Assembly (NCBI RefSeq): GCF_020089865.1
Contig: NZ_JAIRBM010000012.1
Location: 1 to 64,000 of the forward strand
Length of the DNA stretch: 64,000 nucleotides
Origin: Microvirga puerhi
GTDB lineage: Bacteria; Pseudomonadota; Alphaproteobacteria; Rhizobiales; Beijerinckiaceae
Reading direction: 5' to 3'
How positions within the stretch are numbered: the stretch's first letter is position 1; every line of letters starts with the position of its first letter. The position numbers and the translations under genes are program-made. Shown piece by piece: positions 1 to 64,000 of the stretch. Under the pieces are notes generated by a model, which made no database searches, had not been told where the DNA came from, and saw nothing but the letters and a program-made list of their open reading frames with translations.

Positions 1-1792
1 AGCGCAACGCGATGATGGCCTTTTTAGGATCCGTCACGACGGGCGTCAGCAGATGCGGGATGCCGTCGTAGACCGACAGTTCGAGCATCTTCGGATCGAC
101 CATGATCAGCCGGCATTCCTCCGGCTTGAACCGGTACAACAACGACAGGATCATGGTGTTGATGGCGACCGACTTGCCCGAGCCGGTGGTGCCGGCGACG
201 AGCAGGTGCGGCATGCGCGCCAGATCCGCGATCACCGGCTCGCCGCCGATCGTCTTGCCAAGGCACAAGGGAAGCTTGTGCTGAGAGACCGCAAAGTTTT
301 CGCTCGCGAGAAGTTCGCGCAGGAAAACCGTCTCGCGTTTGTGGTTCGGCAATTCGATGCCGATGGCGTTACGGCCGGGAATAACCGCGACGCGTGCAGA
401 GGTTGCGCTCATGGAGCGGGCAATGTCGTCCGACAGGGCCATGACGCGCGAGGATTTGGTGCCGGGCGCCGGTTCGAGCTCGTAGAGCGTCACCACCGGG
501 CCGGGATGAACATGAATCACCTCTCCTTTGACGCCGAAATCGCGAATGATCTTCTCAAGCCGGCCCGCCGTTTCTTCAAGAATGTCCTCGGCCATGACCG
601 GCTCCTGGCGCTCAGGTGGCAGCGCAAGGAATTCGAGGTTGGGTAATTCATAGGCACCTCGAACCGCTACGGAGGGAGTCGGTTCAGGTGCATACGAGAT
701 AACGGAGGCGGGTGTTATGCGGCGAGCAAGATTGGTGTCTTGTTCATCTTCAGGCGCGGGCGCTTCCGCAATCTCCTTCACGACATCCTGAGCCGTATCG
801 ACACTGGAGGTCTGCGGCTCTGCCTCCTCTCCATGTGCGACTGCCTCCTCTTGCTCAATGGCACGTTGCGCAGGAGGCCAGTCGTCGTTGTAAAGCGAGA
901 GGTAACCGACATCCATACCCGCATCAGGTAGGCTTGCAGCATGTAGACTCGCATCGGGCACAGGCACTTCTTGACTTTGCAGGGCCGGAGCCTCTTCCAG
1001 CTCTGCAACTTCGCTCTGTGCGGACTGCGCCTCCGAGGAGACTTTCTGAACACTGTAGTAGCTGAAGCTCCATGCGGAAAAAATGACCTGAGGAGCGATG
1101 GGGAACAGCACCTCTTCCGAAGAGCCCAAATCCATGCCCTGCTGGTTGTCCCCGACAGGACTCTTCTGTTCAGCCCCAGGCTGCGTTTCGTTCTTCATGC
1201 CGTCATCGGAACTGGGCTGGTCCGGGAGGGGCTCCGGATTTGGCAGCTCCATGATTGAATCCATCGTCCCGGGAGCCGCCTCTTTCGTCGTATTCGAAGG
1301 GTAAGTTGCAAGAAGAGTCGCCAACTGACGGCGGATCGCAGGTTCCGTCTCCGAAGGAACCCGCCCAACATCCGACATGCCCGCTTCATGAAGCGATGGA
1401 GCCGGCAGCTCCTTCACGGGTACGTCCGACGCAACGCGGGGCAGATTTGGCTGTACCTTTGCCGCTCCAGCCGGCTGCCCCCTGCTCCCTACGCGTCCGG
1501 TTCTCTCCGGACGAAACTTGTCCGGGGTGCGCGTGCAGGTCGTTCCGGCAACGACAAAGGCCTGCCACCAGGCCGGATGATTGATCGACGTGGGCGACGC
1601 GCCGACCGGGGAAGTTCCCGCTGCAGACGCGGCGGTCCTTGGCTGCTTTGCCACTTGCATATCGGCCGACGGTTGCCCTTGGCTGACCCCTGAACGGGCA
1701 GGAAGGACAACGCTCCGATTTTGAAGGACTTCAGCCTCCTGGTTCTGGTGGAGTTCAGACTTTGCAAAGGGGGAAGGTCGGGTGGAACGCAT
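1..1792 (-). CDS. FtsK/SpoIIIE-family DNA translocase lacking a membrane domain (C-terminus cut by window edge)
   Basis: ATP-driven double-stranded DNA pump of the FtsK/SpoIIIE/HerA class, which moves chromosome ends during division. About 597 codons are visible. Residues 1-375 or so form a low-complexity, Pro/Gln/Glu-rich linker with no hydrophobic stretch. The alpha-domain starts near residue 380 (YELPNLEFLALPP), followed by the IHVHPGPVVTLYE region, Walker A (GTTGSGKS, about residue 535) and Walker B-like LIMVDPKMLEL. The frame is open from an in-frame TGA at 1799-1801 to the window edge, so the ATG at 1792 is the most upstream start possible. Canonical FtsK has four N-terminal membrane helices; they are absent here, so this is probably a soluble second paralogue rather than the septal FtsK. 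The gamma DNA-reading domain lies outside the window. Confidence 0.88.
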   Translation of the reverse strand, partial: MRSTRPSPFAKSELHQNQEAEVLQNRSVVLPARSGVSQGQPSADMQVAKQPRTAASAAGTSPVGASPTSINHPAWWQAFVVAGTTCTRTPDKFRPERTGRVGSRGQPAGAAKVQPNLPRVASDVPVKELPAPSLHEAGMSDVGRVPSETEPAIRRQLATLLATYPSNTTKEAAPGTMDSIMELPNPEPLPDQPSSDDGMKNETQPGAEQKSPVGDNQQGMDLGSSEEVLFPIAPQVIFSAWSFSYYSVQKVSSEAQSAQSEVAELEEAPALQSQEVPVPDASLHAASLPDAGMDVGYLSLYNDDWPPAQRAIEQEEAVAHGEEAEPQTSSVDTAQDVVKEIAEAPAPEDEQDTNLARRITPASVISYAPEPTPSVAVRGAYELPNLEFLALPPERQEPVMAEDILEETAGRLEKIIRDFGVKGEVIHVHPGPVVTLYELEPAPGTKSSRVMALSDDIARSMSATSARVAVIPGRNAIGIELPNHKRETVFLRELLASENFAVSQHKLPLCLGKTIGGEPVIADLARMPHLLVAGTTGSGKSVAINTMILSLLYRFKPEECRLIMVDPKMLELSVYDGIPHLLTPVVTDPKKAIIALR

Positions 1793-2207
1793 CTGATCTC
1801 AGAGTTGGAAGGGCCTTTGGCCCGATGGCGGACTTGATGCGCAATGTGGATCGGACTGGTAAAAAGACGGTTAGGCCGGAGCGATCGAGCTGTCCGCCGA
1901 TGGCCTTGGTGCGGCAGCCCATCACTTGAAAGCAAGGTAACGCCTAGGCTTCAGGCTAATTTCTAAATTTTTTCGTCTCGAACCATGCCGCTGGGGAAGT
2001 TGCTAGGGAACGAGCGACAGAACCCTGCCGGTGGAGCAAAGAGGTCCCGCAGCGATTCGCCGCTCCATCCGCTTTCACGTCTACTTGATGGCTATGCGCT
2101 CGGTCTCCGGGATCGATCGGCTCGGCATAGCTTCTAGGTCCGATCCATCAACAGAGCCGGCTTTGGAAATCCAAAGTACGGCGGCGTGGAGATGGAGCGC
2201 ACCTCTC
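1793..2207. other. Intergenic stretch with no convincing gene
   Basis: Lies between the start of the translocase gene and the end of the TauE-like gene, both on the minus strand, so it should hold the translocase promoter. I see an AT-richer patch around 1955-1975 but no clear -35/-10 pair, terminator hairpin or conserved open frame. The open frames here on either strand give arginine-rich peptides without family signatures. Confidence 0.4.
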
Positions 2208-2975
2208 TCATGTGAACCCAGCCAGATGAACGACCGCTGGCGCGCTCAGGGAGACGCCGGAGAGAAACAAGAGAGCAAACACGATACGCCGCATCGTGAC
2301 AGCGGCGAGAGGCGGAGGCCAACGGCGCGCTGCATAGGTGGCTGCCATCACGACGGGAATTGCCAAGAGGCCGAACCACGCAGAACCGGTCGGCAAATCG
2401 CCGGATAGACCGACGAGTCCAATACGAAAGACCGCGTTCAAGGCAAACACCGTCACGAGCGTCTCTCGAATTTTCAAGAGCGGCATAGGCTGACGGTAAA
2501 AGTGATACACGAGGGGCGGTCCCGCCGTTGAGAACATTCCGCCCATGAGGCCGGCAATGCCTCCAAAAAACAGAAACGATACATTGCGTGACGGACGGGC
2601 CAATGGCTCCGGCTTCTTGGCGAGCTGAAGGCTCGAGATGATGATGACGCCACCAAGAATAGCCCGAAGCCAATCGGCCTGCGTACCCGCCAGCGTTTCT
2701 AAGAGCGCGTAGCCCACGAACAGCATCGGAATGCTTGCAATCATCACGAGGCGGAACTCTCGCCACGCGACATCCCGCCATCCTTTCAGAAGCATCTGCG
2801 TCGCATTCACAAGCGTCAGAACACTCACGATCATGGCGGCCTCTGGCAGCGATAGGAGGCCGGTGAGTCCGATCCCACCCATCGTAATCAGACCGAAGGC
2901 AAAACCTGTCAGGGTTTGCGCATAGGCGGCTGCACCGGTCAGTACTAAGAAACCAATAAGTGTGAGGAGAGACAT
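2208..2975 (-). CDS. TauE/SafE-family membrane exporter
   Basis: Integral inner-membrane protein of 255 residues with about seven to eight hydrophobic helices arranged as two similar halves, typical of the TauE/SafE/DUF81 family. Known members move sulfite, sulfoacetate or other small organic anions. The family signature is seen in the Gly-rich first helix (LTGFAFGLITMGGIGL) and in the repeated half starting FLFFGGIAGLMGGMFSTAGPP. The start ATG is preceded by only a weak ribosome site. The gene is divergent from the LacI gene of the purine operon, with about 350 bases between the two starts, so the substrate cannot be read from the neighbours. The exact transported anion is unknown. Confidence 0.85.
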   Translation of the reverse strand: MSLLTLIGFLVLTGAAAYAQTLTGFAFGLITMGGIGLTGLLSLPEAAMIVSVLTLVNATQMLLKGWRDVAWREFRLVMIASIPMLFVGYALLETLAGTQADWLRAILGGVIIISSLQLAKKPEPLARPSRNVSFLFFGGIAGLMGGMFSTAGPPLVYHFYRQPMPLLKIRETLVTVFALNAVFRIGLVGLSGDLPTGSAWFGLLAIPVVMAATYAARRWPPPLAAVTMRRIVFALLFLSGVSLSAPAVVHLAGFT

Positions 2976-3004
2976 GTTCTCGGATGACTTTGGGGCCCAG
3001 GGCG

Positions 3005-3211
3005 TCAGGAGGTGACATTCCTACGTGGAGAGGCGGGCCGATCCAGACATAGATCCAGCGGGCCCCTTTCGACAAGCGGGTCACTTGAGATGAATGGTCC
3101 GCCGTCAATCTGCCCGGTAAGAAGGATGTCCTTTGTCGGATAGGTGCCCACGACTTCCACGACGTGCAAAGGCAGAGGCTCGGTTTGTTGCGATAGGCGT
3201 GGGCGCCGCAT
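3005..3211 (-). CDS. Possible small protein or gene remnant (68 aa)
   Basis: A short frame just upstream of the TauE-like gene on the same strand. The peptide contains HVVEVVGTYPTKDILLTGQI, which looks more protein-like than a chance frame, but I recognise no family. A perfect TATAAT on the minus strand at 3221-3226 lies ten bases before the start codon, so a transcript from it would be nearly leaderless; no matching -35 was found. It could equally be a decayed fragment of a larger gene, or the untranslated leader of the exporter gene. Confidence 0.22.
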   Translation of the reverse strand: MRRPRLSQQTEPLPLHVVEVVGTYPTKDILLTGQIDGGPFISSDPLVERGPLDLCLDRPASPRRNVTS

Positions 3212-3300
3212 CGTCCATTCATTATATCGTTTCGCGTGACGATCCGGGTCATTGTTGCCGAATTTTTGGATTCGACATCGAACACAATTCGCGTAGAAGT

Positions 3301-3316
3301 GATTAAACGGTTAATC
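3301..3316. promoter_or_regulatory. Candidate LacI-type operator of the purine operon
   Basis: GATTAAACGGTTAATC is an inverted repeat matching at 14 of 16 positions, centred on CG, the classical architecture of LacI-family operators. It sits 16 bases before the in-frame GTG at 3332, so autoregulation of the LacI gene and the coupled transporter operon is likely. Its position argues against translation starting further upstream. Confidence 0.5.
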
Positions 3317-3331
3317 AAGACAGCAGCCCCT

Positions 3332-4411
3332 GTGTCCACCTTTCGCCCACGCCCCAATTTGAGCGACATTGCCGCTTCGCTGGGCGTTTCCGTCGCCACG
3401 GTCTCCAATGCTCTGTCGGGAAAGGGGCGGGTGTCGGCGGAACTCATCGAGCAGATCAGAAAGAAAGCTGCCGACGTCGGTTATATTCCTAGCATGACGA
3501 GCAAGGCGCTTCGTACGGGCCGGAGCGGCGTTCTCGGCCTCGTCCTCGCCAACATCGCGCATCCCCTCTTCCCTCAATTGGCTCAGGCTATTGAATATGC
3601 GGCCGCAAAGTCCGGATATGGCGTGCTCATCGGGGATTCCCGCGGCGATGTCAGCGCCCAGACCCAGGCCATCAATCGCCTCATCGAGCGGGGAGCGGAC
3701 GGTCTCATCGTCGTGCCTCGGCGCGGAACACGGATCGGCGACATCGGACGGCCCGTCGCCGTCATCGACAGCCCTTCGACGCCCGGCAATACAGTCGCGG
3801 CGGACCACTGGGACGGGGGCCAGCAGATTGCTCAGTACCTCCTGTCCCAAGGGCACCGACATTTCGTTCTGATTGGTGGCAACCCGAACTCCAACGTGCA
3901 GAACGATCGGATCGGAGGCATTCGATCCTCGCTCTCTTCTGCGGCGGTCCATGACACCATCTGGATCGAGGACATGGAACGCATGAACGGCTCAGGCTGC
4001 GATCTGGGGATCACGAAGAAGTTTCAGCAAGGCTTCACGGCGTTCTGCGCCGTTTCAGACCTTCACGCCCTACGGGTCTTGATGGAACTCCAGCGCGCGG
4101 GGATTTCAGTCCCAAAAGATGCCAGCGTCACGGGCTTCGACGATCTGATCTGGTCATCAGTTGTCACGCCGTCCCTGACGACCATGCGCATGGACATGGC
4201 GACGATCGCCGAGATCGCCGTCGCAAGCCTGTTGAATGATATCGAAATCGCAGCTCGCGATACACCTCCGAAGAAGATCGGCCTCTCGATGGCCAAAGGG
4301 CCTGCCAAATCGCTGACGCCGAGCGTCCCGATGCACCTCATCATTCGTCAGTCGAGCGGCCCAGCGCCGCTCGACGAATCTCACCCCCCGGAAGGATTAG
4401 ACCTGCCATGA
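3332..4411 (+). CDS. LacI-family regulator of the purine transport/salvage operon
   Basis: DNA-binding repressor with a periplasmic-binding-protein-like effector domain, 359 residues from the chosen start. The helix-turn-helix is LSDIAASLGVSVATVSNAL at residues 10-28, where LacI proteins normally carry it, followed by the hinge and the core (GVLGLVLANIAHPLF, then VTGFDDL near the end). The frame is open further upstream to a GTG at 3236, but that would add a 32-residue tail before the helix-turn-helix and put the operator-like palindrome inside the gene, so GTG 3332 is preferred although its ribosome site is weak. The stop overlaps the next gene by ATGA, so regulator and transporter are co-transcribed. 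The effector is probably a purine base or nucleoside; this is inferred from neighbours only. Confidence 0.88.
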   Translation: MSTFRPRPNLSDIAASLGVSVATVSNALSGKGRVSAELIEQIRKKAADVGYIPSMTSKALRTGRSGVLGLVLANIAHPLFPQLAQAIEYAAAKSGYGVLIGDSRGDVSAQTQAINRLIERGADGLIVVPRRGTRIGDIGRPVAVIDSPSTPGNTVAADHWDGGQQIAQYLLSQGHRHFVLIGGNPNSNVQNDRIGGIRSSLSSAAVHDTIWIEDMERMNGSGCDLGITKKFQQGFTAFCAVSDLHALRVLMELQRAGISVPKDASVTGFDDLIWSSVVTPSLTTMRMDMATIAEIAVASLLNDIEIAARDTPPKKIGLSMAKGPAKSLTPSVPMHLIIRQSSGPAPLDESHPPEGLDLP

Positions 4412-5430
4412 GAAAGATACTTCTCGCGTCAAGCACAGCGTTCCTGCTCTGCCTGTCCTCGGCCCAAGCACAAGAGCGCAAGCTCGTCATCTCGGTTTAC
4501 GGATTTGCACAGGATGCGTTCAAGACCATCCTGTACGATCCCTTCGAGGCAAAGTGCGGCTGCAAGGTCGTGGTCGAAACCGGAAACAGCGTCGAGCGTC
4601 TGGCTAAGCTCGAAGCGAACAAGAACGCTCCGGTGATCGACATGGCCGTGGTTGCGACGCCGGATGCGCTCGCGGCCTCGCGCGCCAATCTGATCGAGCC
4701 GATCGATGTGTCGAAGCTGACCAACTACGACAAGCTTTACGATGTCGCCAAGGATCCGATCGGCGGCCATCTGAGCGTCGGCTACACCTTTTATGCAACG
4801 TCTATCGTCTATCGATCGGACAAGGTCACGATCAATTCCTGGAACGATCTCTTCTCCAAGGAGCTTGCGGGCCGTGTGGCGTTTCCGAACGTGACCACCA
4901 ACCAGGGCCCTCCCACGCTCTACATGATCGGCAAGGCCATGGGTCAGAACACACCAGATCTGAAGGCGCCGATCGAGAAGGTCGCGGAGCACAAGGATGA
5001 TTTCGTGACGTTCTACGTCCGCTCCTCGCAGCTCACACAGCTGATGCAGCAGGATGAGATCTGGGCAGCTCCGATCGGCCGGTTCGCATGGGAAGGCTTT
5101 GCGAAGATGAACCTTCCGATCAAATGGGCAACCCCGAAGGAAGGCCAGACGGGCGGTATGAATGTGATGATCCTGACCAAGGGTGCCAAGAACAAGGAGC
5201 TTGCCTACCAGTTCATGGATTTTTGGCTCTCGACGGAAATCCAGACCAAGCTCGCGGAAAAACTGATCGACAGCCCGGCCAATAAGGAAGTGAAGCTCGA
5301 TCCCAAGATCGCCGACAACCTCACCTATGGCGAGGAGACAGCGAAGTCGCTCGACCTCCAGCCGGCGGACGCGATTCTCGACAATCGCGAGAGCTGGATT
5401 TCACAGTGGAACGCCAAGGTCGGCCAGTAA
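4408..5430 (+). CDS. ABC transporter periplasmic substrate-binding protein (PotD-like class)
   Basis: Exported binding protein of 340 residues that delivers ligand to the two downstream permeases. Residues 1-22 form a signal peptide ending AQA before mature QERKLVISVYGF. The rest resembles the spermidine/putrescine and iron(III) binding-protein class, with a two-lobed fold and the conserved stretch VGYTFYATSIVYRSDKV. GGAAGGA lies about ten bases before the ATG, which overlaps the LacI stop. The neighbouring nucleoside hydrolase and adenine deaminase suggest that the ligand is a purine nucleoside or base rather than a polyamine. That is inference; binding residues for polyamines cannot be judged from sequence alone. 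Confidence 0.87.
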   Translation: MRKILLASSTAFLLCLSSAQAQERKLVISVYGFAQDAFKTILYDPFEAKCGCKVVVETGNSVERLAKLEANKNAPVIDMAVVATPDALAASRANLIEPIDVSKLTNYDKLYDVAKDPIGGHLSVGYTFYATSIVYRSDKVTINSWNDLFSKELAGRVAFPNVTTNQGPPTLYMIGKAMGQNTPDLKAPIEKVAEHKDDFVTFYVRSSQLTQLMQQDEIWAAPIGRFAWEGFAKMNLPIKWATPKEGQTGGMNVMILTKGAKNKELAYQFMDFWLSTEIQTKLAEKLIDSPANKEVKLDPKIADNLTYGEETAKSLDLQPADAILDNRESWISQWNAKVGQ

Positions 5431-5450
5431 GCTATCGAGCGTTTCAATCC

Positions 5451-5481
5451 TGCGATCCCAGCATCCTTCGCCGGGATCGCA
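5451..5481 (+). terminator. Stem-loop after the binding-protein gene
   Basis: TGCGATCCC pairs perfectly with GGGATCGCA across a 13-base loop, 20 bases past the binding-protein stop and before the first permease. There is no T-run, so it is more likely a partial terminator or 3' mRNA stabiliser that keeps binding-protein levels above permease levels. Confidence 0.5.
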
Positions 5482-5529
5482 CTCTCTCCTTCACGATCGC
5501 GCCGCCTCTCATCGACGGACCAACACATT

Positions 5530-6357
5530 ATGTTTCAAAGTCGAGCCGAATCCCTGGCTCTCGTATTGCCGGCGATGCTTTTTGCGGCGGTGATCTTCAT
5601 CGCGCCTGTCCTGATCCTTCTGTCGGAGGGTCTCCGACCGGCCGGCAGCTGGTCGCTTACGTATTATATTTCTTTCTTTACGACACCGCTCAACCTGACC
5701 GTCTTTCTCCGCACGCTGAAACTCGGAGCGCTGGTCACCGTCTCCGCCGCCGTGATCGGCTATGCGGCAGCCCTTTGCATCGTGAACCTGTCGCCCAAAG
5801 GACGAGGTCAGATGGTCGGGCTGATCGTCCTTCCACTGATGATTTCTCCGGTCGCCCGGACCTATGCATGGATCGTCATCCTCGGCCGCACGGGAATCGT
5901 GAACCAGGCCCTCGGCGCGCTCGGCCTGACGGATGCTCCGTTGCGCATTCTGTTCTCGGAAACGGCGATCTTCATCGGGCTTCTTCAGCTCTTCCTGCCG
6001 TTGATGATCATCTCGCTCGTCAGCGCCCTGGAAAACATGCCCCGCGATGCCATTTCGGCCGCGCGCGTTCTCGGTGCGAACTGGCTTCAGGTGTTCTGGA
6101 AGGTGATCCTCCCCTTGACGAAGGAAGGCCTCGTCATCGGAGGAACGCTGGTCTTCACCGGCTCCCTCACGGCCTACATCACTCCCGCCATCCTCGGCGG
6201 CTCCAAGGTGCTCATGCTGGAAACCTTGCTCTATCAGCGCGTCACGATCGCGAACGATTTCGCATCGGCGAGCGTCATCGCCATGATCCTCATCGTTATG
6301 AGCTTTTCCGCCAATCTTCTCCTGAAGCGTCTGGCAACGGCGAGGGCCAAGCGATGA
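5530..6357 (+). CDS. ABC transporter permease (PotB-like)
   Basis: Inner-membrane subunit of 275 residues with about six transmembrane helices, the first at residues 11-31. The EAA-type cytoplasmic loop that contacts the ATPase is seen as DAISAARVLGANWLQVFWKVILP. This is the first permease of a heterodimeric PotBC-like importer. It ends with ATGA overlap into the second permease. The 99-base gap before it carries the stem-loop described separately, so expression relative to the binding protein may be reduced. Confidence 0.9.
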   Translation: MFQSRAESLALVLPAMLFAAVIFIAPVLILLSEGLRPAGSWSLTYYISFFTTPLNLTVFLRTLKLGALVTVSAAVIGYAAALCIVNLSPKGRGQMVGLIVLPLMISPVARTYAWIVILGRTGIVNQALGALGLTDAPLRILFSETAIFIGLLQLFLPLMIISLVSALENMPRDAISAARVLGANWLQVFWKVILPLTKEGLVIGGTLVFTGSLTAYITPAILGGSKVLMLETLLYQRVTIANDFASASVIAMILIVMSFSANLLLKRLATARAKR

Positions 6358-7133
6358 CGTCCCGCATTCTCTCGACAGCCATCCTCGGAGCCGTCATGAT
6401 CTTCTTGATCGGCCCCTTCTTCATCATCGTCGCGGCATCGCTCTCTGCCGGCGAGACCCTTGCCTTCCCACCGCAGGGCCTCTCGTTCAGATGGGTTCTT
6501 AAAGTTTTCGAGATCGAAAGCTTCCGGTCGAGCTTCGCCATGTCGATGATGTTGGCCGTATTCGGCACGCTGGCCGCGCTGTTGATCGGAACGCCCGTGT
6601 CATATGCACTCGCCCGCTACAAGCTCCCTCTGGGAGAAACGATCCGGACGATCGTCTCAGCCCCTATCATCGTGCCGGGCATCGTCGTCGGCCTCGCTTT
6701 GCTTCGCTATCTGGTCATTCCCTTCGGATTCAACCTGACACTCGCCTTGTTCATGGCGCATACGGCTCTCGTGCTGCCATATGCTGTGCGCGTCGTTTCC
6801 GCAAGCATGACCAATCTCCGGAGCGATATCGAGGAAGCGGCGGTTCTTCTCGGCTGCTCGCGTCTTGGCGCGTTTCTCCGCGTCGTGCTCCCGAATATTC
6901 GAGGCGGAATTCTCGCCGCCTTCATTCTCGGGTTCGTGACGAGCTTCAATCAGGTTCCGGTTTCGCTTTTCTTGTCGGGTCCCGGCATTCGTACCCTGCC
7001 GATCGATATGCTGGCCTATCTTGAGACCACCTACGATCCTTCGGTAGCGGCGCTCTCCGCTCTCCTCGCTTTCATGTCCATCGGCATTGTCTTTCTCGCC
7101 GAACGTTTCCTTGGATTCTCCCGCTATGTCTGA
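6354..7133 (+). CDS. ABC transporter permease (PotC-like)
   Basis: Second inner-membrane subunit, 259 residues. Its N-terminal helix is [19 protein letters not shown], and the EAA loop reads [22 protein letters not shown]. The start ATG is fixed by the ATGA overlap with the first permease. The end overlaps the ATPase gene by eight bases, so all transporter subunits are translationally coupled. The frame is open upstream of 6354, but that region encodes the first permease in another frame. Confidence 0.9.
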
Positions 7134-8154
7134 TGCGTCCTTCCTCGACCTCGAACGGCTGACCCTGGCCTATGGCGACACGCCTGCCGTCAAGGATCTC
7201 GATCTCTCCATAGGCCGCGGCGAACTCGTTGCCCTTCTCGGCCCCTCCGGCTGCGGAAAGACCACGACGATGCGGTCCATCGCCGGCCTTCTGAAACCCC
7301 GGTCGGGAAAGATCCGGCTGGATGGCGTCGACATCACTCGCGTTCCTGCGAACAAGCGTGCCGTCGGCCTCGTGTTCCAATCCTATGCCTTGTTTCCTCA
7401 TCTCTCGGTATTCGAGAACGTGGCCTTCGGCCTTCGTCTTAAGAAAATTCCCAAGCCGGAGCTGGAGAAGCGCGTCGAGACCGGGTTGAAGTCAGTAGGC
7501 CTAAGCAAGTTTGCGAGCCGCAAGCCCGCAGAGCTTTCCGGCGGACAGCAGCAACGCGTCGCCTTGGCCCGGTCGATGGTGATGGAACCCAAGGTCCTTC
7601 TGCTCGACGAGCCGCTGTCCAACCTCGACGCCCGTCTTCGCCTTGAGATGCGCACCGAGCTGCAGCGCGTTCAGAAGGAGAGCGGCATCACGATGATATT
7701 CGTCACTCACGATCAGGGTGAGGCGCTCGCTCTGGCGGATCGCATTGTCGTGATGCTCGACGGACGCATCGAGCAAATCGGAACACCTGAGGAGATCTAC
7801 AACGCTCCGATCTCCGCTTTCGTGGCAGACTTCGTTGGATTTGAGAACGTCTTTCCGGTGGAGGCCGGAAAGTTGCGGACGCCGCAGGGACTGTTTGCTC
7901 CGCAATCCCCCGTCCCCAACGGTGTCGCCGGACTGGCTTGGCGTCCTACGGGGGTTCATCTCGGGACAGGGAATTTCCAGGGCACAGTTCGCGGAACGTC
8001 CTTCGCCGGGCGCACACGGGAGTATCTGCTCGATTCCCCTCTAGGGACCATCAAGGCCGAAGCTGATGCAGGAGCAGCATCTTACGAGATCGGGGCGGCT
8101 GTACCGTTCAGCCTTCCGGTCGAGAATGCCGCGCTTCTGTCGCGGTTCGGGTGA
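7126..8154 (+). CDS. ABC transporter ATP-binding protein (PotA-like)
   Basis: Cytoplasmic ATPase of 342 residues that powers the purine-associated importer. It shows Walker [11 protein letters not shown]-loop FQSYALFPH, signature [14 protein letters not shown], Walker [13 protein letters not shown] and the switch histidine in FVTHDQ. After about residue 240 there is a C-terminal TOBE-like regulatory region, as in PotA, MalK and FbpC. The ATG at 7126 overlaps the permease stop. An in-frame start 39 bases earlier lies wholly inside the permease gene and would add a non-conserved tail, so it was not chosen. Confidence 0.92.
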
Positions 8155-8159
8155 TCGCC

Positions 8160-9086
8160 ATGGGTGTGTGGATCGATACCGATATGGGGTTTGATGACAT
8201 CCTAGCGATTCTGATCGTCAGCCAGTCGCCTCTTGTCATCGATGGCATCTCGCTCGTCTTCGGCAATGCCCCGCTGGAAACGGTGAAGAACAATGCTGCC
8301 CGCGCAGCAAAGGCTCTCAGATGGACCTATCCAATTCATAGTGGGCGCGCCAAGTCCGTCCTTGGAACATCAGAGACCGCGCAGAACGTTCTTGGAGCGA
8401 GCGGCATTCCGACGTCCGGACAAAGCCTTCCGCCTGCAGCCCCTCTGGCAGAAAGCAACGCGTTCCTTGCCTTAACCCGATGGCTCGAGACGACGGCCGA
8501 CGACGCACCCAAGCGCATTCTGGCGCTCGGTCCTTTGACCAATATCGCCGCCCTGGCTCTCGCCCGCCCCGATCTTGCATCGCGGATCGGCGATCTCGTC
8601 TGGATGGGCGGCGGCGTGACCGGCGGCAATCATACGCCCTCGGCCGAATTCAATGCCTATGCCGATCCTGAGGCTCTCGCCATCGTCGTTGCGAGCGGGA
8701 TCCCGCTGCGCATGGTCGATCTCGACGTATGCCGAAAGGTGCTTGTCGCTCCCTCTGCCGTTGTTCCGATCCGTGAAGCCGGCGGCCGGTATGCGGCCGT
8801 TCTGGCGGATCTGCTCGAAGGCTTTATCAACATCGCGATCCAGCGCCGGCGTCCTGCCATGGCGCTCTATGATCCGATCGCCGCCATCGCTTTCACGAGG
8901 CCCGACATCGTTCACTTCAAACCGGCCCGGATCGAAGTCGAACTCGGCGGGTTCCATACCCGTGGCCGGACGATCGTCGACAGCCGTTATAGCGCTGCCT
9001 TCAATGCGCAGATTGCGGATGACATCGATATCGAGACGGCACGAAACCTAGTCCTTGAGGCTCTGCGCCAGGAGGCCATGCAATGA
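8160..9086 (+). CDS. Nucleoside hydrolase (IU-NH family)
   Basis: Cleaves the N-glycosidic bond of (probably purine) ribonucleosides to free base and ribose. It is a 308-residue protein of the inosine-uridine nucleoside hydrolase family. The calcium-binding N-terminal motif is DTDMGFDD, where the family almost always has DTDPGxDD; the proline is replaced by methionine. Later landmarks are ALGPLTNIA, WMGGG and the Asn/Asp site in EFNAYADPEA. An alternative GTG start at 8151 forms a GTGA overlap with the ATPase gene and adds three residues; either could be used. It sits between a transporter and adenine deaminase, so imported nucleosides would give adenine or hypoxanthine. Confidence 0.88.
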   Translation: MGVWIDTDMGFDDILAILIVSQSPLVIDGISLVFGNAPLETVKNNAARAAKALRWTYPIHSGRAKSVLGTSETAQNVLGASGIPTSGQSLPPAAPLAESNAFLALTRWLETTADDAPKRILALGPLTNIAALALARPDLASRIGDLVWMGGGVTGGNHTPSAEFNAYADPEALAIVVASGIPLRMVDLDVCRKVLVAPSAVVPIREAGGRYAAVLADLLEGFINIAIQRRRPAMALYDPIAAIAFTRPDIVHFKPARIEVELGGFHTRGRTIVDSRYSAAFNAQIADDIDIETARNLVLEALRQEAMQ

Positions 9087-10870
9087 ATGCCGACAAGCGC
9101 GAGCCTGACGATCTCAACGACCGTGCCCTGCGTGACCGCGCTGTCGCGGCAGCCCGCGGCGATGCGCCCTTCGATCTTCTGATTGCGGGAGGAATCCTCC
9201 TCGACATGGTGACGGGCGAGCAGCGTCCTGCCGATATCGGTATCGTCGGACCGCTCATTGCCAGCGTCCATGTGCAGGGCAGCGCCTCCCGCGCCACTGA
9301 GATCTTGGATGCGAGAGGCAGCTTCGTCACTCCTGGCCTCATCGATATCCATATGCATATCGAGAGCTCGATGGTGACGCCGCGAACTTATGCGGAAACA
9401 ATCCTTCCGCGCGGTGTAACGACGATTGTCTGGGACCCTCACGAGTTCGGCAATGTCAGCGGTCTCGATGGCGTACGGTGGGCGGTCGAAGCCGCGTGTC
9501 GCCTGCCTTTGCGCGTTATCACGCTGGCGCCTTCCTGCGTCCCTTCCGCACCGGGCCTCGAAATGGCCGGAGCCGATTTCGGTCCGGAAGAACTGAGGGA
9601 AATGCTCTCCTGGCCCGGAATCGGAGGTGTCGCCGAGGTCATGAACATGCGCGGCGTCATCGATCGCGATCCGCGTATGACGGGCATCGTCCAAGCAGGA
9701 CTTACCTCCGGCAAGCTGGTTTGCGGCCATGCCCGCGGACTTGCGGGTTCCGATCTTAACGCCTTCATGGCCGCCGGCGTAAGCTCCGATCACGAGCTGA
9801 TTTCAGCCGATGATCTGATGGCCAAACTCCGCGCGGGCCTCACGATCGAACTGCGCGGTTCGCATGACCATTTGCTGCCGGAATTCGTGGCTGCCCTGAA
9901 CCAGCTTGGTCATCTCCCACAGACCGTGACGCTGTGCACCGACGATGTCTTTCCCGACGACCTTTTTGACAAAGGCGGCTTGGACGATGTGGTTCGGCGG
10001 CTCGTTCGGTACGGCCTGCGTCCTGAATGGGCGCTGCAGGCCGCGACCTTGAATGCTGCGCGACGGCTTGGCCGGGACGATCTTGGGCTCGTGGCGGCCG
10101 GGCGCAGGGCCGATATCGTCGTGTTCGAAGATTTGCAGGACTTCAAAGCACGTCATGTTCTGGTGAGTGGTCGTCCCGTTGCGGCCAATGGCGCGATGAC
10201 GGAAGAAATGCCAGCCTATCCGGGAGAGCGCCTCCTCGGCACGATGAAGCTCTCGCCGCTGCGCGAGCAGGATTTCTCGATCCCCGCGAAAGGCACAAAA
10301 GCCAGGATCGCGACGATCGATCGGCCACGCTTCACGCAATGGGACGAGAGGGTGGTCGAGGTTAGCGACGGCTATGTTGTTGCCCCGAACGACACGGCCT
10401 TCATTGCCGTGGTCCACCGCCATGGTCGGTCGCAGGCCCTCCCTCGCGTCGGATTGCTGACAGGTTGGGGGACGTGGACCGGAGCCTTCTGTACGACCGT
10501 GTCTCACGACAGTCACAACCTGACCGTCTTCGGAGGTAACGCGCGTGACATGTGCATCGCGGCGAATGCCGTAATCGCCGCCGGGGGCGGAATGGCTGTC
10601 GCATCGAATGGAAAGCTTGATGCCTTGCTCGCTTTGTCTCTGGCCGGTCTGGTATCGGATGCAGACATGAAGCGTGTCGCGGAAGGCTTCAAAGCCATTC
10701 GAACGGCGGTCGATCGCATTGCGCCCTGGCAACCACCCTATCTCGTCTTCAAGGCTTGCTTCGGTGCGACACTGGCATGCAATGCGGGCCCGCACCAGAC
10801 CGACCTCGGGATTGCCGATATTGCCAATGGCAGCATTCTCGAAACCCCTGTTCTCGAGATCTTGGCGTAA
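9083..10870 (+). CDS. ade: Adenine deaminase
   Basis: Converts adenine to hypoxanthine and ammonia (EC 3.5.4.2), a metal-dependent amidohydrolase. The 595-residue length matches the bacterial Ade family. The metal-binding signature is GLIDIHMHIESSM near residue 88, with further ligands in WDPHEFGN, GHARGL and the C-terminal region AIAAGGGMAV-like (seen as VIAAGGGMAVASNGK). The start overlaps the nucleoside hydrolase stop by ATGA. As last gene of the coupled operon it completes a route from imported adenosine to adenine to hypoxanthine. Xanthine oxidation genes are not in the window. Confidence 0.95.
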   Translation: MNADKREPDDLNDRALRDRAVAAARGDAPFDLLIAGGILLDMVTGEQRPADIGIVGPLIASVHVQGSASRATEILDARGSFVTPGLIDIHMHIESSMVTPRTYAETILPRGVTTIVWDPHEFGNVSGLDGVRWAVEAACRLPLRVITLAPSCVPSAPGLEMAGADFGPEELREMLSWPGIGGVAEVMNMRGVIDRDPRMTGIVQAGLTSGKLVCGHARGLAGSDLNAFMAAGVSSDHELISADDLMAKLRAGLTIELRGSHDHLLPEFVAALNQLGHLPQTVTLCTDDVFPDDLFDKGGLDDVVRRLVRYGLRPEWALQAATLNAARRLGRDDLGLVAAGRRADIVVFEDLQDFKARHVLVSGRPVAANGAMTEEMPAYPGERLLGTMKLSPLREQDFSIPAKGTKARIATIDRPRFTQWDERVVEVSDGYVVAPNDTAFIAVVHRHGRSQALPRVGLLTGWGTWTGAFCTTVSHDSHNLTVFGGNARDMCIAANAVIAAGGGMAVASNGKLDALLALSLAGLVSDADMKRVAEGFKAIRTAVDRIAPWQPPYLVFKACFGATLACNAGPHQTDLGIADIANGSILETPVLEILA

Positions 10871-10874
10871 TGGC

Positions 10875-12044
10875 CTAGACGGCCAACTCCTGCTCGACGA
10901 GCGTGACCCAGAAGGACACGCCCGTCGGAATGGCGTCATCGTTGAAGTCATAAGCTGTATTGTGATGTAGAGCGCCGTCGACGGCAGGCCCGTTCCCGAG
11001 CCACACATAGGCGCCCGGCGCGGCATTGGCGAAGAATGCGAAGTCGTCGCCCGCAGTTGACGGCGGAAAGTCGGTGACGACCTTTTCTCGGCATACCGCC
11101 TGCGCTGCCTTGCGGGCCCGCGCCGCGATCTCTGCATTGTTCACGACGGGCGGGATGCGGCGGCGAAACTCGTAAGAAACCTCGATCCCGAACATGGCGG
11201 CGACGCCTTTCGCGAGGCGTCCGATCTCCGTCTCAAGCTGGTCACGCACATGGGCCGAATAAGCGCGCGCCGTCCCGCCGATCTGGACATGATCGGGAAT
11301 GACGTTCAGAGCATTCGGATCACCGGCCTGGATGGAGCAGGCGCTGACGACCGCCGGCTGCAAGGGATCGATGACGCGGCCGACGATGGTCTGAAGCGAT
11401 GAGAGGAAATGACCGCTGGCGGTGATCGGGTCCTTGCCGAGATGCGGCTTGGCCCCGTGTGTCCCGACGCCCTTGAAGGTCACGAGCCAGCTGTCGGACG
11501 ACGCGAGTTGCGGCCCGGCGACGACGGCCATCTCGTCCGTGGCGAGGCCAGGCATGTTGTGAAGACCGTAGACGGCGTCGCAGGGAAATAGATCGAACAG
11601 GCCGTCTTCGACCATCTTTCTGGCACCTCCGCGCCCCTCCTCCGCCGGTTGGAAGATGAAGTGAGCGGTTCCGGAAAAGTTTCGTGTGCGCGCCAGATGA
11701 CGCGCCGCGCCGAGCAGGAGCGTCGTGTGGCCATCGTGCCCGCAGGCGTGCATTTTCCCAGGAAAGCGTGACTTGTATGGACGTTCCGCTACCTCCGGCA
11801 TGGCAAGAGCGTCCATGTCTGCACGAAGTCCAATGGTGCGAGGATCATTGCCCACACGGAGCGTGCCGACGATGCCGGTCCGGCCCAAACCTCGATGAAC
11901 CTCCAGTCCTACCTCGGACAGGAGCGACGCGACGATATCGCTTGTGCGAACCTCTTCGAAGCCGAGTTCGGGATGTGCATGAAGGTCATGGCGGAGATTC
12001 TGAAGAAACTTGAGCTCGTCGAGGTCCAAGCCGGCCAAAGGCAT
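10875..12044 (-). CDS. M20-family amidohydrolase (hippurate hydrolase/IAA-amino acid hydrolase type)
   Basis: Metal-dependent amide hydrolase of the M20D subfamily, 389 residues, which removes acyl groups from N-acyl amino acids. Metal ligands are visible in MHACGHDGHTT, the glutamate pair in FQPAEEG, and the late histidine in ALHHNTAYDFND. The ATG has AAGGA nine bases upstream. It converges with ade, the stops being only a few bases apart, and is divergent from the phosphoribosyltransferase gene. A role in hydrolysing N-acyl or N-carbamoyl compounds is family knowledge. Whether it belongs with the purine genes is uncertain. Confidence 0.9.
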   Translation of the reverse strand: MPLAGLDLDELKFLQNLRHDLHAHPELGFEEVRTSDIVASLLSEVGLEVHRGLGRTGIVGTLRVGNDPRTIGLRADMDALAMPEVAERPYKSRFPGKMHACGHDGHTTLLLGAARHLARTRNFSGTAHFIFQPAEEGRGGARKMVEDGLFDLFPCDAVYGLHNMPGLATDEMAVVAGPQLASSDSWLVTFKGVGTHGAKPHLGKDPITASGHFLSSLQTIVGRVIDPLQPAVVSACSIQAGDPNALNVIPDHVQIGGTARAYSAHVRDQLETEIGRLAKGVAAMFGIEVSYEFRRRIPPVVNNAEIAARARKAAQAVCREKVVTDFPPSTAGDDFAFFANAAPGAYVWLGNGPAVDGALHHNTAYDFNDDAIPTGVSFWVTLVEQELAV

Positions 12045-12185
12045 CGCATAACATCCTTTCGAAGCCTGTCATTTAGTATAGCCAGACCTTCAGCGGCAAG
12101 CGGAGATGAGCGAATCTGCGCTGGTGGCGAAATTACCGAACCTGTATAGCCTCACCAAAAGCGAACACCTCTGCATGGAGCCCTC

Positions 12186-12875
12186 ATGCGCCCTTACGAA
12201 TTCTGGCAGGAAATCCACCCTCCATCGACCTTCGAGCGCAAGCCTTTGGAGGGACACCGTGCATTCTTTCCGGCGGATTTCGAGGATGGACGCCAGCTGC
12301 GCCTGCCGATCCGTGAGTTGTCCGATGGGAAGCACGCGCTCGCCTCACTCATCATCAACCAGGCAAGCTTCGACGTTGAGGAGGCACTGTGCAACACGCT
12401 TGCTGAGAAAGCTGCGAACTTTGCTCCGGACGTTGTGGTCGGACTACCTACCCTCGGTCTTACGTTGGCACGTGGCACGGCGAAATGCCTGGGGCATTCT
12501 CGCTATGTGCCTCTCGGGACATCACGCAAATTTTGGTATCAGGAAGAGTTGTCCGTTCCACTCAGTTCGATCACCAGTCCAGGACAGAACAAGAGCCTTT
12601 ATATCGACCCAAGGATGCTGCCTTTGATCGAAAACAGGCGCGTCCTTCTGGTCGATGATGTGATCAGCACCGGCACGTCGATCGTGGCAGCGCTCCAACT
12701 GCTGGCACAATGCGGCATTATGCCTGTGGCGATCGGTACCGCCATGCTTCAGACGGACCGGTGGCGGATGAAGCTTTCGGAGATCGACCCGATCTGGCCG
12801 GATCGCACCGTCAGCGTTCTGAAAACGCCGCTCCTCGAGCGCACCGATCAAGGTGGGTGGAAGCCAGTCTCGTAG
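12186..12875 (+). CDS. Type I phosphoribosyltransferase
   Basis: Transfers phosphoribose from PRPP to a base, probably a purine in this context. It is 229 residues. The PRPP loop is VLLVDDVISTGTSI near residues 152-165, with the two acidic residues followed by Thr-Gly-Thr; an upstream PDVVVGLPTLGLTLA segment forms the PP-loop region. GGAG lies six bases before the ATG. It is encoded just beyond the adenine deaminase operon and its M20 neighbour, in the right place to recapture liberated bases as nucleotides. Similarity to apt/xpt is limited, so the base specificity is not assigned. Confidence 0.85.
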   Translation: MRPYEFWQEIHPPSTFERKPLEGHRAFFPADFEDGRQLRLPIRELSDGKHALASLIINQASFDVEEALCNTLAEKAANFAPDVVVGLPTLGLTLARGTAKCLGHSRYVPLGTSRKFWYQEELSVPLSSITSPGQNKSLYIDPRMLPLIENRRVLLVDDVISTGTSIVAALQLLAQCGIMPVAIGTAMLQTDRWRMKLSEIDPIWPDRTVSVLKTPLLERTDQGGWKPVS

Positions 12876-13135
12876 CGATCGGTGTTGCGCGCACAAAGTA
12901 TCGCCTGCGTCCATCCTCCGGACTGCATTCCTAAGAAATCCAGTTCTCGCAAGCATCCGTCGAGATATCGAAACTTTCAGATCACATTCATCAAGAAACC
13001 GTTAGAATAAGACACTTTTCTGAAGCCGAGCTTCAATGAAGAGGAACTGAATTCGGCCGAGTTGCATATCTAGATGCCTTTTAAGCCTGCCGGCGGAGAG
13101 ACAGCCTCCGCTCTTGGCGGATGTGGAGACTGGCG

Positions 13136-13732
13136 ATGATGAAAGCGGCTCTTCTCACAGGTACTGCGTTTCTCGCTTTTGCCTTTAGTACGGTTCAGGA
13201 AGCCCAAGCCCAGCGATTCCATGGCGGCGGTTTTTATCACGGTGGAGGTGGTTTCTATCGTGGTGGCGGCGGCTTCTATCGCGGCGGCTGGGGTGGCTGG
13301 AGAGGTGGTTGGGGTGGCTGGAGAGGAGGATATTATGGCGGTTGGGGCAATGGCTGGAACAATGGCGGCGCAGTCGCGGCCGGCTTGATCGGCGGTGCGA
13401 TTCTCGGGGGCCTCGCAACGGCCGCAGCGACTCCCGCTTATTCGTACCCCTATTATGGATATCCCTACGGCGGCTATCCGTATTATGGCGTCGGCTATTC
13501 CTATCCGTCCTATGGATACTATCCTTACGCCTACAACTACCCAGTCTACGCTTATCCCAGGGTGAGATATTACCGGCGCGCCTATTATCGACCCTATCCT
13601 GTCTACGGCGTTCGCACTGTCTATCGAGCCCGCCCGTATTATCGGGTCGCGCGTCCCTACGCCGTCCGGACGGTTGGATCGATTCATACAGGGCGGGGGC
13701 ACGTCGTCTATCGCGGAGCGCGTGTCCGTTAG
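13136..13732 (+). CDS. Gly/Tyr-rich secreted protein of unknown function
   Basis: Exported protein of about 198 residues. Residues 1-24 or so form a signal peptide ending QAQA before mature QRFHGGG. Next come imperfect repeats of GGGGFYRGG and GWRGGW, a short hydrophobic Ala/Gly segment (AAGLIGGAILGGLATAAA), and a Tyr/Pro-rich tail with repeated YPYYG and RPYYR. GGAGA is well spaced from ATG 13136 (or 13139); an ATG at 13121 would precede that site. Such proteins are common surface or periplasmic proteins in Hyphomicrobiales and have no established role. It is not part of an operon. Confidence 0.8.
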   Translation: MMKAALLTGTAFLAFAFSTVQEAQAQRFHGGGFYHGGGGFYRGGGGFYRGGWGGWRGGWGGWRGGYYGGWGNGWNNGGAVAAGLIGGAILGGLATAAATPAYSYPYYGYPYGGYPYYGVGYSYPSYGYYPYAYNYPVYAYPRVRYYRRAYYRPYPVYGVRTVYRARPYYRVARPYAVRTVGSIHTGRGHVVYRGARVR

Positions 13733-13760
13733 GCTTCTCTTCTAGAGCGTTCTGACATGC

Positions 13761-15110
13761 TTAGGATGACAGAGCGCTCTCGACGCTTTTGGCGATACTG
13801 AGCAGACGTCTGTCGTCCCCGTGGCGGGCGACGAGCATCAGACCTACGGGTCTTGTCACCTCAGGCAGGGGCAATGAGATGGCCGTCAAGTCGAATTGGT
13901 TGACGGGGGTCGTGTTGCGCAGGATGAGTGTGTCCGTCTTGTTGTAGAGCTTTTCGTCGGCAACGAGAGGAGCGGTCAAAGGCGCGGGAATGGCCGTGGT
14001 CGGCAAAGCAAGTATGTCGAAGGCCGATAACTGCTTGTCCATCTGTGCGATTAACTGCGTACGCTTGCGCATCATGCGAATATAGGCATGCGCAGGAACG
14101 TTCCGTCTCAGAGCAATCCATTTCTGCACCCGCGGGTCGATCATCTCGGCCCTGGTCTCGATCCAATCCGCATGGATCTCGGACGCCTCGACCGATGCGA
14201 TCGAGGCGGTCGCAGTCGCTTCTGCCATCTGCTCCAGCAAATCCTCCAGATCGCAATCGATGATCCGGGCACCAAGACGGGACAACCGCTGGAGGCTTTC
14301 CTCAAACGCATCGCTCACCAGAGCTTCAGTCTGGGCGAAGAGACGCCCTCGGGGCACGCCAATCCGAAGCGCGTCAAGCGGAATGGGGGAGAGCGGCGCG
14401 ATCGGCTCGCCGGCCATGACCGAATCGGCCCAGGCACAGTCGGTTACGTTCCGCCCCAGGGGACCGACCGAGTCGAGACTGTATGAGAGCGGAAAAGCGC
14501 CTTGCAGCGGAATCCGCCGGGCTGTCGGCTTGAAACCGACGACACCGTTGAAGGCCGCCGGAATGCGGACCGAGCCACCGGTATCGCTGCCGATGGAAAT
14601 GTCGCTCGTGCCTTCTGCCACGGCAACGCCCGCTCCGGAGGAAGAGCCGCCCGGAATCCGTTCGGAATCAATCGCATTGCCGGGCGTTCCGAAATGAGGG
14701 TTGAGACCGATCCCGGAGAAAGCGAACTCGACCATGTTGGTCTTGCCGAGAATGACGGCGCCCGCCTGCCGCAGGCGCTGAACCGCCATGGCATCTTTTT
14801 GTGCGGGCGGATGGTCGCGAAGGGCGATCGATCCTGCCGTCGTCGTTTCTCCCGCGACGTCGAAGAGGTCCTTGATAGAGACGATGAGGCCGTCGAGAGG
14901 CCCGAGGCTGATACCGCATCGCCGGCGCGCATCCGCTGCATCCGCTGCCGCCCGCGCACTCTCGGGATAAAGCGTCAGATAAACCCGTTCCTCGCTCGCG
15001 CGCGCCTTCAGCCTTTGAAGGATGTCCTCAAGCCGGTTCCGGACGTTCGTCATACCATGAGGCCTTTGCTGGGCGATCATCTCGCCAGAGGAGATAGCCC
15101 GATTACGCAC
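13761..15110 (-). CDS. Amidase signature (AS) family amidase
   Basis: Serine amidohydrolase of 449 residues that releases ammonia or an amine from an amide. The Ser-cisSer-Lys triad is visible: Lys80 in VSIKDLFD, the GGSSSGAG serines at 156-158, and the nucleophile in DTGGSVRIPA at residue 180. The start is a GTG with a strong AGGAGGG nine bases upstream (15124-15130 region), so it is preferred over internal ATGs that lack ribosome sites. It follows the PLP-enzyme gene on the same strand after 67 bases. Substrate unknown; context suggests an amide formed in, or feeding, the amino-compound catabolic island. Confidence 0.9.
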   Translation of the reverse strand: MRNRAISSGEMIAQQRPHGMTNVRNRLEDILQRLKARASEERVYLTLYPESARAAADAADARRRCGISLGPLDGLIVSIKDLFDVAGETTTAGSIALRDHPPAQKDAMAVQRLRQAGAVILGKTNMVEFAFSGIGLNPHFGTPGNAIDSERIPGGSSSGAGVAVAEGTSDISIGSDTGGSVRIPAAFNGVVGFKPTARRIPLQGAFPLSYSLDSVGPLGRNVTDCAWADSVMAGEPIAPLSPIPLDALRIGVPRGRLFAQTEALVSDAFEESLQRLSRLGARIIDCDLEDLLEQMAEATATASIASVEASEIHADWIETRAEMIDPRVQKWIALRRNVPAHAYIRMMRKRTQLIAQMDKQLSAFDILALPTTAIPAPLTAPLVADEKLYNKTDTLILRNTTPVNQFDLTAISLPLPEVTRPVGLMLVARHGDDRRLLSIAKSVESALSS

Positions 15111-15177
15111 CGGGCTTTCCCTCCTGTATGCGACAGCTCGAACGTACTGTCACGCATTGGCCCTGACCGATCGCGGC

Positions 15178-16377
15178 TTAGTTCGGCCACCGCATCTGCG
15201 CTTCCGCACGACGGTTGCGACGGCGCTCGAGCGAGGTCGCGATTACCTCGTTGGACTGACGGGCCTTCTCCAGCTCTTCGACAAGCCGGCGGGCTACGAT
15301 GGTCTCCTGACCTGGATGCAGATTGCACGGGTCCATGTAGAAGAAGCCATGCTCGACCTCGTGATCACGCACGATGATCGGAGACGGGCCAGACGCGAGG
15401 GCATCCGCAAGATCCCAGGCAGTGATATGGGCCTCCTGCGGCGAGACGAAAACCTTCAGGCGGTCGAGGGGATTGTTTGTCGGATCGGGCTCGATCAAGG
15501 CCGTTACGCCGGGGCGCCCGTTCAGAGTCTCGTGCCAAAGCTTCAGGTATCCCGTCTCTCGCTCGCGAATGCCGGCATGGTCGCGCTTCTCCCAGGCCTC
15601 GAGTGCCGCGATGGTGCCGATCATGCCCTCCTTGCCGATCTTCATGCCGCGTCCGATGCCTGAATTCTGCAGATACGTGGCCCGCACGAGTTCCGTCTTT
15701 CCCGCAACGATGCCGCCGGTCGGGCCACCCAGGAACTTGTGCGACGAATAGAGGGCAATGTCCGCGCCCGTCGCGAGGAAACCCTTGAGGTCGTATTCCG
15801 ACGCCGCATCGACGATCACCGGAACACCACGAGCGTGGCAGACGGCGACAAACTCATCGAGCGGGATAAGCCCGTACTGCACCGTGTGGTGCGACACGAC
15901 ATAAACGGCGGCCGCCGTCTTTTCCGTGATGGCCCCATCAAGCTGATAGGCGCGTGCCGATGTCGCTTGCCCGACCGGAACAACCTTCGCGCCGGAAAGA
16001 CGAATCCCCTGTTCGACCGGCGCGCCATAGCTCACCATATGGCCGGACAGAATGAGCACCTCGTCCTTGAGCCCAGTCGTGTCAGGCAGACGCTCGATCG
16101 CGGCAAGATTGGACCCCGTCATCGCTCCCGCAACGGCCAAGGTGATGCCGGCAGAGCAGGATGCGGTGACGAAGCCCGCCTCCGTCCCACAGAGACGTGC
16201 GATGACTTGGCTCGCCTTCTTTTGCACATCGTCGATCTCCACGAATTGCGGAAGAACTGCCGCTACGGCAGAAACCGCTTCCGGCACCACGATCGACGCA
16301 CCGAGCGACGTCATGGTTCCAGAAACATTGATGATGGGGCGCAGACCGAAGTCGTGGCGGATATCCTGCTGATCCAT
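15178..16377 (-). CDS. SelA/DgaE-like PLP-dependent lyase
   Basis: Fold-type I PLP enzyme of 399 residues, of the SelA-related group that includes D-glucosaminate-6-phosphate ammonia lyase (DgaE). The Schiff-base lysine lies in [12 protein letters not shown], the ring-stacking/Asp region in [11 protein letters not shown], and the N-terminal [14 protein letters not shown] is typical of the group. Chemistry is expected to be alpha,beta-elimination of ammonia or water. The ATG at 16377 has AAGGA six bases upstream; a GTG 30 bases earlier lacks one. The DgaF aldolase and PTS genes that accompany the enterobacterial enzyme are absent, so the substrate is probably different. It is transcribed away from the IclR gene. 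Confidence 0.85.
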
Positions 16378-16409
16378 GGGAGGTCCTTTAAGAAAGAGGG
16401 AGATCACTA

Positions 16410-16425
16410 TTCCATTATTCAGGAA
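16410..16425. promoter_or_regulatory. Candidate IclR-family operator in the divergent intergenic region
   Basis: TTCC-ATTATTCA-GGAA is a short inverted repeat in the 97-base gap between the PLP-enzyme and IclR genes. It belongs to a TATTCCATTATT stretch that resembles the TATTCCATATTT of the palindrome upstream of the binding-protein gene 8 kb away, so both may be bound by the same regulator. Confidence 0.35.
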
Positions 16426-16480
16426 GCTATTTTATCGTACTGTCATCGTCGGCGCGTGAATCAGGCCAGGAGACATGAGA

Positions 16481-17287
16481 GTGGACGCTAAGACACCGAC
16501 CGGTCTCGGACCTTCGCTTGCTCCGAAGCAGACCAGGGGAGCGCGCGTCAGCGGCATCGATCGAGCGATTCAGATCCTCGACTATCTTCGCGACAACGAA
16601 TCTCCTGCCAGCGCCTATGCGGTTGCCAAGGCGATCGGCGCCCCGCTGTCCACCATCTACACCATCATCGACGACCTGGCGGAAAAGCAACTGCTGCAAC
16701 GTAGGAGCGACGGAAGCATCTGGCTGGGTCCCCGCCTCTACCACTACGGCCTCGCCTATGCCCGCTCCCTGGACTTCCTGGATGTCGCGACTCACGAGAT
16801 GCAGGAACTCTGCCGGGACGTCGAAGAAACGATCCAGATCTGCGGCCGTGACGACGATCATATGGTGGTGATGGCCATGGCGGACGGACCAGGACATTTT
16901 CGCGTCATCTCCCGCGTCGGGACACGTGTCCCGTTGAACTGGACAGCATCCGGGCGGCTCTTGGCCGGCCATCTGCCGGATGCCGAGCGTCTCGTTCTGT
17001 TTCAACGGGCCGCGCGCGTGTCGCCGACGGGACATGCGGAGATCAACCCCAAAGCGCTTTCGGATGCCTCCGCGGCATCCCTGAAAGAGCGACTTTCGAT
17101 CCAGATCAGCGAATCCGACTTTTCCGTCGCCTGCGTTGCTTCGCCGATCTGTGATGCGTCGGGCGCCTGCGTCGCGACCATGTCCATCGTACTGCCGGAG
17201 CACAAGGTCGTGCAGGCCCGTGACCGCTATGCGGATGCTGTCCGCTCGGCTGCGGCGCGCGTCGAGACAGTGCTGGGCTGGCGCTGA
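16481..17287 (+). CDS. IclR-family transcriptional regulator
   Basis: Regulator of 268 residues with an N-terminal winged helix (RAIQILDYLRDNESPASAYAVAKAIG, then LSTIYTIIDDLAEKQLL) and a C-terminal ligand-binding domain with the IclR hallmark GTRVPLNWTASGR-LLAGHL. AGGAG at 16468-16472 is only two bases from the ATG at 16475 but eight bases from the GTG at 16481, so the GTG is the better start. It is divergent from the PLP-enzyme/amidase pair and converges with the RidA end of the minus-strand transporter operon. It is likely the local regulator of the whole 13.7-24.4 kb island. Confidence 0.9.
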   Translation: MDAKTPTGLGPSLAPKQTRGARVSGIDRAIQILDYLRDNESPASAYAVAKAIGAPLSTIYTIIDDLAEKQLLQRRSDGSIWLGPRLYHYGLAYARSLDFLDVATHEMQELCRDVEETIQICGRDDDHMVVMAMADGPGHFRVISRVGTRVPLNWTASGRLLAGHLPDAERLVLFQRAARVSPTGHAEINPKALSDASAASLKERLSIQISESDFSVACVASPICDASGACVATMSIVLPEHKVVQARDRYADAVRSAAARVETVLGWR

Positions 17288-17296
17288 CATCGGATC

Positions 17297-17781
17297 TCAA
17301 TCTCTGATCGCAACGACCGCTTCGATCTCGACGGTGATATTGTTGGGCAGCGATCCGAAGCCGACGGCGGAGCGCGCATGCCGGCCCTCTTCCCCGAAGA
17401 CGGCGACCATGAGATCGGAGCAGCCGTTGATGACTTTCGGATGTTCCGCGAAATCGGCTGCGGCATTGACCATTCCGAGAAGCTTCACCACTCGCTTCAC
17501 GCGCCGCAGGTCTCCCAGCGCCTGATGCATCACGGCGATCAGATTGATGCCAGTGAGGCGCGCGTGCTGGTAGGCGGTTTCGATGCTCACATCAGCGCCG
17601 ACCTTGCCGCTGTGAAGAAACCCGTCCACCTCCTGCGGTCCCTGCCCCGAGAGAAACAGCAGGTCGCCTTCCCGTACATGAGTGACGAAATTGGCAATGG
17701 GAGACGGCGCCTCCGGCAGCGTGATGCCGAGGCGTTTCAGGCGCGCATAAGGGGTGTCGTGGCCGATTTCTTGAACGTGGC

Positions 17782-17785
<4 letters not shown>
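17297..17785 (-). CDS. RidA/YjgF-family enamine/imine deaminase
   Basis: A 162-residue member of the Rid superfamily, longer than typical 130-residue RidA and closer to the YjgH/Rid6-like branch with an N-terminal extension. The family pattern appears as LLFLSGQGPQ, ARLTGINLIAVMHQAL and the C-terminal VEIEAVVAIRD. Rid proteins hydrolyse reactive enamine or imine intermediates released by PLP enzymes. Its start overlaps the stop of the upstream ATPase gene by four bases, so it is the last gene of the transporter operon. Its presence fits an ammonia-eliminating PLP enzyme encoded nearby. The active-site Arg of canonical RidA is not clearly visible, so activity is not certain. Confidence 0.82.
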
Positions 17786-18764
<979 letters not shown>

Positions 18765-18768
<4 letters not shown>

Positions 18769-19778
18769 AGGTCGTCATGCCTCCAGCAGCGGCTGAGATG
18801 ATGAGGCTCGGCGACGAGCAAAGGGGGATCCTCTTCGCAGCGGGCAATTCGCAAGGGGCAGCGCGGAGCGAAACTGCAGCCTTTCGGAAGGGCCATGACG
18901 CTGGGAACGTTTCCCGGGATCGGGTTGAGGCGAAGCCGCTCGCCGGACGGCCCCCTGTCGCGGGAGGCGTCCGGAATGCAGGCGAGCAAGCCACGGGAAT
19001 AAGGATGTTTCTGATGCTCGAACAGGCGCTCGGACGAGGTCTGCTCGACGACGCGGCCGGCATACATCACCACCACGTCATGGGCGATGTCGGCGACGAC
19101 TCCGAGATTGTGAGTGATGAACAGGATGCTCATGCCGATCTCAGCCTGCAACCGCCGCAGCAGGTCGAGGATCTGAGCCTGGATCGTCACGTCCAGAGCC
19201 GTGGTTGGCTCGTCCGCGATCAGCAGCTTCGGGTTGCAGGACAAAGCCAGCGCGATCATCGCTCGCTGCCGCATGCCGCCCGACATCTGATGGGGATATT
19301 CGTCCAAACGTCTCTCGGCTGCAGGAATCTCGACGAGCTCCAGCATCTGGCGGGCTCGCTTGCGTGCCTCCAATTTCGACAAGGGCTCATGGAGCCTGAT
19401 CATTTCGATGATCTGGTCCCCGACCGTGTAGAGCGGGTTGAGGCTCGTCATCGGCTCCTGGAAGATCATGGCGATCTCCCGGCCCCGGATCCGGCGCATA
19501 TCCTTCTGCGACAGTGTCGCGATGTCGAGAATGCGCCCATCGCTCGTACGATAGAGAATTTCACCCTCGACGATGCGGCCTGGCGGGGCCAGGAGCCGCA
19601 TGATCGAGAGGCTGGTGACCGACTTGCCCGACCCCGACTCGCCAACGACAGCGACTGTCTCTCCGCGTCTCACGTCGAAGCTGACATCGTCGACCGACTT
19701 CGCCACGCGACTTCCAAGTTCGAAGTGCGTACGCAGACGGTCAACGCGCAGGACGATATCGGCCGGCAGCTCGCTCAT
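18765..19778 (-). CDS. Dipeptide/oligopeptide-type ABC transporter ATPase (DppD/OppD-like)
   Basis: First ATPase of the heterodimeric importer, 337 residues. Walker [12 protein letters not shown]-loop [12 protein letters not shown], signature [15 protein letters not shown], Walker [13 protein letters not shown] and FITHNL are all present, with the C-terminal Cys motif [14 protein letters not shown]. The ATG at 19778 overlaps the amidohydrolase stop as ATGA. A start ten codons upstream lies inside that gene and was rejected. Together with the partner ATPase, two permeases and the binding protein it completes a five-gene transporter into which the amidohydrolase gene is inserted. Confidence 0.93.
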
Positions 19779-21001
19779 TGTGCCCCAACCCATCCGCAAT
19801 GCGGACAACCGGAGCTCTTGAGCGCATACTTGCTCTTCGGCTCATAGCGGCTGGCCTTGGTGGGCTGCGCGCCCATGATGGCCCAACGGGGCGTGATCAT
19901 CCGGTTGATATGCGCTTCGTCGCCCATGGAGTCACGGATGCGCAGATCGCTATCCTCGATCTCGAAGACCGTCAGCTCCGCTCTCGTACCGGGCGAGAGA
20001 AGATCCTTCGTCGAAAGGCCGATGACCGACATGGGTGCCAATGTCGAGGCTTCGATGACGGCCTCGAACGGCATGCCGACGGCCAGGAGCTTCGACATGG
20101 TCGTGCCCATGTCCCAGACCGGATTGTCGAGAGAGCGATTGTGCAGATCCGTGGAAATGGAGAAAGGCAGCAAGCCGCGCTCGATGGCTGCCTGTGCAAC
20201 CCGGAAGGAGAACGAAGCGCCGCCATGCCCGACGTCGAGACGAATGCCCTCGCCGGCGCATCGTTCAGCGAGCTGGAAGAGGTCTTCGTCTTCCATGATG
20301 CTGCCGCCGGCCTTGCCGTTGAAGCAGTGGGTGATCACGTCGCCTGGGCCGAGTATTTCTAGAACCTCATCGTAGAGCGGAGGCGGCTCGCCCACATGGA
20401 CCATCAACGGCAGCTTCAGGATCTTGGCGAGCTTCTTTGCGATCTTGACCGGCGTGATGCCCCAGGATCCGAGAATGACGTGGCTCGCGCGACACTTGAT
20501 GCCGACGATCACATCGCGGTTCGCCTCCACGCAAGCAATCGTGCGGTCGAGATCGATGGAACGGATATCGATCAGCTCGCTGACGCGATTGCAGGCGACG
20601 AGGCCGATGGAGCCGATATTAAGGAAAGCTTTGATGCGCTCGCGTGCGGGCTCGATGATGAATTCGCGGAAGCCATGGAAATTGGCTTCGCCGGCCGACC
20701 CCGCATCGACGATCGTGGTCACGCCCCGCTCGAGGCCGCAGAGCTCGGGGCGAATGGAAATGTCCGTGCCGCCGTGCCAGACGTGGACGTGCAGGTCGAC
20801 CCAGCCAGGCGACACAAAGGCACCGCCCGCATCGATCCGCCGATAGCCCTCCGGTGCCTGGAGATCGGATCCGACGGTCTGGATCTTGCCGTCGCCACCG
20901 ATCAGAATATCCACGACACCCTGCGGCGTTCCCGGTCCGAACCCCACCGGCTTCGCCCGAGACAGCAGCAAGCCGCTCGCGTGTTCTGCACAAGCAGTCA
21001 T
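19775..21001 (-). CDS. Amidohydrolase/deacetylase-family metallohydrolase (EF_0837-like)
   Basis: Metal-dependent hydrolase of 408 residues in the amidohydrolase superfamily. Metal ligands appear as DLHVHVW near residue 69, a probable bridging Lys in VGIKCRASH, HVGE, the His in THCFNG, and the late Asp in STDLHN. The group (described as EF_0837/AHA_3915) is repeatedly found next to SelA-like PLP enzymes. Probable role: deacylating or ring-opening the imported compound before the PLP enzyme acts. It lies between permease and ATPase genes of the same transporter operon (gap of four bases upstream, ATGA overlap downstream), so it must act on the transported substrate. The C-terminal CPHCGW adds a possible zinc knuckle. 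Confidence 0.85.
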   Translation of the reverse strand: MTACAEHASGLLLSRAKPVGFGPGTPQGVVDILIGGDGKIQTVGSDLQAPEGYRRIDAGGAFVSPGWVDLHVHVWHGGTDISIRPELCGLERGVTTIVDAGSAGEANFHGFREFIIEPARERIKAFLNIGSIGLVACNRVSELIDIRSIDLDRTIACVEANRDVIVGIKCRASHVILGSWGITPVKIAKKLAKILKLPLMVHVGEPPPLYDEVLEILGPGDVITHCFNGKAGGSIMEDEDLFQLAERCAGEGIRLDVGHGGASFSFRVAQAAIERGLLPFSISTDLHNRSLDNPVWDMGTTMSKLLAVGMPFEAVIEASTLAPMSVIGLSTKDLLSPGTRAELTVFEIEDSDLRIRDSMGDEAHINRMITPRWAIMGAQPTKASRYEPKSKYALKSSGCPHCGWVGAQ

Positions 21002-21005
21002 TGAC

Positions 21006-21866
21006 TCAAAGATCCTTTCTGAAACGTGGGTCGAGCAGATCCCTCAAGCCGTCTCCCACCATCTGCAGCGACAGAACGGACAGGATGATGGCAATTCCGG
21101 GAAACAGGGTCATCCAATCGGCGCGGCCGACATATTGGCGGCCGGCCGCGATCATCGTCCCCCAGGTCGGCACCTCTGGACTCACGCCGAGACCGAGGAA
21201 CGACAACCCGGCTTCCGCGAGCATCGCGTAGGCGAAGATGAAAGTTGCCTGGACGAGAATGGGCGAGACGAGATTGCGAAGAACATGCCGCGTCATGATG
21301 CGCCATGTGGAGACGCCGAGCGCCCGCGCAGCTTCCACGTAAGGAAGTTCACGGATTACAAGCGTCGATGCGCGCACGATGCGGGCGAGGCGCGGCGTGT
21401 AGACGATTCCGAGGGCAACGATCACCGTTGCCAGCGAGGGACCAAGGGCGGCAACGAGCGCGATGGCGAGCAGAATATCCGGAAACGCCATCATGGCGTC
21501 GATGAAGCGTGCCACAGGCGTATCGAGCCGACGGAAAAAGCCTGCCACAAGACCAAGGGCGATTCCGAAAACGGATGCGAAACATACGACGCAGACGCCA
21601 ACGAGCAGCGACAATTGCCCGGCATAGATGGTGCGGCTTAAGACATCCCGGCCGAACTCGTCCGTCCCGAACCAGAAAGTCGCGCTCGGAGGCTTCAGCC
21701 GGTTGACAACCGACAGCTTGTTCGGCGCATAGGGCGCAATCACGGGCGCGAGGATCGCCACACAGGCGATCGTCAGGAGGACCATTAGGCCGACGAGGAC
21801 CGTGCGACGACGGATGAGGAGGGTGAGGAAACGCACCTGCTCCGGATTGGACGCGACGGCAGCCAT
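21006..21866 (-). CDS. Dipeptide-type ABC transporter permease (DppC-like)
   Basis: Inner-membrane permease of 286 residues. It has the DppC/OppC N-terminal helix, the family stretch FWFGTDEFGRDVLSR, about six helices, and the EAA loop YVEAARALGVSTWRIMTRHVLRN. GLSFLGLGV, a near-invariant DppC motif, is present. The start overlaps the stop of the DppB-like gene by one base. Confidence 0.93.
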   Translation of the reverse strand: MAAVASNPEQVRFLTLLIRRRTVLVGLMVLLTIACVAILAPVIAPYAPNKLSVVNRLKPPSATFWFGTDEFGRDVLSRTIYAGQLSLLVGVCVVCFASVFGIALGLVAGFFRRLDTPVARFIDAMMAFPDILLAIALVAALGPSLATVIVALGIVYTPRLARIVRASTLVIRELPYVEAARALGVSTWRIMTRHVLRNLVSPILVQATFIFAYAMLAEAGLSFLGLGVSPEVPTWGTMIAAGRQYVGRADWMTLFPGIAIILSVLSLQMVGDGLRDLLDPRFRKDL

Positions 21867-22807
21867 CAGTACCGTACCCTCGGATCGACTGCGAGGTAGA
21901 GCATGTCGATCAGGAAGTTGATGAGGACATAGAGCGCGGCAATGACCAGCAGCGCTCCCTGTATGATCGGATAATCCCGCCGGAGAACGGCCGATACGAC
22001 GAGGCTTCCGACGCCCGGGAGCCCGAAGACGGTCTCGGTCACGACGGCGCCGGAGACCAGAAGGGCCGCCGTCAGACCGATCACGGTCAGGACGGGAATG
22101 AGCGCATTCTTGAAGGCATGCTTCATCACGACGCGGAACTCGCTCATCCCTTTCGAACGCGCCGTGCGGACGTAATCGTCATTGAGGACATCGAGCATGC
22201 TGGCGCGCGTGAAGCGCAGGATGAGCGCGGAGGAGACGATGCCGAGTGCGAAGGCGGGAAGGACGAGGTGAGACAAGCGCGTCATGAAGCTTGCACCTGG
22301 ACCACCATAGCCGGAAACGGGGAACAGACCGAACCGCACGGCAAAGAACTGAATGAGCAGTAGTCCGAGCCAGAAGCTGGGAACCGAAGCTGCCAGCATG
22401 GCGAGGGTGGTGGCACTCTGGTCGAAAAGCGAACCCCGCTTGTAGGCGGAGAGGACTCCGATCGGAATGGCGATGACTGCCGCGATCAGGATGGAGAACA
22501 GGGTCAGAAAGAAGGTCGGCTCGGCCCGATCCGCGATGGCGGACAGCACCGGCTGATTGAGGAAGATGGATTCACCCAGATCGCCACGGACCAATTGAGC
22601 CAGGAAGAATGCATATTGCACCAGAAGAGGCCGATCGAGGCCAAGGCGTCCGCGCAGGGCCGCGACATCCTGGGGCGTTGCATCTGGACCCAGCATCACG
22701 GCGGCAGGATCGCCGGGCGCAATCCGCACGATCACGAAGACGATCGTCACCACGACGAACATCACGGCGAGCATTCCGAGCAGGCGCTGGAGAACGTAAC
22801 GACCCAT
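21866..22807 (-). CDS. Dipeptide-type ABC transporter permease (DppB-like)
   Basis: Inner-membrane permease of 313 residues with the DppB N-terminus (RLLGMLAVMFVVVTIVFVI, then PGDPA) and the EAA loop YVRTARSKGMSEFRVVMKHAFKN. TVFGLPGVG matches the conserved DppB periplasmic loop. It is separated from the binding-protein gene by 71 bases that contain a strong stem-loop. Confidence 0.93.
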   Translation of the reverse strand: MGRYVLQRLLGMLAVMFVVVTIVFVIVRIAPGDPAAVMLGPDATPQDVAALRGRLGLDRPLLVQYAFFLAQLVRGDLGESIFLNQPVLSAIADRAEPTFFLTLFSILIAAVIAIPIGVLSAYKRGSLFDQSATTLAMLAASVPSFWLGLLLIQFFAVRFGLFPVSGYGGPGASFMTRLSHLVLPAFALGIVSSALILRFTRASMLDVLNDDYVRTARSKGMSEFRVVMKHAFKNALIPVLTVIGLTAALLVSGAVVTETVFGLPGVGSLVVSAVLRRDYPIIQGALLVIAALYVLINFLIDMLYLAVDPRVRY

Positions 22808-22833
22808 TCTGATTCTTTTCGATCCGAGGAGCC

Positions 22834-22858
22834 GGGAGGCGCAGGAACCGCGCCTCCC
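22834..22858 (-). terminator. Stem-loop between binding-protein and permease genes
   Basis: GGGAGGCGC pairs perfectly with GCGCCTCCC across a seven-base loop, just past the binding-protein stop. No T-run follows on the minus strand, so it probably attenuates read-through or protects the upstream message rather than ending transcription fully. Confidence 0.6.
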
Positions 22859-22878
22859 CTAAGAGCGGATGGTTTTTG

Positions 22879-24405
22879 CTATTTCTTGATGGAAACGTTC
22901 CAGAAATACGGCCACGGAGCCGGAACGACGCCCTCGACTTTCGGCGCCTGAGCGGCGAGAGCGTTGAAGTCACCGATCTTGATGCTCGGGGTCTCGTCGT
23001 ACATGACCTTCTGAACGTTGGCCCACAGCTCGACGCGCTTCTGCGGATCGCTTTCCGCATTGAAGGCATCAACGGCCTGCTTCCGTGCAGGAGTCGACCA
23101 CCAGCCGGGCGAACTCTCGGAGAGCTGGCCGATCAGCGCGGGCTCCGGCAGGAAGGGGCTGTGCGTGATGTAGATGTCCCACACGGCCGGATCGGCCCGG
23201 CGCTGCGTCAGCGTCGCCCAGTCCACCACCTGCATGTCCACCTTGAAGCCGGCCTGCTTCAGATACTCGGCGGCAACCTGCGCCATCTTGTAATGGAACT
23301 CGTATTGCCGGCTGGTGAGGATTCGGACGGGCGAGCCGTCGTAATTAGCCTTCTTGAGAAGGGCCTTGGCCTTTTCGGCATCGGCGACGTTGTACTTGCC
23401 CTCGGTCCCGGCATTGGTGTGCCAGACATAGCCTTGCGGATACATGGCAGCATCCAGGCTATAGAAGTCCGTCGAGCCGAAAGCGGCGGCAAGCATGTCT
23501 TCCATGCTGAGCGACAGCCGTGCCGCCATACGCGTATCGACATTCGCCATGACGCCCTGCTTCGTGTTCATGACGAAGACGGGCCAGCCGAAAGGCTTGA
23601 GAACGACGGGCTGCGTGGCCTTCTGACCCTTGAGGCGATCATAGGCCTCGACGGGAAGCGCATCGACATAGTCGAACTGGCCGGAGATCGCACCCTCGAT
23701 CCGGGTGTTGGGATCCGGCACCGGCACGAAGCGGATTTCGTCGAGCAGCGGCTTGCGCGCACCACCATACCCGTCGGGCGCTCCCTCGCGCGGCTTGTAG
23801 CCGTCGTAGCGCACGAGCTGGATGTATTGGTCGGCCTTGCGGTCCTTCAGCATGTATGGGCCCGTGCCGACCGGTTCCTTGAGCGGGTTCTCCATCTTCT
23901 TGGCCGGCATGATCACGGCCGCGGAGTTGTTGAACGCGAGAAGCGCCAGAAGGGGCGCATAAGGCGCCTTGAGCGTGATGCGCACCGTTGCCGGATCGAC
24001 CACCTCGACCTTGTCGATATTGCTGGCCGTCTGCTTGCCGCGGGAGGCGAGATCCATCCAGCGCTTCAGGGACGCCACGACATCGTCGGCCGTCATCGGC
24101 GAGCCGTCGTGGAAGGTCACATCACGCCGGAGCTTGATGGTGTAGACCTTTCCACCCTCCGTGATCTCGGGCATCGTCGCTGCCAGGAGGGGCGTCACCT
24201 TCCAGTCCTTATCGAAGGTGAAGAGGGTCTCGTAGAAGTGCTGGGTCACGATGCCGACGAGATCGGCCGTGGATACCATGGGATCCATCGTCGGCGGCTC
24301 GCCGACGGTTGCGACGTTGATGACACCACCCGGCGTCTGGGCAGCAACTGGACTTATTCCAAGAGCCACGAGGCCCGTCAGCAGAGCACGACCGATGAAT
24401 TTCAT
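22879..24405 (-). CDS. Dipeptide-type ABC transporter substrate-binding protein (DppA-like)
   Basis: Periplasmic solute-binding family 5 protein of 508 residues. Signal peptide at residues 1-22 (hydrophobic LLTGLVALGISPV, cut after AAQ or VAA). Family landmarks are EPPTMDPMVS, a FYETLF segment, the VTFHDGSPMTADDVVASLKRW motif read as two parts, and VGTGPYML. GAGGGGAAG precedes the ATG. First gene of the six- to seven-gene minus-strand operon. Family 5 proteins bind peptides, acyl-amino acids, opines, nickel or glycosides, so the ligand remains open; the co-encoded hydrolases favour an acylated or amidated amino compound. Confidence 0.92.
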   Translation of the reverse strand: MKFIGRALLTGLVALGISPVAAQTPGGVINVATVGEPPTMDPMVSTADLVGIVTQHFYETLFTFDKDWKVTPLLAATMPEITEGGKVYTIKLRRDVTFHDGSPMTADDVVASLKRWMDLASRGKQTASNIDKVEVVDPATVRITLKAPYAPLLALLAFNNSAAVIMPAKKMENPLKEPVGTGPYMLKDRKADQYIQLVRYDGYKPREGAPDGYGGARKPLLDEIRFVPVPDPNTRIEGAISGQFDYVDALPVEAYDRLKGQKATQPVVLKPFGWPVFVMNTKQGVMANVDTRMAARLSLSMEDMLAAAFGSTDFYSLDAAMYPQGYVWHTNAGTEGKYNVADAEKAKALLKKANYDGSPVRILTSRQYEFHYKMAQVAAEYLKQAGFKVDMQVVDWATLTQRRADPAVWDIYITHSPFLPEPALIGQLSESSPGWWSTPARKQAVDAFNAESDPQKRVELWANVQKVMYDETPSIKIGDFNALAAQAPKVEGVVPAPWPYFWNVSIKK

Positions 24406-24422
24406 GACTTCCCCTCATTATT

Positions 24423-24441
24423 CCATATTTACGCAATATGG
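24423..24441. promoter_or_regulatory. Palindromic operator upstream of the DppA-like gene
   Basis: CCATATT-TACGC-AATATGG is a perfect inverted repeat with seven-base arms, lying 18-36 bases before the DppA start codon, where a repressor would block transcription. The surrounding TATTCCATATTT resembles the site beside the IclR gene. Confidence 0.55.
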
Positions 24442-24557
24442 ATCTTAATTATGTCATACTGCGGCAGATCGAGAAGACCGTCAATCCGGCCTGCGCCGAA
24501 AAGCAGCGAGGCTATTCGGAGGTACCGGATGGGATCGGCGTGTGAGGAAGAGCGGTC

Positions 24558-25640
24558 TTAGCCGCGTCCGTCGCGGGATGGTCGGGGTTCCGCGACACTG
24601 TCCCTGATGACGAGTTCGGTTTCCAAACGGATGAGACGGGGCGTTTCCTGCTTCTGCAGCAAGGCGATCAAGGCCGAAGCGGCGGCCCGTCCCAACTCCT
24701 GGCGAGGCTGACGGATCGTCGTCAGGGCGGGCTCGGCTACGACGGCGAATTCGATGTCGTCGAAACCCGCTACGGAGATATCCTGCGGCACTCGAATGCC
24801 GGCGGAGAGGAGCACGCGGATGAGGCCGATGGCCATCTCGTCGCTGGTGCAGAACACGGCCGAGGGGCGACGGCGCTGCTCCACGATGAACCGACCGGCC
24901 TGCATTCCCGACTCGATGGTGTAGTCGCCCGGAACGACCAGCTCCGGCTCGAACGACAGGCCCGCCCGGCGCAACCCGTCCCGATAGCCCCGATAGCGTT
25001 CCCGTTCGAGAACGTTTCCGGTCGGACCGCTGACATAGAGGATGCGGCGGTGCCCCCGCGAGGCAAGATACTGCGTCATCTTGCGAGCCGCGGCCCGATT
25101 GTCGATTTCGATCTGAGGGATATCGGCATTCGGGATCGACTCGCAGAGCGCAACGATGGGCATGTCGATCTCAGCCGCTCGCCCCTGCCCGTCCCGGCTC
25201 TGCCCGAACAGATGTCCGTTCAGGAGGATGGCCCCGTCGACCCTGCCAGCGGCAGTGAAGGCCGCGAAATGCGCCTCCTTTTCGGGCGAGCCGTCGAGAT
25301 CGCTGATGATCATCCCATAGCCCGCCTCGAAGAGAGTCTCCTCGATGCCGCGCAGGATCCGCGAGAAAAAGGTGTTCGCCAGATCGGGCAGGACCACCAG
25401 GATCATACCGGTCTTCTGCGAGCGCAGGGACCGGGCCGACAGATTGGGGGTGTAGCCCGTCTTGGCGATCGCCTCGAGGACACGGGCCCGCTTTTCAGGA
25501 GACACCCTCTGCGGGCTCGCAAGCGCACGACTGACCGTCGCCGTCGATACCTCGGCGAGCTTTGCCACCTCCTGGATACGAACACCGCGATGAGGGGTAC
25601 TCCGGCGCCCCAGGCGGCGCTTTTGCCCGATGTCGTCCAT
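24558..25640 (-). CDS. LacI-family regulator of the ribose-type transporter operon
   Basis: Repressor of 360 residues. The helix-turn-helix is VRIQEVAKLAEVSTATVSRA at residues 20-39, followed by the LacI hinge and core (MILVVLPDLANTFFSRIL, SVAGFDDIEFA). The N-terminal 19 residues are basic and precede the usual LacI start. It is divergent from the ABC transporter operon, with a perfect CG-centred palindrome between them, so local control of that operon by a sugar-like effector is likely. It could in principle also affect the DppA-type operon downstream on its own strand. Confidence 0.92.
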   Translation of the reverse strand: MDDIGQKRRLGRRSTPHRGVRIQEVAKLAEVSTATVSRALASPQRVSPEKRARVLEAIAKTGYTPNLSARSLRSQKTGMILVVLPDLANTFFSRILRGIEETLFEAGYGMIISDLDGSPEKEAHFAAFTAAGRVDGAILLNGHLFGQSRDGQGRAAEIDMPIVALCESIPNADIPQIEIDNRAAARKMTQYLASRGHRRILYVSGPTGNVLERERYRGYRDGLRRAGLSFEPELVVPGDYTIESGMQAGRFIVEQRRRPSAVFCTSDEMAIGLIRVLLSAGIRVPQDISVAGFDDIEFAVVAEPALTTIRQPRQELGRAAASALIALLQKQETPRLIRLETELVIRDSVAEPRPSRDGRG

Positions 25641-25666
25641 AGCGAACCTTATCTTTGCGCCCCTGT

Positions 25667-25694
25667 TTGACAGATGCGGCCATTGCGGTAAAGT
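25667..25694 (+). promoter_or_regulatory. Sigma-70-like promoter of the ribose-type ABC operon
   Basis: TTGACA at 25667-25672 is followed after 16 bases by TAAAGT at 25689-25694. The operator palindrome begins three bases downstream, a classic layout for repression at the start point. Confidence 0.5.
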
Positions 25695-25696
25695 TC

Positions 25697-25712
25697 ATGT
25701 AATCGATTACAT
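25697..25712. promoter_or_regulatory. LacI-family operator
   Basis: ATGTAATCGATTACAT is a perfect 16-base palindrome centred on CG, the typical form of a LacI-family operator. It lies between the divergent LacI gene and the ABC ATPase gene, overlapping the expected transcription start. Confidence 0.7.
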
Positions 25713-25901
25713 CGAGCCCCATGCACAACGTTGCAAGAGGTCTCGTTCGCCAAGCATCCCAAAAGAGGATGCGGAGCGACCAGGAGGAATGCCCTATGTT
25801 CTCGCCGCCCCTGCCCTGCTGACTTCAGGCGCTCAAGCGCCTCAAACCGCCCCGGATCCCGGCGGCGGCTCGACACCGTCGATCACGGTCCGGAGCAGTT
25901 C

Positions 25902-27422
25902 ATGGCTTCCCTTCTTCACGCAGAGAACATCTCGAAGTCCTTCGGCCCAATCGAGGTTCTCCACGACGTGTCGCTCGACCTGAGAGCGGGAGAAGTCCAT
26001 GCCGTCATCGGTGAGAATGGCGCCGGGAAATCCACCCTCATGCGCATCCTGTCGGGCCATCTCTCGCCGACCGAAGGGACCCTCACCCTGGACGGGAGGC
26101 CTGTCCGCTTCGCGGGCCCCGTGGATGCGGAAGCGCAAGGAATCGTCCTCGTTCACCAGGAGATCCTCCTCGCGGAAGACCTGACAGTTGCCGAAAACGT
26201 CTATCTCGGACGGGAAATGAAGCGGTTCGGCTTCGTCGACGACCGCGCCATGCGCGAGGCGACACGAGCCGTTCTGGCGGAACTCGGCACCGGCATCGAT
26301 CCCGACATCCATGTCCGTGACCTTTCCATCGCGGATCGGCAACTCGTGCAGATCGCCCGGGCGCTTCTCGTGCCGCATCGGGTTGTCGCATTCGACGAAC
26401 CGACGGCGGTGTTGACGCCGATCGAGGCAGAGAGCCTTTTCACCATCATTCGGAAGCTGCGCGCCCAGGGCGTCGCGGTCCTCTACATTTCCCACCGGCT
26501 CAACGAGGTAAAGGCGATCGCGGATCGCGTGACGGTCCTGCGCGACGGCCGCCTCGTGGCAAACCGCGACATCGAGGGTTTGGAGCCCTTGGAAATGGCC
26601 CGCCTGATGGTCGGGCGTGACATGTCGAAGCTCTACCCCGAGAAGCCGGCGACGAGTTCGGACGAGATCGTTCTAACCGTTCGGCATTTTTCGGTGCCCG
26701 GTCACGTCGAAGACGCATCCTTCGCGCTGCGGCGAGGCGAAATCCTCGGTTTCGGCGGCCTGATCGGCGCGGGGCGGACGGAATTGTTCGAGGGCCTTCT
26801 CGGCTTACGCCCAGGACAAGGATCGATCGCGCTCCGCGGCTCTTCCGTCCGGTTTAAGGACGCGCGGGAGGCCATGGCTGCCGGGATCGTCTACCTGTCC
26901 GAGGATCGAAAGGGGAAGGGCCTTCTGCTGCAGCAGAACCTGCGCGTGAACCTGACGCTCGCGGCCCTGGAGAAATTCGTCCGCGGGGCAGTCGTAAACA
27001 AAGCAGCGGAGGAAGCGGCGCTCGACAGCGCCATCCGTGATTTCGACATTCGTGCCCGGCGGAAGGACATGCTCGCTGGACAGCTCTCGGGCGGCAATCA
27101 GCAGAAGCTTCTTCTCGCCAAGATGATGCTGGCCGATCCCCAGATTGTCATCATCGACGAGCCGACGCGCGGCGTCGATATCGGCACGAAGCAACAGATC
27201 TACACCTTCATCGCCACGCTCGCCGAACAGGGCCGTTCGGTCATCGTCATCTCGTCGGAAATGCAGGAACTGATCGGCCTCTGCCATCGCGTCCTGGTGA
27301 TGCGCAACGGAACAATCGCCGGTGAGGTCGCCGATTCAAATCTCTCCGAAGACGCTATCGTATTCCTCGCGACCGGCGTTCACGAAGAAAGGGCGGCAAA
27401 AATCGCCGCAGGCCATGCATGA
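25902..27422 (+). CDS. Sugar ABC transporter ATPase with two ATPase domains (RbsA/XylG type)
   Basis: Fused double ATPase of 506 residues. Domain one has Walker A GENGAGKST, signature-like LSIADRQLVQIARAL and Walker B VVAFDEPTAVL. Domain two has a degenerate Walker A (GLIGAGRTEL), the strong signature LSGGNQQKLLLAKMM and IIDEPTRGVD; this asymmetry is normal for the ribose/xylose/galactose class. The ATG at 25902 has GGAG about eight bases upstream and matches the family N-terminus; upstream in-frame codons lie in the promoter region. It overlaps the permease start by four bases. Confidence 0.93.
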   Translation: MASLLHAENISKSFGPIEVLHDVSLDLRAGEVHAVIGENGAGKSTLMRILSGHLSPTEGTLTLDGRPVRFAGPVDAEAQGIVLVHQEILLAEDLTVAENVYLGREMKRFGFVDDRAMREATRAVLAELGTGIDPDIHVRDLSIADRQLVQIARALLVPHRVVAFDEPTAVLTPIEAESLFTIIRKLRAQGVAVLYISHRLNEVKAIADRVTVLRDGRLVANRDIEGLEPLEMARLMVGRDMSKLYPEKPATSSDEIVLTVRHFSVPGHVEDASFALRRGEILGFGGLIGAGRTELFEGLLGLRPGQGSIALRGSSVRFKDAREAMAAGIVYLSEDRKGKGLLLQQNLRVNLTLAALEKFVRGAVVNKAAEEAALDSAIRDFDIRARRKDMLAGQLSGGNQQKLLLAKMMLADPQIVIIDEPTRGVDIGTKQQIYTFIATLAEQGRSVIVISSEMQELIGLCHRVLVMRNGTIAGEVADSNLSEDAIVFLATGVHEERAAKIAAGHA

Positions 27423-28417
27423 CCGAAACCGCTCTCCGCAGCACGTCTCAGCCACGCCGCTTTTCCCTGGACATGCGGGCGCTGTCTCCCTTCATTGCAC
27501 TCATCGTCCTGATGATTGCCGGGGCGCTCATCAATCCCGACTTCCTGACCGCATCCAATCTTCTCAATGTCGTCACGCGCTCGGCCTTCATCGCCATCAT
27601 TGCCGTCGGCGCCACCTTCGTCATCTCCGGCGGAGGCCTGGACCTGTCGGTCGGTTCCATGGCGGCGCTCATCGCCGGCGCGATGATTCTCATTCTCAAC
27701 CGCGCAGGGGGCGCCGATGCGAGCACGCTTCTGCTCGGCATGGGCGCGGCCCTCGTACTGGGGGCTCTGTGCGGACTCGCCAATGGGCTGATCGTCACGT
27801 TCGGACGGATCGAGCCATTCATCGTGACGCTCGGTACGATGGGGATCTTCCGCTCGCTGGTGATCTGGCTTGCGGCCGGCGGAACGATCACCCTGCGCAA
27901 TGCCGACCTGAGAGAGCTTTATCGACCGGCCTATTTCGGCACCGTGGCCGGGATACCGGTCCCGATCCTAGTGTTTCTCGCCGCCGCCGCCATCGGGGCC
28001 ATTCTCCTCTACAAGACCTCGTTCGGGCGCCACGTCATTGCCATCGGGTCGAACGAGGACGTCGCGCGCTATTCCGGCGTACCAATCTGGCGGGTGCGGA
28101 CCCTCACCTACGTCATTCAAGGGATCTGCGTCGCCATCGCCGTGCTCGTCTACGTGCCGCGACTGGGCTCGGCAACGCCGACCACCGGCCTCCTATGGGA
28201 ACTCCAGGCAATCACTGCAGTGGTGGTCGGCGGAACCGCCCTGAGAGGCGGAATCGGCCGGATCTGGGGGACGGTGGCAGGTGCCGTCATTCTCGAACTC
28301 GTCGCCAACATCATGGTGCTGTCCAACTTCGTGTCGGAGTTTCTGGTCGGCGCCGTCCAGGGAGCCATCATCATCATCGCCATGCTCGTCCAGCGCTCGC
28401 TCCAGCGCGGACGATGA
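27419..28417 (+). CDS. Sugar ABC transporter permease (RbsC type)
   Basis: Inner-membrane permease of 332 residues with eight to ten helices of the BPD_transp_2 family. Landmarks are NVVTRSAFIAIIAVGATFVI, GGGLDLSVGSM, and GRHVIAIGSNEDVARYSGV, the ATPase-contacting loop of RbsC-like proteins. It overlaps the ATPase stop by four bases and is followed by a 58-base gap with a strong ribosome site for the binding protein. Confidence 0.92.
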   Translation: MTETALRSTSQPRRFSLDMRALSPFIALIVLMIAGALINPDFLTASNLLNVVTRSAFIAIIAVGATFVISGGGLDLSVGSMAALIAGAMILILNRAGGADASTLLLGMGAALVLGALCGLANGLIVTFGRIEPFIVTLGTMGIFRSLVIWLAAGGTITLRNADLRELYRPAYFGTVAGIPVPILVFLAAAAIGAILLYKTSFGRHVIAIGSNEDVARYSGVPIWRVRTLTYVIQGICVAIAVLVYVPRLGSATPTTGLLWELQAITAVVVGGTALRGGIGRIWGTVAGAVILELVANIMVLSNFVSEFLVGAVQGAIIIIAMLVQRSLQRGR

Positions 28418-28475
28418 AACCGGTCGGGTTCACCGGTCGCACTAGGAGCTCGAAGCAATCCAGAGGGAGGAAAAG

Positions 28476-29429
28476 ATGAAACGTACGACACTGAGACTGG
28501 CGGCTGCAGCGGGCCTGCTCGCCGGCCTTGCAACAGGCGCCATGGCACAGGACAAGAAGAATGTGACCATTGGCGTTTCCATTCCGGCGGCGACCCACGG
28601 ATGGACGGGCGGCGTCGTCTATCACGCACAGGAAGCGGCCAAGCAGCTGGAGAAGACCTATCCGGGCCTGAAGGTCGTCGTGAAGACATCGCCGGACGGC
28701 GCCTCTCAGGCCAACGCCCTTGATGACCTCACCGCGCAGAAGATCGACGCCCTGGTCGTCCTCCCCTTCAACTCGGACGAACTGACGGATCCGGTCCGGG
28801 CGGTGAAGAAACGCGGCACCTTCATCACGGTCGTGGATCGCGGCCTGAAAGATGCGTCGATCCAGGACATCTACGTCGCCGGCAACAATCCCGAATTCGG
28901 AAGGGTTGCGGGAAAGTACATGGCCGACAACCTGAAATCCGGCAACGTGGTGGTCTTCCGCGGCATTCCGACCGTCATCGACGAGGAGCGGGTCGTTAAC
29001 TTCGAGAAGGCTCTCGAAGGTTCCGGCGTGAAAGTCATCGACAAGCAGTATGCCAACTGGAACCGCGACGACGCCTTCCGGGTCATGCAGGACTATCTCT
29101 CCAAGCATCCGAAGATCGATGCGGTGTGGGCGTCCGACGACGATATGGCCCTGGGCGTGTTGGAGGCCATTCGCCAGGGCAAGCGCGAGGACATCAAGTT
29201 CGTCCTCGGCGGCGCGGGCATGAAGGATATGGTCAAGCGGGTCATGGACGGCGACAAGATGATTCCCGCCGACGTCTCCTATCCTCCGGCGATGATTGCA
29301 ACGGCGATGAACGTCACGGCAGCGCAGTTCTTCACCGATGCTCCGATGCGTGGCACCTACGTGCTCAATGCCCAGCTCATCACGAAGGACAACGCGAAGG
29401 AGCACTACTTCCCCAACTCGCCCTTCTAA
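28476..29429 (+). CDS. Sugar ABC transporter periplasmic binding protein (RbsB type)
   Basis: Exported type I periplasmic binding protein of 317 residues. The signal peptide covers residues 1-25 (LAAAAGLLAGLATGAMA before QDKK). It then resembles ribose/autoinducer-2 binding proteins: VTIGVSIPAATHGWTGG at the N-terminus and ASDDDMALGVLEAI in the second lobe. GAGGGAGG precedes the ATG. The sugar is unknown; the downstream isomerase and dehydrogenase point to a polyol, inositol-like or rare sugar. Confidence 0.92.
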   Translation: MKRTTLRLAAAAGLLAGLATGAMAQDKKNVTIGVSIPAATHGWTGGVVYHAQEAAKQLEKTYPGLKVVVKTSPDGASQANALDDLTAQKIDALVVLPFNSDELTDPVRAVKKRGTFITVVDRGLKDASIQDIYVAGNNPEFGRVAGKYMADNLKSGNVVVFRGIPTVIDEERVVNFEKALEGSGVKVIDKQYANWNRDDAFRVMQDYLSKHPKIDAVWASDDDMALGVLEAIRQGKREDIKFVLGGAGMKDMVKRVMDGDKMIPADVSYPPAMIATAMNVTAAQFFTDAPMRGTYVLNAQLITKDNAKEHYFPNSPF

Positions 29430-29439
29430 TACGGCGCCA

Positions 29440-29463
29440 GTCCCTCCCGGTCCCGGGAGGGAC
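29440..29463 (+). terminator. Stem-loop after the sugar-binding protein gene
   Basis: GTCCCTCCC pairs perfectly with GGGAGGGAC around a six-base loop, beginning ten bases after the binding-protein stop. No T-run follows, so partial termination or 3' protection is more likely than full termination, as the isomerase gene downstream seems to be in the same operon. Confidence 0.6.
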
Positions 29464-29532
29464 AAACCTTTCAATGCAGATCACAGGTCGGCCATTCCTT
29501 TGCCTGGAACAGAGGAAACCGGGAGGCATTCC

Positions 29533-30609
29533 ATGAAAACCATGAAAGGGCCGGGTCTTTTCCTCGCCCAGTTCGCAGGCGACGAAGCCCCGTTCAACTC
29601 GCTCGACTCCATCTGCCGCTGGGCGGCGTCTCTCGGCTACAAGGGCGTCCAGATCCCGACATGGGACGGCCGACTTTTCGATCTCGCGAAGGCCGCGGAA
29701 TCGGAGGCCTATTGCGATGAGATCCAGGGAATCGTGCGCTCCCACGGGCTTTCGATCACGGAATTGTCGACCCATCTCCAGGGCCAGCTCGTCGCGGTTC
29801 ATCCCGCCTATGACGAAGCCTTCGACGGCTTCGCGGTGCCAGCGGTTCGCGGCAATCCGCGCGCGCGACAGGAATGGGCCGTGGACCAGATGCTGATGGC
29901 CGCCAAGGCGTCCCGGCGCCTGGGCCTGAAAGCGAGCGTCACGTTTTCCGGCGCCCTGGCCTGGCCGTTCGTCTATCCCTGGCCGCAACGGCCATCCGGC
30001 CTGATCGAGACGGCCTTCGAGGAGCTCGGCCGGCGCTGGCGCCCTATCCTCGACGCCTATGACGAGGCCGGCTGCGACGTGGCTTATGAGATTCACCCAG
30101 GCGAAGATATTCACGACGGCGCCACGTTCGAACGGTTCGTCGATGCGGTCGGCGGTCATGCACGGGCCAGCATCAACTACGACCCGAGCCATTTCCTGCT
30201 GCAGCAGCTCGATTACGTCGCCTTCATCGATCTCTATCACGAGCGCATCAAGGCCTTTCACGCCAAGGATGCCGAGTTCAATCCGACCGGCCGCGTCGGC
30301 GTCTATGGCGGCTACGAGAGCTGGATCAATCGGGCCGGTCGGTTCCGTTCCCTGGGCGACGGACAGGTCGATTTCAATGCCATCTTCTCCAAGCTCGCTC
30401 AGTACGACTACGATTCCTGGGCTGTGCTGGAATGGGAATGCTGCCTGAAGCATCCTGAGGACGGCGCTCGCGAAGGGGCCGAGTTCATCGCGGGCCACAT
30501 CATCCGCGTCACCGAAAAGGCCTTCGACGATTTCGCGGCGGGTGGAACGGACGAGGCGGCCAATCGTCGGCTGCTCGGCCTCGATACCTTGCCCAAGGCG
30601 GCGGAGTGA
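29533..30609 (+). CDS. Sugar phosphate isomerase/epimerase-like TIM-barrel protein
   Basis: Xylose isomerase-like TIM-barrel protein (AP-endonuclease 2 family), 358 residues. Probable metal ligands are in DVAYEIHPGEDI (Glu/His), NYDPSHF, and AFHAKDAEFNP, with a late Glu in VLEWECC. GGGAGG lies before the ATG; the frame is open upstream through the stem-loop region but without coding character. It is followed by a Gfo/Idh/MocA dehydrogenase with a four-base overlap. That pairing occurs in inositol-like, rare-sugar and 3-keto-glycoside pathways. Specific reaction unknown. Confidence 0.85.
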   Translation: MKTMKGPGLFLAQFAGDEAPFNSLDSICRWAASLGYKGVQIPTWDGRLFDLAKAAESEAYCDEIQGIVRSHGLSITELSTHLQGQLVAVHPAYDEAFDGFAVPAVRGNPRARQEWAVDQMLMAAKASRRLGLKASVTFSGALAWPFVYPWPQRPSGLIETAFEELGRRWRPILDAYDEAGCDVAYEIHPGEDIHDGATFERFVDAVGGHARASINYDPSHFLLQQLDYVAFIDLYHERIKAFHAKDAEFNPTGRVGVYGGYESWINRAGRFRSLGDGQVDFNAIFSKLAQYDYDSWAVLEWECCLKHPEDGAREGAEFIAGHIIRVTEKAFDDFAAGGTDEAANRRLLGLDTLPKAAE

Positions 30610-30614
30610 GTGCC

Positions 30615-31790
30615 ATGACGATCAAGGGGTCCGACACGAAGAAACTCAATCGTCGCCTTCGGCTCGGCATGGTCGGCGGCGGCCGCGGCGCGTTCATCGG
30701 GGCCGTCCACCGCATCGCGGCGCGGCTCGACGATCGCTGGGAGCTGGCCGCCGGGGCCTTGTCGTCCAATCCGGAACGGGCCCGCCTCTCGGGGCGGGAC
30801 CTGCTGCTGCGGGAAGACAGGATCTATGGCGACTTCAACGAGATGGCACGGCGAGAACGCCGCCTGAAGGATGGAATCGATGCGGTGGCGATCGTGACGC
30901 CGAACCACGCCCACGCCGCGGCAGCACGTGCTTTTCTCAAGGCAGGCATCCATGTGATTTGCGACAAGCCCCTGACCACGACGCGTCGGGAAGCTGACCA
31001 ACTGGCGCGGCTTGCCCACGAATCCGGCCTCATCTTCGCAGTCACGCACAACTACACGGGCTACCCACTGGTGCGGCAGGCACGGGCGATGGTGAAGGCG
31101 GGAGACCTCGGCGAGATTCGTGTCGTCCAGGTCGAATATGCCCAGGACTGGCTCGCGACCAAGCTTGAAGAGACCGGCAGCAAGCAGGCGGAATGGCGCA
31201 CGGATCCTGCCCGCTCCGGGCCGGCAGGAGCGGTCGGCGATATCGGCACGCATGCCTTCAACCTGGCCGAGTTCATCACCGGCATCGAAGTTATCTCGCT
31301 GGCGGCCGATCTTCATACCTTCGTGGCGGGGCGCCGTCTCGACGACAACGCCCACATGATGCTGCGCTTCGCCTCGGGGGCGCAGGGCATGCTGTGGTGC
31401 AGCCAAGTGGCCGCAGGCCAGGAGAACGGGCTGAGAATTAGGGTGTATGGCGAGAAGGGTGGTCTCGAATGGCACCAGGAAAACCCAAATGTGCTGATCC
31501 ATTCGCCGCTCGGCGAGCCGCCTCGCCTCATCCGCCGCAATGGCGCGGGTGCCAGCGAAGTGGCGCAGGCGGCCTCGCGCATTCCTGCCGGACATCCGGA
31601 AGGATATCTGGAGGGCTTTGCCCAGATCTACACGGACGTCGCCGAGCAGATCGCCGCCCGGCTGGAAGAGCGGGAGCCGAATCCCTATGCGCTCCAGGTG
31701 CCGACGGTCGACCACGGCGTCCGCGGCGTCCGATTCATCGAGGCGGCCGTGCGCTCTTCTCAGAGAAAGGCGGCCTGGGTGCCCCTCTGA
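30615..31790 (+). CDS. Gfo/Idh/MocA-family oxidoreductase
   Basis: NAD(P)-dependent sugar or polyol dehydrogenase of 391 residues. The Rossmann motif is [16 protein letters not shown] near the N-terminus, the second landmark is ICDKPLTTT containing the EKP-like lysine (here DKP), and the catalytic region is [17 protein letters not shown] nine bases upstream forms a GTGA overlap with the isomerase stop and is an alternative start; GGAG spacing suits the ATG. Final gene of the sugar operon; a short perfect hairpin lies 29 bases downstream. The larger C-terminal half resembles family members acting on glycosides or inositols. Confidence 0.87.
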
Positions 31791-31818
31791 TTCACAATCG
31801 AACTACCGGCAGGCGCTC

Positions 31819-31833
31819 GCACCCCGCGGGTGC
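31819..31833 (+). terminator. Weak hairpin after the sugar operon
   Basis: GCACCC-CGC-GGGTGC is a perfect six-base stem after the last gene of the sugar operon, followed by CTCTTCC rather than a clean T-run. It may be a weak or Rho-assisted terminator. Confidence 0.3.
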
Positions 31834-32018
31834 CTCTTCCACCGGTGTCTCTCCACTTTGTCACAGCGCGGGGAGACGGACTGGCAACTGGTCACCGTCG
31901 TGCCTATAAATGATCCTTGAGGGCTGGCCGCTCGGTTTCTGACGGCTGATCCTCAGGCTTGGCGCTCTTTCCTGTCCGGATCGGCGTTTTGTTCGAGACA
32001 CGGAGCACTTGTCCATTC

Positions 32019-32441
32019 ATGGCCTCGCCCCATCACCATGATCACACCGTCGAGGGGCTGAACGACACCCAGAAGCGTGTCCACAAGATCTTGATCGCAG
32101 CGCAAAATCCCCTCTCGGCGTACGAAGTTCTGGACAAGATGCGGGGCAAAGGGGCGGTGACCCCTCCCACTGTCTACCGGTCGCTCGAAAAGCTGATCCA
32201 ACGGGGACTGGTGCATCGGCTGGAAAGTCTCAATGCCTATGTAGCCTGCAAGCACCCCCATCACCATGACATGGCTGCCTTTGCAATCTGCGAATCCTGC
32301 GGACTCGTGACTGAATTTACCGATTCACAGATCGACGAGCGCTTGTCTGGCTGGAGCGAGGCTCACGCGTTCCGGCCCAAGAAGGTCACGGTCGAGGTGA
32401 GAGGCCTCTGTGGGGGTTGCTGCTCGGAGGCTCTGCCCTAA
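32019..32441 (+). CDS. zur: Fur-family regulator, Zur-like zinc uptake regulator
   Basis: Metal-responsive repressor of 140 residues. Its winged helix includes PLSAYEVLDKMRGKGAV and PPTVYRSLEKLIQRGLVHRL. Metal sites are intact: HPHHHD, CESCG, and the C-terminal CGGCC pair of the structural zinc site. The His-rich N-terminus (SPHHHDH) and short C-terminus are typical of Zur rather than Fur or PerR. The ATG at 32019 is the only ATG close to the conserved region; GGAG is 13 bases upstream, which is long. No zinc transporter genes are adjacent, so the assignment rests on the protein alone. Confidence 0.8.
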   Translation: MASPHHHDHTVEGLNDTQKRVHKILIAAQNPLSAYEVLDKMRGKGAVTPPTVYRSLEKLIQRGLVHRLESLNAYVACKHPHHHDMAAFAICESCGLVTEFTDSQIDERLSGWSEAHAFRPKKVTVEVRGLCGGCCSEALP

Positions 32442-32522
32442 CTTATTGTCCTGGTGCAGGAATTTAGGAAGACCGCCAAGGAAAACCAAAAGAGGTACCT
32501 CGCGTGAAAGCATAGGCCGCTA

Positions 32523-32548
32523 TGCAACATTGCAAGCAGAAATTGCAA
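32523..32548. promoter_or_regulatory. Cluster of TGCAA/TTGCAA elements upstream of the second Fur gene
   Basis: TGCAA at 32523-32527 and TTGCAA at 32530-32535 form an inverted repeat, with a further TTGCAA at 32543-32548. Repeated TGCAA/TTGCA half-sites resemble the binding sites of rhizobial Fur/Mur-type regulators, suggesting metal-dependent or self regulation of the downstream gene. Confidence 0.4.
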
Positions 32549-32618
32549 CGATACCACATTGTGCGGGCGAAGCTTTACCTATATGAACATGTAGGTTTTG
32601 AAATTACAGGAGCCAGGT

Positions 32619-33071
32619 ATGAACGCCCGAGCCCATCGGAAAGAAGAGGAGGACATGCTCCTCCAGCGTGCAGACGATCTGTGCCGCGCCAACAACCTCC
32701 GCCTGACGCCGATCCGCGAGCGGGTTTATCGCGAACTCGTCCAGAGCGGCGGCCCCGTTGGCGCCTATGATCTCGTCGACCGCCTGAGCAGCGACAAGAA
32801 GCGTCTTGCTCCGGTCACGATTTACAGGGCTCTGGACTTCCTGCGCGATGCCGGACTCGTTCATCGCCTGGCGACCCAGAACTCCTACATCGTGTCCCAC
32901 GGGCAGCCGGAGATAAACGCGATGAAGATCATGTTCGTCTGCACCAAGACCGGCCAGACCGTCGAGGTCCATTCGAAAGAAGTGGCCGAGGCGGTCAAGA
33001 AGGCTGCGGAAGAAGCCGGCTTCAAGTCGCTGTCGCCCTTCATCGAAGTCGAAGGCGAGATGGTTCGCTGA
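32619..33071 (+). CDS. Degenerate Fur-family protein lacking metal-site residues
   Basis: A 150-residue protein whose N-terminal half is a clear Fur winged helix (LRLTPIRERVYRELVQSGG, then APVTIYRALDFLRDAGLVHRL). The C-terminal half lacks the expected ligands. Where Fur/Zur have a His cluster and two CxxC pairs, this reads SHGQPEINAM and FVCTKTGQTVEV, with one Cys and no second pair. AGGAG supports the ATG at 32619; a start seven codons upstream is less likely. It follows zur on the same strand after about 180 bases. It may bind DNA without metal or sense something else. A perfect bidirectional terminator follows. Confidence 0.82.
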   Translation: MNARAHRKEEEDMLLQRADDLCRANNLRLTPIRERVYRELVQSGGPVGAYDLVDRLSSDKKRLAPVTIYRALDFLRDAGLVHRLATQNSYIVSHGQPEINAMKIMFVCTKTGQTVEVHSKEVAEAVKKAAEEAGFKSLSPFIEVEGEMVR

Positions 33072-33122
33072 CATTTTAAGGACAAGGGCGGACCCCGCCC
33101 GTCCCATCGAGGCAACAAAACA

Positions 33123-33149
33123 GAAAGGCCGGGCATTGCCCGGCCTTTC
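33123..33149. terminator. Bidirectional Rho-independent terminator
   Basis: GAAAGGCCGGGC pairs perfectly with GCCCGGCCTTTC across a three-base loop, with T-rich sequence on both sides (CTTGTTATT on the plus strand, TGTTTTGTT on the minus). It separates the converging Fur-like gene and efflux pump gene. Confidence 0.88.
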
Positions 33150-33152
33150 TTG

Positions 33153-36100
33153 TTATTCGGCAGCCAACGCCCGGCGAGGCATCGATGCTCGTTTCTCCTC
33201 GACGGCCACCTTCGTCCGCTCGTGCGAGATGAAGGTGTAGAACATCGGCACGACGAAGAGGGTGAAGATCGTGCCGATCGACATGCCGGATGCGATGACG
33301 AGGCCCATGGAGAAGCGCGCTGCCGCACCCGCCCCGCTGGCATAGAGCAGCGGCGCCACGCCGAGCACCATGGCCGCAGTGGTCATCAGGATCGGGCGCA
33401 GACGCACGCGCGCCGCTTCCTGAATCGCCTCGCGTCGATCAAGGCCTTTCTTCTCCTTCAGCTCGTTGGCGAACTCGACCATCAGGATGCCGTGCTTCGT
33501 GATCAGTCCCACGAGCGTGATCAGGCCGACTTCCGTATAGATGTTGAGGGTCGCCAGACCGAGATTGAGGAAGATCATGGCACCGAACATCGACAGCGGA
33601 ACCGACATCATGATGATGAACGGATCGCGGAAGCTTTCGAACTGAGCCGCCAGCACGAGATAGATCACAATGATCGCAAGGCCGAAGGCCAGCGCGATCG
33701 AGCTTCCCTCCTGCACCTCGAGACGAGACTGGCCAGCATAGTCCTCATAGAAGCCCTGCGGCATGATCTCTTGTGCGATCGACCGAAGAGTCTGAAGCCC
33801 CTCCGAGGTCGTCACGCCCGGCATCGGAAGCGCGGAGAGCGTCGCCGCGTTCAGCTGATTGAACTGCTCGATCGATGCCGGTGACGCGTCCGTCTTGATG
33901 TGAACCAAGGCGGAGAGCGGCACCATCGAACCGTCCGACGCGCGCACATAGTACTCGCCGAGACGCTCCGGATTCAGACGATCTTCCTGCTTCACCTGGC
34001 TGATGACGTCATAGCTCCGGTTGTCGCGATCGAACTTGGAGATCGGCGCGCCACCCACGAGCGCCCCGAGCGTGTTGCCGATCTCGCTGACCGGCACGCC
34101 CATGGCCGCCGCACGGTCACGATCGACGACGATCCGCGCCCGCGGCGTCTGGTAGGAAACGGAGTTCTGGACGACGATGAACTTACCGCTCGCCATCGCC
34201 TTCTGCTTCACCTGCTCGCCCACCTCATAGGCTTGGGCGGGGTCGCCGATCGTACGCAGGACATATTGAATCGGCAGACCACCGCCTGCACCGGGCAGCG
34301 AGGGTGGCGCGAAGACGAACGCCTGGACACCCGCATTCTCGTTCAGAAGGTTCTGAATTTCCTGCTTGGTGACGGCGCCCTTCTTGTGCCGTTCGCTCCA
34401 TTCCTTGAGCTTGAAGCCGACGAATCCGCCGCCGCCGCCGTCGATGCCGACGATCAGGAAGGAGTCATCGATCTCAGGAATCTTCTCGGCTGCGTTCGTG
34501 AACTGCGTCGAGAAGGCCTGCGTATAGTCGGCGGTCGCGTATTGCGGCGCATTGACCAGACCCAGATACGCGCCCTGATCCTCCTCCGGCGCGAGCTCGG
34601 ACGGCGTCTTCAGGAACAAGAAGACCGTGGTCCCGAGAAGCGCCGCCACGATCAGCAGCGTGACATACCGGTAGTCGAGCGACCCCTTCAGCCGCCGGGC
34701 GTACCAGTTCTCCACCTTCGTGAAGGTACGGTCGACAAGGCCTGCGAAACCTTTCTGTCCACCAGGGCCATGCGGCTTCAGCAGCTTCGACGACATCATC
34801 GGAGACAGGGTTATCGCGATGATGCCCGAGATCACGACCGATCCGGCCAGCGTGAACGCAAACTCGCGGAACAAGGTGCCGGTGAGGCCCTGCGTGAAGC
34901 CGATTGGCGCATAAACCGCTGCGAGCGTGATCGTCATGGACACGATCGGCACGAAGATTTCCTTCATGCCAACGATGGCGGCATCGATCGGTTTCAGTCC
35001 CTCCTCGATGTGCCGATGGATGTTCTCCAGCACGACGATGGCGTCATCGACCACGAGACCGATGGCGAGCACCATCGCCAGCAGCGTCAAGAGGTTGATC
35101 GAATAGCCCAGTGCGAACAGCACGAAACAGACGCCGACCAGCGAGAGCGGAATCGTCACGATCGGGATCAACACCGAGCGGAAGGAGCCCAGGAACAAGA
35201 GGATGACGATGATAACGATCAAGGCCGCTTCACCGATCGTCTTGAACACTTCCTCGATCGACGCCGAGATGAAGTTCGAGGCGTCGTAGACGATCTGAAC
35301 CGTCATCCCCTTCGGGAGCGTCGGCCGGATCGAATCGATTGCCTTCGTCACCGCCGCCGCCACCGTCAGCGGATTCGCCGATGGCGTGGGCGTGATGCCG
35401 ATGAAGGTGCCTTCCTTGCCGTTGAAGCTCACCTTGGTGTCGGTGCTCTTCGGGCCCAGGGCGACATCCGCAACGTCACGCAGACGCACGACCTGATCGC
35501 CATTGGAGCGGATCGGGAGCGTTCCGAACGATTCCGGCGTCTGGAAGGTGGTCTGCATCTCGAGTGCGTAAGCGACGAACTCGTTCTGGGTCTTGCCGGG
35601 AGCCGCAAGGAAGTTGCTCGACCGCACGGCGGACACGACATCGCCGGCAGTCACGCCGCGTGCCGCGAGGCGCACAGGATCGATCCAGACACGCATGGAG
35701 AAGTCGCGTCCACCGAGAATCTCGGCGGAGCCGACGCCCTCAAGCGTCGCGAAGCGTGGCTGCACCACACGCGTGAGGAACTCCGAAACCTGTTCTGCAT
35801 TCATCTCGGAGCTTGCGAAGGTCAGATACATGAGGGCGAAGGTCTGGCCCGTGCCCTTTACGATGACCGGATCCTCCGCATCCGTCGGCAGCTGCGCGCG
35901 CACGGTCTGCACCTTTGCGGTCACTTCCGTGAGGGCCGCGTTGGGATCCGTGTTGAGACGCATGCGCACGGAGACCGTGCTCAAGCCGAGCCGGCTCTGC
36001 GACGTCACGTAGTCGACGCCTTCCGCGCTCGACACCGCCTTGGCAATCGGCGTGCTGATGAAGCCCTGCATCAGGTCGGCACTGGCGCCCGTATAGGTCG

Positions 36101-36245
36101 TCGTGATGGTGATGGTGGTTTCCTCGACCTCCGGATACTGACGCACCTGGAGACTCATCAGACCCTGCGCACCAAGCAGCAGGATCAGGAGGCTCACCAC
36201 CATGGACAAGACCGGGCGGCGAATGAAGAGTTCTGTGAAACTCAT
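33153..36245 (-). CDS. RND-family multidrug efflux transporter (AcrB/HAE1 type)
   Basis: Inner-membrane proton-driven pump of 1030 residues, the full length of the HAE1 class. N-terminal MSFTELFIRRPVLSMVVSLL is typical, as is the proton-relay helix with paired aspartates in GLVVDDAIVVLENI and the later GLITKHGILMVEFANEL. Two large periplasmic loops flank the central helices. It is coupled to the membrane-fusion gene (gap of 11 bases). No outer-membrane factor gene is next to it, so it probably uses a TolC-like protein encoded elsewhere. Confidence 0.95.
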   Translation of the reverse strand: MSFTELFIRRPVLSMVVSLLILLLGAQGLMSLQVRQYPEVEETTITITTTYTGASADLMQGFISTPIAKAVSSAEGVDYVTSQSRLGLSTVSVRMRLNTDPNAALTEVTAKVQTVRAQLPTDAEDPVIVKGTGQTFALMYLTFASSEMNAEQVSEFLTRVVQPRFATLEGVGSAEILGGRDFSMRVWIDPVRLAARGVTAGDVVSAVRSSNFLAAPGKTQNEFVAYALEMQTTFQTPESFGTLPIRSNGDQVVRLRDVADVALGPKSTDTKVSFNGKEGTFIGITPTPSANPLTVAAAVTKAIDSIRPTLPKGMTVQIVYDASNFISASIEEVFKTIGEAALIVIIVILLFLGSFRSVLIPIVTIPLSLVGVCFVLFALGYSINLLTLLAMVLAIGLVVDDAIVVLENIHRHIEEGLKPIDAAIVGMKEIFVPIVSMTITLAAVYAPIGFTQGLTGTLFREFAFTLAGSVVISGIIAITLSPMMSSKLLKPHGPGGQKGFAGLVDRTFTKVENWYARRLKGSLDYRYVTLLIVAALLGTTVFLFLKTPSELAPEEDQGAYLGLVNAPQYATADYTQAFSTQFTNAAEKIPEIDDSFLIVGIDGGGGGFVGFKLKEWSERHKKGAVTKQEIQNLLNENAGVQAFVFAPPSLPGAGGGLPIQYVLRTIGDPAQAYEVGEQVKQKAMASGKFIVVQNSVSYQTPRARIVVDRDRAAAMGVPVSEIGNTLGALVGGAPISKFDRDNRSYDVISQVKQEDRLNPERLGEYYVRASDGSMVPLSALVHIKTDASPASIEQFNQLNAATLSALPMPGVTTSEGLQTLRSIAQEIMPQGFYEDYAGQSRLEVQEGSSIALAFGLAIIVIYLVLAAQFESFRDPFIIMMSVPLSMFGAMIFLNLGLATLNIYTEVGLITLVGLITKHGILMVEFANELKEKKGLDRREAIQEAARVRLRPILMTTAAMVLGVAPLLYASGAGAAARFSMGLVIASGMSIGTIFTLFVVPMFYTFISHERTKVAVEEKRASMPRRALAAE

Positions 36246-36256
36246 AGGAATACTGC

Positions 36257-37390
36257 CTATTCTCCGGTCGCGAGCTTCGTCGTGTCGACTTTGGTCAGAT
36301 CGATCGTGTTGTTGATCTTGACGGCGGATCCCGCCTGCAGCTTGTTCTGGCCCGAGGCGACGACCTGCTGACCTGCTTCCACGCCCGACAGGATCTCCAC
36401 CGCGCCGCCGCGACGGCGGCCGGTCTTGACGAAGACTTGCTTCGCCACGTCGACCTTCTGTCCGCCCTTGTCTTCCGGCTCGATGGTATAGACGTAGTCA
36501 CCGTAAAGACTGGTGATCACGGCTGTCTGAGGAATCGTCAGCACATTGGGTTCTGCCGGCAGAATCGCTTCCACATGGAGGAACTGACCGGGAAGGATCG
36601 CCCCATCCTCTCCAGCCTCTACGACTGCCTGGACGGAAACCAGCCGTGTCTTGGGGTCCACGCGCGGGTCTTTGCCGGTCACGCGGGCCGCAAATCGCAA
36701 GTCATTGTCCGCAACGCCGATGCGAACCTCCTGCCCCAGCTTGATCTTGCTCGCCTGCTGCTCCGGAACAGTAAAGTCCACTTTCATGGACGAGAGATCC
36801 TGGAAGCTCGCAATCACCGTTCCCGGCTGGAGATATTGTCCGACATCAATGCGGGGAATACCGATCACGCCGGAGAAGGGAGCCTTCAGCGCCTTCTGCT
36901 CGATCGTCGCCTCCAGGCGCGCGAGCCTTGAGCGGGCTGCGGCAAGCGCAGCGCTGGCCTGATCGAAATTGGCCTCTGTGCCATAACCGCGGGACGACAG
37001 GGTCTTCGCCCGTTCGAAATTGCTCTCACCGACCTTCACGGCAGCCTGGACGTCGGTGAGATCGGCGCGCTCCACCGTATCGTCGAGCTGAACGAGAACC
37101 TCACCCTTGCGGATTTCCTGGTTCGCCTTGAACTTGATTTCCTTGACGATGCCGGGCGTCTCGAACGACAGCTCGACGCCGTTCGCGGCGCGCGCCGTAC
37201 CGATGGCGCTCACAGCCGGATTCCAAGTCTTGGCTTCCACCTTCGCCGAAGAGATCACCTGAGGCGGTGCCTTCATATTGGCGAAGAAATCCTTGATCAT
37301 CTTGTCTTTGAAGAAATTGAACCAGACCAGACCGGCGCAGAGTCCAATCGCAAGAATGAACACAAGAGACACTACAATGCGCCGTTTCAT
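36257..37390 (-). CDS. Efflux RND transporter periplasmic adaptor (membrane fusion protein)
   Basis: Adaptor linking the RND pump to an outer-membrane channel, 377 residues. An N-terminal membrane anchor (VVSLVFILAIGLCAGLVWF) precedes the barrel-sandwich hybrid (GIVKEIKFKANQEIRKGEVL, then ALKAPFSGVIGIPRID) and a coiled coil at about residues 110-155 (NFERAKTLSSRGYG through ARLEATIEQ). The ATG at 37390 gives the usual short N-terminus; the open frame extends 36 codons upstream across the TetR intergenic region without family similarity. Confidence 0.92.
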   Translation of the reverse strand: MKRRIVVSLVFILAIGLCAGLVWFNFFKDKMIKDFFANMKAPPQVISSAKVEAKTWNPAVSAIGTARAANGVELSFETPGIVKEIKFKANQEIRKGEVLVQLDDTVERADLTDVQAAVKVGESNFERAKTLSSRGYGTEANFDQASAALAAARSRLARLEATIEQKALKAPFSGVIGIPRIDVGQYLQPGTVIASFQDLSSMKVDFTVPEQQASKIKLGQEVRIGVADNDLRFAARVTGKDPRVDPKTRLVSVQAVVEAGEDGAILPGQFLHVEAILPAEPNVLTIPQTAVITSLYGDYVYTIEPEDKGGQKVDVAKQVFVKTGRRRGGAVEILSGVEAGQQVVASGQNKLQAGSAVKINNTIDLTKVDTTKLATGE

Positions 37391-37504
37391 GGAGCTTGTT
37401 CCGAATTTTTGCAGGTCCGAAGAATCGGATCCTATCTGCCTAAGGAGGGGGGCGGCTTGTAGCGCAACTTCCCCTTGACGCCAATGCCGCAGCACCATTT
37501 ATAT

Positions 37505-37518
37505 ACCGTCTGGACGGT
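37505..37518. promoter_or_regulatory. TetR-type operator between efflux operon and its regulator
   Basis: ACCGTC-TG-GACGGT is a perfect inverted repeat in the divergent intergenic region, inside TATACCGTCTGGACGGTTTA, a layout typical of TetR regulators of RND pumps. It is 20 bases before the regulator start and about 115 before the adaptor start. Confidence 0.75.
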
Positions 37519-37537
37519 TTAGTTGCAAGAGATGTGA

Positions 37538-38116
37538 ATGTTCGCTTGTATCCGGGGCCGGAAGAGCTCCCGAGAAAAGATTCTTGATGCAGCCGCCGAA
37601 CTGGTCGGCGAAATCGGAGCCGGGCGTCTGACCCTGGATGCCGTCGCCGAAAGAGCAGGGCTCAGCAAAGGCGGGCTTCTTTACAACTTTCCGAGCAAAG
37701 AATCACTCCTCCAAGCGATGATTCAGCGGCTGGTCGATGAAGTGACGTCCGAAAAGGAAGCGCTGCGGGCCCAGCTGACGCCGAGCCGCAACCTCGAAGC
37801 GAAGCTCTGTACGGCCGCGCTGATCAAGATGTGCGGCGGCGGTGAGATGAAGGAAATCGCCACCGGGATGCTCGCGGCATCCTCGGAAAATCCACGCCTC
37901 CTCGAGCCTGTCCGCAACGTTGTAAGGGAAACGCTCGAGAAGCTGAAATCCAATTCGGACGATGTCGATGCCAGCCTTCTCGCCTGGCTCGCGGCCGAAG
38001 GCCTCCGCAGCATGGAAATGCATGACATCAGCCCCTTTTCGGACAGCGACCGGGAGCGGGTCGTCACGGCCATCAACCGGCTGCTCGACAGAGGCATCGC
38101 CGAGCAGGGGGCCTGA
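37538..38116 (+). CDS. TetR-family regulator of the RND efflux operon
   Basis: Repressor of 192 residues with the N-terminal helix-turn-helix (REKILDAAAELVGEIGAGRLTLDAVAERAGLSKGGLLYNFPSKESLL in separate helices at residues 12-58) and a helical ligand domain rich in Glu and Leu. It is divergent from the pump operon and the palindrome between them is the likely operator. Its C-terminal domain resembles the group in which the helix-turn-helix is followed by a short, acidic effector domain. Effector unknown. It converges with the CoA-transferase gene, the stops being 11 bases apart. Confidence 0.92.
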   Translation: MFACIRGRKSSREKILDAAAELVGEIGAGRLTLDAVAERAGLSKGGLLYNFPSKESLLQAMIQRLVDEVTSEKEALRAQLTPSRNLEAKLCTAALIKMCGGGEMKEIATGMLAASSENPRLLEPVRNVVRETLEKLKSNSDDVDASLLAWLAAEGLRSMEMHDISPFSDSDRERVVTAINRLLDRGIAEQGA

Positions 38117-38127
38117 TCGTCTCCGTA

Positions 38128-39315
38128 TCAGGCGATCCAGGACGGATCGTTCAAGACCTCGTCCGTATGTTCTCCCAAACGCGGCGACGGCCGCGTCGCA
38201 GCTTGAGGCTCGCCATCCATCACGATGGGCGAGCGAACCGAAGGAATCGCCCCCTCTTTCGCAGCCGGCGCCGGGAGATCGATCTTCATGCCGCGCGCGA
38301 TGACCTGAGGATCAGCGAAGACATCCGCCACCGTGTTGATCGGGCCGGCTGGAACGCCCCGAGCCTCCAAAGCCGACAGAAGACCCTCGCGGGTCATCCG
38401 GAGCGTCAGCTCCGTCAATACCGGAACCAGGTCCGGCCGGTGCCGCACCCGTCCGGCATTGGTCTTGAAGCGCTCGTCTGCCGCCAGCTCAGGACGCCCG
38501 AGCACAGCCACGAAGCGCGCAAACTGCCCGTCGTTGCCGACCGCGACGATCACGTGACCATCCGCAACTGGGAAGACTTGGTAGGGCACGATGTTGGGAT
38601 GGGCATTGCCCATCCGCCGTGGCGCCTTGCCGGACGCCAGATAATTCATGGCCTGGTTCGCCAGAACGCTCGTCTGGACATCAAGGAGAGCCATGTCGAG
38701 ATGCGCGCCCTCCCCGGTCGCGTCTCTGCGCCGGAGAGCCGCCAATACGCCCACGACCGAATAGACCCCGGTAAAAATATCCGCGAAGGCGACACCGATC
38801 TTCTGAGGTTCCCCCTCAGGATCGCCCGTCAGATCCATGATCCCGCCCATGCCCTGGATCATGAAATCGTATCCGGCCCGGGAGGCGTAAGGCCCGTTCT
38901 GGCCAAAACCGGTAATCGAGCAATAGACGAGGCGCGGATTGACCTTTTTGAGGCTCTCGTAGTCGAGGCCATATTTCTTCAGCCCCCCGACCTTGAAGTT
39001 CTCGACCACCACGTCCGCGTGAGCTGCCAGCTTCCGGACAAGCTCCTGCCCCTCGCTGGTCTCGAAGTCGACGGCAATAGACCGCTTGCCGCGATTGCAT
39101 GCGTGAAAATAGGCGGCCGAAAGATCGCCTCCGTCGGCGGCCTCGATGAAAGGGGGGCCCCACCCACGAGTGTCGTCGCCGGCCCCTGGCCGCTCGACCT
39201 TGACCACGTCCGCGCCGAGATCGGCCAGAAGCTGGCCGACCCAGGGACCTGCGAGGATGCGGGCGAGTTCAAGGACCTTGAGGCCCTCTAGAGGGCGCTG
39301 GATTGAAGCGGTCAA
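38128..39315 (-). CDS. CaiB/BaiF-family CoA transferase, probably glutarate CoA transferase
   Basis: Type III CoA transferase of 395 residues. N-terminal GLKVLELARILAGPWVGQLLADLGADVVKVE is the family signature, and the catalytic aspartate is probably in LDMALLDVQTS. The start is a TTG with a strong AGGAGG seven bases upstream, lying inside the end of the small secreted-protein gene. In glutarate/lysine catabolism a transferase of this family makes glutaryl-CoA, which glutaryl-CoA dehydrogenase then uses; the dehydrogenase is encoded just upstream. Assignment to glutarate is from context; members also act on carnitine, formate or itaconate. Confidence 0.88.
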   Translation of the reverse strand: MTASIQRPLEGLKVLELARILAGPWVGQLLADLGADVVKVERPGAGDDTRGWGPPFIEAADGGDLSAAYFHACNRGKRSIAVDFETSEGQELVRKLAAHADVVVENFKVGGLKKYGLDYESLKKVNPRLVYCSITGFGQNGPYASRAGYDFMIQGMGGIMDLTGDPEGEPQKIGVAFADIFTGVYSVVGVLAALRRRDATGEGAHLDMALLDVQTSVLANQAMNYLASGKAPRRMGNAHPNIVPYQVFPVADGHVIVAVGNDGQFARFVAVLGRPELAADERFKTNAGRVRHRPDLVPVLTELTLRMTREGLLSALEARGVPAGPINTVADVFADPQVIARGMKIDLPAPAAKEGAIPSVRSPIVMDGEPQAATRPSPRLGEHTDEVLNDPSWIA

Positions 39316-39797
39316 GGTCTCACACCTCCTCGATAAATCACTGAATCATGCATACTCCGCTCAAGAACGAGCAAATGATTGTGCGGAATACATTGCATCG
39401 CTTGCACCCATCGCGCGGCGAGCACTAATCGCCCGTCTACTTTCTCTGGGGCACCGAGAGTGTCGACGTCACAGAAAACGTCATCCGAGTTCGAACAGAC
39501 CTTCATCTCTGGCCAGCAAACTGCGTGGTGAGATGGATAAGGCAGGTAGTAGATCGGTGGTTCGTAATGGAACGCCCCGTCCAGCAATTCTGTAGGAGTG
39601 ACCGGAGTGATTCGGAATTCAACGCCGGAGCTTCCATAGGCTTTCCAAGGCAAAGCATCAAAGATCCTCAGCCTTTCCTTGATGGTATCCATTCTTGAGG
39701 GCAGTTCCGCCGACAGAGCCATGGAAACGGTGGCGCTCCCGGCGAAACCACAAACGAACAGAACAGCACCCAGCCTTGGAAGCAATCCAGCATTCAT
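39312..39797 (-). CDS. Small secreted protein of unknown function inserted in the glutaryl-CoA operon
   Basis: 161-residue protein with a signal peptide (LLPRLGAVLFVCGFAGSATVS, cut near ALSA). The mature part has five cysteines (CWPEMKVC, FCDVD, QC) and no family I recognise. Base composition is clearly less GC-rich than the flanking genes. It lies between gcdH and the CoA-transferase gene, 18 bases after the former, and its last codons overlap the TTG start of the latter. The ribosome site is weak. The location and composition suggest a gene inserted into an older gcdH-transferase pair. It could also be an expressed orphan without a catabolic role. Confidence 0.6.
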   Translation of the reverse strand: MNAGLLPRLGAVLFVCGFAGSATVSMALSAELPSRMDTIKERLRIFDALPWKAYGSSGVEFRITPVTPTELLDGAFHYEPPIYYLPYPSHHAVCWPEMKVCSNSDDVFCDVDTLGAPEKVDGRLVLAARWVQAMQCIPHNHLLVLERSMHDSVIYRGGVRP

Positions 39798-39815
39798 CCG
39801 ATACGATGTATCTTG

Positions 39816-41012
39816 CTAGAAGAACGCCTGCAATCCAGTCTGCGCGCGGCCTAGGATCAGGGCATGCACATCGTGCGTGCCCTCATAGGTGTTCACGGTC
39901 TCTAGGTTCTGCGCGTGGCGCATCACGTGATATTCTTCCTGGATGCCGTTGCCGCCGTGCATGTCGCGCGCCGCGCGCGCGATGTCGAGCGCCTTGCCGC
40001 AATTGTTGCGTTTCACCAGCGAAATCATCTCCGGTGCCATGCGGCCTTCATCGAAGAGCCTGCCGACGCGCAAGGAGGCATGAAGGCCAAGGGTGATCTC
40101 GGTCATCATATCCGCGAGCTTCTTCTGCACGAGCTGGGTTGCCGCGAGCGGCCTGTCGAACTGCTTGCGATCGAGAGTGTACTGACGGGCACGGTGCCAA
40201 CAGTCTTCCGCAGCTCCCATAGAGCCCCAGGAGATGCCGTAGCGGGCCCGGTTGAGGCATCCGAACGGCCCTTTGAGGCCTGATACGTTCGGCAGCAGCG
40301 CCTCTTCCGGCACCTCGACGCCATCCATCACGATCTCACCAGTGATCGATGCACGCAGCGAGAGCTTGCCGCCGATCTTCGGTGCCGAGAGGCCCTTCAT
40401 TCCCTTGTCGAGCACGAAACCGCGAATCTGATTGTCATGAGCGGCCGACTTCGCCCAGACCACGAACACGTCCGCGATGGGGGAGTTGGAGATCCACATC
40501 TTGGAGCCGGTCAGGCGATAGCCGCCGTCGATCTTCTCGGCGCGGGTCTTCATGCCGGCCGGATCGGAGCCGGCGTCGGGCTCGGTCAATCCGAAGCAGC
40601 CGACGAACTCGCCCGAGGCCAGCTTCGGCAGGTACTTCCGGCGCTGCTCCTCGCTCCCATAGGCATAGATCGGGTACATCACGAGGGAGGATTGCACGCT
40701 CATCATGGAGCGGTAGCCGGAATCGACCCGCTCCACCTCCCGGGCCACCAGCCCATAGGCGACGTAGGACGCGCCGGCGCAGCCATATTCCTCAGGCAGC
40801 GTCACGCCGAGAAGGCCGAGCTCTCCCATCTCGTTGAAGATGGCGCGATCCGTGCGCTCCTCGCGATAGGCCTCGATGACCCGCGGCAGGAGCTTTTCCT
40901 GGGCATAGGCCCGAGCCGTATCCCGGATCATGCGTTCGTCGTCGGTGAGAAGATCGTCGAGCAGGAGGGGATCGTCCCACTTGAGCTTTGCAAGTTCGTG
41001 AGCACCGGCCAT
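39816..41012 (-). CDS. gcdH: Glutaryl-CoA dehydrogenase
   Basis: FAD-dependent acyl-CoA dehydrogenase of 398 residues that oxidises and decarboxylates glutaryl-CoA to crotonyl-CoA. It has the acyl-CoA dehydrogenase domains in order, with [28 protein letters not shown] and the catalytic Glu region [15 protein letters not shown], and the substrate arginine stretch seen in glutaryl-CoA dehydrogenases. AAGGA before the ATG at 41012 fixes the start; the frame opens 29 codons further, into the LysR intergenic region, without conservation. The divergent LysR gene and downstream CoA-transferase support lysine/tryptophan/glutarate catabolism. Confidence 0.92.
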
Positions 41013-41111
41013 GGCTCTGGTCCTTCTTCTGAGCGCCGAAAACAGCTGATGAATTTGGGCCGGAAAATCTCCCTGGACAGCGCGGAAGTAAAGCGACATC
41101 TTCGAAGCAGG

Positions 41112-41131
41112 TTATTCTAAAATGGAATGAA
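41112..41131. promoter_or_regulatory. LysR-type binding site between gcdH and its regulator
   Basis: TTATTCTAAAATGGAATGAA contains an ATTC/GAAT inverted repeat with a T-N11-A core, the usual LysR box, and is placed directly before the LysR start and about 100 bases from gcdH. Confidence 0.45.
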
Positions 41132-41134
41132 CTT

Positions 41135-42082
41135 GTGCTCAGACGTGGCTTTCTCCCGAGCGTCGGCAATCTTTTGGCTTTCGAGGCGACGGCCCGGCAC
41201 GGGAGCGTCTCGCGGGCTGCGGAAGAGCTGAACCTGACCCAGAGCGCCGTCTCGCGGCAGATTCAGCAGCTCGAAGATTCACTTGGCGTCTCCCTGTTCA
41301 GCCGGACGCGGCAACGCGTGGTGCTGACTGATGTAGGACGAATGTACGCGACCCACGTGCGCAACACCCTTGGAGAGCTCTCGGATGCCACCCGCCAAGC
41401 CATCGCCCTCTCCGGCGCGAGAGGTGTCCTCAATCTCGCCGTCCTGCCCACCTTCGGCACCCGCTGGCTCATTCCGCAGATGCCCGAGTTCTTCGAAAGG
41501 CATCCGGATGTTACCGTCAATTTCGGGGTCCGGCTCGTTCCTTTCGATTTTACGGCCGATCCCTTCGATGCCGCCATTCATTTCGGCCAGCCCCATTGGC
41601 CTGGCGCTCTGTGCGATCATCTCATGGACGAGGAATGCGTTCCCGTCTGCAGCCCGGAATACAGGCGACGGGAGCGAATCGAGGTCCCGGAGGACCTGAC
41701 CCGCGCCATTCTCCTGCAGCAGAGCACCCGCTCCACCGCGTGGGCTGAGTGGTTCGCCAGCGTCGGCGTGCCGATCGGTAACGCCCTCCGAGGTCCTCGT
41801 TTCGAGCAGTTCGCCATGGTCGCGCAAGCCGCCGTCGCGGGCATCGGCGTCGGCCTCATTCCGCACTTCCTGATCGCCGACGAATTGGCCTCGGGCCGCC
41901 TGACGGCCCTGTTCCCACAGAGTCTGATCAGCAGCGGCGCCTATTACCTCGTCTACCCGGAGCCGAAGGCCGAGGCGCCGCTGGTGCGCTCCTTCCGCGA
42001 CTGGATCAAGACGAGAGCCCAGCAGGATCCATCGTCTAAGGGTATGTCTGTGGACGCCTCAGCACGGTCCAGCTCAGGGTGA
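41135..42082 (+). CDS. LysR-family regulator (GcvA-like), probably of gcdH
   Basis: Regulator of 315 residues. The N-terminal helix-turn-helix reads LLAFEATARHGSVSRAAEELNLTQSAVSRQI, followed by a GcvA-like substrate domain (LAVLPTFGTRWLIPQMPEF). It is divergent from gcdH with a LysR box between them, as in the gcdR-gcdH arrangement of pseudomonads. The start codon is GTG. Its 3' end overlaps the converging Bcr/CflA exporter gene by 47 bases. Confidence 0.88.
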   Translation: MLRRGFLPSVGNLLAFEATARHGSVSRAAEELNLTQSAVSRQIQQLEDSLGVSLFSRTRQRVVLTDVGRMYATHVRNTLGELSDATRQAIALSGARGVLNLAVLPTFGTRWLIPQMPEFFERHPDVTVNFGVRLVPFDFTADPFDAAIHFGQPHWPGALCDHLMDEECVPVCSPEYRRRERIEVPEDLTRAILLQQSTRSTAWAEWFASVGVPIGNALRGPRFEQFAMVAQAAVAGIGVGLIPHFLIADELASGRLTALFPQSLISSGAYYLVYPEPKAEAPLVRSFRDWIKTRAQQDPSSKGMSVDASARSSSG

Positions 42083-43223
42083 AGGCTGCCCAGCCGCACG
42101 CTGCGATCGCAGCCACCATAGACCGCTGCGTCCCATCGAAGAACGTGCTCACCAGCATGATCATGACAGCGCCGGTGCAGAGCTGCAGCGTCCCCATGAG
42201 GGCCGAGGCCGTCCCGGCAATCGGCCCGTGGGATTCGAGCGCCAGCACCGCCGTGGAGGGAATCACAAGACCAAGGCAACCGAAGGAGGCGAAGAGGAGG
42301 CCCCACAGGACATAAGGATTGTCCACCCCGGACAGCGTCAGCCCGAGCAATATGCTCGTCAGCACCATGAAGACGCTGATCGCCGTGCGGACCACGCGCT
42401 CCGCTCCGAAACGGCGCATGAGTGTGCTGTTGAACTGCGCGCCACCGATGAACGCGACCGCATTCGACGCGAAGACGAGGCTGTAGCGGGATGGCGTCAG
42501 GCCGAAATGCTCGATGAACACGACCGAGGATCCCGCCAGATAGGCGAAGAAGCTCGACTGCCCCAAGCCGCCGATGAAGACGAGCCCCAGGAAGCGCCAA
42601 TCCTTGAGCAGGCTCCCATAGGTCCGTACGACTTGGCCGACGCTCCGTCGCCCCGTATCCGCCTTTCGCGTCTCTGGCAGGAGCGTGGCGACGATCACGA
42701 GGCCGACGAGCCCGATCCCGGCGATGGCCCAAAAGATGACGCGCCAGCTGTAGAACTCCGTGAGCGTGCTGCCCGCCAGCGGCGCCAGGATTGGCGAGAC
42801 GCTGAAGACCAGCATCGTCGTCGCCATCAGCCGGGCAGCTTCCGCGCCAGTGTGAAGATCCCGGACGATGGCGCGGGTGATGACCATGCTGGCGCAGGCG
42901 CCGACCCCTTGGAGGAATCGGAAGGCGATCAGTGTTTCGGCGTTGCGCGCGAAGCTGCACCCGATCGCACCCAGGATGAAGAGTGCCAGACCGAAATAGA
43001 TCGGAGGCTTGCGCCCGACCTGATCGGACACGGGGCCATAGATGACCTGGCAGAGGGCGACCGCCAGGAAGAAGCTCATGAGGCTCATCTGAACGGCGCT
43101 GACATCGACCTGCAATTCGCGTGCGATCGCCGGAAAGGCCGGCAAATACATATCGATGGCAAACGGCCCAACCGCCGACAACATGCCGAGAACAAGGGCA
43201 TTGCGGAGAAACGTGGATTTCAT
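42036..43223 (-). CDS. Bcr/CflA-family drug-resistance MFS transporter
   Basis: Twelve-helix major facilitator exporter of 395 residues. Family features: the first helix region LVLGMLSAVGPFAIDMYLPAFP with the acidic/aromatic motif, QVIYGPVSDQVGRKPPI (motif A in the first cytoplasmic loop), FRFLQGVGACASMVITRA, and SPILAPLAGSTL (motif C). Known members export bicyclomycin, chloramphenicol or sulfonamides and sometimes cysteine. The ATG at 43223 begins a normal family N-terminus; the open frame upstream is rich in Ser/Arg and unlikely to be translated. It overlaps the LysR gene tail to tail. Confidence 0.9.
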   Translation of the reverse strand: MKSTFLRNALVLGMLSAVGPFAIDMYLPAFPAIARELQVDVSAVQMSLMSFFLAVALCQVIYGPVSDQVGRKPPIYFGLALFILGAIGCSFARNAETLIAFRFLQGVGACASMVITRAIVRDLHTGAEAARLMATTMLVFSVSPILAPLAGSTLTEFYSWRVIFWAIAGIGLVGLVIVATLLPETRKADTGRRSVGQVVRTYGSLLKDWRFLGLVFIGGLGQSSFFAYLAGSSVVFIEHFGLTPSRYSLVFASNAVAFIGGAQFNSTLMRRFGAERVVRTAISVFMVLTSILLGLTLSGVDNPYVLWGLLFASFGCLGLVIPSTAVLALESHGPIAGTASALMGTLQLCTGAVMIMLVSTFFDGTQRSMVAAIAACGWAAFTLSWTVLRRPQTYP

Positions 43224-43617
43224 GGAAGGAAGCTTTCCTTGGCCCGACAAACATGCCGGAAAGGACAAATGGCCCGCGCTCATGCGAACGCAGGAAACAA
43301 TAGGGATGGGGAGAAGCGCCGGGGCCGGGACAGAGCAGATGATAGGCCTGCTCGCTGCACGGAGGTGTTTTATGACGCTCCGCGATACTGCGCAAGACAA
43401 GAATCCGTCCAGCTCGCGTCGACACTGTAGCCGTAACGGCCTCGCGGATCCACGCCTCTAGGAGCAACGCGGCTCGCCGAAAGTGTTGCTCAAATGTGTC
43501 GAGCACAGTTGGAAATGGCTGACCTTACGGCAAAGCTTCACATTTCATTAACCATATTTGCCCATGTCTGGTTAGGCATTTCATCCACGGCAGCGGCCAA
43601 CATGAGGAGGGACCATC
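43224..43617. other. Intergenic region upstream of the cellulose operon
   Basis: About 390 bases between the divergent Bcr/CflA and bcsN starts. It should hold both promoters. An AT-rich patch lies at 43535-43580 (CATTTCATTAACCATATTTG), a plausible promoter area for bcsN; I could not find a confident -35/-10 pair or a full CtrA-type site (only a TTAACC half-site). No gene is recognisable. Confidence 0.4.
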
Positions 43618-43653
43618 ATGCAGACTTTCCCGTGTTGCGAGCACCTCGGCTGA
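43618..43653 (+). CDS. Short upstream open frame (11 codons) before bcsN
   Basis: An ATG with an ideal GAGGAGGGA ribosome site (seven-base spacing) opens a frame encoding MQTFPCCEHLG. It stops one base before the ATG at 43655 that begins the long bcsN frame. The peptide itself is not conserved to my knowledge. It may couple translation into bcsN or act as a regulatory leader, since bcsN has no good ribosome site of its own. Confidence 0.35.
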   Translation: MQTFPCCEHLG

Positions 43654-43654
43654 G

Positions 43655-44611
43655 ATGTGGCGAACTTTGTCCCGAAGCATGCTGTCCGTATCGTTCTCGC
43701 CTTCTCCGGATTCTGACGTACGGTCCATCCGCCGGAGACCGTGGCTCCTGGTCCAATCTCCCCTTAGGGTGTTGAAGACCGTCCCCATCATGGCCGCGGC
43801 GCTTCTGGCTGGGTGCTCGACCCAGTCCGAGTTGCGCTTTGCCACCCTCATGTCGGAGGTTCCCGCCACCAAGGCCCTGATCCTGCCTCCGCCCGGAGGC
43901 CCCGCCGTCGTCGCCGTGCTCCAGCGGACCTACAAAAACGGGATTACCCAGGAGATCGCCCTCTCCACTGCCTCGACTACGAGCGGGCAGAACGCCTTTT
44001 TCGTCAGCTTCGTCAATGACCTGGAAGTTCCCTCCGAGATCGATGACGTTCTTAAGGTCCGCCGAATCACACCGGACCGGCTACAGAGCGAAATGGAGAG
44101 CCGGCTATCGGGCCTCGATATGCGGACCTCGCTCTACTACGTGCAGAACAAATACGGGCCCTTCGGCTTCGCGACGGGCCGCTCGGGAACCGGCGATACA
44201 TGCCTTTATGCATGGCAGGAGATCGAGCCGAACAAGCCGGCCATCCTCACTCCGGCTGGCATTATTTCGGTGAGGCTACGGCTCTGCGATGCCGACGCGA
44301 CGGAGGAACAGCTCCTCCGAACCATGTATGCCTTCACCATCTCGGCCTATTTCTCGTCCATGGACTGGAATCCCTTTGGGGAACCCCCTCCTGTGCCCTC
44401 GCAGCTGGGCGCCATCGATGCGCCTTCGTTTCCCGTCGGCATGGGAACCGGCGCTAATCCCCCTGCCCCTTCACCACCTGCCCGAGCCATCGTTCGTCCT
44501 GCCCCGCACCGGGCACCCGCTCGCCCCTTGGAGGCCCCGGTCGTCCCCGCAGCCCCAGTCGAACCGCGGCGGCCTCTTGAAGGCTACCCGGTCGTTCCAC
44601 CCCCATCCTAG
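43655..44611 (+). CDS. bcsN: Cellulose biosynthesis protein BcsN (lipoprotein)
   Basis: 318-residue protein with a lipobox (AALLAGC) near residue 54 and a Pro/Ala-rich C-terminal tail. It matches the BcsN family found at the start of Hyphomicrobiales cellulose operons: PATKALILPPPGGPAVVAVLQRTYKNGI, then TGDTCLYAWQEIE. The start is uncertain. ATG 43655 is reached from the short upstream frame, while GTG 43769 would give a compact lipoprotein signal (LKTVPIMAAALLAGC). A role in organising or exporting cellulose at the envelope is assumed from family and location. bcsA follows after 119 bases. Confidence 0.78.
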   Translation: MWRTLSRSMLSVSFSPSPDSDVRSIRRRPWLLVQSPLRVLKTVPIMAAALLAGCSTQSELRFATLMSEVPATKALILPPPGGPAVVAVLQRTYKNGITQEIALSTASTTSGQNAFFVSFVNDLEVPSEIDDVLKVRRITPDRLQSEMESRLSGLDMRTSLYYVQNKYGPFGFATGRSGTGDTCLYAWQEIEPNKPAILTPAGIISVRLRLCDADATEEQLLRTMYAFTISAYFSSMDWNPFGEPPPVPSQLGAIDAPSFPVGMGTGANPPAPSPPARAIVRPAPHRAPARPLEAPVVPAAPVEPRRPLEGYPVVPPPS

Positions 44612-44730
44612 CCCCGGAAAACGCATGGTTAATCGTCGCATCTTGACCGTTGAGATAACGATAGACCCCTTGGTCTGCATAGATTATGCGTTGCCTGTGA
44701 CGTAAAAAACTCAGACGAGATTGTTCATCC

Positions 44731-46941
44731 ATGAAGAAGGGTCTTTTCGTAGCCTTCTGGGCTGTAGCGGCTACTTTGATCCTCTTGCTGGTTGCCCTTC
44801 CCATCAATCTTCAGACGCATCTCATCGCAGGACTTGTTGTCGTTGCCTGCATGATCGTCCTGAAATTCTTTCGTTTGCAAGGAATCTGGCGGCTGATCGC
44901 CCTGGCTCTCGGGACAGCGATCGTACTGCGCTATGTCTTCTGGCGAACCACGAGCACCCTGCCGCCCATCACCGACCTGGTCAATTACATCCCGGCCATC
45001 CTGCTCTACGTGGCCGAGATGTACTCGGTCCTGATGCTCTTTCTCAGTCTCTTCGTCGTGTCGAGCCCTCTGCCCTCGCGCCGCCCTCCCAAGATCGGCG
45101 AGGCAGAACTGCCGTCCGTCGACGTCTTCGTGCCTTCGTACAATGAAAGCGCGAGCCTCCTTGCATCGACCCTCGCCGCCGCAAAGGCCATGAACTATCC
45201 GGCCGATAAGCTGACGGTCTGGCTTCTCGATGACGGTGGCACCGACCAGAAATGCCAGTCTACCGACAAGCTGCAGGCTGAGGAGGCGAAGGCGCGGCGC
45301 GCTGAGCTCCAGGCGCTTTGCGCAGCCCTCGACGTAACGTACCTTACCCGTGCAAAGAACCTGCACGCCAAAGCCGGCAACCTCAACAATGGGCTCGAAC
45401 ATTCGACGGGGGATCTCGTCGCGGTCTTCGATGCGGACCATGCTCCCGCGCGCAGCTTTCTTGAGGAAACGGTCGGCTATTTCAGCACCGAGAAGAATCT
45501 CTTTCTCGTGCAGACGCCACACTTCTTCATCAACCCCGACCCTCTTGAGCGCAACCTCGGAACCTTCGACACGATGCCCTCCGAGAACGAGATGTTCTAC
45601 GGCATCATCCAGCGCGGGCTCGATCGTTGGAACGCAGCATTCTTTTGTGGATCCGCCGCCCTGCTGCGACGGGAGGCGTTGCAGGAGACGAACGGTTTCA
45701 GCGGTATCAGCATCACCGAGGATTGCGAAACCGCGCTTGAGCTGCATTCCCGCGGCTGGAAGAGCATCTACGTCGACAAGCCCCTGATCGCCGGCTTGCA
45801 GCCGGACACATTCGCGAGCTTCATCGGTCAGCGGTCACGCTGGGCACAAGGCATGATGCAGATCATGCGCTATCGCTTCCCACCGCTGAAGCGCGGCCTC
45901 ACCCTGGCCCAGCGCCTGTGCTACATGTCGAGCACGCTGTTCTGGTTCTTCCCGTTCACGCGTTTCTGCTTTCTGATCTCTCCGCTCTGCTATCTGTTTT
46001 TTTCGCTCGAGATCTTCACCGCGTCGGGAGGCGAGTTCCTCGCCTACACATCGACCTACATGATGGTGAACTTCATGATGCAGAACTATCTCTACGGCCG
46101 CTATCGTTGGCCGTGGATCTCGGATCTGTACGAGTTCATCCAGACGGTCTATTTGCTGCCCGCGATCCTCTCGGTCATCGCGAACCCCAGCAAGCCCACC
46201 TTCAAAGTCACGGCCAAGAACGAGGCCATGAACCTGAGCCGGGTCTCGGAACTCGGCGCCCCGTTCTACATCATCTTCGGCCTGCTCTTACTCGGTGTCA
46301 TCGCCACGGCCGTGCGTGTCTGGGCCGAACCTTACAAGGCTGACGTCACGCTCGTGACGGGCGCCTGGAACTTTCTCAATCTGATCATTGCGGGCTGCGC
46401 CCTCGGCGTCGTATCGGAGCGCGGTACGCGTCGGCAGAGCCACCGTGTGCGGACTATGCGGCAGGGCCGTTTCATCATGGGTGACAAGGTTGTCGACGCC
46501 GTGATTCTGGATGTTTCGGTCGGCGGAGCAAATCTCCGTCTGACTCAGTCCGCCCTTCCCGGACTCAAGAAAGGCGCCCTCGGCACCCTCGAGTTCTCGC
46601 CCTATTCCAAGCTCCCCATCAATCAACTGCCGATGGAAGTGCGGAAGATGAGCATGGATGAAAAAGGCGTCCTGATGGGCTGCCGCTTCCTGACCGACAC
46701 GCCCGAGCATTACAGGCTGATTGCCGATCTGGTCTTCGCCAATGCGGATCAGTGGAGCGAGTTCCAGAAGCGGCGCCATCAGGATATCGGAATCCTGCGG
46801 GGTACGCTCTGGTTCTTCAGTGTCGCTGTCTACCAGACCGGACGCGGATTGGCATACCTTCTTGGCCTTCACAAATTCGGCGCCCCGGCACCGGTATCGC
46901 CCAGCACGGCGGCCGGCGAGTCGGCTCCCCTAGCGAAATAG
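44731..46941 (+). CDS. bcsA: Cellulose synthase catalytic subunit with PilZ domain
   Basis: Processive UDP-glucose glycosyltransferase (GT2), inner membrane, 736 residues. About eight helices surround a cytoplasmic domain with the conserved series: Asp pair LLDDG (167-169), DAD (234-236), FFCGSAA (305-311), TED (329-331) and QRSRW (367-371), which binds the growing chain and gates the site. The C-terminal PilZ domain shows the c-di-GMP residues RQSHR (568-572) and DVSVGG (594-599), so the enzyme should be activated by cyclic di-GMP. BcsB begins eight bases downstream. Confidence 0.97.
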   Translation: MKKGLFVAFWAVAATLILLLVALPINLQTHLIAGLVVVACMIVLKFFRLQGIWRLIALALGTAIVLRYVFWRTTSTLPPITDLVNYIPAILLYVAEMYSVLMLFLSLFVVSSPLPSRRPPKIGEAELPSVDVFVPSYNESASLLASTLAAAKAMNYPADKLTVWLLDDGGTDQKCQSTDKLQAEEAKARRAELQALCAALDVTYLTRAKNLHAKAGNLNNGLEHSTGDLVAVFDADHAPARSFLEETVGYFSTEKNLFLVQTPHFFINPDPLERNLGTFDTMPSENEMFYGIIQRGLDRWNAAFFCGSAALLRREALQETNGFSGISITEDCETALELHSRGWKSIYVDKPLIAGLQPDTFASFIGQRSRWAQGMMQIMRYRFPPLKRGLTLAQRLCYMSSTLFWFFPFTRFCFLISPLCYLFFSLEIFTASGGEFLAYTSTYMMVNFMMQNYLYGRYRWPWISDLYEFIQTVYLLPAILSVIANPSKPTFKVTAKNEAMNLSRVSELGAPFYIIFGLLLLGVIATAVRVWAEPYKADVTLVTGAWNFLNLIIAGCALGVVSERGTRRQSHRVRTMRQGRFIMGDKVVDAVILDVSVGGANLRLTQSALPGLKKGALGTLEFSPYSKLPINQLPMEVRKMSMDEKGVLMGCRFLTDTPEHYRLIADLVFANADQWSEFQKRRHQDIGILRGTLWFFSVAVYQTGRGLAYLLGLHKFGAPAPVSPSTAAGESAPLAK

Positions 46942-46949
46942 AGGCTGAG

Positions 46950-49592
46950 TTGCGCGCGCTTCCTCTTACTCTGCTCCTTGGGCTCAGCGTCTTCGTCGCG
47001 GATTCCGCGTCGGCTCAGACAGCTCCCTTCAGCATGACGCCGGAAAAGCCGGGCTCGACATCCCCGTCTAATCCCAGCAATAGTCCTCAACGAGGCGGGG
47101 GAGTACAAACCACCTCGCCACCTGTTTCTCCTTCTCCTGTGCCCTTCGACATGGGGACGCAGCCGATGGGACCGGCCACTCCTTCGGTGGCGCGCCCTAT
47201 CCCGTCTGGACCGGCGTCCGGTCCTGCGCCCTCAGCCCCCTTCAACATGGCACCGCAAGCGACACGGCCAGCAGCGCCAAATGTCGCTCCCGTCCCTTCT
47301 GTCGGCACAAACGGCCCTGCCCGCGGTACGGACCCTCGGGCGCAGAGCGCAGCGGCAGCGACATTGCGCGGAACAGCCCGGCCTCTTCTGCCGTTTGAGA
47401 CGATCCGATTCGAGGGAGAGACCGACGCGCGGAGCTGGGCATTCTTCCTGACCCAGGACGAGGCTGCGAGTGGATCGAGCCTATCGGTGGGATATCAGAA
47501 CGCCGTCGTCGTCATGCCCGAGGCGTCCAACCTCAGGGTCGTGATCAATGGCGAAACGGTGACCGAAATCCCGATCGTTTCATCACAAGGGGTCAAGCGG
47601 GTCGTCGTTCCCGTCCGTGCCGGCCTTCTGAGGACCGGACAAAACATCATCCACATGGAGGCGATACAGAGGCACCGCACGGATTGTACGGTCAAAGCGA
47701 CATACGAGCTTTGGACGGAAGTCGATGCGGCCTCGACAAGTCTCATGTTCACTGAAGGCGCGCCACGCACGCTCCGCAGCTTGGAAGATCTCCCTGCCAT
47801 CGGATTCGACAATGCCGGCGTCACGACCATCCGTGTCGTCGCTCCGCGCATCTACCGCCCGGAGATTCGCGACCGCCTGCTCCGCCTGGTGCAGCTCGTT
47901 GCCCTGCGGGGTCGCTATGCGCATCCGGTCATCCAAGTACTGGAGACGGATCCCGGCCCCTCCCCAGTCGGAACGCTGAAGGTGGTCATGGGGATCGCCA
48001 GTGAATTGCGCGGCTTCACGCCGGCAGTTCCGGATGCGGCCTCGATCCAGCCGCTCGCCCTGATGATGCAGGATCCCGGCTCGACTGCACCTTATCTTCT
48101 TGTATCGGGACCGACCTGGAACGATCTCGACAATGCGATCAACATCGTCGGCGGCCAAGGCCTCAACGGCGCGGCAAGCCGCGGGACGGTCGACACGGCT
48201 TCATGGCTATGGCCCGAGACGCCGACAGTTCTCGGCGGACGCGCAATCCGCTTTTCCGATCTCGGAATTCCGACACAGGAATTTTCGGGTCGGCGCCTTC
48301 GGGCTCGCTTCGCGATCAATCTCCCCTCCGACTTCTACGCGACCGACTATGGGGAAGCGACCCTTTATCTCGACGCTGCCCATACCTCCGCAGTCCAGCC
48401 GGGAAGCCACGTCGACATCTATGTGAACGACCGGATCAGCGCGACGATGACGATCACGTCGCGTGGCAACATCTTCCGGCGCCATCCCATCCGCATCCCG
48501 ATGCGGAACTTCAAGCCCGGCATCAATCACATCTCTTTCGAGACGATTCTCCTCACTGCCGCAGACGATCGCTGCGTTCCGGGCGAGACGCTGTCGGACA
48601 CGAGCCGTTTCGCGCTGTTCGACACGACATCCTTCTATATTCCAACTTATGGACGCATCGGCCGGACGCCCGATCTTTCGACCTTAAGCACCGGCAGCTT
48701 TCCATATGGCGATGCGCCGGTTGCCGTTGTTCTCTCGCGACAGGATGCGCCAAACTATTCAGCCGCCGGGACCTTGCTCGCGCGAATGGCGCGCGATGGG
48801 AATGCGCCCGTCCGAGGCTATTTCGTCAATGCCGCGAGCGCCGCGGACATCTCCGTGCTCCATGTCGGTGCTGTCGATCAACTGCCCTCAGGCCTCCTCG
48901 GGCGAGTCAACCTCTCGGACAATCTGCGCTCTGTTTGGCAATCGAGTCCCTCTCCCAATTGGTCCTACCCGGCGGGATCACGCTCCGAAACCACGGCGAG
49001 GCCATCGACGAAGGCGCCCACCGCCATGCCGATCGGGCGGGCTGCCGCCGAGACGGCGGAGCAACCGTCGACGGACGAGATTCGCCGCCGCTGGTCGGAG
49101 ACGCTGCAAAAGCGCGGCGTTCTGCAGCAAAGCCTCGAATCCTTTACGACCTGGATAGAGAACACTTTCAATCTCTCCGTTGCGAAACTCACCTACGAAG
49201 ACAAGAAGGACCGGCCCTACGAGCCTCCGCAGCGCTCCTCGCTCCTTCTGGCACAGAGTTTGTCCGAAGGCTCTGGCACACGCACCCTGGTGACGGCGCG
49301 GACGGAGGAGGCACTTGCGGAGGAAATGGCCCGCCTGACGGCGCCCATGATCTGGTCGCAGATGTCAGGTCGGGCCGCTTCCCTCGATTCCATCGAGAAC
49401 AAGCTCGAGATCGAGCCCGTCGACAGCTTCACCTTCGTTCAGACTCAGCCTCTCTCGTTCACCAACGTCCGGCTCGTGGCCGCCAACTGGATGTCGATCA
49501 ACATCCTGCAATATGCCGTTCTTCTTGTTGCCTGCTGCATACTTCTCGGGATCTCGACCTATCTGTTGCTAGGGCGATTGGGCCGCAACTGA
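46950..49592 (+). CDS. bcsB: Cellulose synthase regulatory/periplasmic subunit BcsB
   Basis: Periplasmic partner of BcsA, 880 residues. It starts at a TTG with GAGG five bases upstream and eight bases after the bcsA stop, giving the signal peptide RALPLTLLLGLSVFVADSASA; the frame upstream lies inside bcsA. A Pro/Ser/Ala-rich segment (residues 25-135) is unusually long. The BcsB core follows (LPFETIRFEGETDARSWAFF, then FARINLPSDFY-like ARFAINLPSDFYATDYGEA), and a C-terminal membrane anchor (ILQYAVLLVACCILLGISTYLLL) ends it. The carbohydrate-binding halves appear intact. Confidence 0.93.
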   Translation: MRALPLTLLLGLSVFVADSASAQTAPFSMTPEKPGSTSPSNPSNSPQRGGGVQTTSPPVSPSPVPFDMGTQPMGPATPSVARPIPSGPASGPAPSAPFNMAPQATRPAAPNVAPVPSVGTNGPARGTDPRAQSAAAATLRGTARPLLPFETIRFEGETDARSWAFFLTQDEAASGSSLSVGYQNAVVVMPEASNLRVVINGETVTEIPIVSSQGVKRVVVPVRAGLLRTGQNIIHMEAIQRHRTDCTVKATYELWTEVDAASTSLMFTEGAPRTLRSLEDLPAIGFDNAGVTTIRVVAPRIYRPEIRDRLLRLVQLVALRGRYAHPVIQVLETDPGPSPVGTLKVVMGIASELRGFTPAVPDAASIQPLALMMQDPGSTAPYLLVSGPTWNDLDNAINIVGGQGLNGAASRGTVDTASWLWPETPTVLGGRAIRFSDLGIPTQEFSGRRLRARFAINLPSDFYATDYGEATLYLDAAHTSAVQPGSHVDIYVNDRISATMTITSRGNIFRRHPIRIPMRNFKPGINHISFETILLTAADDRCVPGETLSDTSRFALFDTTSFYIPTYGRIGRTPDLSTLSTGSFPYGDAPVAVVLSRQDAPNYSAAGTLLARMARDGNAPVRGYFVNAASAADISVLHVGAVDQLPSGLLGRVNLSDNLRSVWQSSPSPNWSYPAGSRSETTARPSTKAPTAMPIGRAAAETAEQPSTDEIRRRWSETLQKRGVLQQSLESFTTWIENTFNLSVAKLTYEDKKDRPYEPPQRSSLLLAQSLSEGSGTRTLVTARTEEALAEEMARLTAPMIWSQMSGRAASLDSIENKLEIEPVDSFTFVQTQPLSFTNVRLVAANWMSINILQYAVLLVACCILLGISTYLLLGRLGRN

Positions 49593-49602
49593 TGAGGATG
49601 GC

Positions 49603-50688
49603 ATGAAGATCATTTCGAGATATCTGTCCCGTTCCGCGATCTTCATGCTGTTCATGGTTGGGTTGATGGCGCCGGCCGGGAGCGCGCCCTTGGAACAGCT
49701 CAAGATTACCGGTTTCGTTTCGGCAGCGGACTGGGAGGCTTATCGTACGCGCTTCATCGACGACAGCGGACGCGTGATCGACAACGCGAACGGCAATATC
49801 AGCCACAGCGAGGGACAGGGCTACGGTCTCCTGCTCGCTTTCGCGGCGAGCGACCGCCTGACATTCGAGAAGATCTGGACCTTCACCTACACCGAGTTTC
49901 TGATTCGCGACGACGGGCTCGCCGTCTGGAAATGGGATCCCAGCGCGACGCCCCATGTCACCGATCGCAACAATGCGACGGACGGAGACATCCTGATCGC
50001 CTACGCTCTGGCGAAAGCCGGGGTGGGCTGGCAGGATCAGCGTTACACACAGGCCGCTCAGAAGCTCGCGAAGGCCATCGGCAAGGCCGCCATCGTCAAG
50101 AATTCCGGGTTTCCCTTCCTGTTACCTGGTGTGAAGGGCTTCACGCAGACCGATCGCCCCGATGGCCCGGTCGTCAACCTTTCCTACTGGATTTTCGAAG
50201 CATTCCCGGTGCTTGCCACCTTGGCTCCAGAATATGATTGGAGCGCTGTATGGCGCGAAGGCATCGTGCTGCTTCAGCAGGCCACGGCAAGCCGGACCCA
50301 TCTCCCAGCCGACTGGATGTCCATCCGCAATCGTACGCAGCCACGCACGGCCGAGGGATTTGACCCTGAGTTTGGTTACAACTCGTTAAGGATACCTCTT
50401 TACTTGTTGAGGGCGGGGATGGCCGATATGGAGTGGCTGAAGACGCTCAAGCAGCGATGGATCACGGACCAGGAAGGCGTTGCCGTCGTCAATGTCGTGA
50501 CCGGGGAAATTCGGGAGCGTCTGACGGATCAGGGCTATATGGCTCTGCCTGCCGCGCTCGCGTGTGCGCTCGATGGAACCAAGGTTCCGGAGAGCCTGAA
50601 GGTGTTCGAGCCGCAATTCTATTATCCGGCCAGTCTCTATCTGCTGTCCCTGTCGTTGATCGGTGAAAAGTATCCGCAATGCCTTTGA
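49603..50688 (+). CDS. bcsZ: Periplasmic endoglucanase BcsZ (GH8 cellulase)
   Basis: Cellulase of glycoside hydrolase family 8, 361 residues, which trims stray glucan during cellulose synthesis. A signal peptide covers residues 1-28. The catalytic acid is Glu70 in ISHSEGQGYG and the second acidic residue lies in RNNATDGDILIAYAL. It is a standard member of bcs operons and lies ten bases after bcsB. Its stop overlaps the TPR-protein start by ten bases, so the two are translationally coupled. Confidence 0.95.
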   Translation: MKIISRYLSRSAIFMLFMVGLMAPAGSAPLEQLKITGFVSAADWEAYRTRFIDDSGRVIDNANGNISHSEGQGYGLLLAFAASDRLTFEKIWTFTYTEFLIRDDGLAVWKWDPSATPHVTDRNNATDGDILIAYALAKAGVGWQDQRYTQAAQKLAKAIGKAAIVKNSGFPFLLPGVKGFTQTDRPDGPVVNLSYWIFEAFPVLATLAPEYDWSAVWREGIVLLQQATASRTHLPADWMSIRNRTQPRTAEGFDPEFGYNSLRIPLYLLRAGMADMEWLKTLKQRWITDQEGVAVVNVVTGEIRERLTDQGYMALPAALACALDGTKVPESLKVFEPQFYYPASLYLLSLSLIGEKYPQCL

Positions 50689-52853
50689 CTCGCGGCATGA
50701 TGGCATTCTTGATTGTCGGCCTTGGCTTCGCGGCCTTGGCCCAGCAATCAGGCTCGCCTCCGTCGCCGAAATCAGATCAGACCGGCCCGTCGCCCTCACC
50801 CCCTCCGTCTCCCGCCCCGGCGCGCCCGCAGGTCGACGAATCGGCTCTGCGCTATTTCGCGTCCCAAGGAGACACGCGCCGGGTAGATGCGGAAATCGCC
50901 CGCCTGCGAGCACTCTATCCCGATTGGACGCCCCCGGCTGACCTCTCCCAGCTGGTCGGTGGCGGCGCTGGCGGCCCGGTCAGCGACCCGGAGGCCGATC
51001 GGCTCTGGGGCCTCTATACCGAGAATCGTTTCAGCGAAGCGAGAGCCGCTATCGCGGCCCGCCAGTCCGCCGATCCGCAATGGAAGCCACCACCGGATCT
51101 CGTTGCGGCTCTCGACGTGTCGGAAGCGCGCCGAAGGCTCGTGAATGCGTCCGACAACAATCAGTGGCGCACGGTCCTGTCGATTGCGACCGAGACCCCG
51201 GCGCTTCTCACCTGCGCGAACGTCGATTCCCTATGGCGTGTCGCCGAAGCCTTCGCCAAGACGAACCAAACGAACAGGGCACGGGACGTTTATACCTATC
51301 TGCTGACGAACTGCGCCAATCCTGCCGAGCGTCTCGGCACCCTTCAGAAAGCGCTGACGCTCCTCGACGGGCAGCAAGTGACGGATCTCCTGCGTTTCGA
51401 GCGAAAGGGAGGAGACAATCCGGACGATTTCAGCGCGATCAGGGATGAACTTGCGAGGAGACGCGTAGAAAAGGCCTCGACCGACGCCAAGCTGACCGTT
51501 TCGGCCGACGATCTTGCGGTCGTCGAGCGCTTAGCCGAGGGGGAAACGGAGCCCGGCAATGCCCTTCTGCTGGGCTACTACAACTATCACCGCAAGAATC
51601 CAGAAAAGGCGCTGACGTGGTTTAAGACGGCCCTGGATCGCAATGGCGGCCCCAAGGCCGCCGAAGGCTATGCGCTCGCATTGCGCGAGCTCAACCGCTT
51701 CGTGGATGCTGAGGCTTTCGCCTATGAATGGCGCGACAAGGCCCCCGAGAATATGCAGGTCTATCTCGATGTCGCTACGGCGCTGTTGAGCCAGGATCCA
51801 CCGCTCAAGCTCAGTCCAAACGTCGTTGCCCGCATCATCCCGGCGGTTACCAAAGCCCGTTTCGTTAATGGTGCACAGGCGCTCGGCTGGTACTCCTACA
51901 ACACGGACCAATTCCGGACGGCGCGCGAATGGTTCGAGGTCGCCCTCAGCTGGAAGGCCGATGACGAACCATCCGCTTATGGCATTGCTCTGGCCAGCCA
52001 GCGCTTGAATGATCGGTCGCGTTTCAATGCCATCACGGCTCAATGGCGATCGCGCTCTCAGCGCATCGCGGACCTTGCCGATGGCATCAGTCGCGATCGC
52101 GGGACCCCTGTGACAACGCAGCCGATACCGCAACCGAACCCGGTTCCTGCGGCTCCCGCCCGCCCTGCCCTGACCGCGACCGAGCCGCCGGCGGTCCCCG
52201 AGTCTTCTCCGGAGCGCTCACGGCGTGTCGAAGAATTCCGGGTCGCAGCTTATGATAGGGCTGTCCTCACCCAGGAGCGTCAGCTACAGGGCAGCCGACG
52301 GGTCGTGCGGAGCGGAGGCAGCGCGCGCCGCGCCTGCACGGCGACCCGCGATCCCAGCGGTCTTGCTCCCAATGCTGCCCTCACCCTTGGCTGGTGCCTG
52401 ATGGAATTGAACCGGCCCATGGAGGCGGTCGCCGCCTTCGATCAAGCAATGCGGCTCGGCAGCCCGACCGTTCGCGAGGAAGCGGCCTACGGCAAATCGC
52501 TGGCCTATCTCCGCAAGGATCTGACAGGAGAGGCCGCCGTTGCCGCTGCCCAGGCGCCACAGACGGCAACGCGCAGGACGGAGCTCAGCGCTGCCATCCT
52601 GGCACAGCGGGCTTTGGCTGCGTATCGGGATGGCCGCTGGGTCGATGTCATCCTGGCTCTCGGCGAGCGGGCGCGCATCGTTCCCGAGCAGAACGACCTC
52701 ATGCTTCTGCGAGGCTGGTCCTATTTCAAGCTCGGCCGTTTGAATGATGCGGAAAAGATCTTCACCGCCGTTCATCGCACCGGCTTCTCGGAAGAAGCGA
52801 GTGTCGGTCTCAACGCAATCAGGGAGATCACCGGCCAGCTTCATCAATACTGA
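50679..52853 (+). CDS. TPR-rich cellulose-operon protein without a BcsC porin domain
   Basis: 724-residue exported protein. Residues 1-22 form a signal peptide (MMAFLIVGLGFAALA), followed by a Pro/Ser linker and then tetratricopeptide-like helix pairs (GNALLLGYYNYHRKNPEKALTWF, EDAAYG-like EEAAYGKSLAYLRKDLTGEAA, LLRGWSYFKLGRLNDAEKIF). It takes the place of BcsC in the operon and shares its TPR region, but the C-terminal beta-barrel expected of BcsC is missing, as the protein ends straight after the last TPR. It probably scaffolds periplasmic cellulose transport, with an outer-membrane channel supplied by another gene. Named by context; the residues are poorly conserved. Confidence 0.75.
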   Translation: MPLTRGMMAFLIVGLGFAALAQQSGSPPSPKSDQTGPSPSPPPSPAPARPQVDESALRYFASQGDTRRVDAEIARLRALYPDWTPPADLSQLVGGGAGGPVSDPEADRLWGLYTENRFSEARAAIAARQSADPQWKPPPDLVAALDVSEARRRLVNASDNNQWRTVLSIATETPALLTCANVDSLWRVAEAFAKTNQTNRARDVYTYLLTNCANPAERLGTLQKALTLLDGQQVTDLLRFERKGGDNPDDFSAIRDELARRRVEKASTDAKLTVSADDLAVVERLAEGETEPGNALLLGYYNYHRKNPEKALTWFKTALDRNGGPKAAEGYALALRELNRFVDAEAFAYEWRDKAPENMQVYLDVATALLSQDPPLKLSPNVVARIIPAVTKARFVNGAQALGWYSYNTDQFRTAREWFEVALSWKADDEPSAYGIALASQRLNDRSRFNAITAQWRSRSQRIADLADGISRDRGTPVTTQPIPQPNPVPAAPARPALTATEPPAVPESSPERSRRVEEFRVAAYDRAVLTQERQLQGSRRVVRSGGSARRACTATRDPSGLAPNAALTLGWCLMELNRPMEAVAAFDQAMRLGSPTVREEAAYGKSLAYLRKDLTGEAAVAAAQAPQTATRRTELSAAILAQRALAAYRDGRWVDVILALGERARIVPEQNDLMLLRGWSYFKLGRLNDAEKIFTAVHRTGFSEEASVGLNAIREITGQLHQY

Positions 52854-52951
52854 GGGCGGTCCCAGATGCGCAGGGCTTTGCAGAAGGTCGAGTCCAGCCC
52901 ATATACGGGTTCCAGCTCTTGCTTTTCCCGTAGTTCCTCAAGTCCCAATTG

Positions 52952-53458
52952 ATGGCAGGCTTTCAGATCATCCTCTTTGACGTCAGCGGCACGGAATGTG
53001 CGTTGCGGCGAGATTCAGTGCGGGAACTCCTGCCTCTGCCCCGCCTCTGGCGTCCACCCAGCCTTCCTCGGCCCGTTGCCGGTTTCTTCAACCTGAGCGG
53101 AACGGCGGTTCCTGTCATCCAGCTGGATATCCTGTTCAGCTTGGATCGGCTCCAAGCCGATGCCGAGGATGGCCTCTATCACCATCTCATCCTGCTTGAT
53201 GGTCTTGCTCAGGATCAGCCGGTCGCCCTGCTGGTCGATCGGGTCCAGGATATCGTCGAGATTGACGCCTCCAAGCTCTGCCCGGTCCGGGACCAGGGCA
53301 GCTTGAATGGCTGCGTCGAAGCCGAGCTCGACTTTGGGCCCAGGCTTGTCCACCTGCTCTCCCCTTCCCGCATCTTGCTCGTCGAGGAGCAGCAGGCCCT
53401 TGCCGCGTTGAACCGCCAGGCTCAGGACCGCCTTGGCGCTTGGTCGGTTACGGCCTGA
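52952..53458 (+). CDS. cheW: CheW-like coupling protein (WspB position)
   Basis: A 168-residue CheW-domain protein that would link a chemoreceptor to the CheA kinase. CheW landmarks are FQIILFDVSGTECALRRDSVREL and the second beta-barrel half GFFNLSGTAVPVIQLD. It lies 98 bases after the cellulose TPR gene on the same strand; no terminator is visible between them. Its stop and the CheR start share one base (TGATG). Slightly longer than classical CheW, with a Gln/Ala tail. Confidence 0.88.
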   Translation: MAGFQIILFDVSGTECALRRDSVRELLPLPRLWRPPSLPRPVAGFFNLSGTAVPVIQLDILFSLDRLQADAEDGLYHHLILLDGLAQDQPVALLVDRVQDIVEIDASKLCPVRDQGSLNGCVEAELDFGPRLVHLLSPSRILLVEEQQALAALNRQAQDRLGAWSVTA

Positions 53459-54906
53459 TGGCCGAGAAATTCGCCTCTCGCTTCGAATTCGACGCAGACT
53501 TTTCCCGTCTCAAGGCGCTTGTCATCGAGCGGACTGGGCATTTCTATTATCAGGATAAGGACGATCTGCTTTGGGAGCGGGTTCGCAAGCGTTTGCACGC
53601 GACCGGCCATTCCGATACCGCCCGCTATCTAGAGCGCCTCAACGATCCCGTCGCCGGACCGGAGGAATGGGCCCGCCTCGAGGCGGACATTACAATCGGC
53701 GAGACCTTTTTCTTCCGCTATGCCGAGCAGTTCACGGCCCTGCGAGAAAGGATCCTGCCCGACATCATCGCACGCCGATCGGCGGATCGCCGCCTGCGTG
53801 TTTGGAGTGCCGGCTGCGCCACAGGTGCAGAGCCCTACTCGGTCGCCATTCTTCTCAAACAGCTCCTTGGTGATGAATTGGAAAGCTGGCGCATCAGCAT
53901 CGTCGGCACCGACATCAACGAGACGTTCCTGAAAACGGCCCGCCACGCTGTCTTCGGCCGCTGGGCCTTGCGCGCTCTCTCCGTCGAGGACAGATCTGCC
54001 TTCTTTGACCCCTTGGAAGGCAAGGACCAATGGCGGTTGAAAAAGGAATACCGCGCGCCGGTGCGCTTCGAGCGGCACAATCTGCTGACCCTCCTCGAAG
54101 GGACCTCGCCACTGCAATTTACTGAGTTCGACTTGGTCCTGTGCCGGAATGTCCTGATCTATTTTCATCCCGCTACGATGATCCGCATTGTCGAAGCGCT
54201 TGGAGAAACCCTGCGCCAGGAGGGCTGGCTGCTCCTAGGACATGCGGAACCCAACCCAGCCTTCGCCAGCTTCCTGCGCGTGATTAATCTGCCGGGGACT
54301 GTTGCCTATCGCCGCGCCTCTACGGAGGATACAGGACCTGCAGCACAAACCGAGGTTCCTCCGCAACGAATTCCGTTGCTGCTCCCCCCTCCGCAACGCA
54401 CGAGGGAGCGCCCTTTTCCGGAATCGCGCGCCAGAAAGCCTGTCTCACGCGCCCTTGCGCCAACTTCTCTGCCCGTTGTTCTCCCTCACGAGCCAGATTC
54501 CCTGCTAGCGGAAGTCCGGGCCCTGGCCGATGCAGGGCAATTCAGCGCAGCCGAAGATCTTTGCCGAAGAGCGCTTCTGGCTCAGCCGCTGAATGCGGTT
54601 CTCCATTACTACGAGGGCCTGATCTCCCACGCGATCGATAATCCCATCCGCGCCGAGAGGGCCTTTCGCCGAAGCATCTATCTCGATAAGAGCTTTGCCA
54701 TGGCTCATTACCATCTCGGACTTCTGCTTATCGCGAACGGGCGGCTCGGAGCTGGACGGCGCTCCCTCGCCAATGCGGCACGCATTGCAGCCGCCGTGCC
54801 GGCGAGCACCGTGCTCGACGAGGCCGACGGACTCACGGCAAAGGAGCTTCGGGGCCTCGTGCGCCTTCACCTCCAGGCCATAACTCCGGCCCTTCTGGAG
54901 CAGTGA
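53458..54906 (+). CDS. cheR: CheR methyltransferase with C-terminal TPR domain (WspC-like)
   Basis: Receptor methyltransferase using S-adenosylmethionine, 482 residues. The N-terminal CheR helical domain precedes the methyltransferase fold with VWSAGCATGAEPYS and LVLCRNVLIYFH. A Pro-rich linker leads to a C-terminal TPR region (residues about 365-460, AEDLCRRALLAQPLNAVLHYYEGL and AERAFRRSIYLDKSFAMAHYHLGLLLIANGR in part). CheR-TPR fusions are characteristic of Wsp-type alternative chemosensory systems (WspC). Two CheW genes flank it, as in wspB-wspC-wspD. Confidence 0.92.
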   Translation: MAEKFASRFEFDADFSRLKALVIERTGHFYYQDKDDLLWERVRKRLHATGHSDTARYLERLNDPVAGPEEWARLEADITIGETFFFRYAEQFTALRERILPDIIARRSADRRLRVWSAGCATGAEPYSVAILLKQLLGDELESWRISIVGTDINETFLKTARHAVFGRWALRALSVEDRSAFFDPLEGKDQWRLKKEYRAPVRFERHNLLTLLEGTSPLQFTEFDLVLCRNVLIYFHPATMIRIVEALGETLRQEGWLLLGHAEPNPAFASFLRVINLPGTVAYRRASTEDTGPAAQTEVPPQRIPLLLPPPQRTRERPFPESRARKPVSRALAPTSLPVVLPHEPDSLLAEVRALADAGQFSAAEDLCRRALLAQPLNAVLHYYEGLISHAIDNPIRAERAFRRSIYLDKSFAMAHYHLGLLLIANGRLGAGRRSLANAARIAAAVPASTVLDEADGLTAKELRGLVRLHLQAITPALLEQ

Positions 54907-54907
54907 C

Positions 54908-55504
54908 ATGGCAAAGACCTTACGACGCAAGTTGAGACAGATCAGTCGCGCCGGCTCGCTTTCTGCCGAGGAGAGAACCCAGCGCATTCTGGACGAGAGA
55001 ACGCAGCGCCTGGCATCGCGCCATGCGATGCAATCTCCTCTCGCGGGAGAGACCACAAGCGTTCTTATCTGCGACACGGGTCGGGAAAGCTATGGAATTC
55101 CCGTTCATGCCATAGCCGAAGTGCTTTCATTCCGCGAATGCCTCCCATTGCCTGAAGGGCCCCCGGCGCTGATCGGGCTGCTCGGCTGGAATGGTCAGCT
55201 CATCAGCGTCATCGACCTGGCATCGGCCCTGGGAACTGCGCCGGCCACGGAAAAAAGCGACGGACACCTCGTGCTCCTGCGCCGATCCGCTCCGAAGATT
55301 GCTTTGAGAGTCGATCGCGCCAAGGGCGTTGAAACAGTCACTCCTATCGCTCCCGAGGAAACGAACAGCTTCCGAAAGGAGGCTATTCTCGGCTATGCCG
55401 AAATATCATCGGACGTTGCCGATCAGGAAAAAATCTTGTCTCTTCTGGATCTAAACCGCCTTCTCCATCCTTTCCTGCCCTCTCTTCCCGCTTCCGGAGC
55501 ATAA
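54908..55504 (+). CDS. cheW: Second CheW-like coupling protein (WspD position)
   Basis: 198-residue CheW protein. An N-terminal helical extension of about 45 residues, rich in Arg and Gln ([19 protein letters not shown]), precedes the CheW domain ([44 protein letters not shown]). The extension recalls WspD-type proteins. It starts one base after the CheR stop and ends one base before the receptor's GTG, so all are coupled. Confidence 0.88.
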
Positions 55505-55505
55505 C

Positions 55506-57182
55506 GTGACGATCTCGATTGCGAATCGCATCCTTCTCGGCTTCGCCTTCATTGTCGCGCTGATGGTCGGCCTTGGAATCTATACGATCAACCAGCTCGA
55601 CGATGTCCGGACTTCCACGGAGACGATCGTTGCGCGTGACCTCGCCCTTATGCGGCAGGTCGAGGCGATCGGCGCCCAGCAGAACGACATGCGAGCCCTG
55701 CGGGAAGACGTCCTGTCGCGCTTCCTCTTACGCTCCTTGGGCCAGCAGCAGAGTTCGTATGAGAGCCTGATCGCAGAATGGGCTCAACGTGCCAGCGCGA
55801 CGGAGAATTCTCTCTCGCAAGCGATTGCAACCGTAAACGGTTTCCAGGCCCAGTCCGTGACCTCTCAACGATCGGACGCTTGGCGCCGCATCTCTCAGCT
55901 GCTCACGTCAGCCAGCGCGTCCTTGCGTCAGCTACGAACCGATTCGGAACGGCAGTTCTCCGCCATTCAGAACAATGACCTCGCAGCCGTCATGGCGACC
56001 CAGACCTCTCTCAACGCCAATCGCGGCGAGTGGATCCGCACTCTGGACGAGGTGCGCGGCATCTTCGGCGAGGCAGTTGCACTCGGCCAGCGGCGTGTTG
56101 CAGACGTCTACGAGCAAAGCAGAACCTCCATCGTACTCGCCCTGGCAGGCGTCGCACTCCTGAGCATCCTCATCACCTACGCCCTCCGTGCATCGATCGC
56201 CAATCCGCTGAACACCTTCATGCAGTTCGTCGAGCGTGTCGGGCGAGGAGAACTCGCGGGGCAGACCGCAGTCACCGGCAAAGACGAGATCGGGCGCCTT
56301 GGCGCGACGCTCAACGAGATGGTCGGTGGCCTGCGTCAGCTGGCCAAACAAAGCCGGGAGGCAACCGAGAACCTCAATGCCGCTGCTGCCGAAATTCGTG
56401 CCTCGACCCAGGAGCAGGCCGCCAGCGTCGAGGAACAGCTCGCGGCCGTGCAGGAAACTGCGGCAACAGTCGATGAGATCACTCATGCCGGCGCCCAAAT
56501 CGGCAAGCGAGCGCAGGAGGTCATCGCTTCCGCCCAGGCAACGGCACAGACCAGCGTCGCCGGATTGCAGGCTGTCGACGATACTGCGCTGGCCATGGAT
56601 GCCATCCGTGAACAAGCGGAGGCTGTCGCCGAGAATATCGTCGCACTCAGCGAAAAAACCCAGGCGGTGGGTGAGATCATCTCCTCCGTCAATGACATTT
56701 CCGAACGAACCCATCTCTTGGCTCTCAACGCCGCCATCGAGGCGGCGGCTGCTGGCGAGAATGGGCGCAGCTTCGCAGTCGTGGCTTCCGAAATGAAGGT
56801 CTTGGCCGATCAGGCCAAGGAAGCGACGAACCAAGTGCGCTCCATCCTCGGCGACATTCAGCGCGGCATCAACTCGTCGGTAATGTTGACGGAAGAAGCC
56901 GTAAAGCGCGTGACATCCGGGAAGGAGCGCACCGACACGACACAGGAGACGATCACGGAGATTTCCAACCGCGTTCAGGAAAGCGTGCAAACCTTCCAGC
57001 AGATCGTGGCCTCCACCAATCAGCAGCAGCTCGGCATTGAGCAGGTGATGGGTGCGCTTCAGAACATCCGACAGGCAAGTCAGCAGACGGCGGCCGGTAC
57101 GCGCCAGCTCGATATGGCGGCGGCGAACCTGTCCGATCTGTCGCTGCAGCTTCTCACGCTTGTCGAACGATATCGGCTATAA
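55506..57182 (+). CDS. Methyl-accepting chemotaxis protein (WspA-like receptor)
   Basis: Membrane chemoreceptor of 558 residues with GTG start. TM1 is at residues 10-29 and TM2 at about 208-227, framing a roughly 180-residue periplasmic helical domain rich in Gln and Ala. HAMP covers about 228-280. The cytoplasmic signalling tip ([34 protein letters not shown] in successive segments near 390-425) and [19 protein letters not shown] match receptors of the WspA class. No C-terminal CheR-tethering pentapeptide. A surface-contact or envelope cue is expected by analogy; ligand unknown. Confidence 0.92.
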
Positions 57183-57209
57183 GCATCGAGGATCTTGGAA
57201 GCGCACCCT

Positions 57210-59471
57210 GTGACGGATATCCGCAAACAATTGCTTGCCGCGTTCGACGTCGAACACCGAGAGCATCTGCAGGCGATCCGGAAGGCACTCGACAGCGCCG
57301 ATCGTGGCGCTCCGTTCGAGATGGCCGATATTTTTCGTCGTGCGCACTCGCTGAAGGGAGCAGCCAGGGCAGTCGACCTTCCCGCAGTCGAGGAGATTGC
57401 GCATCAGCTCGAGACTCTGTTCTCTCACATTCTTGAGGGCAGCCAAGCGCTTGATCGAAATATTGCCGCATCAGTGCGTGCGAGTCTCGACGCCATCGAA
57501 GATCTTGTCACCGAGGCCTCGCATTCCTCCGACTCTGCGCCCTCCCGGGTCGTCACGCGTGATCCGGCACGAGGAGGGGAGCAAGAAGGAAAAACACCCC
57601 GGTCGAGCGAAACTCCGGCGACCGGAAGGGCGATTGCGACGGAGAAAGCGGGGCAGACGTCCGATACGGCTGGAACCTATCTTCGTGTCGCCGCCGAGCA
57701 GATCGAAGAACTCTCCAGCTCTATGCATCAGCTCCTGTCCGAATTGCAGACAGACGAAGCGATGGCGGAAGCGCTCCGCCAGATCGAGCTCGATGCGCGT
57801 GGTCTCAGACGCAGCTGGGACGTTCTCCACTCTCAAATGATATTGACCATGGCCGGAGCCTCAAGACCTTCGGGGAGCGGTGTAGAGCGACCCCGCAATC
57901 TCTCGTCGCGTCTGAGGGATTTCGACCAGGATTTGGGACGTCTGTTCCGCAAACTGTCAGCCCTGTCCCGTAGCCATAAACTGTCGACCTGGACGACCGA
58001 CCAGGCTGCTCGGCAGGTTCGGGAAAGCATTGAGCGCGTATCCCTCGTTTCAGCTGAAACTGTCTTCGGCACATTCGGTCATATGGTCCGTGAGATTGCG
58101 CGTGAAACGGGCCGGGACGTTCATGTGCGAATCTCTGGGCTCGATATTCAGGCCGACCGCCGCGTGCTCCAAGCGCTCAAGGATCCGGTCATGCATCTTC
58201 TCCGCAATGCGGTCAGCCACGGAGCGGAAGATGCGGCCGAGCGCATCGGCAAGGGCAAGTCTGAACGGGCTGAAGTCATTTTGGAGCTGGCATCGCATGG
58301 AGGACGCCTCGCTGTCAGCGTCCGTGATGACGGACGGGGACCAGATCTTGCCCGGATCGAGCAGGTCGCCATCGAGCGAGGATTGCTGCAGCCTCGCCGC
58401 GCCGGCGATCCGGCCCCGTTGATGGATCAGTTGCTGTCGCTGGTTTTTTCGCCCGGCTTCTCGACGGCCGATTCTGTCGATCGTCTCTCCGGGCGCGGCA
58501 TGGGGCTGTCGGTCGTGGCTGAAGCCGTCCGGAAGCTGCAAGGCTCGGTCCTCCTGCGGCCGCGCTTTCCCTGGGGCACGGAAGCGATCCTATCGGTTCC
58601 TTTTACTGCCGCCCGCCAGCCGCTGCTGCTCGTCGAGGCGGAGGGGCGAATCTTCGGATTGCCGACCTACGGGGTGGAGCGCTTGTTCCGTCTGAACGTT
58701 CAGTCGCTGGAAAGCGTTCAGGGACGTCCTACCGTGCGGATCGATGTGCGGGGTCAGGACGTTATTGTTCCTGTTATCGCCTTTGCTGCCCTCGCAGGAT
58801 CCTCCAATGCACCTCTTCCGATCGAAGCCGGCTACGCGAAAGCGGTACTCATTCGACACGGCTCTCGCTATTGCGCGCTCGCCGTCAATGCCTTTCACGA
58901 CGTCCGCACGATGCTGGTAAACGATGTGCAGGCCGTCGGCCTCGGCGATACGGTCTCCGGTACCGTACTTCTCGAAGATGAAATGCCGGCCCTGGTTCTC
59001 AGCCCTGAACTCCTCATCGAACACTGGATTCGCAATGAAAGCCGTTTGGCGGCCGGCGGCCTTGGTCTGGCCGGATGGACATCGGCAGCAACTTCGGAAC
59101 CCGGCGCCACAGTTCTCGTCGTCGACGACTCCATCACGACCCGGACCCTCGAGAAAAGCATCCTCGAGGCACAGGGCTATCGCGTTCTGCTCAGCGTCGA
59201 TGGAATCGATGCACTCAATGCGTTGAGATCGGGCGATGCCATGGTCGATCTCGTCGTCGCGGACGTGGAGATGCCGCGCATGGATGGGTTCGGTCTTCTC
59301 CAGGCCATCAAGACCGATCCACGCCTGTCGGCGATACCCGTCATTCTGATGACCTCACGAGCAGACCCTGCCGATGTTCGTCGAGGCTTGGACCTTGGGG
59401 CGAGCGCTTACATCACCAAGCAGAAATTCGACCAGCGCGAGCTTCTGGCAACCATAGGGCAACTCTTATGA
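57210..59471 (+). CDS. cheA: Hybrid chemotaxis histidine kinase CheA-REC (WspE-like)
   Basis: 753-residue kinase. The Hpt domain carries the phospho-His in RRAHSLKGAAR (residue 46), then a linker, the ATPase region (LLRNAVSHGAEDA, DDGRGPD, GRGMGLSVV), a CheW-like receptor-coupling domain (about 460-600), and a C-terminal receiver with phospho-Asp at residue 685 (VADVEMPRMDG). A P2 CheY-binding domain is not obvious. A GTG at 57210 with GGAAG upstream is preferred over a TTG five codons earlier. The stop overlaps the CheB start by ATGA. CheA-REC fusions are typical of WspE and FrzE. Confidence 0.92.
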   Translation: MTDIRKQLLAAFDVEHREHLQAIRKALDSADRGAPFEMADIFRRAHSLKGAARAVDLPAVEEIAHQLETLFSHILEGSQALDRNIAASVRASLDAIEDLVTEASHSSDSAPSRVVTRDPARGGEQEGKTPRSSETPATGRAIATEKAGQTSDTAGTYLRVAAEQIEELSSSMHQLLSELQTDEAMAEALRQIELDARGLRRSWDVLHSQMILTMAGASRPSGSGVERPRNLSSRLRDFDQDLGRLFRKLSALSRSHKLSTWTTDQAARQVRESIERVSLVSAETVFGTFGHMVREIARETGRDVHVRISGLDIQADRRVLQALKDPVMHLLRNAVSHGAEDAAERIGKGKSERAEVILELASHGGRLAVSVRDDGRGPDLARIEQVAIERGLLQPRRAGDPAPLMDQLLSLVFSPGFSTADSVDRLSGRGMGLSVVAEAVRKLQGSVLLRPRFPWGTEAILSVPFTAARQPLLLVEAEGRIFGLPTYGVERLFRLNVQSLESVQGRPTVRIDVRGQDVIVPVIAFAALAGSSNAPLPIEAGYAKAVLIRHGSRYCALAVNAFHDVRTMLVNDVQAVGLGDTVSGTVLLEDEMPALVLSPELLIEHWIRNESRLAAGGLGLAGWTSAATSEPGATVLVVDDSITTRTLEKSILEAQGYRVLLSVDGIDALNALRSGDAMVDLVVADVEMPRMDGFGLLQAIKTDPRLSAIPVILMTSRADPADVRRGLDLGASAYITKQKFDQRELLATIGQLL

Positions 59472-60544
59472 CGTCCTCTCCGCAATCGCGCGTCCGCGTG
59501 ATGGTCGTCGAGGACTCATTGGTCATCCGCCAACTCCTCGCTCACATCATTGCGCGGGACCCGCGCCTGATCCTCGCCGCTGCCGTCGGATCAGCCGAGG
59601 AGGCTCTGCAGGAAATCGGACGTGTCCAGCCCGACGTGATCTCCATGGACATTCGCCTTCCCGGCATGGATGGCCTTGAAGCGACGCGCCGGATCATGTC
59701 CGAGCATCCCACACCCATCGTCGTCATTGCCGGCAGCGTCGAAGACTCCGCTCTTCAAATTTCCATGAATGCCCTGCGGGCGGGTGCCTTGTCAGTGGTC
59801 GAAAAACCCGTCGGCGTCACAAGCGCAGGATATGATGGTATTGCGGAGACGATCTGCACCCAGCTCTATATCATGAGTCAGGTGCCTGTGGTGCGGCGGC
59901 GCTCCTTCGCCTGGAGACCGGCGTTTGCCGCGCGCCCGTCTTGGACGGAAGAGGCCCGAGACAACAATGTTCGGCCTACGGTTCTCGGCATAGCGGCCTC
60001 GACAGGAGGCCCCCCTGCCCTTGCTAAGATCTTGGGCGCCTTTCCAGAAGATTTTCCTCTTCCCATTCTCCTGGTCCAGCACATGGGCGCGCCGTTCATG
60101 GAAGGGTTCGCATCCTGGTTGGACGGGTTGATCGCCCTTGAAGCTCGCCTGGCCCGAGATCAGGAGATTCCTCTCGCCGGAAAAGTTTACGTAGCGCCCG
60201 GCGATCGTCACCTGCTCCTGTCGCCGGCAGGCACCCTGCGCCTCAGCGCCGCGCCCCCTGTCGGCGGACAACGGCCCTCTGCCACTTCGATGTTCGAATC
60301 CATCGCCGAAACCGTTGGAGCGCGAGGCATGGGTATTTTACTGACTGGCATGGGCGAGGATGGAGCAAAGGGTTTGACGGATCTTCGCAAGGCTGGAGGC
60401 TATACTGTTGCCGAAGATGAAAGCACGGCCGTCGTTTATGGTATGCCTGCGGCGGCGGTCCGCATGGGCGGCGCGCGAGTCAGCCTCCCCCTCGACCTGA
60501 TCGCCCCCCGTGTCTTGCGACTCGCCAAGGGAGAAAGCGAATGA
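59468..60544 (+). CDS. cheB: Chemoreceptor methylesterase CheB (WspF-like)
   Basis: Protein-glutamate methylesterase/deamidase of 358 residues. The N-terminal receiver has the phospho-Asp at residue 61 (SMDIRLPGMDG), and the C-terminal esterase has the Ser178-His205-Asp298 triad in AASTGGP, VQHMG and GMGEDG. It removes methyl groups added by the CheR-TPR protein. Overlaps both neighbours by four bases. In the Wsp system, loss of the counterpart WspF locks signalling on; the same might be expected here. Confidence 0.94.
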   Translation: MTSSPQSRVRVMVVEDSLVIRQLLAHIIARDPRLILAAAVGSAEEALQEIGRVQPDVISMDIRLPGMDGLEATRRIMSEHPTPIVVIAGSVEDSALQISMNALRAGALSVVEKPVGVTSAGYDGIAETICTQLYIMSQVPVVRRRSFAWRPAFAARPSWTEEARDNNVRPTVLGIAASTGGPPALAKILGAFPEDFPLPILLVQHMGAPFMEGFASWLDGLIALEARLARDQEIPLAGKVYVAPGDRHLLLSPAGTLRLSAAPPVGGQRPSATSMFESIAETVGARGMGILLTGMGEDGAKGLTDLRKAGGYTVAEDESTAVVYGMPAAAVRMGGARVSLPLDLIAPRVLRLAKGESE

Positions 60545-62274
60545 GCGACGGCCCCGCATCTCCCACCGCCCGCATCCTTCTTGTCGAAGACTCCGAAACG
60601 CAGGCACTCCAGTTGCGGCACATGCTGCAGACCAACGGTTTTGCGGTCGATTGGCAAGCAACCGCGGAGGCTGCTCTCGACACCCTGAATACGGGCCTCC
60701 CCGATCTTGTCATCGCCGATTACCATCTTCCCGGCATGAACGGCGACGAGCTGTCGCGCCAGATGCGACTGAATGTCCGGACCCGCGCGATTCCCGTGAT
60801 CATGCTGACGGAGGAGCGTGCCGTCGAGCGGCAAGGCCTGGAAAGCGGCGCCGATGCCTATATCTCCAAGGCGGCGGAGCAGGATCTGATCATCCTCCGA
60901 ATCAGGGCACTCCTGCGTCGACGCGCGGCCCCCGACATCAAGGAAGGTCGGGAGGGGCCCAGCTTCAGTACGTTTCGGCGGGCACGCCTCATGGTCGTGG
61001 ATGACAGTGCGACCCGACGGGCTCATCTCCAGGACCTCCTGAACCGGGAGGGCTATGAAGTCACGCTCGCGAGCGCCTCAGCGGAAGCGCTGCGGCTTGT
61101 ATCCAGGCCTGGTGCCTCGTGGGACTGCATCCTTGTCAACATCCTCAGCTCGAGCTTCGACGGGATCGAGCTTTGTCGTCAATTGAATACCTATCGTGGC
61201 CTTGCTCCCTTGCCGGGCATGGAACTCCCGAGCTTTTCCATCGTCGGTCTCGGCAATGAGGATGGAGGCGATACGTTGGCTCGCGCCTTTGCCGTAGGCG
61301 CTGACGATGTGGTCCCGGCGACTGCGGAGCCAGATGCCATGCGGGTGCGTATCCGGGCCCTAGTCCGCCGAAAGCTTCTGCAGGATGAGAACTGGCGCAT
61401 AGAAGCCGAGCTGCGCGAGCGGGAGCTTGCAGTCGAACGGGCAAAAGCCGAAGCTGCCTCGGCCGAAGCACGGGCCTCCCTCGCAGGGGCTCTGGCAAAG
61501 GCCAATTTCGAGCTCGAACAGGCCAACCATCGCCTCCGGGACACCCAGGCCAAGCTCGTCCAGGCCGCAAAGATGGCGTCTCTCGGCGAGCTCGTGGCGG
61601 GCATCGCACACGAGATCAACAATCCTCTTGCCTTCATCATGGCCCATCAGGGCACCGTCCAGCGTCTGCTCAACGATATCGCGGCGAAAGTCCCGTCCGA
61701 ACTCGGGCTGGAACGCTCTCTCGCCAAGACGCTCGAGCGGGTCGGCGCCATGAAGTTGGGACTTGGACGCATTCAGGAACTCGTCCTCAATCTGCGACGT
61801 TTTTCGCGCCTGGATGAGGGCGGCTTCCAAACCGTCAACGTCCGCGAATCCATCGAAACAGTTCTGGCGCTTCTCGGCCACAGGCTCGGGACCCGGATCG
61901 ATATTCGACGTCATTACGGGGGCGCGCCGGATCTGTATTGTTCTCCCGCCCTCCTCAACCAGGTCGTGATGAACATCATCGGCAATGCCGCAGACGCCAT
62001 CAGTGGGACCGGCGCCATTGCTATTGAAACGTCGAGCGACGAGACAACCTATACCATTCAAATTAGCGATACGGGGCCGGGAATCCCGCCCGAGATGCGG
62101 GAACGCATCTTCGAACCCTTTTTCACGACCAAACCGGTAGGTTCTGGAACTGGACTTGGACTTGCCATCGCCTATAGCGTTGTCGAGGCTCACAGGGGAA
62201 CAATTGCAGTGGACGAAGGCCCGCTGGGCGGCGCTCGCTTCACGGTCAAAATCCCAAGGCAGAACGTTGAATGA
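60541..62274 (+). CDS. Soluble hybrid histidine kinase: REC-REC-coiled coil-kinase
   Basis: 577-residue kinase without membrane segments. Receiver one (11-125) has phospho-Asp60 in [12 protein letters not shown]. Receiver two (148-275) has Asn200 where the phospho-Asp should be ([13 protein letters not shown]) and lacks the conserved Lys near the end (VVPATA in place of KP), so it is probably not phosphorylated. A coiled coil (283-345, Ala/Glu-rich) joins to the HisKA box, His357 in [11 protein letters not shown], and an ATPase domain ([17 protein letters not shown]). It occupies the place of WspR in the Wsp gene order, but has no GGDEF domain. Likely input: phosphotransfer from the CheA-REC. 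Confidence 0.9.
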
Positions 62275-64000
62275 CCGCGCCGAACAAGAACGCTTCTAAG
62301 CTTGGCACGATTCTGGTCGTCGACGACGAGCCGGACATTATCGTCGCGCTCGAGGATCTGTTTGAAAACGATTATCGGGTGCTCACGTCGTCCTCGCCCA
62401 TGAAGGCTCTGGACATTCTTCGCGATGAGCCGGATATCGCAGTGATCGTCTCCGATCAGCGCATGGCGGAGATGCAAGGAGACGAGTTTCTCGCCAGAGC
62501 GCGCGTACACAGCGACGCGGAAACCATTCTCCTGACCGGCTACGCAGATCTGAAAGCTGTCATCGGCGCAGTGAACAAGGGCCGGATTACGGCCTATGCG
62601 CCCAAACCCTGGGAACCGGCGGCGCTCTCGGCCATGGTGGCATCCGCCTTTGAGCGTCACCGCCTGACGCGTGAACTGAATACGGAGCGCGCGCTGCTTC
62701 GCGGCCTCATGGAGAGCATCGGCGACCTCATATCCTTCAAGGATCGCGAAGGTCGCTTCGTCCGCCTGAACACCAGCAAAGCGTCTAGCCTGAAGTTGAG
62801 TGTCGAGGCCTGCCTGGGCCGCAGAGAGCAAGACCTCGTTCCAAAAGAGCAGGTTGCCACCATCGTGCAGGCGGAACGCCGCGCCATCGAAGCGCGCGGT
62901 CCCATCGAAGAGATCGAGGAACGGCACGGACCGGATGGAAACCTGCAGTGGTTCTTCGTCACTCAAATTCCCATTCTCGATCCCACCGGCAATGTGACGG
63001 CCATCGCGACTATCGAGCGTGACATCACGGAACGCAAGCTGATGGAAATGCGCCTGCGTCAAGCGGACAAGATGCAGGCTCTCGGAACGCTGGCAGGCGG
63101 CGTCGCTCACGATTTCAACAATCTCTTGATGGCGGTCCTTGGCAGCCTCGATCTCGCTTCACGAAGAGCGCCGGACGATCCGCGTCTGAACAAGCTTCTG
63201 AAGAATGCCACGTACGCGGCGGAGCGCGGCGCTTCGTTGACGCAGCGGCTGCTGAGCTTCAGCCGACAACGGGACCTTCGGCTGCAAACTGTGAACGTCA
63301 ATCGCGTTATTGCAGATATGAACGACCTGCTTCTGCGCACACTCGGTGGGGTGATCCGTGTCGAGAAGAAGCTCGCCGACGATCTCTGGATGGCAATGGT
63401 CGATCCGGATCAGCTCGAGCTGGCGGTGCTGAACCTCTGCATCAATGCTCGCGATGCGATGTCCGAGAACGGCATTCTGACGCTGTCGACGCGCAACCAA
63501 ACCGTTGCAGCGGGACAGGTCTCCGACCTTGACGCCGGCGAATATGTCGTAGTCTCCGTTACAGACACCGGTGCCGGTATCCCTCCCGACATCCTGAGCA
63601 GGGTGCTTGAGCCCTTCTTCACGACCAAGGAAGTCGGCAAAGGCACCGGGCTCGGCCTTCCGATGGCCTATGGCCTTGCCCGTCAATCCGGAGGGACCGT
63701 CACGATCGACAGTACGATCGGAAGGGGAACGATCGTTGAACTTTACCTGTCCCGTACGGCCTCGGACCAACACAATGCAGATCCGAAAGAGGCGACGATC
63801 ACTCCTCTAACTCAGCGCGTTCGCATCCTGCTTGTCGATGACGATCCAGATGTCAGGGCTGTCACTGCCGCTTACCTGAACGAAATGGGCCATCGCGTTG
63901 TTGAGGCGTCAGACGGAGCTGCCGGCCTCAACATCCTCCGTGCGGACGAGCAGATCGACCTCCTGATTGCCGACTTCGCAATGCCAGGCATGACGGGACT
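62271..64000 (+). CDS. Soluble hybrid histidine kinase: REC-PAS-kinase-REC (runs off window)
   Basis: At least 576 residues; the 3' end is outside the window. N-terminal receiver with phospho-Asp62 ([13 protein letters not shown]), a PAS domain (about 141-255, ending RDITERK), HisKA with His280 ([13 protein letters not shown]), ATPase motifs ([28 protein letters not shown]), and a second receiver that begins near residue 515 ([11 protein letters not shown]) with the acceptor in IADFAMPGM. The start is fixed by ATGA overlap with the upstream kinase. No membrane segments. The first receiver type (RpfG/HupR-like) often signals in regulatory cascades. It may pass the signal to an effector encoded beyond the window. 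Confidence 0.9.

Follow-up and report, generated by a model that had tools for sequence, protein, structure and literature searches.

Eight genes at the end of a 64,000-nucleotide stretch of the genome of the soil bacterium Microvirga puerhi (contig NZ_JAIRBM010000012.1, positions 1 to 64,000; hereafter the window) raise the question of where a chemosensory CheA sends its signal when the genes behind CheB encode two hybrid kinases, here called H1 and H2. Open reading frames and Pfam matches gave the order CheW, CheR-TPR, CheW, MCP, CheA-REC, CheB, H1, H2, with all genes on the + strand. The intervals are 5, 1, 1 and 12 bases (27 for the last with the alternative cheA start), followed by three 4-base overlaps, which bears out both the gene list and the tight coupling (gaps of 0–27 bases or 4-base overlaps) given in the preliminary description. 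The features of the operon are:

52952..53458, + strand, first cheW (cheW1; Pfam CheW, 1.1e-17)
53464..54906, + strand, cheR with a C-terminal TPR-like part (Pfam CheR, 1.5e-44; TPR match sub-threshold)
54908..55504, + strand, second cheW (Pfam CheW, 2e-20)
55506..57182, + strand, mcp with an N-terminal sensor part (weak, sub-threshold 4HB_MCP_1), HAMP and MCPsignal (Pfam)
57195..59471 (alternative start 57210), + strand, cheA-REC, Hpt-HATPase-CheW-REC (Pfam, alignment A2, tree)
59468..60544, + strand, cheB (Pfam CheB, 2.8e-54, and REC)
60541..62274, + strand, H1, REC1 (canonical, Asp60)-REC2 (degenerate)-HisKA (His357)-HATPase (Pfam, alignment A1, contrast between CheA-containing and CheA-less loci)
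60718..60720, + strand, codon of H1 Asp60, the proposed acceptor from CheA and counterpart of CheS3 Asp54 (invariant in A1)
62271..64000, + strand, H2, REC-PAS-HisKA-HATPase-REC (Pfam), cut by the window end; its true end is contig position 64190, 190 bases further on

His51 (Hpt) and Asp690 (REC) of CheA are invariant among the 14 homologues of alignment A2. In REC2 of H1 an Asn replaces the Asp and the Lys is absent. Another 59 loci were found to have the complete eight-gene order, and a further 18 preserve part of it in sequence together with a true CheA, some of these loci belonging to the same genome, so the arrangement is not a product of chance; its carriers include Methylobacterium, Acetobacteraceae and Sphingomonas.

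The closest described counterpart is the Che3 cluster of Rhodospirillum centenum (CheA3-CheS3-CheY3), which according to passages of He et al. (2013; PMC3868531) governs cyst formation and for which phosphotransfer from CheA3 to REC1 of CheS3 and from CheS3 to CheY3 was demonstrated. One locus in our set, L322, is very probably this cluster, because the residues named in those passages (CheS3 Asp54, Ala191 and His453, and CheA3 Asp663) are all found at the corresponding positions. Its order, Y-W-R-W-M-A-B-S3, contains the same CheW-CheR-CheW-MCP-CheA-CheB core (W-R-W-M-A-B) as the window, so the receptor gene need not have moved from first to fourth place, as had been proposed. The CheA of the window, which carries a REC and is related to CheA3, is 40% identical to that of L322 over 759 residues (62% in the REC part) versus 31% to a Novosphingobium Wsp CheA; the values are 51% versus 37% for CheB, and 48% (379 residues, spanning just 68% of the window's receptor) versus 27% (424 residues) for the MCP. 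In both clusters CheB is followed by a kinase with a canonical REC1, all five phosphorylation residues of which (the quintet) are intact in the window, and a degenerate REC2. H1 aligns with CheS3 at 38% identity over 334 residues, and its REC1 is 52% identical to that of CheS3, whereas the nearest receiver other than a REC1 from a kinase of this type reaches 37%.

The two systems differ in their output halves. CheS3 is a PAS-HWE kinase (HWE in L322 by Pfam), whereas H1 is a HisKA kinase lacking a PAS domain by Pfam, and this change of kinase family counts against a Che3-type relay. CheY3 is absent at this locus, the 1.5 kb preceding cheW1 giving no CheY3-like match, and H2 is present here but absent in R. 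centenum; a CheY3-like gene precedes cheW in 5 of 75 loci checked, and all five lack H2. Judged by these comparisons, the operon is a variant of the R. centenum che3 cyst-control system in which the kinase half has changed from HWE to HisKA, with CheY3 missing and H2 added. Other relatives vary in the same region. The Azospirillum plasmid clusters (L155, L156, L290) share the W-R-W-M-A-B order and the CheA clade of the window, but their output consists of a protein with two receivers and no kinase, accompanied by a separate hybrid kinase. Indioceanicola and other Azospirillaceae (L289, L323, L324) likewise have W-R-W-M-A-B followed by one kinase that starts with such a REC1, but they carry a CheY3-like gene in front, a PAS-HWE kinase (called by Pfam for L289, and by length and first residues for L323 and L324) and no H2.

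Natural losses of CheA bear on the role of REC1. Acetobacteraceae have shed the che genes on about three occasions and kept H1-H2. The REC1 quintet is intact in 115/115 H1 loci with a cognate CheA and in 2/34 readable CheA-less loci; 4 of the 32 loci scored as broken differ by the conservative change Asp17Glu alone. The acceptor Asp60, taken by itself, is kept in all CheA-present loci and in 13 of the 34 readable CheA-less ones. The CheA-less proteins retain His357 of H1 (35/36), the N and G boxes of its kinase, the quintet of the H2 N-terminal receiver (35/35 readable) and the H2 His (36/36). Since the quintet is mostly broken without CheA while the H1 kinase and the H2 receiver stay intact, REC1 is probably the CheA-facing site of H1. 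For these counts L266, which has an intact REC1, no adjoining che genes and its cognate CheA on another contig, and L245, at a contig end, were taken as CheA-present, and L116, in whose genome the sole CheA match is of the other kind, as CheA-absent; REC1 of L098 and L223 reads as intact, L236 and L285 (broken H1 frames) were left out, and the H1 loci do not include Azospirillum L155 and L156. The two exceptions, the 13 retained Asp60 residues and Azospirillum L155, where despite the presence of CheA the Asp is missing from the first of two receivers and no kinase is fused, led us to reject a strict rule under which REC1 would be intact if and only if CheA is there. A Fisher p of 1.5e-30 ignores kinship among rows and was set aside because the rows are related, and a sign test on the quintet gave p 0.25, with three CheA losses counted on the tree, a number too small for this test to reach significance. 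Asp60 alone tracks CheA in 1.0 of 3 independent pairs on average.

The decay of REC1 might instead stem from relaxed constraint on H1 as a whole, in genomes of reduced size, and not from the loss of CheA as such. The CheA-less rows do come from genomes of 1.9–4.3 Mb, many below 3.5 Mb, CheA was lost only a few times and Asp60 has frequently survived; yet the kinase and H2 sites are retained in those very proteins, and the divergence of REC1 relative to the H1 kinase rises from 0.81 with CheA to 1.15 without it while that of the H2 N-terminal receiver falls from 0.94 to 0.81 (all from overlapping pairs), which makes relaxation distinctly unlikely. The preliminary description had called the operon Wsp-like, and as a statement of composition this stands: the six core components are those of Wsp, with two CheWs flanking CheR-TPR, a CheA-REC and a CheB. 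A rearranged Wsp surface-sensing system, with its diguanylate cyclase elsewhere and CheA phosphate ending in c-di-GMP and hence cellulose, could also draw on the PilZ domain of the neighbouring BcsA and on 13 GGDEF matches on other contigs of the genome. Descent is another matter. In Wsp the receptor comes first and REC-GGDEF last, an order (M-W-R-W-A-B-REC-GGDEF) kept by two alphaproteobacterial Wsp loci, Mesorhizobium L161 and Novosphingobium L286, whereas the window has W-R-W-M-A-B and no cyclase at the locus. The claimed lack of a diguanylate cyclase there was upheld on extension past 64 kb: GGDEF found no match on the 142,516-base contig carrying the operon, and no c-di-GMP enzyme was seen by eye in the open reading frames of the roughly 15.7 kb past H2, judged by reading translations rather than by domain search. 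A dipeptide ABC transporter follows H2, and no conserved downstream effector gene was seen by eye in the gene calls of some loci. In the CheA tree, from which duplicates L091 and L094 were omitted, the window's CheA joins those of Azospirillum, Indioceanicola and Paramagnetospirillum in a clade of 20 rows (SH-aLRT 100) and lies outside a six-row Wsp-type clade (SH-aLRT 100) that holds L161, L286 and Cupriavidus L159; REC-GGDEF was confirmed by Pfam in these three of the six, and in L158 no such gene stands immediately behind CheB. The tree separates the window from Wsp-type and other CheAs only, its sample covering Azospirillaceae relatives of CheA3 but not CheA3 itself. Gene order, output gene and CheA tree all speak against Wsp membership, which was therefore rejected, and REC1 decay upon CheA loss makes H1 a likelier CheA partner than a REC-GGDEF protein, leaving a rearranged Wsp system very improbable. 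A flagellar chemotaxis system, its sensitivity merely adjusted by the two kinases, is extremely improbable even though the genome encodes flagellins: the operon locus showed neither a CheY nor a flagellar gene, and a second CheA, with two CheW parts, sits on contig C33, an architecture that in the studied alphaproteobacterial CheAs belongs to flagellar class F5 according to passages of PMC10782961. The presumed flagellar CheAs, which are further CheAs of the sampled genomes, fall outside the clade of the window, so the system is probably non-flagellar, as had been suggested.

Cellulose synthesis is a candidate output because in Microvirga a bcs operon adjoins the che operon. The neighbouring features are:

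43655..44611, + strand, bcsN (Pfam CBP_BcsN, 8e-59)
44731..46941, + strand, bcsA with PilZ domain (Pfam)
46938..49592, + strand, bcsB, start approximate (Pfam BcsB, 2e-52)
49603..50688, + strand, bcsZ, GH8 (Pfam)
50679..52853, + strand, bcsK-like TPR gene (Pfam TPR matches), named after a type IIIb bcs operon described in part of PMC6559018
52878..52905, + strand, promoter-like pair TTGCA-N17-CATATA before cheW1 (alignment of bcsK-cheW1 gaps from 23 Microvirga loci and the window)

Control of cellulose by the operon is possible in Microvirga, but that the two operons form one functional unit there, with the relay directly controlling cellulose synthesis, seems unlikely. In 23 of 26 Microvirga loci with H1, bcsK is followed by cheW1 at 82–246 bp (95 or 98 bp in the window, by start codon). 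Against this, six Microvirga genomes have bcsNABZK immediately followed by the dipeptide transporter genes and no che operon, G036 combines the same bcs-transporter arrangement with a che operon at a different site, G023 carries che beside the upstream neighbours of the window but no bcs there, and G021 has che with no BcsA match at E 1e-100 (hit G032 was left out of this genus survey). Each part thus occurs alone in Microvirga, and an obligate unit was rejected. Outside the genus, no bcs gene was found within about 8.5–9.5 kb upstream of the operon at 12 loci from other genera of the order, nor within 2–3 kb upstream at most named loci of other genera. Moreover, cheW1 has its own promoter-like motif: the strict pattern occurs upstream of cheW1 in 21/32 Microvirga loci, 0/35 other loci and 5/1340 random 170-base stretches, and the pair is present in the bcs-less L071, by eye in L056, and absent in L054.

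We therefore return to a Che3/CheS3-type chemosensory relay, running from CheA to REC1 of H1 and from H1 to the N-terminal receiver of H2, which by sequence and by analogy with R. centenum we consider likely. A receptor-CheW-CheA array, tuned by CheR and CheB, would control CheA autophosphorylation, and CheA-P would phosphorylate Asp60 in REC1 of the soluble kinase H1, altering its kinase activity. This step, which was demonstrated for the R. centenum homologue and for which we draw here on homology and the decay of REC1 upon CheA loss, agrees with the earlier suggestion that CheA-REC feeds multi-domain kinases. The CheA-fused receiver probably drains phosphate, given that passages of PMC3868531 report a CheA3-P half-life of 31 min with an intact receiver versus 80 min. 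H1 may then pass phosphate to the N-terminal receiver of H2 in place of a stand-alone CheY3, a transfer we infer only from adjacency, co-retention and the absence of CheY3, and H2, a PAS kinase mostly with its own C-terminal receiver, would relay to an unlinked partner. The most likely recipients of the signal are thus the two hybrid kinases, rather than a flagellum or a c-di-GMP enzyme, and the output is probably a non-motility function. With somewhat less assurance, we lean towards seeing REC1 as a fixed CheA-facing element behind which output modules have been swapped (HWE kinase and CheY, HisKA kinase and H2, HisKA-REC-Hpt fusions, or bare tandem receivers); vinegar bacteria and their relatives would have dropped the che half, REC1 decaying and H1-H2 becoming a CheA-free relay.

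To our knowledge, phosphate flow has been measured for few non-flagellar chemosensory systems. The relay proposed here would extend the demonstrated CheA3 to CheS3 transfer to a family spread over many alphaproteobacteria, natural CheA losses point to REC1 as the one receiver that CheA targets, and some of the surveyed genera would allow a kinase pair to be compared in its CheA-dependent and CheA-independent forms.

Open reading frames and Pfam matches bear out both the location and the eight genes given in the preliminary description: CheW, CheR-TPR, CheW, MCP, CheA-REC, CheB and two soluble kinases, H1 (REC1-REC2-HisKA-HATPase) and H2 (REC-PAS-HisKA-HATPase-REC), the last of which reaches contig position 64190, beyond the window end. 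The window covers bases 1–64,000 of contig C4, which is 142,516 bases long in a genome of 5.17 Mb. This contig, including the sequence past 64 kb, contains no GGDEF match, and the other contigs contain 13. The genome encodes flagellins and, on the 5.5-kb contig C33 (L002), another CheA matching CheW twice, which resembles the F5 flagellar type with two CheW domains of PMC10782961. The same window carries RND-type efflux genes and a divergent TetR-like regulator (33153–38116, ORFs read), which M. roseola (L071) has in the same neighbourhood too.

Among 79 Azospirillaceae genomes searched, 58 gave a match at E 1e-100, and these led to L322, very probably the che3 cluster of Rhodospirillum centenum. 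According to PMC3868531, CheS3 is a REC-REC-PAS-HWE kinase that carries Asp54 in REC1, Ala191 in the corresponding position of REC2, and His453; the CheA3 receiver residue is Asp663; L322 has these residues at the same numbers. Its gene order is CheY3, CheW, CheR, CheW, MCP, CheA3, CheB3, CheS3, and the core order of the window is therefore shared with che3 and not with Wsp, the system to which the operon had initially been related. Identity to the che3 counterpart versus the Novosphingobium Wsp counterpart is 40% versus 31% for CheA (CheA3, WspE), 51% versus 37% for CheB and 48% versus 27% for MCP; the exception is the second CheW, with Novosphingobium WspD as its best match (24%) and CheW3b at 29% but shorter, both weak. 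The REC1 domains of H1 and CheS3 are 52% identical. The alignment of the two proteins (38% over 334 residues) does not extend over the kinase half, a sign that this module has been replaced. CheS3 is mentioned in 7 papers of the searched literature, PMC3868531 and PMC6530869, on a Caulobacter kinase network, among them; titles and abstract beginnings in the searched literature, drawn mostly from outside subscription journals, revealed no report on this operon.

A quick CheA tree (39 rows without CheA3, one support value) placed the window in a 20-row clade (SH-aLRT 100). Six Wsp-type rows form their own clade (SH-aLRT 100) outside it, at odds with a Wsp-type CheA, and nine presumed flagellar CheAs (99) also lie outside, in agreement with a probably non-flagellar system. 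The CheAs of Nitrospirillum, Aromatoleum (L123) and a Wallbacteria MAG (L109) fall outside the 20-row clade as well, in weakly supported places.

H1 serves as a specific marker. Among 60 relatives searched at E 1e-60, 27 of the 36 other members of the genus gave a single match each, as did just 1 of the 24 genomes from other families; when genomes were drawn from the whole order, 14 of the 396 others matched. A named-locus scan confirmed at least 553 relatives, the best 80 of which were retained. Scan and synteny checks yielded 59 loci with all eight genes detected in order, and a further 18 with an ordered part of the operon and a true CheA (20 flagged, minus L110 and L114, where the "CheA" match is H1 itself; the "CheB" match of L109 likewise falls within H1). 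Ordered loci include Microvirga, Methylobacterium/Methylorubrum, Acidisoma, Roseomonas, Komagataeibacter, a Caulobacteraceae MAG, Sphingomonas and Paramagnetospirillum, with looser relatives in Aromatoleum and the Wallbacteria MAG. CheA adjoins H1 in 34 of 63 further Acetobacteraceae loci, the detected genes being in operon order in all 34, and Nitrospirillum (L100, 9959–21506) has the same genes with both kinases ahead of the che core.

Several variations accompany this distribution. Outside Alphaproteobacteria, CheA is followed by H1- and H2-like kinases in L123, L125 (Aromatoleum) and L109. The receptor's sensor part varies among genera, being PilJ-like by Pfam in Paramagnetospirillum (L102, 5009–6643) and different by eye in Nitrospirillum (L100, 16553–18169), and its output part is conserved; in REC2 of the Nitrospirillum H1 the canonical positions are occupied by Asp, Asp and Lys. 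Two Azospirillum loci (L155, 14371–15138; L290, 13849–14649) have a two-receiver protein without kinase after the W-R-W-M-A-B core, its first receiver degenerate and its second Pfam-positive; that of L155 is annotated as a transcription factor and has no DNA-binding domain by Pfam. Fusions of ~960–990 residues replace H1 or stand alone in L325 (12101–15064), L326 (12442–15396) and L291 (11980–14871), with receivers, HisKA-HATPase, receiver and Hpt by Pfam in L325 and L291, and L326 assigned by size and start only.

Within Microvirga, bcsK of the cellulose operon lies 82–246 bases upstream of cheW1 in 23 of 26 loci with H1 (G032 left out). Nine genus members are without H1: six have an orthologous BcsA (78–85%), and in all six bcsK is directly followed by the dipeptide transporter genes that lie 3' of H2 in the window; the other three gave no BcsA match at E 1e-100. 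Together with G036, which has its che operon at another place, this direct junction was seen in seven Microvirga genomes (L340–L346). In M. roseola (G023) the upstream neighbours of the che operon are those of the window, and the one BcsA, elsewhere in the genome, is distant (49%); G021 has the che operon and no BcsA match. Whether or not bcs is present, Microvirga loci show a promoter-like pair ahead of cheW1, its strict pattern occurring in 21 of 32 of them. The ~11-kb che operon at the bcsK site is thus a presence/absence polymorphism, and the che and cellulose operons are neighbours separately gained or lost.

Some Acetobacteraceae keep H1-H2 without che genes, ahead of hslV-hslU in Acidomonas (L099) and Acetobacter cerevisiae (L115), as in Komagataeibacter (L097). 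From 249 Acetobacteraceae genomes, 65 with H1 at E 1e-90, 63 new loci were taken in, and the REC1 phosphorylation residues (window Glu16, Asp17, Asp60, Thr90, Lys110) were read in 151 H1 loci including the window; where no CheA stood beside H1, the whole genome was searched. This quintet is intact in 115/115 loci with a cognate CheA (107 distinct sequences), among them L266, with no adjoining che genes and its CheA on another contig, and L245, at a contig end with CheA in its genome. Without CheA, it is intact in 2 and broken in 32 of 34 readable loci (two more have broken frames); of the 34, 2 retain Asp17, 13 retain Asp60 and 18 retain Lys110, and Asp17Glu is the sole difference in 4 of the 32. 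The CheA-less loci keep His357 of H1 (35/36), the N-receiver quintet (35/35 readable) and His (36/36) of H2, and the H2 C-receiver Asp (29/29 having the domain). REC1 divergence relative to the H1 kinase, from overlapping pairs, is 0.81 with and 1.15 without CheA; the corresponding values are 0.94 and 0.81 for the H2 N-receiver, and 1.72 and 1.14 for REC2. An 81-row tree (REC1 left out) has three CheA-state and five REC1-state changes; of 3 independent pairs, an average of 2.9 have a quintet that changes with CheA and none has one that changes in the opposite direction. For Asp60 alone the average is 1.0 of 3, with no difference in the remaining pairs. The REC1-CheA association is strong by rows and modest by independent events. 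Diverged CheB-like genes (27–30% to CheB) stand ahead of H1 in Acetobacter L111 (8889–9986; REC and CheB_methylest by Pfam) and, similarly, in L113 and L118; no CheA adjoining H1 was found in these three loci.

Comparison supports H1 REC1 as the probable CheA-facing site, where CheA would transfer phosphate as demonstrated for R. centenum in PMC3868531: CheA3 phosphorylates CheS3 REC1, and CheS3 phosphorylates CheY3. Of 111 CheA-present rows, 14 lack the H2 C-receiver, which is therefore not the universal exit. Transfer from H1 would proceed to the H2 N-receiver, because all loci with a CheY3-like gene upstream of cheW (5 of 75 checked) are without H2, and because H1 and H2 are retained together, intact, where CheA has been lost.
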